Position numbers and translations under genes: made by a program
Part shown: in pieces, positions 1 to 64,000 of the stretch
Numbering within the stretch: the first letter of the stretch is position 1
Layout of the letters: each line of letters starts with the position of its first letter
NCBI GenBank assembly: GCA_026929865.2
Contig: CM049395.1
Location: forward strand, 30,002,001 to 30,066,000
Direction: 5' to 3'
Source: Hyperoplus lanceolatus
Lineage: Eukaryota > Chordata > Actinopteri > Uranoscopiformes > Ammodytidae
Length of the DNA: 64,000 bases
The notes under the pieces: model-generated
The model's database searches: none
The model's input: only the letters and a program-made list of their open reading frames with translations
Told to the model about the DNA's origin: nothing

Positions 1-108
1 GGAGAACAAAATATATTAAATTTTAATATTATTTTATATATATATTTTTTCTGCTCACTCAGACAAAACTAATACTTACATTTATTGGCTTGACATGTAG
101 GTCAAATG

Positions 109-707
109 TAGCCTGGCTCCGCCCGCCCGCCTACTTCCGGCCAAATTTCATTTTCCCTTCAGTAGTCAGTCTGGGTGTACAGCGCATTTCCCAGATTCTC
201 CGGAGAATCTACGATCGGCCAATCAGCGAACAGAGCGAGTGGCTGAGAACGCTCCAGTTTCAGTTGAATGCTGCGTTGCTTTATACTCGGAAGAAGGAGA
301 TTTCCGACTTGGTAGTTCCGAGTTCCGACCTGTCTGTGTTCCAGTGCATCTGCTTGCTAAAGTATGGACGCCTAAAACCTTTCTCGTCCAAATAACTAAA
401 CGTTAGGCTCTAACAAGTTACTGTTGCCAGGTACTGGTAGATTCATAGACTACAATATGTAGTGAAGTCGGAAATTTCCGAGTTCCCTGTCCAACTGGAA
501 GGCACCATCAAAAGCCGGCTCATGACACACGTGATGACCAAACGTGATGCGATTGGTTGGCTAATCCAGAGTGGCACTGGGCAGATCCAATAGTTTTAAA
601 CTTCGACAGACACCCGCCTCCAAGTGAGTTAACGTTTGCCAATTACAGCACTTCCAGACCATCTGTACAAATGAAATGAAGTACGGTGGTCTGGTTGGAC
701 CAGGCTA
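109..707. mobile_element. Non-autonomous hAT-like DNA transposon with 9-bp target duplication
   Basis: The element begins TAGCCTGG and ends CCAGGCTA, so the termini are inverted. It is flanked by identical GGTCAAATG copies at 100-108 and 708-716; the identity can be extended by TA, so the exact edge is ambiguous. The interior is 599 bp, has no transposase and is GC-rich at its left end. An 8-9 bp target duplication suggests the hAT superfamily, but the family name is inference. It sits in the presumed brsk2 intron. Confidence 0.7.
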
Positions 708-816
708 GGTCAAATGTAATTGAAATCTGAAAAGTAAGTATTGGTTGAAACGGTCAGCAATCAGTTTTCTCTTTCTGTTACATCACTTATAGAGTTCATC
801 AAAAATGACCTAAGAT

Positions 817-985
817 GGGGGGCCCTCGTGGTGTAGATAGGGCGCCCGCCAATAGAGGCAGGGGGGGGCCACGTGTTCGGTTCCGGCCAGTGGTTGTTCT
901 CTGCATGTCATTCGCCACTCTCCCCCATTTCACCTCTGTCTCTCCAAACTGTCTAATAAAAGCATTACAAAAATATCCTGGGGTG
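817..985 (+). mobile_element. tRNA-derived SINE, degenerate copy
   Basis: A GC-rich tRNA-like head contains GTGGTGTAGATAGGGCG (A-box region) and GTTCGGTTCC (B-box region). It is followed by a tail starting GTTCTCTGCATGTCAT and ending in AATAAAAGCATTACAAAAA. The tail closely matches the SINE at 38294-38468, read on the opposite strand, which defines a shared family. Confidence 0.6.
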
Positions 986-1430
986 AATTTATTCAGCAGA
1001 AAATGGAACGTGGAGTGACATCTGATGCTTTCTTGAAAAGCATCTGTATCCTACCCTGCAGTCCATGTTCTTTCTCTTACCACCCTTCAACATTTGTTTC
1101 CTTTAACTGTGACCACAATATTTCCCAAATCTTAACCAGGTCATTTAAGTCACCTGAATTTAACCAACTCTCAGCTTTCCTCTTTATGGACTTGTTGATA
1201 TGAACTGTTGAGGCTCACTGTGTGTGTATACAATGTGTACGTAAAGTCATTACACTGTTACCCATCAAATCTAAATACAGCTTACATCAGCTGAGGACTC
1301 ATAAACCTCCGAGTATCCAGTTGATGTGACAGATGAGAGCCGCTCTGTCTACAGTCCGGGATTATGAATCTGTTACACTAAAAATAAATGTCTCAAATAT
1401 GTGTAACTGTAAACAACAAGTCAGCCACGC

Positions 1431-1490
1431 TGCCAAACTCATATCCTCTTACTGACAGAGAGTGAATGGCAGACGGCAAGAAGCCTGCGC

Positions 1491-1492
<2 letters not shown>
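1431..1492. repeat. 62-bp module, copy 1 of 2
   Basis: This 62-bp segment recurs at 10758-10819 with only two mismatches. It starts TGCCAAACTCATATCC and ends AAGCCTGCGCGC. Both copies lie just upstream of a (TG)n tract, directly here and about 30 bp away in copy 2. No coding sense or known family is recognised. Confidence 0.75.

Positions 1493-1546
<54 letters not shown>
1493..1546. repeat. (TG)n microsatellite
   Basis: Uninterrupted TG dinucleotide run directly after the 62-bp module. Confidence 0.95.
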
Positions 1547-1548
<2 letters not shown>

Positions 1549-4402
1549 TTGAGCTGCTGTCAAATGACCCACCACAACTGGCCTCCCGTTGGAAGGACAA
1601 TTAAACACTGAATATGTCTGTGATCTAACTCATGTTGTCAACATTGACAGACAATGTGTCCTGAGTAAGTGGGTTATGAATTACACAGCAGAGAAACACA
1701 GCAAAATGCTTGCACTCATTCTCATCCTTGAGTCCCGGAAGCCTACCATTTTACAAAATATCTGAGTAGAAACAGACTCCGGCCTAAAAGTTGCCACAAA
1801 TGATCCTACCATGATATCAATTCCAATCTTATTATGTTTTAAGGGGCTTCGAGCCACTATTAGGTTGAGAAAGGGCAGGTTTGTTACTTCCCCAAAAAGC
1901 CCTCTGAACTGAATATTTCTAACATGGCGACAGATCTATAGGTGGTGTGACTGTCTCTATATCCGTGGGAAGGATCTTCTCCGGTCTCCTGGAGGCTTAG
2001 CTGGAAGAGATCTTTCAGCAGGGGCCTGACAGAGACGACTAGAGCAGACCAATGACAAAGCCAGCAGCTCTCATCCCTCAGACACGGGAGCTGTTTCATC
2101 CTCCCATCCATCGCCCTATACTGTCCCGAGCATACACTGACAAATATGAGTCCCCAAGAAATTCCTCCCATCTTAAAAACCCGCGGCCTCTCTTTATCAA
2201 TCTGTGATCCTCCCCCGTCTGCAGTTCCATTGGTCCTCAATCTCTTCCATGTCTATCCATCCCTGTCTTGCTGCTTCTTCTCCAAAGCTAAAAGCAGCAC
2301 AGCGTTGGGTGATTCAGAGAAGCTAAAATGGCACACACACAACGCCCTGGTGGCGACAGGACAGACATTCTTAAAAGGCTACAATACAAGGTAGCATGAG
2401 GGTTGTCATTGTTTCCTTATTGTTTACAGATAAAATAGCCAAAACCCACAGTGTGTTATTCCGTTCCGTCTCTCAATATTTTGTGACATTTGCACCCTGA
2501 CAGCATTTCTTGGTCCCATTGGTTCCTACTGAGGACATACATCTTTAAAGATGGCTGACAATATACAGTGTCAAGTAAGGTTTAAGAAAGGTTCAGCCAT
2601 TCCCTAAAGCCACTGTGGTTCTAAGGAAATGTGACTCAAACAAGAGGAAATAGTGCATAAGATAGGGCTTATGTGGTGCTCTAGCTGAGTACTTCCCAGC
2701 AGGTTCAAAACAAAAAGGGTAATTACAGTTTTATATAGAATATTACTGACACTGATTTCCATACGTGAATTTATGTTGGGTTTGGGTATCTCTTTATGGC
2801 AGGTGACTTAATGTATTTATCTATGAAATAAAGACCTCAAAAAACCAGTCAAGTAAGGAACAAGGCATTATTCTATATTCAAGATTTTTGGTTTAAATTG
2901 AAGTTTATGTCTGGGCTAGTGTCTGGGAAACACTAACTTCAATATAAAGCACTCAGAAGCACAGTCAAACTAGCTTGTGTGTTTGTGTTTTCGAGGCTGA
3001 TAACATAAACAATGCCCTGTAGTTACCCTCTCTTCCTTGGTTGGTGTTGACTGCGATGGCAGAGATAATGGGAATAATAGGGCTCTGAATTAAGGCTACT
3101 TGAGGTCCCATTGAGTAGTTTGGAGAGTCTCCCCTTTGTGTAAATTAAAACCAAAAGGCCTCATATTAATCACAGCTTTGAATTCATGTTGAAAAGGCTC
3201 ATAGTGTGTGACGGATAGGACGCTGGCCAATTAGGCCTGACTTCCCATCAAGGAGCTTCTATGAGCCACAAGAAACCCTGTACGCGAGTAATTTTGGCCC
3301 GACAAAATGCAGGAGGCAGCTGGCAGAGAAAGAGCAAGGCTAAAGACAGATGGGCAGCACACGCACATAAATAAATGAAAACAATTATTCAATTATCAAA
3401 AATTATGATAAGTTATTAAGCATGATATCTTTTTACACAGCAGCCCACCAAGCCGCATGAAGTGTGTGAATATGATGTGCAGCGGTACCAAACTGTGTGT
3501 AAAGCATGTATGAAGGCTATGGATCTGAATGCTACAAAGCCACACACATAAAAAGCAAGACTGTACATTCTATAGGCTCTAATGCTTAAAAATGGGACAT
3601 CCTGTTGTTGTAGCACAGACCAATGGCTCCCAACCTGACCCCTTACAAATGAAGCGACCCCTCGCTACAGCTCGTCAAACCAGCGAGGGCTCCAAACCTC
3701 AAAGATTGATTCATATTCAATTTTGTTAGAAGGTCCATAGAGGGAGAACTATCTAATATTCAATTTCTGCAGTTGCAGAAATAGCATGTAGTGCAGCGGG
3801 GAACCGGCTTCGTGTGATTGGCCAGGGATGTGCTCGTAATGCTATTCATCTAGATTTCCAGCTGTGGCCTCCTCCTCCTCCACTGTGTGAAGCAGACACC
3901 CCACTAACACCATGGAAGACATGCAGTATGCCGTAAGGTGTCATTGTCACATCCATGGTGTCTAATTGGTTGAGCCACAGTGTCAATCAAGCCTCAATAC
4001 ATAATTGGGACCAATTGCAAATGATTACATCATCTGCTGGATTCGGCTTCCAGACTTGGACGGCAGCCAAGGCATAGTCCCAAAGCTGTTGTCTTCTTCT
4101 TTTTTCTCTTTTTCTTGTTTTACCTCCGTTCGGCTCATTCACATTTGTTTATGATATGCTCCTTATTCTCTTCCTTCATAACTCTCTCATTATTCCTTTT
4201 TCTGCAAGCTTTCTGTTTTCATACCCCCTTCATTCCTCCCCTGGTCTCCAATCCCCTCCCCCTGGCTTATATTCATCCTCTACCATGCCTGCCCCTCCCC
4301 CTCTCACTCTTTCTTTCACTCCATCCTCCTCTCTGCCCCGCCCACCTGCCTCTCCAGTTCCAGTTTAGCTTGCAGCGTTGTCTTTGTCTGTCGGGCCTGT
4401 GA

Positions 4403-4416
4403 GTGTGTGTGGGTGT

Positions 4417-4480
<64 letters not shown>
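4403..4480. repeat. (TG)n microsatellite
   Basis: TG run with a few GGTG interruptions at its left end. The preceding 4090-4390 is pyrimidine-rich and has no gene signal. Confidence 0.95.
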
Positions 4481-4483
<3 letters not shown>

Positions 4484-5763
4484 TGTATGTGATGAGGACC
4501 GTTGGCAGCTATCCAGAGCTGAAGAATACTGTATGACTCTATGAGATGTGTGGTTGTATTTTTAGCTCAGGCTCTCCTCTCCTGCTTCCTCCTGAGAGAG
4601 TCCTTAGGAGCCGACCTGTTCCTGCTAACCCCGCCCCCAATACGTCCCTCCACCACCAGCTCAGCCATGGGTGTAAATACAGGCAGAGTTATGGACGTGG
4701 TTGAACAATGCTGACTCTGTTACAATTTATTTTTTTCGAGTCTCTCAGCTCAGTCTCATTGCAGAACTGTCTCTCGCCCGCACTGACTCAGATTTAATTT
4801 CATCATATGTTTTTTTATATAACATTACATTTTGTCTGACTCCAAATGTTGCCAGGTTCACAATTTTTTTTATATTTAAGAACTGAATTATTTTAGGGTA
4901 ACATTTTAATTGTAAGAAGAAGTATAGGTTTTGTTTTGGTATTGGCGGGAAAAAAAGATAAATGATTACACTATCTGGCAAGGATGTCTCTTTATCATTT
5001 GCAAATAATCAGCTGCAATACATTTGTACATAATGGCATGTAGTAGGGCCACTTTACCATAATGATATGACTCATATTAACTCTTAGAATGTTATCATTC
5101 TATCAAAATGTTGTCCAAATTCTTTTCTCGTGTGATGTACATGTAACAATTCCTCTCTTTTCCTGTAAAATATTCAGTTATTATTCTTGATGACTCGTCT
5201 TGAACTCATTGCACCAAATGTGATTTAGACCCATTTTAACCTCATGCAATGCGTTCATCCTCCTGATATAACAACGTTAGTGTGTGCACTGGTGGAGCAG
5301 GTGAAAAGTATATTCTTCAGCTTCGATACATATTCCATTTCACCGGGAAATATACCACAATATAGAACATAAATACGCTCTCTGACATTTCACTGACAAT
5401 TTCAAAACATTATCAATCTCTACCTTCCTTACTAAGATTTCCATTTCCCCCTCAACAGCCATCCACCTACCCGCCGACTGTGTGTTGAGCCCATTTCACA
5501 TGGTGAACCCAGCAGTCAATGTCTCATTCAACACCAGCAGGACTGTGGGAGTCTGTGGGGGCTTTTAGCCTGAAGGACCAAGGCTGCATCAACAGGGTCA
5601 AGCAAGGGGAACTTGACTTGGTTTCCCCCACACCCCTCACCCGTCTGCCTGTGTTACAGCGCCTTAGGACAGGGAGGAGTGTAAGAGAGAGGACAAGGGG
5701 AGAAGAGGATGGGCAATGGGGCAGAAGGGGGGTTTATTAGATTATAGGAGCTCAAGAAGAAGG

Positions 5764-5889
<126 letters not shown>

Positions 5890-7418
5890 ATAAAAAATTT
5901 AAGAAAATCCTTAAATTTGATAAGCCATGGGATCTGGAAATAATTTGAATGTGAGCATAACACATGTTTTAAAAAGATGAATCGTTAATTAAGAACGTTT
6001 GTTGAATGTTTTTCTGTCTTTTTTATTTGAACAGTTCAAACTAACAACTTAAGTTTACACCTTAAGAAGTAAAAGGCAAATAAAAAAAGCCAAAATATTC
6101 TCCCTGACCTACCCAACGAAGGTGTAAAGCACCAAAAACCTACTGTAAACCTGTGTGTGCTGTGTGTGTCAGAGGGTGTCATCCGCTAGTTTGTAAGTAA
6201 ATGTCTGCGATCATCCATGATAACATACACACAGACACACAGTGTGTGTTGGGGGCCATCTGGCAGGTGGTTTAATGAGGGTCATGACCTCCTGTCATCC
6301 CCTCCTCCTTCATTACAAAGCTAACATTTCAGAACAATAGAGAACTGGGCTTTTTGCTGACAGAAAAACACAACAGAGCTACTGCAGATTTCGAAATTAA
6401 AACTCTGAATTAACATAGAGTAGTTACGGATTTCACAATCATTCATAAAAAGTAGGTGAGAATGACAGAAGATTTTGTTTACTTACTTTTCATACAAAAC
6501 TAATGTTAATTTTGGATGTCATGATTCATAGTAAAAATAGCTTGAGGAAATATCAGCTTCTCTTTTAGATTTGTTCCTTTAGATCATCTCCTTCAAACAG
6601 GATGTTGGGATTAGCAGCAGATTAAGGCCAGTCCATTAGGGGCAATAGTTCTGGGGTGCAACAACTATCACCCACCAGCCACACTCCCATTGTCTGCTTA
6701 TTCAGGACAGACAGCGAGAAAGAGGATCCATCAGGATGTGTAATGGCTGACATAGATCCCTCTTCATCCTGTCAGAGAGCTTTTACCATTTCAAATGTGG
6801 AATCGCTGTACAATCACTTCAATATGAACAATGCTATATATCTGCTGCTAACAACATATTACTGTTATCATCATGCATAATCATTATCACTCCACTGTTT
6901 ATCTTCACATTTTTACTTCAAGCTAATCCAAAATCTATGTATGTTGCCAGCCTTTATTTTGACAAGAAGTTCATAAAATGATGTTTAAACAACAGATATG
7001 ACAGAACAGACAAAATTGCACTTAAGAATTTGCCATGTCAGCCACTTACTATATAGCAGTCAACATGGAAAGAACCTTGCCGGTCTTTTCCAGTCGCCGG
7101 CCGCTATCATCTTTAGCCGTTTCCGCTAGCAGCCAAAAAAACTATGTCTGTCATCAAATTCTGAGCATGGTTAATTAATTACTTTATTATTAATTAAATG
7201 AATAATACATGTTTCTACTCCTCTAAACCCTACCCTCTAGGCATGCCAGTGTAAATGATTTACAATTGCAATTTACTTTTCTTTCTCCTCTCTTATTCAC
7301 GTATGCTTAAGCATAGTGGTTACCATAGCTACGCTGTGTTTTGCAGAAATAGTTTCAAGAATAATACATTGCAGCAGAGGCCCTTTCTCCCGCCAAAACC
7401 ACCAGTAGCGTGCGCTGT

Positions 7419-7420
<2 letters not shown>

Positions 7421-7495
<75 letters not shown>
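7421..7495. repeat. (TG)n microsatellite
   Basis: Pure TG run. Confidence 0.95.
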
Positions 7496-7497
<2 letters not shown>

Positions 7498-7659
7498 ACT
7501 GCAGAGAGGCTGCAGTCGGTCTCTGCTGTAATGCAGCACTGCAGCCTAACAGTACTCACACCACACTGCAGGTCACAGAGACAGAGCGCTCGCTGAAAAT
7601 ACTGCAACATAGCATGCAAACACACATACACACACAGGTTTGTTTTTTCTATGGTTCAG

Positions 7660-7868
7660 CACACACTCAATAATATAATGGACTTAGTTGTGTTCATCAT
7701 CACAATTAAATGCCAAAACCATAACACTTGCCTTAATCCAACCCAAATTCTGACCTTAACCTTAAAACTAAGTCTTAACCTTTACATTTTAAAATATCCT
7801 CACAATGCAGGAATGTCGTCATTGCAATGGTTTAAAATAAAATTGGTCCCCGCAAAGATAGCATTACA
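7660..7868. repeat. Dispersed repeat, relative of 13105-13222
   Basis: Contains CATCACAATTAAATGCC, a series of CTTAACC-type words and GGTCCCCGCAAAGATAG. The block at 13105-13222 carries the same kind of sequence (ACCACAACTAAATGCCTAAC). This looks like an old interspersed fish repeat whose class I cannot name with certainty. Confidence 0.5.
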
Positions 7869-7989
7869 AGCCCAAACACACATGCACTGCTATAGAACCA
7901 TGTGATGCTACGAATCCCCTTTCACGTGTGTTTTAAGGACTGGTTGATATCAAGATGCACCATGTCATTTACAACATCCACTTCCACTC

Positions 7990-7992
<3 letters not shown>

Positions 7993-8056
<64 letters not shown>
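7993..8056. repeat. (CA)n microsatellite
   Basis: Pure CA run. Confidence 0.95.
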
Positions 8057-8058
<2 letters not shown>

Positions 8059-9167
8059 CTGGGAGCAGTGGTACCTGCCAGCGTTGCCAGTAAAGAGAGT
8101 ATAATGGCGGTTCTCACGCCCCGTCCCCCGCCCTTTAATCTGATTATGCCACATGATTGGATGTTTGACTGAGGCTGTGCGCTCCGGGCCATGCGGCTCA
8201 TCTGCGCGTGCAGCCTCTGATAGACCATCTGTTTGGACTGGACACCTTCATTCTGAAGCAGGAGAGAGGGGTTCTCCTCTCCTACAGCCCAGACCATCTG
8301 TGAGGGACGCCAAGTCAGCGTCCTGTCGGAGCAAAGGGACATGAGACACTACAGTCAAAGGTAGTACGATCGCAGTGCTGCAGTCTGCCTGCCTCTGCCT
8401 GCATGTCCCCGCATAAGAAAAAAGCTAATTAACAAATTGCAATAACCTCATTCAAGGTTTTCGTACCTGACTGGACTTTCCCATCCATGACCGTGTCCTC
8501 TCCCCGCCGTGAAATCGCTGAAGGCCAAAAGAACACGGCCATCCCGTCATGCACTAGTCAGAGGGTTTTAGTGGACAGAGGGCGGGGGGGTGGTTATTTA
8601 TCTAATATGGAGATACAAGAAAAAACTAAATTTTGCCACAAAATGAAGTGAGGGTCAAGCGTGGGCATAGTGCCTGATCAGAGAGGAACGGGGAAAGTAA
8701 AGCAGCTCTTCAAATGGTAATTTCCCACCTGCTTCAGTTCCTGGATGCGTTAAGTGCTGACTCAGAGGGAAGGTCCAGATTGCTTTTTTGGAAAAGGGAT
8801 GAAAGAGACAGGTTTTCAGAGGAAGAGAGAAGGGGGGGATTTATGCTCAATTTCATTAAGTTTTTGGCTGGGTGGAAGAAGGCTGCATGGACCATAAGGG
8901 GCTTATCTGGAGCCATAACCCATTCCTGTTTGATTATCAGCTATTGATTGAGGCATTAAATTTATCTCTGTTGAACGTGGCAGCATGTGAAAAAAATGTC
9001 CACCTGACAGGATGTGGGACTGGATTAAGAAAGAGATGGCAGATAGGCAACAGAGCAGATACTGCTGGCCAACCTCAGTCACATTGACTGAACAGCAGCT
9101 CTGTGTGCACCAGCAGGGAGCTTTTGTAAAGTGCTAAAAATCCAGCAGTGCAAGCAATGCTTGGGCA

Positions 9168-9300
9168 CTAGGGTCGCTTTCACACCTAACCTGTTTGTCG
9201 ATGGTTCAAATGACCTCTAGTGTGTTTGTGGGTTTAGTTGGGTTCATTAAGGCTGGTTTGACAGCTTCTGGTGCAGACTCAAACAAGCCTGAGACCGCCT
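9168..9300. repeat. Possible end of a fish interspersed repeat
   Basis: GGTCGCTTTCACACCTAACC resembles the end of a common teleost repeat. I could not find its partner terminus, so this is a weak call from memory of the motif. Confidence 0.25.
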
Positions 9301-10435
9301 AGCAAATAGCTGTATCTGGCTGCTGTCAGTTGGAAAGCAAAGTAGAACATCCACAAGAACGTCCACGATGCCTTGGCTTGTGGATGAGAGAAGAGCTAAC
9401 CCAACCAATCTCACTAAACTTATTGGATAAAAGCTACCCGCCTCCGGGAAAATAACAATTTAACGACAGTTCAAAAAAGGCCTTCTCTCTGCTATTTGTA
9501 TAAATAAAGGCCCAGTTCAATGTTTGAGATTATACCGTACAATGTTATGAAACAGAGAAAATGTCTGGGAAAATCGTTTTTCTTTTTGATTTTGTCAGTC
9601 ATGATAAATCTGTTAATAGACTAGTTGTTTCAGAACAACACGAATTGAAATGTTATCTGTTACCAAAGTACTACTTGTAATGCTTGAGAGGTAAAAACAA
9701 CCTCTTTATGTTCCAGCCGTGCAGTTGTCAGTCAGTAATAGCTGGACTTCTCTACTGCCAATTGTGTTAGAGAGCTGAAAGCACCATTCCTACACCACTT
9801 GTCTTGCAGCATCTACAGATGTTGCAATCTGGCCAATAATTATTGTTGTTTGGGAGTGATGATGGAGGCTGATGGTTCTGCTGTGGCCCAGCATGTTTTT
9901 CCAAACCTCCATTTGCTTCCGGCTGATCCATATAGGCTTCAACAGCACATCATCACACACGCTCAATAGCCTATCCTGAATCTATCACAGCAGGTGGGCA
10001 ACATAGTCCCGAACATATTGACTTCAAGGGTGCACACATGTGCTACGTGTACACTAACAATAAAACAACCGCCAGCACTCACGAGACAATTATCAAGCTG
10101 TGCATACACACTGCATGAGTTCATTAAAGCTCTATCCACCACATGATAAACATAATTGACTGGTGAATTAATGCAGGACACGAGCGTCTACCGTAGCTTA
10201 CACACAGAAAAGTTAATGAATCTGGGAGAGCAGAGCAGAGGAGTGAACAGAGACAAGAGAAACCATTCCTCCACCTACAAGCACAAAGGCACTGTATTCT
10301 ATACACTGGCTACAGTGGGGAGACAGGACAGATGGATAAGAAGAGAGAAGAGGAGGATGACTAAGTAGACAGTAGAGGGCTAACGTGAAATAAGGGTAGC
10401 AAGCGATTGGGAACGACATAAGTAACATGACATCC

Positions 10436-10503
10436 TACAGACTCGAACTGGGGAAACTACAACATGATCATCGCCTTAGTCACCTCGGACACCACGGTGC
10501 CCC
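10436..10503 (-). repeat. tRNA-Ser/Leu-like SINE head or tRNA pseudogene
   Basis: On the minus strand, GTGTCCGAGGTGACTAAGG resembles the class II tRNA A-box region (usual form TGGCCGAGTGGTTAAGG). AGTTCGAGTCT resembles the B box and follows about 25 bp later. The acceptor stem does not pair, so it is not a functional tRNA gene. Confidence 0.5.
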
Positions 10504-10757
10504 AGTTTTTTTAAATTCTTAATCTATTGGCACCAGCAGACATTAATGTTGGGACCTCAACAATAACCACAGCACTGCCACAACTAATTTGAAGAAGGAC
10601 GACACACCCTTACCCACCCACAAACACAGAGATGCTTTCCCACACACTCCAGCTGCATGAATATGTCAGCAGCAGCAGCAGCAGCCCAACTGACTTGCAT
10701 AGGGGTTTGTTAATGACCGCCAGCCACAGGCAAGATGACAGCATTCTCAACTAGCAT

Positions 10758-10819
10758 TGCCAAACTCATATCCTCTTACTGACAGAGAGTGAATGGCAGA
10801 TAGCAAGAAGCCTGCGCGC
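10758..10819. repeat. 62-bp module, copy 2 of 2
   Basis: 60 of 62 positions match the copy at 1431-1492. It is in direct orientation, 9.3 kb away, and again lies beside a TG microsatellite. Confidence 0.75.
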
Positions 10820-10850
10820 TGATGAATGAGACACAGAAATCTTATTATCT

Positions 10851-10854
10851 GTGC

Positions 10855-10952
<98 letters not shown>
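10851..10952. repeat. (TG)n microsatellite
   Basis: TG run with a short TGCG start. Confidence 0.95.
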
Positions 10953-10953
<1 letters not shown>

Positions 10954-11530
10954 CCTGCTAATTGAATAACACTAACAGCATCTCTCGGACGAGATAAACA
11001 TATTTTGTTATTTCTGTTCCCACGCTATCAAAGACTTATATTTTTTTATCTGATCTGAAAATTGCTTATCCTTTTTTTTCTTGCATCAATACATCTCTCA
11101 GCACGTCTAAGAGTAAAGACTATTGGACTATGCTTGTATCCTTATTACAGCTACTCTTAACACATCTCTCTCTGTAAAACCACATGGCATTTTCTTTTTC
11201 ATTTTAACAATAGAACCTAATACAAATAGTAACACCAACTGTGCAATGGCAATGTACATGATTCCTCCCGCAAGGAAACCGTCTCAAATTGTCAGGGATT
11301 TGTATAGGCCACAATTCCTCCCATCTGTGTACTTGTATTCCTGCTAAATGTCAAATCATCTGTTTAAGCCGGTGGTGGTTGATGTGGCTGAATGTTTCCT
11401 ATGAGGAGAAAACGGTGGAAAATCTGCCATAGGTAGAGGGGATCAGAAGATGCCTCCCAATAATGACGCATTCAAGCAGCAGGGGTTCAGGGTTAGTTAT
11501 GAGCTTTAGACCGACCACCTCAGAGGGAAC

Positions 11531-11533
<3 letters not shown>

Positions 11534-11571
<38 letters not shown>
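11534..11571. repeat. (GA)n microsatellite
   Basis: Pure GA run. Confidence 0.95.
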
Positions 11572-11573
<2 letters not shown>

Positions 11574-12579
11574 AGTGAGCGATGTAAGGATAACATGAGA
11601 ACGTGAGATGTAGAGAGAAAGAGAGAGATTGGGGGATAGATTCTAAGTCATTGTTTAATGGCTACGGTGAAACAACCCCCCCTCCCCCCCCAAGGCCGGG
11701 GGCCGTGGAGATCTAGAGTGAGCATACCTCCAACCGGCAACAGAAGAGAGCATTCCTCTGGTTGTCATGGTAACCGAGCCCTCAGCTGGGAAGGCAAAGT
11801 AAAGGAGGGGGAACCAAAAAGGGATGTACTATATAGAAAAAAGGAAAAAGGAGGGGGGAGAGAATTGGGAGCGTAATTTTGATTAGCTCCCCCATGCTGT
11901 GTGCAGGGAAACCCTCCGAACAGACTGTTGTCTACAAGAAGTATTTACTCCCCGATGCACAGCCAGGTATAGGCTAATAAGCAACTCAGAAAATGAAGGC
12001 GATAAATAACAAAAAGAAAATTGTAAGTCTCAACTATACTATATTCTGTTTCCAGGTGCTAACCTTCCAACTACCTCTCATTCACCTTGTTCAAGTTCAA
12101 ACCAGAACTTTCAAAACCTACAACTAGGAGTGGGGGATATAGATAACATCTTCTGTTATGATGTAAAAAAATAAAATAATAATTGTATTATTTTTTATAC
12201 AAAGGGACCACATTAGAAACCTTTCGTGCCATAGATATGTTGTGCTGTTTAAATGTAATGCAGCAGAATGAAGCCAACCAATTGGTTTTTTTTTTCAATA
12301 GAAATACTGTGAAAAAAATCCTTCACTGCAAATGCTCATAAAACCGCCACACATGCAAATGCACAAAATAGAAACACACAGCTTCACAGAAACACACGTA
12401 AACACTCACACACCCACATAAACATATGGCTATAGACACATGTGCATATATGCTGTGAGAGCGATGAGAGTGTTACCACCTGCAACCTGCTGATAATGAA
12501 GCTGTATTTCAGCCACCTAAAGGCAGCCATCTGTGCTGGGGCTCTCACTGCTGCCCACACCACCCCCACCCTGCACAGG

Positions 12580-12737
<158 letters not shown>

Positions 12738-13104
12738 AACAACCACACATAAACACAGCAGCACTCCTCTACTAGAGCCAAGGGACTAAAGTCTTTAGGA
12801 TGTTTCACGTCAATAACATGACACATTCGTTATAGCCAACAGGGATACACACCCACACCCACACACACACTAACACATATGTTCTTAAGACAGGTTATAG
12901 ACAAATAAAAATTAATGATATTGTCTTCTTCCCAGCATATAGTAAGTACCCTCAAAGTCAGAGATTACACATCAGGGATTTTTAACCACTTTATCAATCC
13001 ACATGTTTCTGGTAGATCAGGGCATCAAAAGTTGTTGCTATATATTTTGCATTATATAGTTTACATAGCTAGGTTAATTTTTTGAATCCATTGGAAAATG
13101 CACA

Positions 13105-13222
13105 TATACACACATCCTTGTACTTCTATGTTTGTGAGGACCCTCATTGACATAATGCATTCCCTAGCCCCCTACCTTCACCACCACAACTAAATGCCTA
13201 ACCCAAAACCTTACAGTTGCCC
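13105..13222. repeat. Dispersed repeat, relative of 7660-7868
   Basis: The text CATCCTTGTACTTCTATG, GTGAGGACCCTCATTGAC and ACAACTAAATGCC is typical of a widespread teleost interspersed repeat. It shares words with 7660-7868. Confidence 0.5.
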
Positions 13223-13544
13223 TAACTTAAAGGCATACTAAGCGATTGGAATCCAGAACACTTTTTGTCAAAATAAGCTCAAATCTACTCACCATAAGGT
13301 CCGGCAAAAAAAACTGATTATATGAGACATTAGATATACATGTAAATATACACTGATGGCAGCAATTTACGGGGCGGATTCAGAGCAAACCAGAAATAGT
13401 ATTTGGGGTTCAATATTTTACTCAATGATATAAAAAATATAAAAAGCTGTGTCAGGAAATAATTCACCATAAATTAAGTTGCTTTAATCGTCAATTAACA
13501 CATTGAAATTAGTCTTTTCGCAATATCCGCTCTCAGAAGACACC

Positions 13545-13765
13545 ACACTCCATAGCAGGTCCTTGCTCAGGGTCAGCCGAAGTACAGCGCCCCTGGAGCA
13601 GTGCTGGGGAAGTGCCTTGCTCAAGGACATAATGATAGAGACGATGGGCAGGCACCGTATATGTAATACCAGCCACCAGTACTTTTACAACTAGCGCTCT
13701 CCTTTCCTGTGCCGTGGATCAAACCAGCGACTGGTCAGCCCCTCTTTCCTCTAGGCCATCCTTCA
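13545..13765. repeat. Dispersed fish repeat (SINE/LINE tail type)
   Basis: Contains CTTGCTCAGGGTCAGC, GTGCCTTGCTCAAGGAC, GTGGATCAAACCAGCGAC and CTCTAGGCCATCC. These words are typical of abundant teleost retroelement tails. No coding potential. Confidence 0.5.
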
Positions 13766-14259
13766 AACCTTCATATGATTTATAGCTTCAAATGATATGC
13801 TATCATCATCTGCTATAGTAGAGTCAATGACAAGTGCATAGTGTTAATATGTGCATGCATACTCATGACTTTAAAGTAGATGCACAATTTAAAATATTCT
13901 GTATTCTTTCGGCTATTCTAAAGAGGTCCAAAAGCATATCTGCATATCTGCAAAGCTGAGAAGCTGGGAAGCTGAGAAGCGAAAACAGAGAGAGGACAAG
14001 AGGAGTGAAAGATTGGCGGCTACAGTCTTGCAATGATCACCAAGAAGGAAAAGAGTGGCCATTGTCACAGTAGGAGAGATGAAACCATGACAACCATCCC
14101 CACTGTTGGCCAACACTTAGAAAATGAGCACTGCATGGAGCCTGGGAAACCAGTGTAAAAAGGGAGTACTTCAACCCCTCCACCCCCACACACTCACATA
14201 CATGAAGACACACGGACTAATTGTTCAGAGTCAGCACAGGCACTCGCTATTCAGCTTCA

Positions 14260-14260
<1 letters not shown>

Positions 14261-14315
<55 letters not shown>
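14261..14315. repeat. (CA)n microsatellite
   Basis: Pure CA run. Confidence 0.95.
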
Positions 14316-14317
<2 letters not shown>

Positions 14318-14843
14318 TGAACCATTGTTCCAACTGGGCTCTCATAACTGGGCACGAAAAAGCAAACCCTTGATCATTGGGAATTTTGAAATATGACACA
14401 GTAGATGTTCAAACCAGCCTGTGCGATCATAGCTGAAGCTAACTGTTTAAAAGAATGGTTTAAATGGTTGTTTCTTAACATGGGGCATATTGTGTGTTTT
14501 GGTAACTATAGGGTTTTGATCTGGGTTTTTCTCTTGGCATTGGTTGATAATAAATACAATTTAATGTCCGTAATATCCTTTTAATGGGCTTACAGCAATG
14601 GGTCACAGGATATTTAGAAAAAGTTATGCGGTTATTTAAACATTATTCAAAAATAATTACATCCTAAGCAGGAACTGACCCTTTATGAAAGCTTTTTTTG
14701 TTGGAATTACACTTGGTGCATGTGGATCTTTTTGCTATGAGTGTTGTGCTGTTTCATATCAATAAAATTTATTAAAATAATTAAATCTGGTTCATGTCAT
14801 CTGGTTAGACATGAAGCATTAGTCCACTCCTGAGAGATCCCCT

Positions 14844-14844
<1 letters not shown>

Positions 14845-14894
<50 letters not shown>
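14845..14894. repeat. (CA)n microsatellite
   Basis: Pure CA run ending in a short A tract. Confidence 0.95.
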
Positions 14895-14898
<4 letters not shown>

Positions 14899-15064
14899 AC
14901 AGCGTAGGCTTGCCCTTCCCTTGTGGAGGAGGTTTTATGATATACGGGCTTCCCTCTCTGCCAGCTCAGCACCGGAGCCTTCGATTCATACCAACAGCCG
15001 TCAGCAAGCAGAGAATCACATATTCTACAGCTTGCACTACAGCCGCCTTACCACACCTACACCT

Positions 15065-15068
<4 letters not shown>

Positions 15069-15104
<36 letters not shown>
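15069..15104. repeat. (CA)n microsatellite
   Basis: Pure CA run. Confidence 0.9.
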
Positions 15105-15108
<4 letters not shown>

Positions 15109-16412
15109 ACACAACTCTGCATATGATATCTACATCTCTACATGCACTCAACCACATGCACAAGCTACACAAACGCTCACAGGTTCAGTCAGTTGGAGAG
15201 ATGTTGGCACAGGTTGTGGAGTCACAGTCAGAAGATGCTGCAGGCACAGACGGCGCGAGCTGCTCCAAACATGTGTCCAGCTAACACACTTTGATTCCTT
15301 CAGACCTTGAAGTCTGGATCCTCAACTCAACTAAACAACCTCCCCAAAAACAAAGGAAGAAAGTGGGGTTTGATCTATTGTTGACAAAGACCCCAGCTTA
15401 TGTTGTGTTAGCTCAAACGTGCTAGCTGGCTGGCATGTATATTGCCTACAATATGATTGTATGTTCATGTTCAGTTCAATTGAAGTAATTACTGCTCTGA
15501 GCTAACTTGGAATTATCAAGTGATGACAATGGACCAATCAAGCAATGGACAAGAAGTGGACAGTTGTTGTTGTTTGTGGGACAGAGAGTTGGTGTCCTAC
15601 ATGCAAAGCAGAGTGTCGGATGTGTGAAAGTGGATCTTTACTCCTCCACTCTGACTCAGTTACTATAAATAATACTGTTGGATAATCAATCAAATTCTCT
15701 GCGTGGCTTTCAGTCAGTTAAATGCACACTACTACTGCAGCTTTAAATTCCATTTGCTAAATAGAACTATTGTGTAATTAATACAGCAGCTGTTACAGTC
15801 CAAGTCTACCAAACCAGCTAATTGGTTGGTTATGAATTATTCACCCATGAGAGGGAACAGAGCAGCGAAATACTTCTTCTACCTATACTGGAACTGGAGG
15901 GAGACACCTTGATCATTTCTGGCCGCCATGTGTCCACAGATGGTGGGTTTTATCTGAAACAGGGCCATCCATACAGTGCACCAGAGGCAACTAACTGCAC
16001 TAACTAACTACAAATCACTGTGACATTCATATGATAGATTGAGTTTGCATGCTTTTCACAGTGATCTAACATACATGAACACACATGGTCTTAGAGAAGC
16101 ACACTTGTTTCAGTGGTATACATCTGTTGTTTAATGGACCTTTTTTGTTTTTGTTTCATCAAACACACAAAAAAGTCACGGTACACACAACCGGCTCTGC
16201 ACCAAACAGCAGGCAGACATGTTAACAGACTGCACTGGTGAACACAGCTGAGCATGTAGCAGCTACACAGATAGATATTTCCCTCAGGAGTTAGTGGAGA
16301 TCATATAATATCCGCCAACCTGCGATCTTAACCGCAGGTTTAAAGGGTCCAAAAATGAGCTCATCAGACTGCACCATTAAAACAAAAATGCAGAAATGTG
16401 TGATTTTGCAGC

Positions 16413-16513
<101 letters not shown>

Positions 16514-16944
16514 AGGGACTGGACAGTGCAGCATCACTGCTCTGCCTCTTTCTGCAGAGAGCAGCCTCAGCAGACTGGGCCCATGTGACAGATGGATGCT
16601 ATAACGGAATTAGAGACAAGAAAAATCACAAGGGCCCATTATCACCGAGCCCTCTCTGCCTGACAACAAGGATTAAAGGCACACTACCACCACCATCATC
16701 GTTCTCATCATGATCATGAAAGTAGCATCTCCCTCTGCAAAGACACATCCAGCAGAAACACCCCAACTTATCAGGCATATGTATTCGTTTAACATTTCCC
16801 GCATCGGCAAATTCAGAATAGCGCCAATGAGGGGGACAAATGAATCCCAACTTCATGTCAGCGAGGCAAGCGCAGTGATGCTGAGGAGATTCCTGACAGC
16901 ATCATCCGCATCAAGAGGATTTTAGAAGGGGGGCTTTCACTAAC

Positions 16945-17029
16945 CTGTCTGTCCTTTGCCCAGCGTCTTCTCCAAGCGGTACGGTCCCACATAGTTGGCG
17001 TAATGCCCGCTGTCCTTGCCCGTCGACAT
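16945..17029 (-). CDS. brsk2: BRSK2-type serine/threonine kinase, first coding exon
   Basis: BRSK (SAD) kinases are AMPK-related, LKB1-activated brain kinases involved in neuronal polarity and presynaptic function. On the minus strand, ATG at 17029 opens 28 codons plus one base. They read [20 protein letters not shown] followed by KTLGKGQTG, then a GT donor (CAGACAG|GTTAGT). The segment [17 protein letters not shown] is the start of the kinase domain and its glycine-rich loop. It is invariant in BRSK1 and BRSK2, and the STGKD N-terminus is closer to BRSK2. The donor splits the last Gly codon in phase 1. The remaining exons lie off the left edge. The exon is short and high-GC, as expected next to a promoter. 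I cannot tell which teleost brsk2 duplicate this is. Confidence 0.85.
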
Positions 17030-17230
17030 TTTTTGGCGTGAAATGACTCACAGGGAGTTATGTTGTCTTGCGCAGACGCGTTTCTCGAGCGGAAAGCGCA
17101 AATCAGCGGCACGGTGGAGTTCGCCTAGGTCGGAGTTCCTGTCTATTTGGCTGCTGCTGGTCGCTGCAATATTCGTCTCCTCGTGCGTGCGTGAGTGTCT
17201 GTGAATGTTTGTGTGTGTGTGTGTGTGTGT

Positions 17231-17277
<47 letters not shown>

Positions 17278-17330
17278 GGCGCGCGCGTATGTCTCCACGT
17301 CCCCTGTCCACAGTCCTAAACTGGTGTCGT
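17030..17330 (-). promoter_or_regulatory. brsk2: brsk2 5' UTR and promoter-proximal region with (TG)n
   Basis: This is the sequence immediately upstream of the brsk2 start codon on the minus strand. It is CpG-rich (GCGCGCGCG near 17280, CGCAGACGCG near 17073) and interrupted by a TG tract at 17211-17270. The transcription start cannot be placed. The regulatory role is inferred from position and composition. Confidence 0.45.
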
Positions 17331-18894
<1,564 letters not shown>

Positions 18895-20460
18895 TGTTTT
18901 GAAATGGTGGTGTAGTGAGGGGGAGGCAGTAAACAACGTTACACGCTGGGACACTTTCACTTGATTAAACCAGCGGTTGGTGACAACGACCATCTATCTG
19001 TCTCATCACTTCTTCAGAACAAAAGCCTTTTGACCCAGCCCGCTCGGTGGCAGATGGGTCCCCCCAACCTCTCTTTACCCCTCCTCCTTCTACCCACCCC
19101 CTCCCTTCAAATTCATGTCCCTAACAAAGACAGGGGCCCACCATTTTTAACCACGTCGGACCCGCGTTCGCCATGGGACAGCTTTCTCCCAAAACATTTC
19201 CTGTTAATTATTGGAACTCTCCCCCCCCCCACACACACCCCACACTCCACACCCCCCACACCCTCCCCCCCCCCTCCATCAGCGACACAAGAAGAGGTTG
19301 TGACCCCAGTCCACAGATCAATGATGAGGTTTCTCTCAGATTTATGCCACAGTGTGTGCTGCTGTCTAACACTATCTCTGCCGTCTGATCCCACGGTGGC
19401 TGTAACGCTGTCTGACAGCTGCAGACGGCACAGTGGCTGTAAAACCTCACCGTCGTAATCACCTCCATGTGGAATAATCTGCCATAATCAGCCAGGCCTC
19501 CGAGGAGAAGACGCGCCACTGATGTCTGTGTCAAGATGTCTCTTTTTCACCACAACAGCTGAGGATTTTACTGTGTAGAGGAGATCAGTCTGGCCTTCCT
19601 CCAATCTTGTGGGGAGGAGCCCGGTCAAAAAGTGACCCGGCCAATGGGAGCCAGCGTTCTGACCTGATGTTAGTCACTCCCTTATAGTGGTAGGCAACTT
19701 CTGATTGGTTTGTGTAATCGTCAATCTATAGCCTCGCGAGACCAGCCATAGATCACATGCGCTTATTCGTCTGATCTGCGGCAGAGAAACAAGTGTGAAG
19801 CGCCAGGCTAAGAGCAAACCAGCACTGGTTGATAACCGAGAACAAAAGCTTTTTAAGTCATTCTATGAGTTTCCACTATCATGACCTTGTTCATTCCATC
19901 AACTGGACTCTCTTAATTAATTTAACTTTTGAGTTGTGATTTAATTTAAATCACAACTCAAAACACATCTGTTTAGATTAGCATACCTACCACCCTGTCC
20001 ACCCTGATTTGATCTATTTGAAATGTGTTTAACTGGTGACCTTGAATGTACTTTTTAGATTTGTTGGGCATTTATTATGTTTTGTTAGGTGTCCTTGGGT
20101 GTCCAGAAATGCACCCACAAATACAATGTATAATTATTATTCTACAATCAAAGTTTTTGATTGTTTTTTTTCTGCCGCTCAAATCATTCAATTCAACTTT
20201 TCTGTTATTATATTTGCCTGCAACAACAAAAAAAAGTCTAGTCATTTTAAGAGGTGGTAGATCAAAAAAACACAAGTCAAACATTTTGGTATTTGGTTTG
20301 GTGGACTTTGGTTGGACGTTTGAACTAAGTGAAAGCTCCCTATTTACTTCACCTCCACAAGTCAACTGATCACTGCGATTCCATTTCAATGAATGACGAT
20401 AATTTCAAACCAAACTTTTGCTGGTATAACTGCAGGTTTGAGGAGGCCTGTATACATGCT
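18895..20460. other. Intergenic; possible 82-bp MITE at 19729-19810
   Basis: No gene is recognised. A short segment starts TAGCCTCGCGAGACC and ends CGCCAGGCTA. It resembles the ends of the 109-707 element, but no target duplication is visible. Positions 19200-19275 are a C-rich low-complexity tract. Confidence 0.35.
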
Positions 20461-20466
20461 CCCTAT

Positions 20467-20621
20467 GTCTCTGTCTCTGTCTCTGTCTCTATCTTTGTCT
20501 CTGTCTCTGTCTCTGTCTCTGCCTCTGTCTCTGCCTCTGTCTCTGTCTCTGTCTCTCACTCTGTCTCTGTCTCTCACTCTGTCTCTGTCTCTGTCTCTGT
20601 CTCTGTCTCTGTCTCTCTCTC
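20467..20621. repeat. (CTCTGT)n microsatellite
   Basis: Hexanucleotide CTCTGT array with a few variant units (CTCTGC, CTCACT). Open frames across it (SVSVS, DRDRD) are repeat translations. Confidence 0.95.
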
Positions 20622-21148
20622 CGTGACAATAAGCTGGTCCTGGCCCCGTTTGTTTACATACCTGTTCACAGAGCATAGGCTGGGTTTTTCACACTGGATT
20701 TTTTTCCAGCTCACACATAGAACGGGCAGGTAGCAAATTGTGAGGAGATGGTCACTGATTTTGACTAAAAGTGATTTTGATTTAATTTTCTCCAGAATCA
20801 CCAAATCATCCTTTAAGGCCTCAGACGAAATGTCAGGTGTTGTCAGAAATATATTTCTCTCTTAGGCCCTACAGAGAAAACTGCTACAGTACATCATTTT
20901 CCCCTTCTTACCAGGCATATGTGAATGTTTGTGTGCGAGTGGGTAGTTGTGTGCTAAACTGGTGACGCACATTTCCACAGCAGCGGATGAAGAGACGGAG
21001 ATATAAATATTGTAGGGAATGGGCCACAGAATACACCCTTCACTTTTCAAGACATTTGTGTTTAAAGAAGCTTAGCCTGCAGTCTATTTCTGCATTAGTC
21101 AGCTCTATTGTGGCTTCTGTGCCAATGGAGCAGGATAATGCAGACACA

Positions 21149-21269
<121 letters not shown>

Positions 21270-21454
21270 AGCTTACCCACAAAGAATCCAAACGAGAGAA
21301 CATTCCCTCCCACGGATAAAGAGTGAATCACTGAGATGAATTAAGGAAAGAATATTTTTCCTTGACTTCATGAGAGCAAAGTTGCCAGCTGTTTCATTTA
21401 GAAATGTCTCTTTAGTTTGTATTGGTTAGAAACATCACTGTGGTGCTCATAGTG

Positions 21455-22771
21455 ATCATTTGCTTTTACAGAGGCTGCATGACATTGGCTTTGATCAGTC
21501 TGCATGTAGCTGGTTCAGGGATTATCTCTCTGATAGACAGCAGTCAGTTAAACTCGGAAGATACCAATCTGAGTTCTTAACTGTTACAAATGGTGTCCCA
21601 CAGGGCTCAATTTTAGGTCCAGTTCTTTTCACAATTTATATAAATAACATTGTTTCATCGCTAAAAAACTGTCATGCCCATCTATACGCTGACGACACAG
21701 TACTGTATTGCATTTTCGATTCGGTGCACCAATCTATTCAGAACCTACAAAGCTCTTTTAACACCCTGCAGGACTGTCTAGTGGACCTCAGGCTGGTTCT
21801 AAATACAGACAAAACCAAATATATGTGTTTCTCCAGAGCAAGAACTACAACTCTTAATGATTTTAATATTTTTACAAAGAATGGATTTTTAATTGAAAGA
21901 GTCACAGAGTACAAATATCTCGGCATCTGGTTAGATGATAAACTCACTTTTAATTTCCATATAAAAAATCTTGTTTGTCGACTACGACAAAAAATTGGCT
22001 ATTTTTAAAGGAACAAAACCACCTTCCCTTTATTTAGTAGGAAAAGGATTATTGAGGCAGTTTTTATGTCTGTCCTTGATTACGGTGATGTGGTTTACCG
22101 ACATGCATCTCATTCATGTCTTAAACTCCTAGACTCTGTTTTTCACTCTGCTTTAAGGTTCATCACAGGAGATGCTTATGACACACACCATTGTCTTTTA
22201 TATGAAAAGGTTGGGTGGTACTCCCTTAAAGAGAGACGTGATGCACATTGGCATATTTTTATTTACAAAGCCTTGACCGGGAAGCTTCCTCGTTATTTAA
22301 CAGAAATGTTGCAAATTTCAGATGGGCTTTATCAGACCCGCTCCACTGACATGCTCATGCTTTATGTCCCACAAGCCCGGTCTGAGCTGGGAAAGACAGC
22401 TTTTAGCTTCAGTGCCCCCGACTCCTGGAACAACTTACAGCAACACATTAAACTAAATACCTTCATATCCTTTAATCAATTTAAACAAACTATCTTGCAT
22501 CTGCCAAACTCTACCTGTAACTGTTTTAATTAGGCTATATTGTACTTTCACCCATTTCATTTTAATTGCTGCCACTCTTCACCACTATGTAAATGTTTCA
22601 ATTGGTTTTTTTTCTCTCTTCACCTGCTGTTGTGTATTTGATGTATTTGCATTGAATATTGTGTATGTATTGTTGTTTTTCCTTGGAATTTATTTGAACT
22701 CGACACCATTGTAAATGAGGGTCACCCCTCAATTGGTCTCTCGAGGATAAATAAAAGTTAAATGAAAAAAA
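21455..22771 (+). mobile_element. 5'-truncated non-LTR retrotransposon (reverse transcriptase relic)
   Basis: The frame at 21460-22005 encodes the palm part of a non-LTR reverse transcriptase. It includes GVPQGSILGPVLF and the catalytic box YADD, followed by TEYKYLGIWLD. The frame then breaks near 22005 and continues in another frame (22066-22533) with the C-terminal region typical of jockey/CR1/L2/Rex-like fish LINEs (LDYGDVVYRHAS, GWYSLKERR, APDSWNNLQ). The 3' end is GGATAAATAAAAGTTAAATG. The endonuclease and N-terminal RT are missing, as expected for 5' truncation. It is dead as an autonomous element; the clade is not resolved. Confidence 0.85.
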
Positions 22772-24296
22772 TAGTGCCTTAGAAAAGGATGAATCCACCA
22801 AGTGCAGGAAGATGGCTCAGTTGATTTGAATGTGTTTTCCATCAGCAAAAAACTGATGAGGTTGACTACATCAGCGGAAACCCTCATCAGGGTTTAAATG
22901 GAGTCTGACTCTTTTCCTCGTTTTGTTGTTTCATGTGCCGAGGTGTTGCTAATTCAAATTCAATGGCTCATTTCCAACAATGTACACACTCTTTTCTTTT
23001 GTTTAACTAACTTCATTCGGTGTGAAATGATTTCCAGACATAAACACATTCAGGTCAGGTGTATTGTTGGACCAACAGCAGTACCAAGACGGCAAGTACA
23101 GATATACTGTAGGCCTACAGATATACTGTAGGCCTACATTACATAAACATTGAGAGATTAGAAGGATTATTTAGAGAGTTTTTTGTGTTACCTTGTCTGG
23201 AGAAAAAGTGATTTTATTGATCTTTCTTTTTCTCTCTTGTTGCAAATGAAGAGTTTGCAAAATCATCAAACAAAACTTAGCTGAGATTTTTTTTTTACAG
23301 AGAGAGTGTTACAATTCTTAGTCCTACAACATCCCAACACCAAGTCACTTTATGCTTTGGCACAAGGTATTATATAGTATAGTATAGTATAGTATAGTAT
23401 AGTATAGTATAGTATAGTATAGTATAGTATAGTATAAAAAAAGCTCCAACTGCCACTGACTGTGGATTGAAGAAAAATGTGTTATATTAATGAACTGATT
23501 ATTTTAACTTTCCAAACTGTGATAAGCCACTCACTGTCAACGTGTTATTTGTTACAGCATATTAAAACGCATCCCTTGCATACAATCCCCCACAATACAT
23601 ATATACCCAATGTGTGTTGTCGGGATTCTGTGTGAATGTAAAGTTCCATAATACCACTACCATTGTTTCATTCTGTGTTGCTTCTCCACAGTTGTTTGGG
23701 TGAACATTAGGTGTACAGGAAGAACAATTTAAATGAATTGAATACATAGTCTGTTTTCCTAATCACGTCATGCTATTCTACAGCTTAACAATAGCTCTTC
23801 CAGAAAACAAATTGTTAGTAATTAAGTGGGAGATGCAGTGAGATGCATGTAGTTCCGTGGTAATTACAAAACTGCTCATTTAGAGTTTTGCTCAGTAAAC
23901 CCATTTGGATTACAGCACTACAATTAAAGTGGCAAACGACTATAATTACTTACACCACTACACAATATGCAACCTTACATTCAATGTAGTTTCATTATTT
24001 ATTAGTCAGAGCCAGTCTGTACAGATTCTCATTAATGTAAGGTTTTGGAGATTAATTTTAGAAGTATGCAAAAAGCTTCATGTGTTATCTGGATTCATGG
24101 ATTACTTTTATTTTAGAGAAGGAAGCTGGGTTGTGCATTAGTTGAAATGTATGCATGTTTGTGCTTCATACAAATACTGTAGGACATTCTTTCATGTATC
24201 CCTAATAATTCACTTGTGATTATCATTATTTTAGACAGGTTGATAATGGCGTAGTTTTGAACAAGTAAAAAATTAGTTAAAAAGTTGAAAAGAGTA
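22772..24296. other. Intergenic; (TATAG)n at 23372-23436
   Basis: About 13 TATAG pentamer units lie in an otherwise AT-rich stretch with no recognisable gene. Confidence 0.6.
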
Positions 24297-25599
24297 GGGG
24301 AGAGTGGCCTAAGTTGTGCATTTTGGAAGTTGTGCCACCCCTTGTTTCTAGAAAACCGTGGAAGAAATTGGAAATGTGACCACATATTTAAGAGGATCCA
24401 TCCATTTGATTCATCCTGTAAAGAAGGGAGACACAAGGAATAAGATATAAGCACATTTAAGCTCAAAAAACTGTGTTTTGCCTTTCAAAGTCAAATTTCC
24501 ATGATCAAGGTTTTTTGATTTATTGTGTCTGAACACTTATAGACAAGTTTGAAAACATTTGACACATGTTTTAGTGCTTTGGTATGCTACATTTTGAGTC
24601 TATACAGTTAGCACGATGTCAGCCCTAAATTGCTGTATCATGCTTATTATCCAAATTTCTGGGATTGGGGTGATTTGTGCCAAAGGGCCTGGGTGAGTTA
24701 TAAGTAAGTAAGTAAGTAAGTAAGTAAAATGTATTTATAAAAGCACATTTATGACAGTTTGCACTGTCCAAAGTGCTGTACATAGTGCATTCAGTAGGTA
24801 AACAATGAAGGTAAAATAACAATAACCAAAATAAAAGACGTAAAGCCCATACATCCACATAAACACAGATAGTAGTGCAGAGGTAAGATAGTTAATGGGG
24901 AGGAAACACCAGGGTGTACATATGGGTTTTGAGCCTTGATTTAAAGGCAGAAATGTAGAGGGAATCACATTTGTCAGGTGGCAGTTGGTTCCACAAGCAC
25001 GGAGCAACTAGTGCAAAGTACATTTCTGAGAGTTGTGCCAGTGGCATGGCTGTATACGCTGGTCACCAAAAGAAAGTGATTGTCTACAGTAGCTCAGAAG
25101 AGAGTGACATCTCAATTCCACTTAACGACACCACTGATGAGAGTTCAGATGGCCAGAAAGATGATGATGGTGACTTTGTCATTGTGAGCTTTGCAGGTAA
25201 AACCATTAGATCTGCTAGGCCTTGTTTAAGAAAATGGTCATTCAATCTTTGTCAACTATTTACTTTATTTACTTTAAATACACCTTAAATAAGTGATTGT
25301 CTAATGGATTTGTCTTGCATTACAGTTTATGAGATATATAGCAATGGCACAATTTACCCCATGGTATTCTCTCAAACCGCACAACTTACACCACACCGGG
25401 GGCAAGTTGTGCATCAAGACAACTTTTTTTCCGAAAGCTATATTTCTTCAACAGTTTATTCCAGATCCAAAGTTTTTATTGCCAGGGATGCACAACACCC
25501 TGAAATATATGTACATATTTGAGTTGGAGACTTTAGTGTCAAGGCCTTACTTTAAAGTCACTTTGAGTGAAAAGTTGCACAACTTAGGCCACTCTCCCC
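24297..25599 (+). mobile_element. Element C: TA-flanked DNA transposon, probably pogo/Tigger-like and non-autonomous
   Basis: The termini are inverted repeats of at least 24 bp: the left end starts GGGGAGAGTGGCCTAAGTTG and the right end is its complement. Both ends are flanked by TA (24295-24296 and 25600-25601). The interior holds a coding-like relic at 25047-25196 (MAVYAGHQKKVIVYSSSEES, then an acidic run and GDFVIVSFAGK). It is followed by an intron-like GTAAAA...TTACAG stretch. The relic resembles the acidic C-terminal tails that follow DDE domains in pogo-like transposases; that is inference. The catalytic domain is absent. A second repeat is nested near 24700-25015. Confidence 0.7.
24700..25015. 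repeat. Repeat nested in element C, with (TAAG)n start
   Basis: A short TAAG array is followed by AAGCACATTTATGACAG and CCAAAGTGCTGTACA, words typical of abundant teleost retroelement tails. It ends near GGTTCCACAAGCACGG. The boundaries are uncertain. Confidence 0.4.
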
Positions 25600-25601
25600 T
25601 A

Positions 25602-26644
25602 TATGGTTTAAACATTTTCTAAACTTTTTTATTTTTTCATTCTTTTATCCATTTGTATCCAAAGGCCCTCATGCACAATGACTGATGTGCATGATGATAA
25701 AGTTAATAATGAGAATGATAGAGAAAATTATGATGTACTAAAAAGCAAAGAAGTTAAAATGTTGGAAATGGTTTTGGTATGTATGACGTGACGTCTTATT
25801 TTATTTCCGGTTTGTTTTGTTTTTCAGTGTTTTAATGTCCTGTTCATTTCAGTACACAGCTCTGTATATAATGACTAGTGCTGAAGATAATGATGCTGAT
25901 GAGTTGATGACGTTAAAGTAGAAGGCCAAGTTAAACAGATGTTTTCTAATATGTTATCACTATTCATTTTTTTTCTAAATAGATTTGTGAAACAAACATT
26001 GAAGTATTGTGTTTTGTATTAAAAAAACAATGAATAAGAAATCTATATGTTGATGTAACTTACTTTTGTTGCTCTGGTTTAAATACAGACAGATAATGAG
26101 TTAATCAAGTTACAAGAAGGTTAAAAGCAAGAAGCCACATCATATTTGTTGGCAATGCATTTACTGTTCCTTGTTAGATTTTATTCTTCAAGCTGTAAGG
26201 CCTTGCACTACAGTACCTAACAGCGTAAATCAATCTAGGGTGTATATAACTAGAACACCACAGTCTCAAAACGCAGTAAGATTAACATTTAATGTAATAA
26301 TGTCACAATGTAAAATAGGATTTACAGAGCAAAAGGGTTTTTGTAAGAAAGATGTACATTGACACAATTATGGGCATTTCAACCTAAGTCTGTCTGTACT
26401 TATACACCACTCACTTACCACTTAGGAAACAGCCACAAGGGGGCACTCAAAGCACATGAAGTATACAATCAATAAAGGCCAGAAGCCCAAAAGGCCTTTC
26501 AGACAAAGGGCACTCAAATGTATAAATAAAGGAGCACAATTACTCTACACAAAGTCATGGCAGACTTGCTCAATACAACCAATACTAATAACAATAGCAG
26601 TTATTATTTTCTTCAGATTAAGTTGTATTTGTGCATATTACCCA
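25602..26644. other. Intergenic, nothing recognised
   Basis: AT-rich. No gene or repeat family recognised. Confidence 0.4.
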
Positions 26645-27732
26645 GGGGGCAAAGTGATTTTATGGACATGGAACATTGTAAAAGGTTGTTCACCAAAAAT
26701 GACATCTAGGACCTTCCACGATCACAACCTGGGTGGACAACCTTGTCAACACGCTGCTGGAAAGCTACAGCGTGCCGACATAGCAAATCAGAACCACTGT
26801 TTAAGTGAATGGGGTGAATGGGGATGGGGTAATGGGGAATTTTTTTTAACTTATAGATATCATTATGAAACTGTGCCAGTTGATTACTGACATTAAAACA
26901 AAAACTTTTTGTATTACAGTATTTTCCAAAATGTTTGAATAAATATGAAAAATCATCAATATCTTACTAATGATGCGTACATTTGCATATCTGCAAAGCC
27001 CCAAAATCTAGATGTTGGAAGAAAACAAAGTCAATTTGTTTTTAAATTTTGAAAACAAAACAAGTGTCCAACTGCCTGAAGCCTTTCCTAATCACAGTTC
27101 AAATTTGATCAATAACCCATTGAAAATACATGTTTTACACAGTTACATGTCATGTGCTATGGACCAAAAGTGTCCTTTTGGAGTCTCCAGCTGGTATTTT
27201 AGGAAACGGCTAGACATTCCCTTGGAAAAACAGTGCAAAAAATTAATTTTCTATGGGTTATTGATCAAATTTGAACTGTGATTAGGAAAAGCTTCAGGCA
27301 GTTGGACACTTGTTTTGTTTTAAAAATTTAAAAACAAATTGACTCTGCTTTTGTCCAACATCTAGATTTTGGGGCTTTGCAGATATGCAAATGTACGCAT
27401 CATTAGTAAGATATTGATGATTTTTCATATTTATTCAAACTTTTTGGAAAATACTGTAATACAAAAAGTTGTTGTTTTAATGTCAGTAATAGACTTGCAA
27501 AATTTCATAATGATATATATAAGTTTAAAAAATTCCCTATTAGCCTATCCCCATTCACTTAAACAGTGGTTCTGATTTGCTCTGTCGGCCCCCTGTAGCT
27601 TTCCAGCAGCTAGTTGACCAGGTTGTCCACCCAGGTTGGGATCCTGGAAGGTCCTGGATATCATTTCTGGTGAACAACCTTTTACAACGCTCCATGTCTG
27701 TTTTTCCAACAAAAAAAAGGGGGTTTTGCCCC
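26645..27732. mobile_element. Element D copy 1: 1.1-kb long-arm hairpin (foldback) transposon
   Basis: The left arm (about 26645-27135) and right arm (about 27255-27732) are near-complete reverse complements. The left end reads GGGGGCAAAGTG and the right end GGGTTTTGCCCC. Arm landmarks on both sides are GTAAAAGGTTGTTCACC, AATCAGAACCACTGTTTAAG and GATGCGTACATTTGCATATC. The spacer is about 115 bp and itself contains CCAAAAGTGTCCTTTTGG. There is no transposase. The same element occurs in opposite orientation at 59192-60262. Open frames on the arms are not genes. Confidence 0.85.
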
Positions 27733-28599
27733 TTATATTGTTTACAACTACAGCAGCTAGCTTCTAAAATACATATTATTTTTAAATGTATGTTTTCCTT
27801 TGAGATGCCTTGTATCTGAAATGTGCTATAAAAATTAACTTGCCTTGCCCTGTTTATAACAGGATGACCTCTACATCCAGAGGAGTCTAGTCAGCTTTCA
27901 GCAGGAGTTTGAATATAAGTGTAACAAATGAATTGTCAGTAACAAGGAGGGGGAACTTGATGTACAGTTCATTTGATTCATGCACATTTTGATACAAACA
28001 AATATGTGGCAAGATCAGGGCGGCGGCAAGAGCCACTCCTCTCAGTGTGAATCTTGTTCTCATGGCGGGAGGAGCCCGGTTTCAGCTTCAGAGTGATACC
28101 ACTGTTTAGTGAGACAGAGGAAGTAGTGTAGGAAAGTACACCAACCTTTTACTTAAGTAAAAATTAGCAGCATCATAGTGGATGACTATATTAAAAGTGA
28201 ATGAATGCAATTAAAAGTGTCTTCAGTAAACTTAAACAAGTGTTAGTCCAATGTACAGAACCTATTTACAGTAAAGCCAGACTACTGATAGAGAAGAAGT
28301 GTCTATTTTGGTTGGTCAGGTAAAACAATGTATTTCCAGTTTTGGGGGGAAAAGGGAAGATATATGAATTTAAGAAAGAGATGACTTTTCACAATCTTCC
28401 CTCACACCGAATGTAGAGTCCAAGTAAATTTGTGCACTCCAAATAAATGTGGAGGAGTGAAAAAAACATTTATTATTTCTGTGTGAGGTGAAAGTGGATA
28501 AAAGCCAAACATTTCACTGGGGGTAAGTTTACTTCATTTCCTCCCACCACTATCAGAATGACATCATCACTTTTTCATGCAACATATCCAGTAATGTTG
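27733..28599. other. Intergenic, nothing recognised
   Basis: No gene or repeat family recognised. Confidence 0.4.
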
Positions 28600-28742
28600 C
28601 ATTCCACAACCTCACTCCTCCCCTTCCTCCTCCTACAAAAAGTGTGTAGGTGATTGTTTGGGTTCACAGCCTACCATCAGAATCTGAATACACAGCAGTG
28701 AGAAGGAACAAGGACTGGGCAGAGATAAGCTTGGAATAATAG
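28600..28742 (+). promoter_or_regulatory. rassf7: Candidate promoter and non-coding first exon of rassf7
   Basis: A purine-rich segment ends ...TTGGAATAATAG|GTGAGT, a strong splice donor at 28743. No ATG-led frame is open. The next acceptor on this strand that fits is CTAGCAG at 32844-32850, just before the rassf7 start codon. A spliced 5' UTR is therefore plausible but not proven. Confidence 0.35.
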
Positions 28743-31309
28743 GTGAGTTTGTTCAAATTCTTCTCTGAGATTTAATAGCCCTGCAACCTGATACTAATTA
28801 TTATCTCGTAAAAAAAAAAATGAATACGGTCATTCTTCAAGAGGGAACATGTTACCAAGCAGGATTTTTGTTTGTATTGTAAACAGCAGTTGACCTCTGT
28901 TTGAATCTAGCATGGAGAGGCATTCGTCTTATGTTCATAGGTGTTTTTAATTTATTTCAACAGTGTCATATTGTGCATAATGGCATAAGAGCTTTATTGC
29001 TCTACCGTCAGAATGCTTATATTAGGTTAAAAAATATTTCACGATTAGATCAAGACAAGTTAGATACAAACACAGGAAAAGTGTAAATAAATAATAATAA
29101 CAATAAAGGTATACATTTGAAATACAAAAATTGTAAGTCATTGAAGAAATCAAAGCTACCATAGTCAGCTGATTAACTTGAGTTTGCCCTGTGTAGAATA
29201 CAGTTCATATGAAAGACAAAAAAATGCATTTATTGAAACTTTAAAAGATAATACAGAAACTGCACGAACACCTTCAATTGAAACTGACCAGGTTGAGGTT
29301 GGAAAGTTCCTTCTATCATTTCCTTATTTTTAGAAATGTGTTTTTCGTCCAAAATGAAACATATTCTTTAAAGATATTTTCGAAGATGATTCATGGTTAT
29401 TTTAATTGGCTTTGCTGTGATAGTGTCTAAAAGGGTTTGGGTTAGTTTCTGAGTTATGGTGATACTGACAGTGAGTTTACACAGAGTGGAAGTAGTTAGT
29501 AAACAGAGAGAGAGGAGGTATTTGTGGGTGGAGCCTGAGTCCTTCAGGAATGTCAGCGTGTTCTGCCACATTCCTTCACTTGACAAATATGTGTGCCTTC
29601 TCCTGCAAACATAGGGCGACTTCGAACACCCACACCTTCACACATATTACTGTTAAACACCTGTTACCATGTCCAAAAATTCAAAAATAGCCTGGTATGT
29701 CAAACTTATCCCTCTGAGGGTTCTTCTAATGGCTGAAGCAAAATGGGGAAAAGTGTGCACGTTGTTGTGTAAAAGTAATTTCAAACATGGTCATGTAAGT
29801 CTCATTGCAACATTAATTGTTTGGACATAAATTGACTGAAATGAAATAAAATATGGAGTCTGTCTTATACATGATAACTCAAGTGTGTTGGTGTGTAATA
29901 CGTTCAGATTTAACCCACATAACTTCGTAAATACACAGAAATTCAACAGAAAGAAATTGTGTAATTTGACTGCAGCACTGTTCAATTGAGTCCCTATACT
30001 AATAGTGTAGTTTGCTATTTTGAGAGTGGGATGTAAAAAATACAGAAAACCTGTCAATTTCATTTCAATCAGGAGAGACTTATATGAATCAGATGTTTAA
30101 AGAATGAACAAACTGATTCATGACATGCTCGTGATGAAGATTTTAAAACTGTTTTTTTGAGTCAGTTAGACTCTATAATGACATCATCTGAAAGGGAATA
30201 GAGAAGCCATTGGTTGTGCAGAGTGACCTCCTGATAAAGTGTGGACACTAGCGGTAGTGAAAAGGTGAAGAACATTTTAAATTAAAATCTAGACGCATGC
30301 TGTGGAGAAGGACCACGATAGCTATTGAAGAATGGTTGGAGGTGCATGGGGAGGAGGGCTGCAAACTGAAATGACAACTGACAGCAGGGAGGAGTACCGT
30401 TTTTAAATGATGAGAGCAACGCCATGATTGGATGGCAGAGGTTGTTGTGAATATGAAAATGGTTTAGACTGGGAGAGTGAAACGCCCATGGTCGGCTGAT
30501 AAGAGTTATATGTGGCACACAAGAAAAAATGACTTCTGTTGCATGGTTATGATAACTGTTTATTACAGTATTCGCTGAAATCTTAATGCCAAAGCAAACT
30601 AAAAGTATATCCAACAGGGGAACAAGCATGAGCGATCAGTCCATCAACTGCAGTGTTATCAAGCTATACATTTGTTATAAAGCCACCATGTTCTCCCAGT
30701 AGACCCGTTTTTGTTTTCACAAAGGAATCTGGGCGCTTTGACCAAATAAAAAAACATGAGTGAGACTATAATATCTTTAAAGTCTGTTGGTTAAAACAAA
30801 ATGGGGTAGAGCTCCATTATCATTTCTTTCTATAAAACTGTTTAACATGAAACTAAAATTCAAATGTGCTGCATGCTAGAAAATATGCAAATGAGCTAGA
30901 AACTGTAGTTTCCTGTGAAGTAATTATCAGCTGGTTTCAGCTGACTGAGACTTGAAAACATATGTAAATCCATTTCAACAGTGTCTTTATTGTGTGCTTA
31001 ATTTATTCCCAGTTTATATTATTTCATGACCTATGAAATATAGTGAATGTCTTTTCCTATGAGAACAATTCCTAAACCTGTGTGTTAGGTTTCAGTTTAG
31101 CCATTGATACTGACACCATGAGAGTGAAATATTATAGTTGTCCTTATACTCTTAGGCTAGCTCAACTTTCATACGCACACAGAGGAAGTTGACAGTATTG
31201 TAGGTAAGCAGCAGTGGGAGAAAATCGATGTGTTCCCATGACTGAGACTAGTACAAACTGTAATCTGAGCATCTCTGGGTGGAAATATTGCCTGAAGTGA
31301 TGTTTTTTT
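28743..31309 (+). other. Presumed 5' intron of rassf7, no recognised features
   Basis: AT-rich, without recognisable coding segments. The intron assignment depends on the candidate first exon. Confidence 0.35.
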
Positions 31310-32606
31310 TACAGTTTTTCTCATTTGCTTTGGTGCTTTTCTCAGATCAGAATGAAAATTCTCATAACTATTAGTTCAACCTCCGCAACATTTAGTCATT
31401 TGAGCACATCATAGTAGCAATTTCTCCTTCCTCTGAACAAATTGCAAATGCTTTTGGACATGTATCAGTTGCTTTCATACAATTCTCTGCTGTTTTATAA
31501 CATTGTCATTTGCTTATGTCATGTCAGTCAAAATGAACTATACTTATGGATGCTGAATAGTCGTTCCCAATAAAACTAATAGTCTTCATTTCATTGCTTG
31601 AGTCGTTACATACAAAATTGTTGAACTAGTTATCAAATACGTTGTTGTGTGGGATAATGTCCGTTTTCACCACTCACATCTGATCACACAGTGGTTTGCA
31701 GTACATGACAGAATGCTGGTTGAATATCTCCCTCCCTACTCCCCATTCCTTAATCCGATAGAGGAGTTTTTCTCTGCCTGGAGGTGGAAGGTTTATGACC
31801 GGCGTCCACATGCGCAAATGACCCTGCTAGCAGCCATGGATGTAGCATGTGATGACATTACAGCAGAGTCATATAGAGGGTGGATTCGCCACTCCAGGAG
31901 ATACTTTCCTCGCTGCATTGCAAGGGAGAATATCCGTTGTAGATGAAAATATGTGGCCAGACAGACAGGAACGTCTGGATGTGCCAGAATGATTTACCTA
32001 TATATGTTCAGTTACAATATGTCCTGTTATATTGTTCAAATTTGTGCACAGCTCTACCAAAAGGGTGTTTTTTTATGTTTGTTCTAAATAAGTGACTGAA
32101 GTGTATTTTTCTTTTGCACAATGCTGTAGAATTGCAAAGAGCATATACAGTAAAAATGTGAAACATACGTATTCAGTGTCTTGTACTCACTTACTCCCCT
32201 AACTACAGCAATGTGTAACTTTACTGTAGTTTTCAAATGGCTGTACAAGTAGTGTATAGTGCTGTCTTGAGCATTTTCAGGTAGTGTCACCGAGTTCTGA
32301 TCTTTTTTTTGCATTGGAAAACACTGAGAGAATAAACTGTCATAATGAAAACATGACAAAGCCATTTGACTATCTTGTTCATAAAGATGGTGTCAAGACT
32401 TCTCATTTTGATGACACCAGCAGTTCCATTGACATGAATACTTGCTTTTGAGGAATAGACTATCCATTTTGAGCAAGTGACGTACTTTTGCAGGTTATCC
32501 ACTAGGTTTTGCAGTTTGCACTAATTGTTTTGAGAAATGCACTAACTGCTGTGCAAATGTTAATAGTGATGTGAGAAAAGCACCAAAGCGACTGAGAAAA
32601 ACTGTA
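31310..32606 (+). mobile_element. Tc1/mariner (IS630)-type transposon, decayed copy
   Basis: The left end CAGTTTTTCTCA followed by GCTTTGGTGCTTTTCTCA is repeated inverted at the right end (32572-32604). Only a two-base difference lies between the two blocks. Both ends abut TA (31310-31311 and 32605-32606), the target of this superfamily. The interior holds the C-terminal third of a DDE transposase at 31620-31946. At about 1.3 kb the length is near a normal Tc1-like element, but the N-terminal DNA-binding part and first catalytic Asp are not readable. Confidence 0.8.
31620..31946 (+). pseudogene. DDE_3-type transposase, C-terminal remnant
   Basis: The readable frame carries VVWDNVRFHHS, with the second catalytic Asp followed by Asn. 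It then has YLPPYSPFLNPIEEFFSAWR, whose NPIEE supplies the catalytic Glu, and the tail GWIRHSRRYFPRCIARENI. This is the RNase-H-fold C-terminus of Tc1/IS630-like transposases (DDE_3). There is no ATG at the start of the frame and the first Asp is missing, so it is a relic. Confidence 0.8.
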
Positions 32607-32876
32607 ACTTCAAATGTCAGCAACATTTTTGTTTGTCATTATTATTCAGACAATATCTACACAGGGAGGTTACTGAACACTATGGACCGATATACAGTCA
32701 GGAAATGCTATATATGGAGAGAGAGATTATATACATTATATACTAAATATGAATGTTTATATGAATGTTGAAATATTCCTTTAATCTATCAAAGTGACTC
32801 CATAATGTCTAAAATGCAGGCCACTGATGTTTCTGTCTTTCCGCTAGCAGGTGACTGGTCTTGCTTGACGTGCATA

Positions 32877-35496
<2,620 letters not shown>

Positions 35497-35558
35497 CTGA
35501 AAAAAACATGTTCTTTGAAACTCCCCAAGGCTCGCCCAGCCCCTACTGTATTAAGTGT

Positions 35559-35560
<2 letters not shown>

Positions 35561-35644
<84 letters not shown>
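35561..35644. repeat. (TG)n microsatellite
   Basis: Pure TG run 65 bp after the rassf7 stop codon, so probably in its 3' UTR. Confidence 0.95.
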
Positions 35645-35645
<1 letters not shown>

Positions 35646-37220
35646 AATGTCTGTATGCATGTATGAATATAGCTATGCCTAACACTGCCAGATGCTTTGT
35701 AAAAAATGAAAAACAAATACAAACAAAATTAAACAAATGTGAATTCAACTGAATTTCGCTTCATTGCATAGGGTATAACTTTAAAATGTAATCATGGCCG
35801 TTGTACAGTATACTTTCAGTTTGAAGCAGCTTATCTTTACTCCACCAGAGAAGGCTAAAGCTTCCTTCATGATGAGATACAACATTTCCTTCATACATGC
35901 AATATTATGCACTCTGTGGGCCTAAATAAGCACCACTCACTACTGAGTCAGAACACCAGAAGAATGTCTTTAAAAATCAATTAGTCCTAAACTCAAATGT
36001 TTAATTTACTATCACATGAACTAACAACTTACAATATTTAAATGGTTGGCATTTTTTTATTCTAAAATGACTTAAACAGTGAATAGCTGTCTATAATTGT
36101 GTCTATTCATTTTGCCTTGCATATTTATTATCAATTAATCTGACTTTTCTCGGTCAATGGTTTGGTTTATTAAACATAAGAACATGGGGAGAAATATCAT
36201 TTTCCCTAAAGGAATCTACACAGTGCTTGTTTATTCAGTCCAACACCCAAAGATATTTAATTTATTATCAGACTAGACCAAGAAAAGCATCAAATCCTCA
36301 GGCAAGGATTGTTTGCTTGTTCTTAAATAATATACTGCCAATAGTTGCCCGACCAGAGTGTTGCTATGCTGGGTTAAGCACATAACAGCAAATACAGCTC
36401 ATATACTGCTCTCAGATATGTGGTTGTCTTCTGGGGCTGTCTGATAGCTCTCCTAAATGCTTGTAAACTGACCTGTTTATTATCCGGCCAATCTGATCTA
36501 ATCCGTTCCAATATGTGCTACAGTATAATACATTCAGAATTAGCTGGCTACGGTTTGATCAATTTCGAGCAACGCACTCATTTGTTGAACATTTTCAGCT
36601 CTCTTCTCAAAACATTTTCATTTTCTGTGTTATGAATCGCTTTAATGTTTTTGTCCCTTTGGCTTGGATGAACACGGATGCACACATATCCATCCACTGC
36701 CCTGCTGGACTTGTCTTTGTTTTTGTTTTGCTTTGTTATTGCTGTTTAAGTTTTAATGAATTCACAGGATTTGACTCATGATGATCCACAATCCCAATGG
36801 CTTTTTATTCTGACAGCTCAACAGGCCGACATGTTTCCCATTGGACCTAAAAAGACCTTGGTCTGATGTACCCTGAAACAAAAAAAATTCTTTTTACCCT
36901 TAATATTTATTATTTATTTTACAAACATGGAAACCATGTGGCTTTGTTTCAGCAAAAGCCGAGGTATTGCGCAATTACAATAAAGCCACATAATCGAAAA
37001 CACAAATCCAACAATGAGTTTTGTTTTCAGGATAATGGACCGTCCGACCAATGGCTTTAGAGGTCATTGGGAAATATGTCAGACGGTTCAGCTGTCAAAA
37101 TAATGGGCATGGCATTGAGTCAACATGCAAAGCACTGTTGCCATGTAAACACCAAACAATTCATGGCACAGTTGTGATGTCTCCACTACATGTTGCAGCA
37201 CATTGCCGGGTTGTTTTCAG
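35645..37220. other. rassf7 3' flank and intergenic, no recognised gene
   Basis: Presumed rassf7 3' UTR followed by AT-rich spacer. No coding segment or repeat family recognised. Confidence 0.4.
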
Positions 37221-37299
37221 GGACATGAGATTATCATGGACATGAGATTTAATCTAAACTCTATAGCCGGCTTTGTGTATGACCAGAGCAGGATATAAA
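37221..37299 (+). promoter_or_regulatory. Photoreceptor-type promoter: TATA box and two CRX/OTX-like sites
   Basis: GGACATGAGATT occurs twice (37221-37232 and 37238-37249). The first copy is followed by A, giving GATTA (TAATC on the minus strand). The second leads into TAATCT at 37250-37255. A TATAAA lies at 37294-37299. TAATC is the core bound by CRX/OTX factors that drive photoreceptor genes. The arrangement, with sites about 40 bp upstream of the TATA box, fits the downstream PDE6 gamma gene. Function is inferred. Confidence 0.5.
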
Positions 37300-37319
37300 C
37301 GCTGTGGCCCAAGGAGAAC

Positions 37320-37432
37320 AAAGGACAGAGAGACTGCAGAAAGAAAGAGGACCTTCTCTTTGTTTTGCACGTCTTCCTTTTGTTCAACACTTTCCAGACA
37401 GCTTCTCTTCACCCATCTAAAGTACCTTGCAG
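37320..37432 (+). other. Candidate non-coding first exon of the PDE6 gamma gene
   Basis: The start is estimated at about 25 bp after the TATA box. The segment ends CCTTGCAG|GTGAGA, a good donor at 37433. The next acceptor, TTACATAG at 37831-37838, sits two bases before the start codon. Many PDE6G/PDE6H genes have a 5' UTR exon in this position. Confidence 0.5.
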
Positions 37433-37840
37433 GTGAGATGATCAGATGGCACCACACAGCATAGACTGTATCTGTAGTATGCAGTTAGTTTGAAAGTGTG
37501 TCATGGGGAGACATCGAAAACTTAGTCTAGCTTCTAAGAAATTGTTTGATGCAATGGCAATAAGAACTTTGCCTTGATTTTTGTTGTTGTTGTGAAGAAT
37601 AAGTAAGTACAGATGCCACTTTAGTTCTATTTGTGCAGTGATTTAATACATGGTATATAACAGCATAATGATTAGTAGGCTTTAGGGGTGTTGGTAGAGG
37701 GTTAGGGTTGTATTTTTGAACTATACTGGACACAGTCAGTCTAGCCATTTCTTCCTGCTTCCATCTAAAAAAAGATGTCTCTTCATTTTTTTGCTTCCCA
37801 TTTCTTTCATTTAATACATCATTCTATCATTTACATAGAA

Positions 37841-38228
37841 ATGGACGCAACAGCGGCAGTAGCAGCCCCCAGAGGCGCCAAGCCCGCTCCCCCCAGGTTT
37901 GAGCAGAAGGAGAGACGGCAGTTCAAGAGCAAGGCTCCCAAAGCTGGACAGAAGGGGTGAGTCTAGACAAGAACTAGACCGTAAGATAATGGAAATGACT
38001 CATATAAACATTGCTCTCTGTATGTTTTTTTTCTAGATTCGATGATGTACCAGAAATGGGAGGTAACTATCAAATCATGATCACTGACAAATTATCCTAA
38101 AGTAGTCCATTTTTGGCAAGATCCATTAACCTGTTGGTCCCTCTCCTGCAGATGTGAAGGTGGTCTGCCCCTGGGAGGTGTTTGGGGACATGGATCTGAG
38201 TGACCTGGCCCAGTTCGGCATCCTTTAG
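37841..38228 (+). CDS. PDE6 gamma-type inhibitory subunit, divergent and short
   Basis: PDE6 gamma plugs the catalytic site of photoreceptor cGMP phosphodiesterase and is displaced by transducin. Three coding exons (37841-37956, 38037-38062, 38152-38228) give 72 codons before TAG. Visible landmarks are a polycationic region with RRQFKSKAPKAGQKGFDD, the transducin/catalytic contact block VVCPWEVF with its Trp, and the C-terminus DLAQFGIL, which closely resembles the usual ELAQ(Y/F)GII. It is shorter than the usual 83-87 residues, with about five residues missing before VVCPWE. Neither known Thr phosphorylation site is present: the RQTRQF Thr is Arg here, and no TPRK is seen. It could be a divergent pde6h or the third fish gamma paralogue reported as pde6i; synteny would decide. 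Confidence 0.85.
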
Positions 38229-38293
38229 ACCTTAACGCCAAATGGGAAACAGTACATTCCTGGTGGACATTTAGATATTTTTTGGCAGTTTTT

Positions 38294-38468
38294 TTCTATG
38301 CTTTATTGACAGTGTAGAGCATGTGTAGAGACAGAGTTGAAATGGGGCAGAGAGGGGAGTGACATGCAGAGAACGACCGCGGGCTGGAATCAAACCCAGG
38401 TCTGCTGCTGGCCGAGGACCATGGGGGGGACGCCCTACCAACTGAGCTAAGGGCGCCCCCAACATCAA
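38294..38468 (-). mobile_element. tRNA-derived SINE in the PDE6 gamma 3' UTR
   Basis: Read on the minus strand, it begins GGGGGCGCCCTTAGCTCAG with A box TAGCTCAGTTGG and B box GGTTTGATTCC. A tail GTTCTCTGCATGTCACTCC follows, and it ends AATAAAGCATAG plus an A run. GCAGTTTTT occurs on both sides (38285-38293 and 38469-38477) and is the likely target duplication. It lies between the stop codon and the poly(A) signal. It is the same family as 817-985. Confidence 0.85.
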
Positions 38469-38839
38469 GCAGTTTTTATTTTATTTTAATTTTACTTTCC
38501 CCATGAATTCTTCCGCTTTTTGCGTGTAGAGATGAGCCTGAATGGGTATCATTTAAAGGCAGCAGAGGAATGGAGAGGGATGTATTTCCCTCACCCATCG
38601 ATAAGTGGATGATGAAGCTCCTAAAACAGCTGACACACTGTACCGCTGTTGGGGTTTAATTAAAGAGGATGATCAGCCAATCAACACATTCTGTATTGTA
38701 CTTAAAGTAGGTTGATAATCTCCAAACAAACAACCAAATCACCTTGTTGTAAACAGTCAATGTAGATATCTGATTATGAGTGTCTATTCAATCACATCAA
38801 GTAGAGTTGTGTACTGTGTATTTAAGGCTGTAAATATGA

Positions 38840-38845
38840 AATAAA
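38840..38845 (+). terminator. Poly(A) signal of the PDE6 gamma gene
   Basis: AATAAA 612 bp after the stop codon, in AT-rich 3' UTR-like sequence. It is the first canonical plus-strand signal downstream. Confidence 0.6.
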
Positions 38846-38865
38846 GTATATTTGAATCATACCTG

Positions 38866-40491
38866 TTGTCTGTCTCTCCATTCTGATCACGATTCTCCAT
38901 TTTGTGTACACAGCAAAGCACTCACAAGCCATTGCATTTCTGGTAAAATGTACCTGTAGGTTGTTGGGTTGTCTTTTTTTTTACTTCTTCAGTGGAATAT
39001 ATTGCTAGTCCAAAAATACCTCTGTTTCTTATTTGTGTTGAAAATAAGGACCCAAAAATGTCTTCAGAAATTGCTTTACTAGTTCTTACTGTTTTGTCAG
39101 ACTATATAGAGAAGAGTGTAAAGGTTCTGTGTCTACACTCCCACCATTTATATGCCCCTAAACCTTGTATATAATCCAGTAAAATGATTCCATAATGCAT
39201 GTCCTGAGGGTGGGCCTTTTTGAGACAGCCTTATGGATAAGCCTGCTCAGGTAAGTGCTGACATGCCTGTTGTCAAAGTTGTTATGTTGTACAATGTTTA
39301 CACTTAATCTACATTTAGTTAAGTATTTCTAAGTGTATTTAGTCACATATAAATATAGAATTAAATAAACTGACGATCATTATAGCTGATCAACCCTCAG
39401 AGACAGAACTGCAACAGCCACACAATTTTTACTGATTTAAAAAAAAAATGTAGTTCTTCTTTGAAGTTGTTTATGTGTTATACATGTTCTTGTCACTGAG
39501 ATAAATAGTCCAACCCGGGACTGTATTTTGTTTAGCTTCTCTATTACATCAAATGTGAATAAAATCTAGATGTCTTGTTGTGGGTCATTTTAAGTGTCTA
39601 TCCTACATATTTATATTTTACAAATTTAAGATCTCCACTTGAGGTTGAAAAAGAGTTTCTCTGGGTTTAACAATGTCATTGAATGGCTGCAAAGCCTGCA
39701 TTTATATGAGCTGACCCAGAGAGGATGTCAAGAGCAAAAAGGTTGGACAGCACATCTCAGGGTAGTTTAATACAGATGGAAAAGACAAAAACGCTATATA
39801 AATATTGCAAACTCCCAGAAATGTATCCATGCAACATTTGGAACTGTGGTATAACAATGGTAAATGTAATATCTAATGATCTATCTAAAACCACATGTGT
39901 GGACTGCATGGGGCTAAGGTGTGACTTTGACTCCTGACAAATTGTCTGTTTTTGCCTGAATCTTGTGTTCGGGTTGGAAGTCTGCCTCATTCGACTTCTT
40001 AGAGTAAAGGAAAAAAGGTTACATCATTCAGTCTCTGATGCTATTAACCTCCTGTGAAGCCCAACACAGATTAGCACATGATACGTGTTACGCAAAGGAC
40101 CTATGATCTTGCTGACCTAAAAAGCACTTGAGATTAGTACCTGTAATCCCTTATTTTCCCATCCACTCTATTCCTTTACAACCCTAAACCGTATTGCAGC
40201 AAATGATTGAATAAAACTGCAACTGTTAAAATGGGGTGTAACTGTACACAAAAGGCATGGTTCAGTTCATATCACGGTTTTGAAGTCACGGTTTGGTTTT
40301 GTACAGTACGGTTCTCAGTTAAGAGGAAGAATGCAACAAAAAAAACTGCGTGCAGCATTAAGAACAATTTGATTTGATTTTGATTCCATTTATTTCAGAC
40401 ATATCAGTGATTTCAGTACGACATTGGAAGATTGTCTGCGACTGTGAAATCGTGTGAAAAGTGTAGTGTAAGCCCATCATTACTCAAAGTA
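38866..40491. other. Intergenic, nothing recognised
   Basis: AT-rich sequence between the PDE6 gamma gene and the first GCAP gene. No exon-like or repeat signal that I can name. Confidence 0.4.
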
Positions 40492-40625
40492 AGACTATGT
40501 AGGTGACCTCTGATCCCAATTCTGGATATTTACATACCAAAATTTAACAGACAGTGCCTTCTGGTTCCGAAATAAAACGATTGTGACAACCAACATATAA
40601 CATATAACCCCGTTCTCCCCTACTG
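40492..40625 (-). mobile_element. Fragment of an element B-type transposon
   Basis: Reverse-complemented, it begins GGGGAGAACGGGG and continues to CCAGAATTGGGATCAGAGGT. That corresponds to the left 130 bp of element B (43066-43195), with divergence in between. Only one terminus is present. Confidence 0.65.
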
Positions 40626-41761
40626 GTGGTGCATGCCATTGGTGCCCATTTAATTTATTTATTTTTGATTCAAACAATGGTGGGAAGGGAGAGATATCTA
40701 ATGAGAAAATGTATTTAATATCCCTCAAAATGTATAACACTCCCCACCATAATGAACACTTGTGGGGATTTGTATGCAGTTTATTTCACACCTTTCAGAA
40801 AAGTTTAATCAAAATAGATATTTGTAGAAATACAGAAATGTATGAGAAAATCTTGTAGAGTGCATGGAAAAGGAATGTAATTGTGTTTTTCAACTTGAGA
40901 ATTGGCTGTAAAACAAAAGTTTGTGCAATGACCTCATCGCAAAGTTCTATCCAGATCAGGCATTCTGCTGAGGAACCTATGGAGCCCTGTCACTGGCAAA
41001 AGACAGAACCAGCTGAGCTTATCAAACAAAAATAGAACTGAATTCATAAAAAAAATTATATACTGTCATTTTAAGTTATGTGCGTAACCTTTGGCGCCCC
41101 CATGAGGAATTCTGAGTAATTACAACAAACATGTCGGTCCATCTATATGAGGTAATCCTTCTGTGGTCACAGATACCGTAGATTGAATTCCTTACGCTGT
41201 ACGTCCAGGTTTTTTCTTAGCAGTAGAATCAATAACAGACAAACATTCGTGGGCACTTCTTGGGATTTTTATGAGCCCCTGCACCAGTGTCAGGGGGCAA
41301 CACGCCAAAACCGGTTTGTAAACGCTGAGAAAGTTGTTTAAAAAAACACACACACAAACACACTCACTGCTACATGGACCAATCCCTGCTATAGCATAAG
41401 ATATAGCACAAGTTATAGCATAAGTAAGAAATTCAAACAATACTGACAAAACACATGCAGACAATTTATATCATAGTCAGCATTGTTTAATTGATTTACC
41501 ACACTTTTGGCACTGTAAACAGCATTGCCAGATTGTCAGGCCCACTTGGACATCACCTTATTGTTGGCTGAAGATCAAGAGATTAACATGTAAAGCCCTT
41601 TGACATAATAGCCTGATCAGTGAGAGTGGCTGGACGGCAGTGCAAAGTTCTTTAGTTTGATTGGAGTGTGTGAGCAGAAGCCTTGGTGCCAGAAATCAAA
41701 CGTTCACTCAAACAGACAATCAATAATCGGGACCCTTTTTAATCAAGGTAATCAAAGGACC
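40626..41761 (+). other. 5' flank of the first GCAP gene
   Basis: No coding segment recognised. GATTAA at 41581 (TAATC on the minus strand) is a possible CRX/OTX core about 180 bp before the start codon. No clear TATA box is near it. Confidence 0.3.
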
Positions 41762-44700
41762 ATGGGACAAGAAGAAAGCCACAATGAGGAGATTGATTTG
41801 GAGCGTATTCAGGACCTGTGCATCATGTTCATGAAGGAGTGTCCGAGTGGTGCCCTGCACTTACACGAGTTCAAGAGAATATTCGGGGTCCAAAGCAGCT
41901 CTCAAGAGGAGTCCGTCTACATCGAGAATATATTCCATTCCTTCGACACAAATCGGGTAAAAGAAACAACAATTCCTCATTGTGGATTTACATTTTTAGC
42001 TCTATTCTATATTCAACTCTTTGCATTATTTGCCTACAGGATAACACACTGAATTTTGTTGAGTACGTGGCGGCCCTCCACTTGATCCTACGAGGGAATC
42101 TTGAAGATAGGCTCAAGTGGTCCTTCAAGATGTACGACAAGGATGGGAACGGCAAGCTGGACAGGCAGGAGGTGAAACGCCTCATAAAGGTAAGAAAGAC
42201 CTTTTCAGATATCAAGTGTTTACTAAGGAAAATAACTTCTCAGTCAACTGTGTTGCCGTAAGTATGTTATTGCGGTAAACATGTGTAGAAAGAAGGGTCA
42301 ATTTGAAGAAAGTGGAGTGATTTGAGGTAAAAATTTCAATATTGCTTGCTTTCATAACACAAATCCTCTACAGTGCTGGCCCACAAGGCTTAGGGAGGTG
42401 CTGTAGGTTCACAGGGCATTAGAGGACGAGGGATTGGTCTGCCTCTGTGAGGGCTATATTTGAATTGTGATAATCTTCAGTGTACTTTGAGGTGAGCCTC
42501 TAAACATAGAAACGTTCAATTAGCTCACTATTCTTGTGCTCTGATTAGATTGACTGGAATACGTTAATATTTGTCACACTAATCCAACAGCAAAATGTTT
42601 TATTTCTTATTAGGTACCATTGGTTTATCTGCATTAATGAGACATATTGGGGAACCTCTAAGAATTAAAAATAGTGCAGCTGAATTTGTTCTCACACTGT
42701 CTCTCTATTTGTTCCGGAGTTTCAGGCATTTAATTTACCCTTGAGTGTTTCCTCCATTGTAAATATATAAATTGTTATATCAACTTTCAGATCACGTCCA
42801 TGAGAGCCTGTATTAAATTTGTTGAGCCATTAATGACCCTATTACACAATCTGTGTTGTGTAGTGTCCTCCTTCTTGCCACAGGCCCGGGGCTGAGAGGT
42901 TCGTAGGCCCCCCGGGCGGCGGTCTTACAAACAGTGCGAAAAGCCTGTTTGTCCCCCAATATCTCTGTTGATGAAATACAAAATCCCTAAGGTAACATGT
43001 ACTTAAAGGCCTACTTCACCGGTTTGAATATGAAGGTGTATTGAATTCTGAGATCCTATGTAGTAGGGGAGAACGGGGTAATTTGTCACATGGGTTGGAT
43101 GTCACATTCGTTATATCTCGCCACCAGAGCGCGCTAGCTCTGAAATGTTGATATAAAAAAGGTCCAGAATTGGGATCAGAGGTCACAACATAGCTTCCTT
43201 GGAGTTAGACTGCTGCATTTCAGGTGAGAGGATGTTTTGTGTTTTTCATGTCAAATTCAAAATATTTTGCTTCTCAGTATTTTTCTTCTAGGCTTTTACA
43301 CAATGGGTTTATAACAAAACACTTGTTACCCTCAGAAAGTGTGAAGGGTAAACTATAGTTTAGATTGTGGTTAGCAAGCTAATTAGTTGTCAGATGGTTG
43401 TTGGCCTTGATGCTAGCAAGAAATTCAAGTTGGGGTTGGTCGTCAAATTTTTGGGGGGTTGGTTGTCACATGTTATCTCAAGGCTGCAGCCAGAAAAGGA
43501 ACCCAATAACGAAAGAAATTGTCAAGCTGTATCCTCACTGACACCCCAGAGAAGGAAAGAATAGAGCAGGAAAAGGCAGCTAGCAAGCAAAAGAAAAAAG
43601 GGCAACAAAATCAAAACAACCCAGTGCATCCCAAACTAGACCAGCTGCCAAGGCTACAGAACGTTATGTAGGCCTATTTGTCAACTTGACAGTGCAATTA
43701 AACATTCAAATTTGGTTCTGCCTCCTTGCCTTCTTTTTAAGATTTTTCCCATTAAGATAACATTGTGACAAACAACCCCATAGTGTGTGACAACCGACCC
43801 CTTGATGGGGTTGGTTGTCACAATGTGTCAGAGTGTCTTTGATGGTAAATTACTTCTTCATTACAATAAGTTGGAAAAAAAGAGAGACACACATTTCTAG
43901 CCAACACCTTAAGCTTCAATTTAATGTAGGAATGGCTATTGACAGATGTTTTGGTGATGAGCAATTCTCACTAGAGTAAAAAGTGTGCCTACTTACCCCG
44001 TTCTCCCCTATAAATGTGCAAAAAAAAAAATCAGTTCATCCTAGCTGAGAAAAGGCAGAAAGAGTGTTTTTTAACCCTATATTAATCTTACTGTGACATC
44101 ACAGTAAGATAAATATAGGGTTAAAAAAAAATTACTTGTAAATATTACTGTGATGTCACAGTAGGAGAAATCACAGTAATATTTACAAAGTAAGGTTTTT
44201 AACCCTATATTTATCTTACTGTGATGTCACAGTAAGATTAATATAGGGTTAAAAAAAACACTCTTTCCTTTTCTCAGGCTAGGATGAACCAATTTCAATT
44301 TTTTTGCACATTTATACTACATAGGATCTCAGAATTCAATACACCTTCATATTCAAACCGGTGAAGTAGGCCTTTAAACCCCCTCCTGGTATAATGACTT
44401 TTAATAACCAAACACACATGGTTGGTTACAGTGTTTTTCCAAGTTATTTCAGAGACAGCGGTGGGGACCCAGGACTTTCTAGGGGGGTCCGGGGGCATGC
44501 CCCCCGGAAGAAAAATTTGAACCTTTTAAAGTAAAATGCATCAATCTGGTGCACTTTGAGAAGAAAACTAAGGCTAAATCAACTGTGTCCTATGTGAGCT
44601 ATTTTCTGGAATCATTTGGAGACACAGAAATACCAAAAAGCAGAAACAAAAATATACAGGTTTAAAAATCCAATCAGTCAGCATTCCAATTTTTTTAATA

Positions 44701-45988
44701 ATCCCTTATCCCAAAGCTACTACTCTCTTTTAATTCTTCGTTTTGTTTTTAATGGCTCATCTCAATATAGGCCCTTGATCTGCGTTGCCCCGAACAATGT
44801 TATTTAAACAAAAATAACAAAAATGTACTGGTGAATGATAGGCCCCTTGATCTTCGTAGGCCAAAAATAATGTGATTTTATTTTCCTTTTTCTTTACTGG
44901 TTCATGATGGGCCCCTGATCTCTCTACGCCCCCCTAAGATCAGGGGCCTATCATGAGCCAGTCAATAATTTATTTAAATGACAATGTGCGGGGCCTTCTT
45001 AGATCAGGGGCCTATAAAAAAAAAAAATCTTAACCCCTGATCCTTGTAGGCCCTGGGGCTTCAGCCCAGGTAAGCCCGTGCATAAAGGCGGCCCTGTAGA
45101 TGTAAAAGGTTGAGTAAATTCAACTAAAGCTAAAGCTGATGGTTAAATGCACTTGATCACAGATATGTTTTGTGTCTCACACAGATTATTCACAAAATCA
45201 AGCTCCAGACGAGTGAGGTCGAATTGACGCCGTCCGAAATATGTGACAGAGTATTTGACCTGGTCGACAAAAATCATGACGGTAAGTAAATTAAAAGTGT
45301 TCAATAGGATACTTTAATAACACGGATTACACATATTAGGATTGTGTTTGTATTGACAGGGAATTGCAGTGAAGTGCGGATTTGCCTTGGTTGGATTGTA
45401 ATGTTATAATACATGTTTGTTTTTTTCAAGCACAATATATGTGTGCCTTTAAAATGTATTTTCACATTTTAGTCTTCACATATCCATTTATACAATGACA
45501 GAGATATTGGATTAACACAACGACATCAGGAGAAGGGGACAAAATCCAGTGTCCCAAAGTAGGACTGTATATTCCAAAGCTTCAGTCTTTCTGGTAAAAA
45601 CTGAAGAAAAAAAACTGTAGCTCAACAAGGACACCGTCCAGGTAAAATATGATAAGGATATTTCATATGGTTTGATTTGTCTGACTCAGATTGCTAGAGA
45701 CTCATTTTAGTTTTGACTAAACTTCAGACTGCACACAGACAGGACTGTGGATTTCGAGGAATTCAAGAGCGTAATCAGCTAGTGATCATTACACCATTAC
45801 AGTGACCAATAACACTTTCAATGTACATCTAGCAGTGACTCACTATGATCTTTTTGTGTGCCCCAGGTCAGATAACGTTGTCCGAATTCATGGAGGGAGC
45901 TCAGAAGGATGAATGGGTCATGAATCTGCTGAAGTTGGATGTTAACGCCACAGGATGGGTCATCCAGAACTCTGTGAAATTACCATGA
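41762..45988 (+). CDS. guca1-like: Guanylate cyclase-activating protein (GCAP), tandem gene 1
   Basis: GCAPs are myristoylated EF-hand sensors that activate retinal guanylate cyclase when calcium falls after light. Coding exons are 41762-41956, 42040-42189, 45185-45281 and 45867-45988, with phases 0, 0, 1, giving 187 residues and TGA. MGQEES supplies the N-terminal Gly for myristoylation. EF1 is the inactive type ([13 protein letters not shown]). EF2 is [14 protein letters not shown]3 [12 protein letters not shown] and EF4 DKNHDGQITLSE; EF3 and EF4 keep the canonical loop residues, while EF2 has Asn where Gly is usual. The C-terminus is [25 protein letters not shown]. The sequence is nearer GCAP2-like fish paralogues (the GCAP4/5/7 group) than GCAP3. 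I do not assign the exact paralogue letter. Intron 2 is swollen to 3 kb by nested transposons. Confidence 0.9.
43007..44373. mobile_element. Element A: TTAA-flanked palindromic transposon, split by element B
   Basis: TTAA flanks both ends (43003-43006 and 44374-44377). The left arm starts AGGCCTACTTCACCGG and the right end is its exact complement over about 60 bp. The centre (44066-44255) contains nested palindromes of ACTGTGACATCACAGT and ACCCTATATTAATC type. Without element B it is about 420 bp. The TTAA target suggests a piggyBac-like non-autonomous element. It lies in GCAP gene 1 intron 2. Confidence 0.8.
43066..44008 (+). mobile_element. Element B: TA-flanked transposon nested in element A
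   Basis: The ends are GGGGAGAACGGGGTAA and its complement, flanked by TA at 43064-43065 and 44009-44010. Element A's intact right arm shows the undisturbed site GTAGTATAAATG, so insertion with TA duplication is demonstrated. The interior keeps a coding-like relic near 43537 ([20 protein letters not shown]). It resembles the lysine-rich tail after the DDE domain of pogo-like transposases; that family link is inference. Confidence 0.8.
44440..45105. repeat. Cluster of GC-rich palindromic repeat fragments
   Basis: GGGGGTCCGGGGGCATGCCC is followed by several forward and inverted copies of GATCAGGGGCCTAT-type words between 44770 and 45050. This is typical of decayed DNA-transposon ends. No single element can be bounded. 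Confidence 0.45.
45717..45782 (+). pseudogene. Orphan EF-hand-like coding fragment in GCAP intron 3
   Basis: The frame ending at a TAG (45780-45782) reads [14 protein letters not shown], which matches the second half of an EF-hand loop and its exiting helix (V-D-F-x-E-F). An acceptor-like TAAACTTCAG precedes it. It is not in frame with the GCAP exon 3 donor. It may be an exon relic or chance; the match is short. Confidence 0.3.
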
Positions 45989-46323
45989 TCTCTTAATCCA
46001 CCCAAATGTTTTTCTTTTGAGGCTGGCAGAGAGCTGCTGCCTTGGCTCCATGATGAGCTCCCTATGACTTTGGAATGGAGCTCAGTGCATTTTCTCCAAA
46101 GATGCAGTGCACTTGTGATTTGGACTGCCGGTCCCCTGCTCCTGCAGTCATTGCTTTATGCCTGTGGCCTGGTTTGGCATCGAGCAAATGTGTCAATCTA
46201 AGGAAACCCATCACTTAAAGACAGTGTTTGCTCTTGACGGCAGTACAGTCAATGATTGTGTATTTTTATTAATTATACTTGCATGTGTTTTTAGTTTAGT
46301 TGGCCTTAGTGGATTAAAAACAG

Positions 46324-46329
46324 AATAAA
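46324..46329 (+). terminator. Poly(A) signal candidate, GCAP gene 1
   Basis: AATAAA 336 bp after the stop codon in AT-rich sequence. Confidence 0.5.
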
Positions 46330-47463
46330 TCACCCCTAAAAATGATGTGACAAGTAAAAATTAATAATATAAAATAATATAACTTTCTTAAATCTTTTGT
46401 TGTTCAAGTTTAGTTATAATATACAAAAAAGTAGTATTGTATCACTTTTCAGACTACTTTAATTTATGCTAGTACATCAGTGAAGCCAGTTTAAAGTGCA
46501 TTAGCGTTTCCATAGTTAAACATACAGCTGATCAAGCCAAAAACCAACATATTATTAATTTGTTATTTCATTTAAAGGTCATATCTGACTTTTTGTTTTG
46601 CTGTTCACATTTATCTGGTAGATGTTGTAAAATTTGGATTTAATTTTGAACTATTCACTGTCCTAACCTTACCATGGTGGCAGAAACTATCATGGATGAG
46701 TGAATGGACAACATATAGCTAATTTGAAGCCCTCGTCTTGTAACATATGTTGTAACGATTGGGTTGGCAAACAGATGCCTTTATGTAGCAAACATGGAGC
46801 AAAAAATAGTATCCATTTGAAGTTGTGTTTCTGGCTAGACAACACATTCCACAAGAAAAGCTCAATATTCACTCCACTTGTAGCTGTCGTTCGGTTTACA
46901 CCAACTCAGGAGGGCAACATCTTAGCTGTTAAATGTTCCACTTTCTTCAACGGCTATGTTTTTTATGTAATGTTTTTTGCCTGCTGCAGCAGGGCCGACC
47001 GGAGGGTTAGCGTTTGTTATGCTACCGAGAAACCTGAAACAACTTGAGAATATTATGCAGCTTAAATTTATTTAATTTATTTTTGCACAAGTCTGAAGAA
47101 AATGTTTCATGTGAAAACTCATGCTGTATCTGTGTCAGATGTGCATCTATTTTGATATTAAAACATATTTTTATTCAAACATTTTTATCTAGACCCGATG
47201 TCTTATATGATGCAGCCACCTGGTATCACCCAACAAATGTTCAAATCTTACAAGTCCTACACGCCAGGGGCTTAGAACATAATCCTCAGAGGCTTGATGT
47301 ACTCACCTTAGTCTTTGCTGCCAATCACTTAGTCTGCAATGTTTATGGGGACTGATCTAAAGTGTGTGAGAAAAGAAGACACCATTGATCACATCACATA
47401 AAGTGATTAACCAATTCTTTCTTTCTAATGTGTTAGAAAGTTGCACACAATGTGAATGTAAGC
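46330..47463. other. Intergenic between the tandem GCAP genes
   Basis: AT-rich. The open frames at 46700-47355 show no known domain and have no splice context. Nothing else recognised. Confidence 0.4.
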
Positions 47464-47576
47464 GGGTCAAATTTGACCTGTGATTTAATATAGCCCACCT
47501 TTTGTTTAGAGACCTCCCGAATTGACTCAAATGGTAACAATGTGTTTTGTGGGTTGATAGTAGAATTATTTAACAA

Positions 47577-49394
47577 ACAACCCAAGTGTTTGAATAAACG
47601 AAACTGAGTCAGGCCTTCTTCGAAGCAGATGATTTACTTGCAGACAGCAGCAAGGGAATTAACAATGTATCTGGTTTGGTACATGGTTGAATACAAAGAA
47701 ATGGACAGTTGTACATGAGATTATATGCAGTGAGATGGTGTGTGCGCAAATACACAAGGTTTGTGTGTTCAGGGGCCTCATTTATAAACGTTGCGTACGC
47801 CCAGAAGAGGGCGCACGCCAATTTCTAAGCAAATATTGGGATTTATAAAAACCAAACTTGACGGGAGATGTGCGGTCCTCCACGCAAACTCTGACCCATG
47901 CGTACGCACAGAAAGTGGAGAAAGGAGAAACGGCGACTCCGTCGGCACATGTATGAAGTGCGAGAACGAATGTGTTTGTGTAAAATGAATCCAGATAGGC
48001 CTATTATAAGCCATGTAGGTCTATCATATATTGGGAGTTCCTTTGCAAAACGGATGAAGCCATTCTTACAACTAATGAACAAATGCCTCCACGGATTATT
48101 CCATGGAGTGATACCAACAAAAACAAAACGAATTAGGATCTTACATAGCCTACAAACGGAGATAGGCTATATGAGTGCAAATAAAAAAAAAATAGCGTTT
48201 GAATAAGCTCTGCAGTTAGAATAAACTATCTGCATGTTGTGGAATTAATTCTGATAATATTGAGGTGGAATACAGCCTATTACTTTTACACTGACGCTGT
48301 TCTCGATGCCTCAGTCAGGCAGACAGGAGTGCGCCTTTTCATACACTAATGATAAACCTACTGTACATCACATAGGCTACTGTGATCTTTTTCACGACTT
48401 TTAGTCCGTTTTATCTATGTTTTTCTTTTAGTTTAAGCACGTCGCAATTGTGTTTTGAAAGGGACTGTGAAGTTTATTATTAACCCTCCGCCGCCCGCCA
48501 CTGCCCCGGGATGAATTCTCCGAATCTGTATGTCATGGGGGGTCTCAGTGTCCCCCGCTCGTGGCACAAACACTGTTATGTGAGGATATGCACTTGTTTG
48601 CGTCCACTTTTATGTCGGATCGCTTCTTTTTATTTCAGCCACAGCGTTCACAGAGATCGCCACAGGCTGCACTCTGACGCCTTTACGCTCACACTGCCAC
48701 CAAACTATATTTTCCATGGTCGCCACTTCTCCAACGGGTACTTCGAGGTAACTTCGGGGTAACCGCAGTGATCCACACCGTGTGGAGTCTATTTTTCCAT
48801 TTCCCTTTCAGTCGGCGATTGCCACTACCGCCTTCATGCACTCAGTAAATGATATTAATTTGGGCGTGTTGATGACTATGTATGGGTAAATATGGGCGGT
48901 ACGTGAAGCCCGCAAAGTCTGCGCCACATTTAGAGTTGATTGTGATTTATAAAGGGAAACAGGCGTAGGACGTGAGTGCGCACTGTTTTATAAATCCGAA
49001 TATTTTTGTTCGCACGTACATCCTACATTTCTTCCGTACGCCAGCTTCCACGTGAATCCCACGCAAAGCTTTATAAATGAGGCCCCTGGACATTTGAGTT
49101 TTGCTTGCAAAAGCAGAAAGATTTTTAATTAGGCAGATAACAGAATATGGGAAACTTAGGGAGTCTTTTTTACTCCCCCATCAACTCTCAACCACTGTGC
49201 ACATGAATGTGTCATACCTCTGTATGTGCCAAAATCTTATTAGGCCGTTTTCTTCTCCAAGGCTAAACAACAAGTTGTAGCAAAAACACTTTGGAGTTCT
49301 TTAAGTTTACTGGGACAAAGTTCAACAGGCAGAAAGCATATATTGTAGCATTAAAATATTATACAATCATAAGGCAAATTAAATTTTGTTAACA
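47577..49394. repeat. 500-bp direct repeat, copy 1 (with insertion)
   Basis: Starts ACAACCCAAGTGTTTG and ends GTTAACA. It matches 51555-52056 at roughly 98% once the insertion at 47771-49087 is removed. It could be an LTR pair or a segmental duplication. Read on the minus strand the repeat starts TGTTAAC, and an A/G-rich tract lies just inside copy 1, as for a 3' LTR. No primer-binding site or target duplication is seen. Confidence 0.75.
47771..49087. mobile_element. PIF/Harbinger-like element with preserved empty site
   Basis: The ends AGGGGCCTCATTTATAAA and its complement form an 18-bp inverted repeat. The second copy of the host repeat (51750) reads GTGTTCAGGACATT with no insert. That fits a 3-bp CWG duplication (CAG on the left, CTG on the right), a target used by some Harbinger elements. 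The 1.3-kb interior has no identifiable transposase. Confidence 0.7.
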
Positions 49395-50814
49395 TATCCC
49401 TGCTTTTTTATAATATTTGATGCAACTTTGTTGCAAGTATAGAATGAGTAATATATTCCAATAATATATCAAGCATGTAAGGCAAATGAGTACAATAAGT
49501 GAACTTTATACGTTTCATTCAAGCAGAAATAATATCAAGTACATTCAACATCACAGTTGTGAAAATGCAAGTCTGTGTACTGGTGCAAAACGTCTAATTA
49601 CAGTTTCAGAGAGGACAGTCTTTGCCAGTAGCCAGAGAACAGGAACCTAGATCTTCTGATGGTCAACAAGTCCTTTTTTTTGGCATCTCGACGCAAAGTG
49701 TCCTTCTTATCACAGTCACTGGGAATGGTTATGTATCCGATATTACCATAACCTATTCAGATTGTTCCTCAGTGTCCAATTCGTCCTTATTGAAGCATGC
49801 CAGCTTCGTCTTCTTCTTGCATCTGAAACAGAATGAATATGAGCAGTATCACGTTTCTCAAAACAAATGCTCATCATTCTGCCAGGGTTGTTTCTCTCCA
49901 ATAACAGTACACAGCTTTTAACATATCATCCTATCCGCATTGCTTGCTCTAGATGTCACAATTAACGCACAACAACATTTTAGGACAGGTTTGATTTCAT
50001 TCTTGAGTTCACATTTTTGTCTGTGTCGGTTAGCCCAAATAAAAATGTTTATCACTGAGGCATTTGCCCCTTCCCCTGTCTCCATGTACACAAGGCACAC
50101 ACAGGGCTTAAATCACACACACACATTCTTTCATCACGAGAAGCTCTCTACTTCTCCAAATCTGACATGGTGTTATATTTTGTTATTTCAAATAACAGAA
50201 GTTAACTCAGCTTGGTTAAGTATAGGTGTCTTTACAGTTAACCAGTTTTGAATCAATGTATATCAATAATACACATTATGATCACATTTTCAGCATAAAA
50301 ATCCCCTTAACTTTTAACTCCAATCAAAAGCATTGAACAATTCTTTTTAGTGAACATTTTCATATAAAAAGAACACAAAAGGACGCTCATTTGTAAGTTT
50401 CTGCTGGGACTTCAAATGACTGACTGCACCTTTAATCTTTAAGGTTGACTATGGGGTTTGGATTGGCGAGATATTCAGCTCTAAACTTTAAAGCGTTTAG
50501 CAATGTAGTCAGAACTCTGGTCATCTTTAGGAGACGAGCATTTTGTTTCTCCTTTGTCTTGATAAGACTTTGCAGTACATTCATTATCCATTTTACAAGC
50601 AATTTATTTTTTTTAAATTGTAAAATCAAATATTAAATTACCCAGCAATCAATTTAAAAGGGTGGATACCCCTTATTCCCTCCAAATTCTCCACAAAATT
50701 TACCAATTTAAAAATAGAACACTCTATGTGATGTATCCTAAACAAAACAAATAAGTCTACTCTGCAGTTGTAGACTATTGACAAACATAACAAAACAAAA
50801 CAAATAAACAACCT

Positions 50815-51055
50815 GTCAAAGACTAACTCCCAGGAGCAGAAACCCGGCCGGAGTATATCCCCAGACTAAAAAAAAAAAAAAACTAAATGATCCGTTAACA
50901 TGATCATTTTAACGTGCACTGTGAGATTTTTGTTTTTGACAGTGTAAATTCTCAAACACCAAAAGCAGTCATTTCCCCACGGATGGACCCAACCAGTCAG
51001 AGACAAACCCCCGGGAGCAGAACCCGGCCAGAGTATATCCCCAGGCTAAATAACC
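50815..51055. repeat. Two diverged copies of a 50-bp GC-rich unit
   Basis: 50821-50870 and about 50999-51050 share GGAGCAGAAACCCGGCC/GAGTATATCCCCAG-type sequence with a few differences. They lie between the 500-bp direct repeats. Function unknown. Confidence 0.6.
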
Positions 51056-51063
51056 AAGATGGA

Positions 51064-51366
51064 AAATGGTAAATGGTAAATGGACTTGTATAGCGCTATA
51101 TCTCCGTTTATCACAGACTCAAAGCGCTTTACATTGTTTTTTGTACACATTCACCCAGTCACACACACATTCATACACCGATAGCAGCAGCTACCACGCA
51201 GGGTAGGCTTAGCACTAGGGTGCTAAGCTAACTAAGCTAACTATCGGGGGCAATTCGGGGTTCAGTGTCTTGCCCAGGGACACTTCGACATGTGGCGGGG
51301 AGACGGGGGATCGTACCTCCGACCCTGCACACCAGAACTCCCTACCCACTTCGCCACTGCCGCCCC
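51064..51366. repeat. Teleost interspersed repeat (TGGTAAATGG...AGCGC type)
   Basis: ATGGTAAATGGTAAATGGAC, TTGTATAGCGCTATATC and AAAGCGCTTTACA are hallmarks of a very common fish retroelement/SINE-like repeat. The other end is GATCGTACCTCCGACCC...CACTTCGCCACTGCCGCC. It is inserted between the 500-bp direct repeats. Confidence 0.7.
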
Positions 51367-51554
51367 AAAAAACACTACTACCAGGAATTCTCCCACAGAT
51401 GGACTATACCAAGATAGAAAATAACTACAATGAGTTATTCCCCCACAGATGGTAAAACCAAGATGGAAAACCCCACTTCATAAACTAGTTTATCTATCTA
51501 ATACATAAAACAAAGGAATTCCTAAACAAAACAAAACAAAATCAGCTGTTTTTT

Positions 51555-52056
51555 ACAACCCAAGTGTTTGAATAAACGAAACTGAGTCAGGCCTTCTTCG
51601 AAGCAGATGATTTACTTGCAGACAGCAGCAAGGGAATCAACAATGTATCTGTTTTGGTACATGGTTGAATACAAAGAAATGGACAGTTGTACATGAGATT
51701 ATATGCAGTGAGATGGTGTGTGCGCAAACACACTAAGTTTGTGTGTTCAGGACATTTGAGTTTTGCTTGCGAAAGCAGAAAGATTTTTAATTAGGCAGAT
51801 AACAGAATATGGGAAACTTAGGGAGTCTTTTTTACTCCCCCATCAACTCTCAACCACTGTGCACATGAATGTCTCATACCTCTGTATGTGCCAAAATCTT
51901 ATTAGGCCGTTTTCTTCTCCAAGGCTAAACAACAAGTTGTAGCAAAAACACTTTGGAGTTCTTTAAGTTTACTGGGACAAAGTTCAACAGGCAGAAAGCA
52001 TATATTGTAGCATTAAAATATTATACAATCATAAGGCAAATTAAATTTCGTTAACA
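51555..52056. repeat. 500-bp direct repeat, copy 2 (empty site)
   Basis: Same start and end as copy 1, without the Harbinger-like insert. Differences from copy 1 are a handful of substitutions, for example GGGAATCAACA for GGGAATTAACA. Confidence 0.8.
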
Positions 52057-52635
52057 GGGTTTATATAGCTTTTACCGAGGATATCATAAAATCTGGTTCC
52101 AATAAAAAAATATATGCATTTTTTGCATATCTGAAGATGAAAACTGGTCAAATTTGACCCTAACACAATAGAAGAGTTGAAGTGCTCAATGAAAACAATA
52201 TAGCAAATATCTAATTCTGCTAATGGAATTAGCTGGTGAAATATGTGCAGTTGGCCACATATCTGCAGACCCTTATAAGTCTAGTATTCTTCTATTGTTA
52301 CCAGTGGTTGCTAAAAATAACAACTTTAATCAACTTAAAGTAGCATTAAGATACCGTGAAAATACTCCTGCATACCAATGTCTAAGTTAGTCAAAGTACC
52401 AGTAGTTAGCGTTCAAGCATAAACAGTAAGGCTTTTTTATTGTTGTAGATGCATTTAAAGGTGTATAAAGGGGTTAGGCCTTTTTTTTAGAACAGACTTG
52501 ATATTAATGTCATCTTTATTAACCACTGTAGCTTCTTTAAATACTCAGAATGGGAGGGCTAGACATGGAGCGTTACCATCTAGAACTTCCACCACTAGAT
52601 GATGCCAAAATACACTTTTTTACACACTGCACCTT

Positions 52636-53139
52636 TAAAGGTGCGAACACTCCAAACGCGTTGGGTGCGGTGGCCAAAGCGCCCAACGCACCTGATCTGG
52701 TGCTTGGTCATTTTGTGTCAAAAAATGGTTCAACGCGCCCAACTCTACGCAGCTAGTCCCCCCCCCCTCCGATATATTTATTCCCCTAATCAACCATGGC
52801 TGCGATCCGAGCCGACACAACAGCGTTCATGTCCACACAAAAACAACAACAACAAGGCCAACAATTGTGCCAAAAGACAAATAAACAGCAATTGAACGGA
52901 ACAAATAGCCTTAAAACAGCATTGCAGATTCAGACCACTCGGAAATGAACACAAACAGCAAGGCAGCACCATACCAAACACATTTACAGCAGCATTGTGC
53001 ACAGGGCGGTAGAAAATAAAGGCAAGTAGCCTACATTACCCTACCTGGCTGTGACGGGACCGTGGCTGGCGTAGATATAGGCATAGGATTTTTCAACGCC
53101 GCCACCGCACCCAATGCTTTTGGTGTGTTCGCACCTTTA
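52636..53139. mobile_element. 504-bp MITE with about 40-bp inverted termini
   Basis: The left end TAAAGGTGCGAACAC followed by TTGGGTGCGGTGG is mirrored at the right by CCACCGCACCCAATGC...GTGTTCGCACCTTTA, with a few mismatches. No coding content. No clear target duplication, so superfamily unassigned. Confidence 0.8.
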
Positions 53140-53982
53140 GTGTTTGTATTTTACTGTTGTAATTCAGATTAAAAAGTCAAATTGTTCCTCAGAATTGGAG
53201 TGAGGTACTTGAAATTTCAACTGCACTTTTAAATTAAAACATAATATCTGTCCAATGTCGAGTGAATTTCAGAGCGATGTTACAATTTCAAATTTCAAAG
53301 GTCATAACGACATGTCCATGATGCTACCTTTCCTTAAACTTGGGTTGATAACTGTCTGCATCACTATTTAAACACAAATTTCTTGATATCTTGAGGATCA
53401 CGCAACACTCTTCAGTTATTGTAATATAATTCATATGTTCTGCATATGGTCTAAACGGGCTGACCAGTCAGTGTACTGTTTCACTATTTAGCCCACATTC
53501 ACTAGATCAGGTTGGGCGCTAAGACAGACCTCAGGGGATAAACAGTTCTAACAAGACCACTCTCAGGATTTGACGTCAGATGTTTTATAATCTCGCTGAG
53601 AGCATTACAGTGGGACATCCACCCTTTGCTCTGTTTGCTGTTAAAGAGCCAAATGCGCCTCAGCTTGTAAGCAAATTCATCAATGCTTAGGAGTCGGTGG
53701 ATGGACCATTGTTATCCACAGGGCAATGCGCGGCTTTGTCAGGTTTTAGAAAACTAAACATCTAGAAGAAATAAAGGTATTCTTCAGAGGGGTGTGAAGA
53801 AGATCAGAGAAGAGTCAATTGGATTTGTCAAGCAGGTTACTTTGGAATTATCTACACAGGCTATTTTGCAGACGGAACAAGCCTCGCAGTCTTTGTGCAG
53901 TGATGAATGTGCATGACAACTTGTGTTTAGGTTTTTCATTATTTTAGCAGCTTAACTTTTGGCTTCTAGTTTTTTTACAACT
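53140..53982 (+). promoter_or_regulatory. 5' flank and 5' UTR of the second GCAP gene
   Basis: TTTATAATCTCG at 53584-53595 holds a TATA-like word overlapping a TAATC CRX-type core. The ATG of the GCAP gene follows about 390 bp later. Promoter function is inferred; no coding frame is present apart from in-frame non-ATG codons just before the start. Confidence 0.35.
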
Positions 53983-55717
53983 ATGGGTCAAGGACACAGT
54001 GACGCACGTGATGAAGTGATTCTTAAAAACATCCAGGAACTCTACCGAAAGTTTGCGAACGAATGCCCGAGTGGCAATATGCACTTACATGAATTCAAGA
54101 AAATCTTTAGACCCAACAGAAACTCAACGGAAGAAGAAAATGCATATATGGAAACCGTGTTTAAATCTTTTGATACAAATAAGGTAACCTATCAGTGTCT
54201 TGTGTGTGTGTGTGTCATATAGAGATAGTGAATAGGTACAATATAGATAAGCAAAAATAGCAGAAGTATAATGTATTGACAGGCAGTATGACCTATCTCT
54301 CCTGATTGCTTCTTAGGATGGTCAATTAGAGTTCATGGAATATGTGGCAGCACTGCATCTGGTTTTTCGTGGAAAACTCGAGGACAAACTGAAATGGTCT
54401 TTTAAAATTTATGACATCGATGGAAATGGCAGCCTGGACAGAGGGGAAGTGCAACACATTGTCATGGTAAGTATTGGCTTTTATTGTGTTTACATCAAGA
54501 AAATCAGACTCACACTTGTTACTGTCAAATATTATCAAATGTCAGATTTGACCCTAACTCTCAAAGCTTAAAGTTGCTCTGAGGAACTTTCAGTTTGTGT
54601 TCATTCTTGCACCCCCTTTGGACAAAAGCAGTAGTGATTTTACACGCCAGCTGTTGCTCCTGGGTGAGCGTATGACAAAGGCATTAAGAAAAACTATAAA
54701 AAAATTACCATTCTTTGCACTGATGGTCTCGTTTGCTGTTACATGTCCTTTGTGATCATCGGAGGAAACATTTGACCGTTTAAGAAGTATTTGAAAGCTC
54801 CCCGTAGCACCTTTAAGTTAGAAAACAGTGTTTTAGGAGTTTTTAAACAATCTGCCTCATCAGAACTGTGTGGGTGTATTTTTTTCTTTCTGGTAACTGT
54901 TATTAGCTTTTTTAAGCAAAATTATGTTTTCACGTACAACAGTATCATCTTGATGTAGCTCATAGTCAAAGACTAAATTAGGTTGTTTTTAGGGTCCTAT
55001 ATGAACTCAACTTCTATGATAAGTGAGTACTTCAGCGATTTAATTTGGAAAGTTTAGGTTCTTCGGATTTGATTGAAGCAAACCACTCCAAGATACGATC
55101 ATAACAGTATACTCAACTAACTTTTGCCTTACACTATCAGTTACTTAGTCCACACATATGGAAAACAGTTTTTGATCGAAAACAGAATAAAGATAAAATT
55201 TAGTGGATACAAAATGGTATAAAATTGATAAAAAACAATATAATTAAATATAAAAAAGACCCAAGACAATGCATACAAGTGAATTTACCGCGGACATAAG
55301 GTTCTGTTGAGTGTCTTAAATGTGCATGTATGAAAAGATGATACAAATGCCAGTGTAAAATATGTCCTCTCGAACATTTGAACTGAAATTCACTTGCATT
55401 TTTGTTTCCATCTGCTTAGATCATTTACAAGTTAAAGAGAAACAAAGACCCTAACAAGAGTGTTGATGACATTTGTGACAGAATATTTGACCTGGTGGAT
55501 AAGAATAAAGACAGTAAGTAACAAGTTAATGACAAATTGTTTAGATTCACCTTAAAATTGTGATTCTGATTGTGTGTCGTTCTGTTCCTCTTGTCCAGGT
55601 CGGATTACTTTGGAAGAATTCATTGAGGGGGCTGAGAAGGACCCATGGGTGATGGATCAGCTCCGACTAGATATCGGCCCCAAATTATGCTTTGATGATG
55701 TACCGCGTGTGTTTTAA
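53983..55717 (+). CDS. guca1-like: Guanylate cyclase-activating protein (GCAP), tandem gene 2
   Basis: Same family and architecture as the gene at 41762-45988. Coding exons are 53983-54183, 54317-54466, 55420-55513 and 55599-55717, with phases 0, 0, 1, giving 187 residues and TAA. The start is the ATG giving MGQGHS, which supplies the myristoylation Gly; upstream in-frame codons have no ATG. EF1 is inactive ([13 protein letters not shown]). EF2 is [12 protein letters not shown] and EF3 [14 protein letters not shown]4 is DKNKDSRITLEE, with Ser in place of the usual loop Gly. The end, DVPRVF, differs from gene 1. The sequence clearly diverges from gene 1 outside the EF cores, so the duplication is old. 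It is probably one of the fish-specific GCAP4/5/7-type paralogues; letter not assigned. Confidence 0.9.
54568..54816. mobile_element. TTAA-flanked MITE in GCAP gene 2 intron 2
   Basis: The left end TTAAAGTTGCTCTGAGGAAC pairs with the right end GCTCCCCGTAGCACCTTTAA as imperfect inverted repeats. TTAA on both sides suggests a piggyBac-like target. 249 bp, no coding content. Confidence 0.65.
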
Positions 55718-56157
55718 TGATAAATGATAGGACACAATGACACCGTAAATAATCTCCCTTTGGTGTTTGGTCACCTCAACTCGCATCTCATCAGATACAT
55801 TTCTGTTGGTGTGGGGGGGCTTTTGATAATCCAACGGAATAACCTGCACTTGGCTTTTTGTTCTGGTGGAGTCTGAGATTCAGGATGACCTCAGTCATTA
55901 TTTCTTCGGATGTGGAAACATGCCAACTGATGGCTGTTCAGAGACGCAGCCTGAGTCTTTCAGTTAATTCCTCAACTTCGTCATGATCTCTTTTTTTTAT
56001 GGGTAGACCTGTAATGTTCATCTCCTATTCAGGTTGTGGACAGCTACATGTCATGAATGAGCATCCGAAATGTATTGATGATATTTTATTCCAAAGTTTT
56101 GTATCATATTTTATGTCTTCAAACTTGAATTGTACTGTTTTTGAGTACCCATTCCTG

Positions 56158-56163
56158 AATAAA
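56158..56163 (+). terminator. Poly(A) signal, GCAP gene 2
   Basis: AATAAA 440 bp after the stop codon. The preceding 440 bp have 3' UTR character and no competing canonical signal. Confidence 0.55.
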
Positions 56164-56830
56164 TTGTAAGCAAAATTACATCAAGTTGGGCGAAATGTCA
56201 ATAATAATTTGGCATGTTGTCTTGATGTCAATACAAAGATCAGTACATGCATTAACAGTACGTTTTTGCAATTAATTCTCTCAATGTGTGCCTGGTTTAA
56301 AACGCAGAATGTCCATGTTTTTTTAATCGGAACTATTGTTTGTATTTGTATTAACTATTGCTAAGAGGTCTTCTAAATATGACTGATGAAGAAAATGAAA
56401 TAAGGTTCACAAATGCAGGACATGTCGATAGCATGAGAGTAATGTGTGAGGTACATCAGTGTATATATGTAATTGTAAGAGTCTTCAGATAGCCATGATA
56501 ATTAGTTGACATTTGATATCCACTGTCAATAAACAAATACCATACAATCGTGTGTGCGGGTTTATGATTTCTATTTTTAATATTATATTCTAAATGATTC
56601 TAATTGGGACATAATTGGTTCCCATTTACTGCAATTTCTTAATAAGCCTGATTCTTGCATTTATCAAAAGAAAAATGTGCTCTGTCAACACAGCTTTTTG
56701 GTCAGCTTACAATATTGATTTTACCGGACTTACTATTTTTAGCCTTTAAGGGGCTTGTCCTTTGGCTTTACTGTGACACCCACTGATCCATAGAGACATG
56801 TTAAGCCCATTTGAAGTAAAGCAAAGGAAC

Positions 56831-56832
<2 letters not shown>

Positions 56833-56925
<93 letters not shown>
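56833..56925. repeat. (TG)n microsatellite
   Basis: Pure TG run in the intergenic space between GCAP gene 2 and golgb1. Confidence 0.95.
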
Positions 56926-56928
<3 letters not shown>

Positions 56929-57539
56929 AGGGGTTGAGCAAGTGTTTGTGAAGCCATTGGATGTCATATGTGTTAGGTAAAGAGCCTTAAAGGCTGAAAT
57001 TAGTAAAACAGGTTAAATCCATGCAGGAAGAGTCACCACAAAGGAACACATTTCAAGTGTCAATATCTGTGCGCATTTGTAAGAGCGCAGCTAGAATCAA
57101 CAACAATGTAATGTTCCTTATAATATAGCCTTATATAATAATGCATACGCAGAATTCTAACATTTCTTTAGTGATCCCCAAGTAGGCTATCACTTGGAGA
57201 TGTTGTAGCCTAATTAAATGCACAGCAATGAAAAACTATTATTGTGCAGGAGTTTTGTAGTAGCCTAGTATTAACTTAGTTTACAGCATTATAACCTTTA
57301 TTATACTATCTATGATTAGAACAAGCTTATGATGTGCAAATAGGCTAGCCTATAACTTCAGTATGTAAAGATCTAACAGGTGTAGCCATTCCAAATTCCA
57401 TGACCACGTAATGCACGTAATGTATTTAATCATTTATTCATATGGTACAAATCATGGTACAAATGCATACCTTTTATAATATGTACGTGATGCATACATG
57501 GCATGGGATCATAGATAGTAGCATGGGATACATACATGG

Positions 57540-57747
57540 CATGGGTAGTTTACGCCTACAGTCGGTGTCCGCCCGGATGTCAGCCTGACAGAATGACGCA
57601 TGCGCAGGTTCCTCCCAGTTGTCTGTTGACAAACGTGACCATTGCATATCTCTGTCCCGTCGCTAAGTGGAATAAAATGTAATTTCTTAGGACTTTGTTG
57701 TTACGTTGCGATGCTTCGGGAGGATTCTTCAAGAAGCTGTGAATCTA
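57540..57747 (+). promoter_or_regulatory. golgb1: golgb1 promoter and non-coding first exon candidate
   Basis: GACGCATGCGCAGG near 57596 is an NRF1-type site, common in TATA-less housekeeping promoters. The region is locally CpG-rich. A donor GTAAGC at 57748 can join to the acceptor TTTTCAG at 60588-60594, just before the first coding exon. Exon 1 as a 5' UTR exon is inferred. Confidence 0.5.
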
Positions 57748-59191
57748 GTAAGCACTTACAAGTTGTATTAAACGGGTGCGAGTTGCTGGACCGAGGTAAT
57801 TTACCAAGTGGGTAGTCAAGAGGCAGTTTAATGCTAGCTAAGTTAGCATGTAGCGACATAGCTGAAGACAAAGTTAGCTAGCTGGATTAACGTGAGCCAA
57901 AAGTGTTATTTGGTTAAATAACTGGCCGACTCACCGACGCCAACCCCAACGCCAGGGGCCTTCTCCTGTTAGAAGTGTGAAGCCTTTGCGGATGAAATGA
58001 GCAGTGGTACAGAACAGTCAGTCAGGATAAAATTCACAGTTGCAAGCTAACTAAGCTAATGACAAAACCTCAGGTTCCCACATACAACTGTTTGTGACGC
58101 TAGGCTGTTAGCAATATTATGTTTGAAATTAGTATTTCCCCCTGCTCAGTTAGCAATACATAGTGGGTATTTCGGTCCTTTATTTTTCTTGAAAGCTACG
58201 ATTATGTCAAGCAAAAATGATCGAGATAGTTGCTTGTTTTGTCCTATGTTAGCCTCGGTCTGCAGTATCTTTTTGCAATTTTCTTCACTTTAAATCTGTC
58301 CATCTCATGTATTCCTTAGAGTAAATCATTATGATATAACTTTATCCAATCACTATTATGGAACGGTTCTGCATTAGATTGTTTGCAGTTTGAATGTTGT
58401 TTTTCCCTATTTGCTCATAAAAAAACAGTAAATTAATTTTGTGATTTACGTAAACACATTGAACACAACTTGATAGATTCGGAAATCCAGGAAAGGTACC
58501 GGATAGCTAGCTACAATGTAATTTAAGGTAGCCTACTGTTGTCTACTGTGGTATGCGTGAGAGAACCAGTTAGACCTGATTTCTCTTGGTATGGGTTGGA
58601 CTGCTCATCAAGCTGAATGCATTTGGCTCATCATGACATGCACCCTGTCGGTGTACTCAGCGCAACACTAGGCCTCAAGTCGTGGCCAGTTTAGTCTTCT
58701 GGTTGTTTTGTGTAGGCATACAAGCTAAAACAAGTCTCAAGAGCCACACCTGTGCCTTTCTGCTGCTGAAACGGACCCTGCAGTCCGCAATATTATGTTT
58801 GATTCCCTGTCTGGCCTACATCCAAACAGTCACTTCACTGGTCTGCGGGTTAGACTGCCTGATGAAATGGCCTGAAAGCCTGGCTGTACGCCTTTAATCT
58901 ATTATCTGCTATGCTGGGATTCTTGTAAATAATTCAAGAAAGGAACAAGCAGCGAGTGTTGTCTTGTGTTTCCTGCAACTCTATAAGGGCTAACCTGCTC
59001 TTTCATTTAAATGCAAAAGCAGTTCTGCTCTTCGGAGGCTCAACCGCCATCCTTCTGTATTATTTTATCAACCATAACATTACATATGTTCATGAGTTGG
59101 GTTGTTTGTGTTTGGGTTATGTCTTATGTGTTTGCTGCTGATTCTATAAATTATTTATCATACAAGGTCCATTATAGAGAGTGAATACCTA
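57748..59191 (+). other. golgb1 5' intron, first part
   Basis: No coding segment or named repeat recognised; intron status depends on the candidate first exon. Confidence 0.4.
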
Positions 59192-60262
59192 GGGGGCAAA
59201 ACCCCTTTTTTTTTTAAAACAGACATGGAGCGTTGTAAAAGGTTGTTCACCAGAAATGATATCAAGGACCTTCCAGGATCCCAACCTGGGTGGACAACCT
59301 GGTCAACAAGCTGCTGGAAAGCTACAGCGGGCCGACATAGAGCAAATCAGAACCACTGTTTAAGCGAATGGGGATGGGCTAATAGGGAATTTTTTAAACT
59401 TATAGATATCTTTATGAAACGTTGACATTAAAACAACAACTTTTTGTATTACAGTATTTTCCAAAAAGTTTGAATAAATATGAAAAATCATCAATAACTT
59501 ACTAATGATGCGTACATTTGCATATCTGCAAAGCCCTAAAATCTAGATGTTGGACAAAAGCAGAGTCAATTTGTTTTTACATTTTGAAAACAAAACAAGT
59601 GTCCAACTCTGCCTGAAGCTTTTCCTAATCACAGTTCAAATTTGATCAATAACCCATAGAAAATGAATTTTTGACACAGTTTTTTCCAAGGGAACGTCTA
59701 GCCGTTTCCTAAAATACCAGCTGGAGACTCCAAAAGGACACTTTTGGTCCATGGCACATGAAATGTAACTGTGTAAAAAAGTTATTTTCTATGGGTTATT
59801 GATCAAATTTGAACTGTGATTAGGAAAGGCTTCAGGCAGTTGGACACTTGTTTTGTTTTCAAAATTTAAAAACAAATTGACTTTGTTTTCTTCCAACATC
59901 TAGATTTTGGGGCTTTGCAGATATGCATGTACGCATCATTAGTAAGATATTGATGATTTTTCATATTTGTTTAAACATTTTGGAAAATACTATAATACAA
60001 AAGTTTTTGTTTTAATGTCAGTAATCAACTGGCAAAATTTCATAATGATATCTATAAGTTCAAAAAATTCCCCATTACCCCATCCCCATTCACCCCATTC
60101 ACTTAAACAGTGGTTCTGATTTGCTATGTCGGCCCACTGTAGCTCTCCAGCAGCTTGTTGACAAGGTTGTCCACCCAGGTTGTGATCGTGGAAGGTCCTA
60201 GATGTCATTTTTGGTGAGCAACCTTTTACAACGCTCCATGTCCATAAAATCACTTTGCCCCC
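59192..60262. mobile_element. Element D copy 2: long-arm hairpin transposon, opposite orientation to copy 1
   Basis: The left end GGGGGCAAAACCCC corresponds to the right end of copy 1 (GGGTTTTGCCCC). The right end CACTTTGCCCCC corresponds to the left end of copy 1 (GGGGGCAAAGTG). The spacer is likewise the reverse complement of copy 1's spacer (CCAGCTGGAGACTCCAAAAG here). It lies in the golgb1 5' intron. Confidence 0.85.
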
Positions 60263-60609
60263 TGGGTAGAAGTAGCATTTTGAGAACATCTTGCTCTCTA
60301 CATTTTATTTATTTTAAACAGGATCTTTGATGAGATGGAAATCTAGTAGTGAATTATTCTTAAATAGGGATGGCAGAATTGTTAAACCGTCTGTGGCAGC
60401 TTTATTGTTTTGAATTTTTTACTAGCCAAGTCACAGTGGCCAAGCATAAACTCAAAACAGAAATAGGTCAGATGAAAGATGAATGAGTTTGATTGAGAGT
60501 GTCCAGTTATTTCCTAAATGCTAATATACCTTAGAAACCATAAATGGCATAAAACGTGTTCATTGGTATTTTTGTATTTATTTTTATTTTTCAGGTCTAA
60601 ACTGAAACC

Positions 60610-63600
60610 ATGCTGAAGTGGTTTTCCGCCGAAGAGGGAGAGCCTGGCTCTGTAGTAAGTACAAATGGCATGTGCTTATTTCTCAGTACTTGAATGGTTC
60701 AGTCACAGTGAGTCACATGACCCTCTTAAAAATGCTGGATGTTATGATTCCTGACCTGATAAAGATGGTCTTTTGTTGAATCTGAGGTTACTGAATGTCT
60801 GGAATTTAAACTAACCGTTCTCATATGCATATGTAAACTTCACTACACTAATTGATCAAATGAAATGTACTATTGACAATTCATTTTAATTAGTACAGAC
60901 AATCTTTCTCAGAAAAAGGCTTTTTTTATTGTTTCATGTTGTCTTGTGCAGCCTAACTATTACCAGCAATCGAATTAGCTCAAGGGAAACTCAGCAAAGG
61001 CTAGGGTTAGGGTTACGCGCCCCACACACATCCTACCTCTACTGCGCGTCTACCTCGCGTCTGCGTCTGACTTTTTGTCATAGACTGTGAAATCAACGTA
61101 GAGCGAGCACACATCCAACCTCAGACGCACTGCTGAGGCGCGTCGGAGGCACGTCTGCAGCGACGCTCCCCTTCACCTCAGGAGGCTCGCCTATTTTTTT
61201 TCTGAGAGCAGCGCGTCTCTCTCGCGTCTCTGTGCTTTAACTGATAGAGAAATATTCTGCTGACAGTCATACCAGCAGCATTCACTCTAGTTACACGTTT
61301 ACCCGGTGTGTTTATTTCAAAATAAAACATCCATCAGTCGTATACGCGAATAACCCCTTTATTTCACGATTTAATTGTGCAATCAAAATCCGAGGGATTT
61401 AAAACCTAATTTTCAATTAGTTCTGGCATTTCATTTTTGGATAAATGACACATATAGAGATCCAATATAGTGAATAAATAAAAAAGATCATGATGAGCGC
61501 AACAGTTTTCCGTTGCTCTATCTGTGTCTACGGCCTTCTTCTTCCCCGACCACACCCCCCTCTCTCTCTCCCGTATAATTCAGTAAAATGATTTTTGAAA
61601 TACTCTGCTGAGAGTCATATTAACTTCATACTGGCAGCTTTCGCTGTAGTTTCACCATTTCCTGGTGTGTCCCCTTCAAATTAAAACTTCCAACAAGCGA
61701 AAACATGGCAAAAAAAAAGAAAAATAATGGCAATGGGGCGCACGGATTACTGTCCAGACTCAATATAAATCATATGCATCATAAATGACATGAAATAACC
61801 TCTTTTTTAATGGGAATTATCTATGAAAACTCTATGTAGAAAGATAGGGCTTTTAGAAGCAGCGCTGGCAGCAGCAGCAGCTGCTGAGACGTTCCATGTG
61901 TGTCCGAGAAAAGCCCGAGAGAGGCAGCAGTAAGGTAAGGCGACGCGCTCCAGAGGTAGACGCAGGATGTGTGTGGGGCGCGTTAGTCTGTCCATGTACA
62001 CATAGACTGGAATTAGTAAGAGTGCTGAGCACAGGGCTTTGACCCAGACAATATGAGTTCACACTTCCTGTGAGGGGGGAACCCTTGCTCCAGCCTAAAT
62101 CCCCCATTTACTCCAAACACCTAAACTTATCTCTATATGAGGTCTAGGAATGCAATGTTTCAGAATTAGAATAATTTAAATTGCATTAAATGTTGCACTT
62201 CCAACATTCAGATTAACAGCAATCCAATCCAATATTAAGAATAATCCAAATGTCTACTAATCAGCAGGGATGGGAATTGATAAGAATGTAACGATTCTGA
62301 TTCCGATTCCGATTCTGCTTATCGATCCGATTCCTTATCGATTCTCTTATCGATTCTCATTGTGTGAGAAAATAAGTACAAATTTGTTTATTTGTATTTA
62401 CCTGCTTAAATATCTGATCAGAAGTGTTTCTAGTGTGTGCAAAGATTATCAAGAGTACTTTAGGATTAGGAAATTGTCAATTTTCACATTAATTGGTCCG
62501 GAGAAAAAGAAAATTTGAACACAGTCAAGGAAGAGCTTGTGCCTTTTGGAATGTGTTCATTCTCATTTGCATTCAACTTGAAACAAAATTCAACTGACAT
62601 AAAAAATACAAAGAAGTCTTCTGCAAAGATAAGACCAACTATCAACTTTGGCAAATTAACCATTTGTTTGCAGAAAAAATATCATGTATGCCCTCTAAGG
62701 AAGGATACGAGATATTTTATGTACATGCTGTTCTAATGTGCAGCACGCTGTTTGTTATTAATAGGCCTATAACGGCCCGTCATCAGACACATTTGCACAT
62801 CGATCGCTCCTCAAGTTATCCAAGTTTTTTTTTGTATGGGCAGAGATCGTTATTTTAAGTGTGTAGTTACAAAGTTTCATGTTTAACTTTAGTGTAGGCC
62901 ACTGTTTCCTTATCACCGGACCGCCGTGTTCCGCTGTGTGTTGTTTTGGGTTTGTCTCAACCACCGTGCGTAAAGGGTGCATTAGAACAGCTGACGGGAG
63001 GAAAAAGAAAAAGGCGAGATATCTCTCTTCCTTTTCTATAAGCCCGCCCGCTGTTTATTATTAATATAACGGCCCGTCATCAGACACATGTGCCGGATGG
63101 TTTTTGCACATCGATTGCTCCATCAAGTTATCCAAGTCAGTGCTTTTTGTATGGGCAGATCGTTATTTCAAGTGTGTCTTTATGAAGTTTATTGTTAAAG
63201 TTAAGTGTAGACTATTGTTTCCTTATCACCGGACCGCAGAGTTCCGCTGTTTGTTGTTTTGGGTTCGTCTCCACCCGCCTTGCGTAAAGGCAGCATTATA
63301 ACAGCTGATGGGAGGAAAAAGAAACAAACCAGCTGACGAACGTGAGTAAACACTGCGGGGCTTAAGGCAACGGTCAAGAACACCTTTTTGCTTTGCTTTA
63401 TGCTGCTCTCACCTTTGTATCTCTCTCCACACACGTTAATTCGCACACATTTTATGTTCAAGTCCAATGGGCAATTCTGGTGTCGACTAGACAGGCAGTG
63501 GACATTTAAACATTTAACCGCCAGGATCGCCGTCTGCTCGCTTGCGCTCGTGCTTGTGCGCGTGTCATTTGACGAAATGGAAACTTTACAATTGTTGCAA

Positions 63601-64000
63601 GTGGCCTATTGTCGTCTTCTCAAGTGAAAAACAACCAACATTTAGAGAGATTCTGTCTCAACGCCATGTTTGCTGCATTCTGAACCAAAACAACACAGCG
63701 TGAGTGTCAAGTCATGACGCATTTGCAACGAGCGGAACCGATAAGAGGAATTGTTAAGCAGGCATGTTAACGATTCCAAGGAATTGGTTGACTCTGCACC
63801 GGTTCTGAAGAGGAACCGGGTCTCGATTCCCATCCCTACTAATCAGATCAGTTTGACACAGTGACCAATCTTCTCTGCTGTTTCCCAGGGCCCAGGCTCT
63901 CCACATGGGGCCGCTGGTGGAGGAGAGGTTGCTGTTGAAGAAATAGCCGAGCGGCTCGGACAGACTGAGCAGCTGGTCACTCAGCTGAAGGAGCTGATCA
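60610..64000 (+). CDS. golgb1: Giantin-type golgin, N-terminal exons (runs off window)
   Basis: Giantin (GOLGB1) is a very long coiled-coil tether on cis/medial Golgi membranes. The first coding exon, 60610-60654, reads MLKWFSAEEGEPGSV and has a phase-0 donor GTAAGT. The second starts at 63889 after TTTCCCAG and is open to the window end. It reads GPGSPHGAAGGGE, then VEEIAERLGQTEQLVTQLKE. The latter aligns with the start of the mammalian giantin coiled coil (VQERLAYAEQLVVELKDI). Only 52 residues are visible, so another golgin-like coiled-coil protein is possible. Intron 2 (60655-63888) carries two transposons. Confidence 0.65.
61016..61982. mobile_element. PIF/Harbinger-like element, TTA target duplication
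   Basis: The termini CGCGCCCCACACACATCCT and its exact complement form a 19-bp inverted repeat, flanked by TTA at 61013-61015 and 61983-61985. A 3-bp TTA/TWA duplication is typical of PIF/Harbinger. The 967-bp interior is CpG-rich at both ends and has no transposase. It lies in golgb1 intron 2. Confidence 0.8.
62265..63838. mobile_element. hAT-like element with perfect 8-bp target duplication
   Basis: It begins CAGGGATGGGAATTGATAAG and ends TCTCGATTCCCATCCCTA. CTAATCAG flanks both sides exactly (62257-62264 and 63839-63846). The GATTC-rich left end and CAGGGATGGG terminus fit teleost hAT elements. The interior is non-coding and carries a tandem duplication (see next entry). The right end lies 50 bp from the golgb1 second exon. 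Confidence 0.85.
62755..63332. repeat. Internal tandem duplication in the hAT-like element
   Basis: Two units of about 270-280 bp share AACGGCCCGTCATCAGACAC, CAAGTTATCCAAG, TTTCCTTATCACCGGACCGC and ACAGCTGA(C/T)GGGAGG. They start near 62755 and 63052. The second unit is slightly expanded. Confidence 0.8.

What the first reader, a model, noticed from the sequence alone, without database searches (positions are those of the whole stretch)
37221..55717. Three photoreceptor cGMP regulators in one 18-kb block
A PDE6 gamma-type gene and two GCAP genes lie consecutively on the plus strand, separated only by transposon-rich spacer. Their products control opposite arms of the same cycle (cGMP breakdown and resynthesis). 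Shared retinal regulation, or a chromatin domain, is possible. The exon calls are direct; co-regulation is inference.
Basis: partly seen in the sequence, partly recalled or inferred. Interest (0 to 1): 0.75.

Follow-up and report, generated by a model that had tools for sequence, protein, structure and literature searches.

The report
Fish vision-gene trio: PDE6γ plus two GCAPs
Three intact genes that brake or refill the light-sensing messenger cGMP sit side by side in this fish genome, and the same linkage shows up in many other bony fishes, so it is an old inherited gene neighbourhood; whether the genes are switched on together is untested.

Summary
On the plus strand lie a three-exon PDE6 inhibitory (gamma) gene (CDS 37841-38228) and two four-exon GCAP genes (41762-45988, 53983-55717), all with open frames and GT-AG introns; a RASSF7-like gene lies upstream. 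Both GCAPs are closest to GCAP2 among solved structures; the first groups with cyprinid guca1g (GCAP7-type) sequences, the second in a sister clade. The PDE6 gamma gene is neither this genome's rod-type copy (C17) nor one of its five cone-type copies (C16, C5 x4): it keeps a second coding intron that those five lack and falls in a separate teleost clade. Contig-length fingerprints put PDE6 gamma and the first GCAP on one contig in 16 of 18 names compared, including herring and milkfish, and on one 9.5-kb contig in Ilyodon. So the linkage is inherited, not unique to this assembly. Co-regulation remains unshown: motif counts near guessed starts are low and only slightly above expectation, and a published medaka GCAP pair is 5 Mb apart. 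Ordinary in mechanism; moderately new as a PDE6 gamma lineage and linkage.

The parts
32877..35180 (+). RASSF7-like gene, about 4 coding exons (ends approximate); upstream neighbour
   Evidence: Pfam RASSF8-10_RA E 5e-9 and RA E 2e-8 on joined first exons; exon reading; the RASSF7 (not RASSF8) label is from recalled human sequence
37285..37432 (+). putative TATA box and non-coding first exon of the PDE6 gamma gene
   Evidence: sequence reading only; no transcript data
37841..37956 (+). PDE6 gamma coding exon 1
38037..38062 (+). PDE6 gamma coding exon 2 (26 nt)
38152..38228 (+). PDE6 gamma coding exon 3 with stop
41762..41956 (+). GCAP-a coding exon 1
42040..42189 (+). GCAP-a coding exon 2
43003..44377 (.). 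element with 63-bp perfect inverted ends inside GCAP-a intron 3
45185..45281 (+). GCAP-a coding exon 3
45867..45988 (+). GCAP-a coding exon 4 with stop
47577..52049 (.). spacer with a duplicated ~500-bp segment (47577-47773 + 49088-49387 versus 51555-52049); the first copy is interrupted by ~1.3 kb
53983..54183 (+). GCAP-b coding exon 1
54317..54466 (+). GCAP-b coding exon 2
55420..55513 (+). GCAP-b coding exon 3
55599..55717 (+). GCAP-b coding exon 4 with stop

Best explanation
This is an old, inherited teleost gene neighbourhood: RASSF7-like, then a distinct PDE6 gamma gene, then a head-to-tail pair of GCAP2-branch genes. The GCAP pair arose by tandem duplication. The PDE6 gamma gene is a separate lineage, closest to teleost cone PDE6H but keeping both coding introns, so it came by DNA-level duplication or relocation and not by retroposition; it was in place by the clupeocephalan ancestor. 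By family knowledge, the PDE6 gamma product would hold cone or rod PDE6 shut in the dark and the GCAPs would switch on retinal guanylate cyclase when calcium falls. Each gene probably runs from its own promoter, and the order most likely persists by ordinary slow decay of gene order. Shown: gene structures, family, same-chromosome linkage in other species. Inferred: function, expression, date of origin, lack of shared control.
For: Gene models and families. Whole-genome PDE6 gamma set: C17 rod type (3 coding exons), C16 and C5 x4 cone type (2 exons), window copy (3 exons). Window-type clade of 77 rows SH-aLRT 97, next to 5 teleost PDE6H-type rows (joint branch 99). GCAP-a lies in a clade whose split looks like a teleost genome-duplication pair; GCAP-b is in the sister clade; both clades contain Elopomorpha and Otocephala. 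No Rho-GDI match on C1, while C16 and C5, which carry PDE6H, have it: weak support for a moved copy. Motif words near starts few.
Against: The PDE6 gamma tree has only 74 columns, 51 of 81 inner branches open. The GCAP sister relation has bootstrap 91, below the tool's star. No gar, bowfin, bonytongue or zebrafish locus could be read, so ancestral position is untested. The Rho-GDI marker is weak: C17, which carries the rod-type PDE6 gamma, has no match either, and on C5 the two are over 12 Mb apart. PDE6I is not excluded. Two OTX-type words just upstream of PDE6 gamma would fit photoreceptor control of that gene.
Confidence: 0.7

Rival explanations
1. A co-regulated photoreceptor domain: the three genes share an enhancer or open chromatin block in cones and selection keeps them together.
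For: Linkage kept in herring, milkfish and many percomorphs; same strand, same tissue family; zebrafish gcap7, pde6ha and pde6hb are listed as cone genes (passages); Lamb & Hunt propose a regulatory advantage for ancestral proximity of phototransduction genes (section read); OTX-type words slightly above expectation at all three starts (3, 2, 2 against 1.35).
Against: Those counts are too small to tell, and no ROR-like or CTCF-like word lies near any start. Among the 87 PDE6 gamma hits, no row with a visible species name is otophysan, salmonid, gadiform or elopomorph, although such fishes are in the GCAP lists. Medaka pair reported 5 Mb apart.
Confidence: 0.15
2. The PDE6 gamma gene is PDE6I (Lagman et al.), thought lost outside zebrafish and cave tetra among the teleosts they studied, here retained but moved beside the GCAPs.
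For: Both introns kept, as expected of a non-PDE6H gene; it is the only PDE6 gamma locus found in the genome that is not of G or H type.
Against: Gar PDE6I lies on LG13, the GCAP2-A/-B pair on LG27; no row named as zebrafish came up in the 87 hits, though the word filter can miss it; the tree puts the clade next to teleost PDE6H.
Confidence: 0.25
3. The adjacency is a pure chance placement with no history worth telling.
For: With 63 phototransduction genes (the zebrafish number, passage) and ~22,000 genes (my assumption), about 0.18 adjacent pairs are expected by chance in any one genome.
Against: The linkage is shared across deep teleost lineages (16 of 18 names for PDE6 gamma and GCAP-a), so whatever its origin it is inherited.
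Confidence: 0.05

Closest known systems
GCAP2-A / GCAP2-B head-to-tail pair, spotted gar LG27 (Lamb & Hunt 2018, PMC6170504; sections 2.1, 3.1 and most of 2.4 read)
   Same: Two GCAP2-branch genes in head-to-tail order; GCAP-a groups with cyprinid guca1g sequences, the type that the paper calls GCAP2-B (zGCAP7). Zebrafish itself was not in my rows.
   Different: No PDE6 gamma gene is described beside the gar pair in what I read. Whether window GCAP-b is their GCAP2-A or a tandem copy of GCAP2-B is open: two further GCAP2-like genes lie at C1:33.28-33.29 Mb.
PDE6G / PDE6H / PDE6I inhibitory subunits (Lagman et al. 2016, PMC4906994; abstract, one results section and passages read)
   Same: Same Pfam family, same number of coding introns as this genome's rod gene, conserved CPWE and C-terminal LAQFGI-type tail.
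   Different: Lineage distinct from this genome's G and H loci; 72 aa, without the N-terminal TPRKG stretch; three residues shorter before CPW than its relative P0001; second coding intron kept, unlike this genome's five H-type copies.
Vertebrate phototransduction paralogon (Lamb & Hunt 2018)
   Same: Phototransduction families, GCAPs and PDE6 gammas among them, proposed to belong to one ancestral block.
   Different: In gar the PDE6 gammas (LG10, 12, 13) and GCAPs (LG3, 8, 27) are on different linkage groups; here they are immediate neighbours.
GCAP1-GCAP2 tail-to-tail array of tetrapods and gar
   Same: Paired GCAP genes.
   Different: Tail-to-tail GCAP1+GCAP2, not kept in teleosts; the window pair is head-to-tail and both GCAP2-branch.

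Membership tests
PDE6 inhibitory gamma subunit | Match to PF04868 above curated cut-off | tested here: met
   84.6 bits vs cut-off 25
PDE6 inhibitory gamma subunit | C-terminal inhibitory tail and CPW transducin-binding segment (roles recalled) | tested here: met
   CPWEVFGDMDLSDLAQFGIL aligns to rod/cone tails without gaps
PDE6 inhibitory gamma subunit | N-terminal TPRKG phosphosite stretch (role recalled) | tested here: not met
   absent; also absent from this genome's four C5 cone-type copies, so I do not treat it as excluding membership of the wider family
PDE6 inhibitory gamma subunit | Inhibits PDE6 catalytic subunits | not testable with these tools
   needs an enzyme assay
PDE6H (non-otophysan teleost type) | Last coding intron lost | tested here: not met
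   window gene keeps it; C16 and all four C5 copies lack it
PDE6I | Chromosomal position with SSTR5 | not tested
   SSTR5 was not searched in this genome; gar position known only
GCAP (GCAP2 branch) | Closest to GCAP2 among solved neuronal calcium sensors | tested here: met
GCAP (GCAP2 branch) | N-terminal Met-Gly, EF1 with CPSG, three further EF loops with ligand residues (features recalled) | tested here: met
   read by eye from the translations; GCAP-b EF4 has Ser at the usual Gly, as do some orthologues
GCAP (GCAP2 branch) | Ca-dependent activation of retinal guanylate cyclase | not testable with these tools
   needs an assay
Co-regulated gene domain | Shared expression pattern and shared regulatory element | not testable with these tools
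   no expression or chromatin data; motif counts inconclusive

The most novel reading that the evidence does not exclude
The window PDE6 gamma gene is a fourth vertebrate PDE6 gamma lineage, undescribed as such, that became locked beside a GCAP pair early in teleost history and is co-controlled with it, giving fishes a matched cGMP-brake and cGMP-refill unit for one photoreceptor class.
Probability: 0.12. Interest if true: 0.7.

Novelty: new member of a known kind. Interest (0 to 1): 0.42.

Why it matters
It adds a PDE6 gamma lineage to a family whose teleost members were assigned by synteny to G, H and I (with some left unassigned), and it offers a compact natural test of whether adjacency of phototransduction genes has regulatory meaning: lineages with and without the PDE6 gamma neighbour can be compared for GCAP expression.

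Tried and rejected
Considered and rejected: retrocopy origin of the PDE6 gamma gene (both introns present); identity with this genome's rod or cone copies; an in-place ancient partner of PDE6H via RASSF7/RASSF8 (the strong RASSF8-10 RA hits lie on C20, C15 and C14, not on the PDE6H chromosomes C5/C16; weaker ones on C6, C8 and C1:20.04 Mb; the window's own RASSF7-like gene was not listed). Rho-GDI as a marker proved weak. Rfam gave no hit at gathering threshold. The two further GCAPs at C1:33.28 Mb left the naming of GCAP-b open. Genome copy number of the 1.3-kb spacer element was not obtained. In the listings and passages seen, no paper describes this linkage (in one search rassf7 had 0 occurrences in each of the 25 papers listed of 67). 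Imanishi 2004 is not held.
Full report
WHAT IS THERE. The three genes are real. Splice models with GT-AG introns give a 72-aa PDE6 gamma protein (three coding exons) and two 187-aa GCAPs (four coding exons each), all on the plus strand with no internal stops (the PDE6 gamma model was one base off and was corrected). Pfam places the first in PDE6_gamma (E 5.4e-24) and the others among EF-hand proteins; PDB comparison gives PDE6 gamma chains for the first and GCAP2 as the top chain for both GCAPs.

SURROUNDINGS. The window is C1:30002001-30066000 of an 806.7-Mb genome in 527 contigs. A RASSF7-like gene lies at about 32.9-35.2 kb on the same strand. BRSK-type exons lie to the left near C1:29.943 Mb (Pfam UBA_BRSK; PDB BRSK2; ORF). 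A coiled-coil gene that I could not name begins near C1:30.070 Mb to the right (no Pfam hit). By recall, RASSF7 and BRSK2 are both at human 11p15.5, so the neighbourhood looks like that block; this was not tested against a human record. No further protein gene was recognised in the spacers by eye among ORFs of 50 aa or more.

WHICH PDE6 GAMMA. The genome has seven PDE6 gamma copies at four places: a rod-type gene on C17 with three coding exons; a cone-type gene on C16 and four cone-type copies within 14 kb of C5, all five with two coding exons; and the window gene with three. Lagman et al. report that the non-otophysan teleosts they studied lost the last coding intron of PDE6H and that only zebrafish and cave tetra keep PDE6I; they also left some genes unassigned (section read). 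In a tree of 86 rows and 74 columns (80 of the 87 hits; 7 odd or partial rows dropped), 77 rows including the window gene form one clade (SH-aLRT 97), next to five H-type rows, the two joined at 99. The clade holds the GCAP-linked milkfish and herring genes. The window copy is somewhat divergent: 80% identical to its best relative over 69 columns, 3 residues shorter than P0001 before CPW, end branch 0.30.

WHICH GCAPS. In a 73-row tree of hand-picked hits, GCAP-a sits in a 44-row clade; within it, a 12-row branch holds genes on other chromosomes (for example milkfish contig 63121898, and cyprinids whose annotated relatives are named guca1g), and another branch holds the genes that share contigs with PDE6 gamma. 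Zebrafish guca1g itself was not among the rows, so co-orthology with zebrafish GCAP7 is inferred; the name guca1g is also used by some sources for GCAP-a- and GCAP-b-type genes. GCAP-b is in the sister clade. A 30-row tree agrees: the two clades are sisters (91/90, below the tool's star), with two further genes of this genome at C1:33.282 and 33.290 Mb branching earlier on long branches. Lamb & Hunt describe GCAP2-A and GCAP2-B head-to-tail on gar LG27 and about 5 Mb apart on medaka chromosome 3 (section read). GCAP-b may be GCAP2-A, or a tandem copy of GCAP2-B with the 33.28-Mb gene being GCAP2-A. I leave that open. GCAP-b evolves fast here (end branch 0.43-0.49; C-terminal tryptophan replaced) but keeps its EF-loop residues.

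IS THE ORDER CONSERVED. The protein searches list, for each hit, the length of the longest contig it lies on, which fingerprints a chromosome. Searches listed the best 120 of 332 and of 326 hits. I used 229 of 321 distinct listed rows (40 of 87, 96 of 120, 93 of 114 new ones); those left out had no contig, or no name (environmental rows), apart from P0073, which repeats the contig of P0071. Keys are genus names, or species where a genus recurred; a few names were cut off in the output. PDE6 gamma and GCAP-a share a contig in 16 of 18 names, GCAP-a and GCAP-b in 32 of 39, PDE6 gamma and GCAP-b in 11 of 14, all three in six. Of the 12 discordances, five concern rows of the other-chromosome branch (Coilia twice, Alosa, Hoplias, Acnodon); Prochilodus is on small contigs; Menidia has two assemblies; Thunnus, Poecilia and Solea (two) may mix species or assemblies; Megalops is unexplained. 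These are same-contig results, not adjacency, except for Ilyodon (9,526-bp contig, locus tags 025977 and 025978), Austrofundulus (119 kb) and Stegastes (599 kb). In Coilia the PDE6 gamma and GCAP-b tags are 19 apart. The species share ancestry, so this is one inherited linkage and not 16 independent events.

CO-REGULATION. From 1,000 bases before to 200 after three guessed starts, OTX-type TAATC[CT] words number 3, 2 and 2 against 1.35 expected from the window; two lie 60 and 82 bases upstream of the PDE6 gamma start. One strict CRX word (0.09 expected) lies 812 bases upstream of it; none at the GCAPs. NRL-like words number 1, 2 and 0 against 0.79. ROR-like and CTCF-like words: none near any start. 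These counts are too small to decide. Zebrafish gcap7, pde6ha and pde6hb are listed as cone genes in a review (passages), compatible with co-expression but about other copies. Among the 87 PDE6 gamma hits no row with a visible species name is otophysan, salmonid, gadiform or elopomorph, although such fishes are in the GCAP lists; several names are cut off or missing and short genes are often unannotated, so absence is not proven. A cichlid study found a 'pde6h-like' gene among eye-size loci and guca1g among differentially expressed genes (passages); whether that is this locus is unknown.

POSITION. Rho-GDI matches fall on C16 (two genes) and C5, which carry PDE6H, and not on C1; but C17, with the rod-type gene, has none either, and on C5 the two are over 12 Mb apart, so this is weak. 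Published bonytongue regions carry a pde6h paralogue beside mgp/bgp1 with erp27 or ddx47 (passages), another sign that PDE6H's home is elsewhere.

CHANCE. With 63 phototransduction genes (zebrafish number, passage) among an assumed 22,000, about 0.18 adjacent pairs are expected per genome, so one such neighbour pair is not by itself remarkable. What is added here is its age and the distinct PDE6 gamma lineage.

VERDICT. Confirmed observation, conserved linkage, ordinary mechanism, co-regulation unshown. The most useful new point is a PDE6 gamma lineage at the RASSF7-GCAP locus that the published G/H/I scheme, as far as I read it, does not name.

Noticed in passing
L010 and L011 (C5:19105552-19119109): Four cone-type PDE6 gamma copies with identical predicted proteins lie within 14 kb in alternating orientation; the exon-sized matches of the first copy to the other three are 92-96% identical in DNA.
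   Followed up: partly
L049 and L053 (C1:33282089-33290840): A second pair of GCAP2-like genes, both on the minus strand, 3.2 Mb from the window pair on the same chromosome.
   Followed up: partly
L054 (C10:13378501-13383500): GCAP2-like exons whose splice pieces were not resolved; possibly guca1b or a decaying copy.
   Followed up: no
window 47577-52049: A ~500-bp segment is present twice (97-99% alike); one copy is interrupted by ~1.3 kb whose two ends read as inverted GGGGCCTCATTTATAAA-type sequence, like a recent insertion.
   Followed up: partly
window 43003-44377: Element with 63-bp perfect inverted ends inside GCAP-a intron 3, with a nested 108-bp inverted repeat.
   Followed up: no
window 21430-22530 and 31602-31943: Reverse-transcriptase ORF of a LINE-like element (Pfam RVT_1 on 21430-22005; the next ORF gave no hit) and a DDE transposase fragment.
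   Followed up: no
window 55599-55717: GCAP-b C-terminus departs from ten aligned relatives (their conserved WF region replaced) with no frameshift seen.
   Followed up: partly
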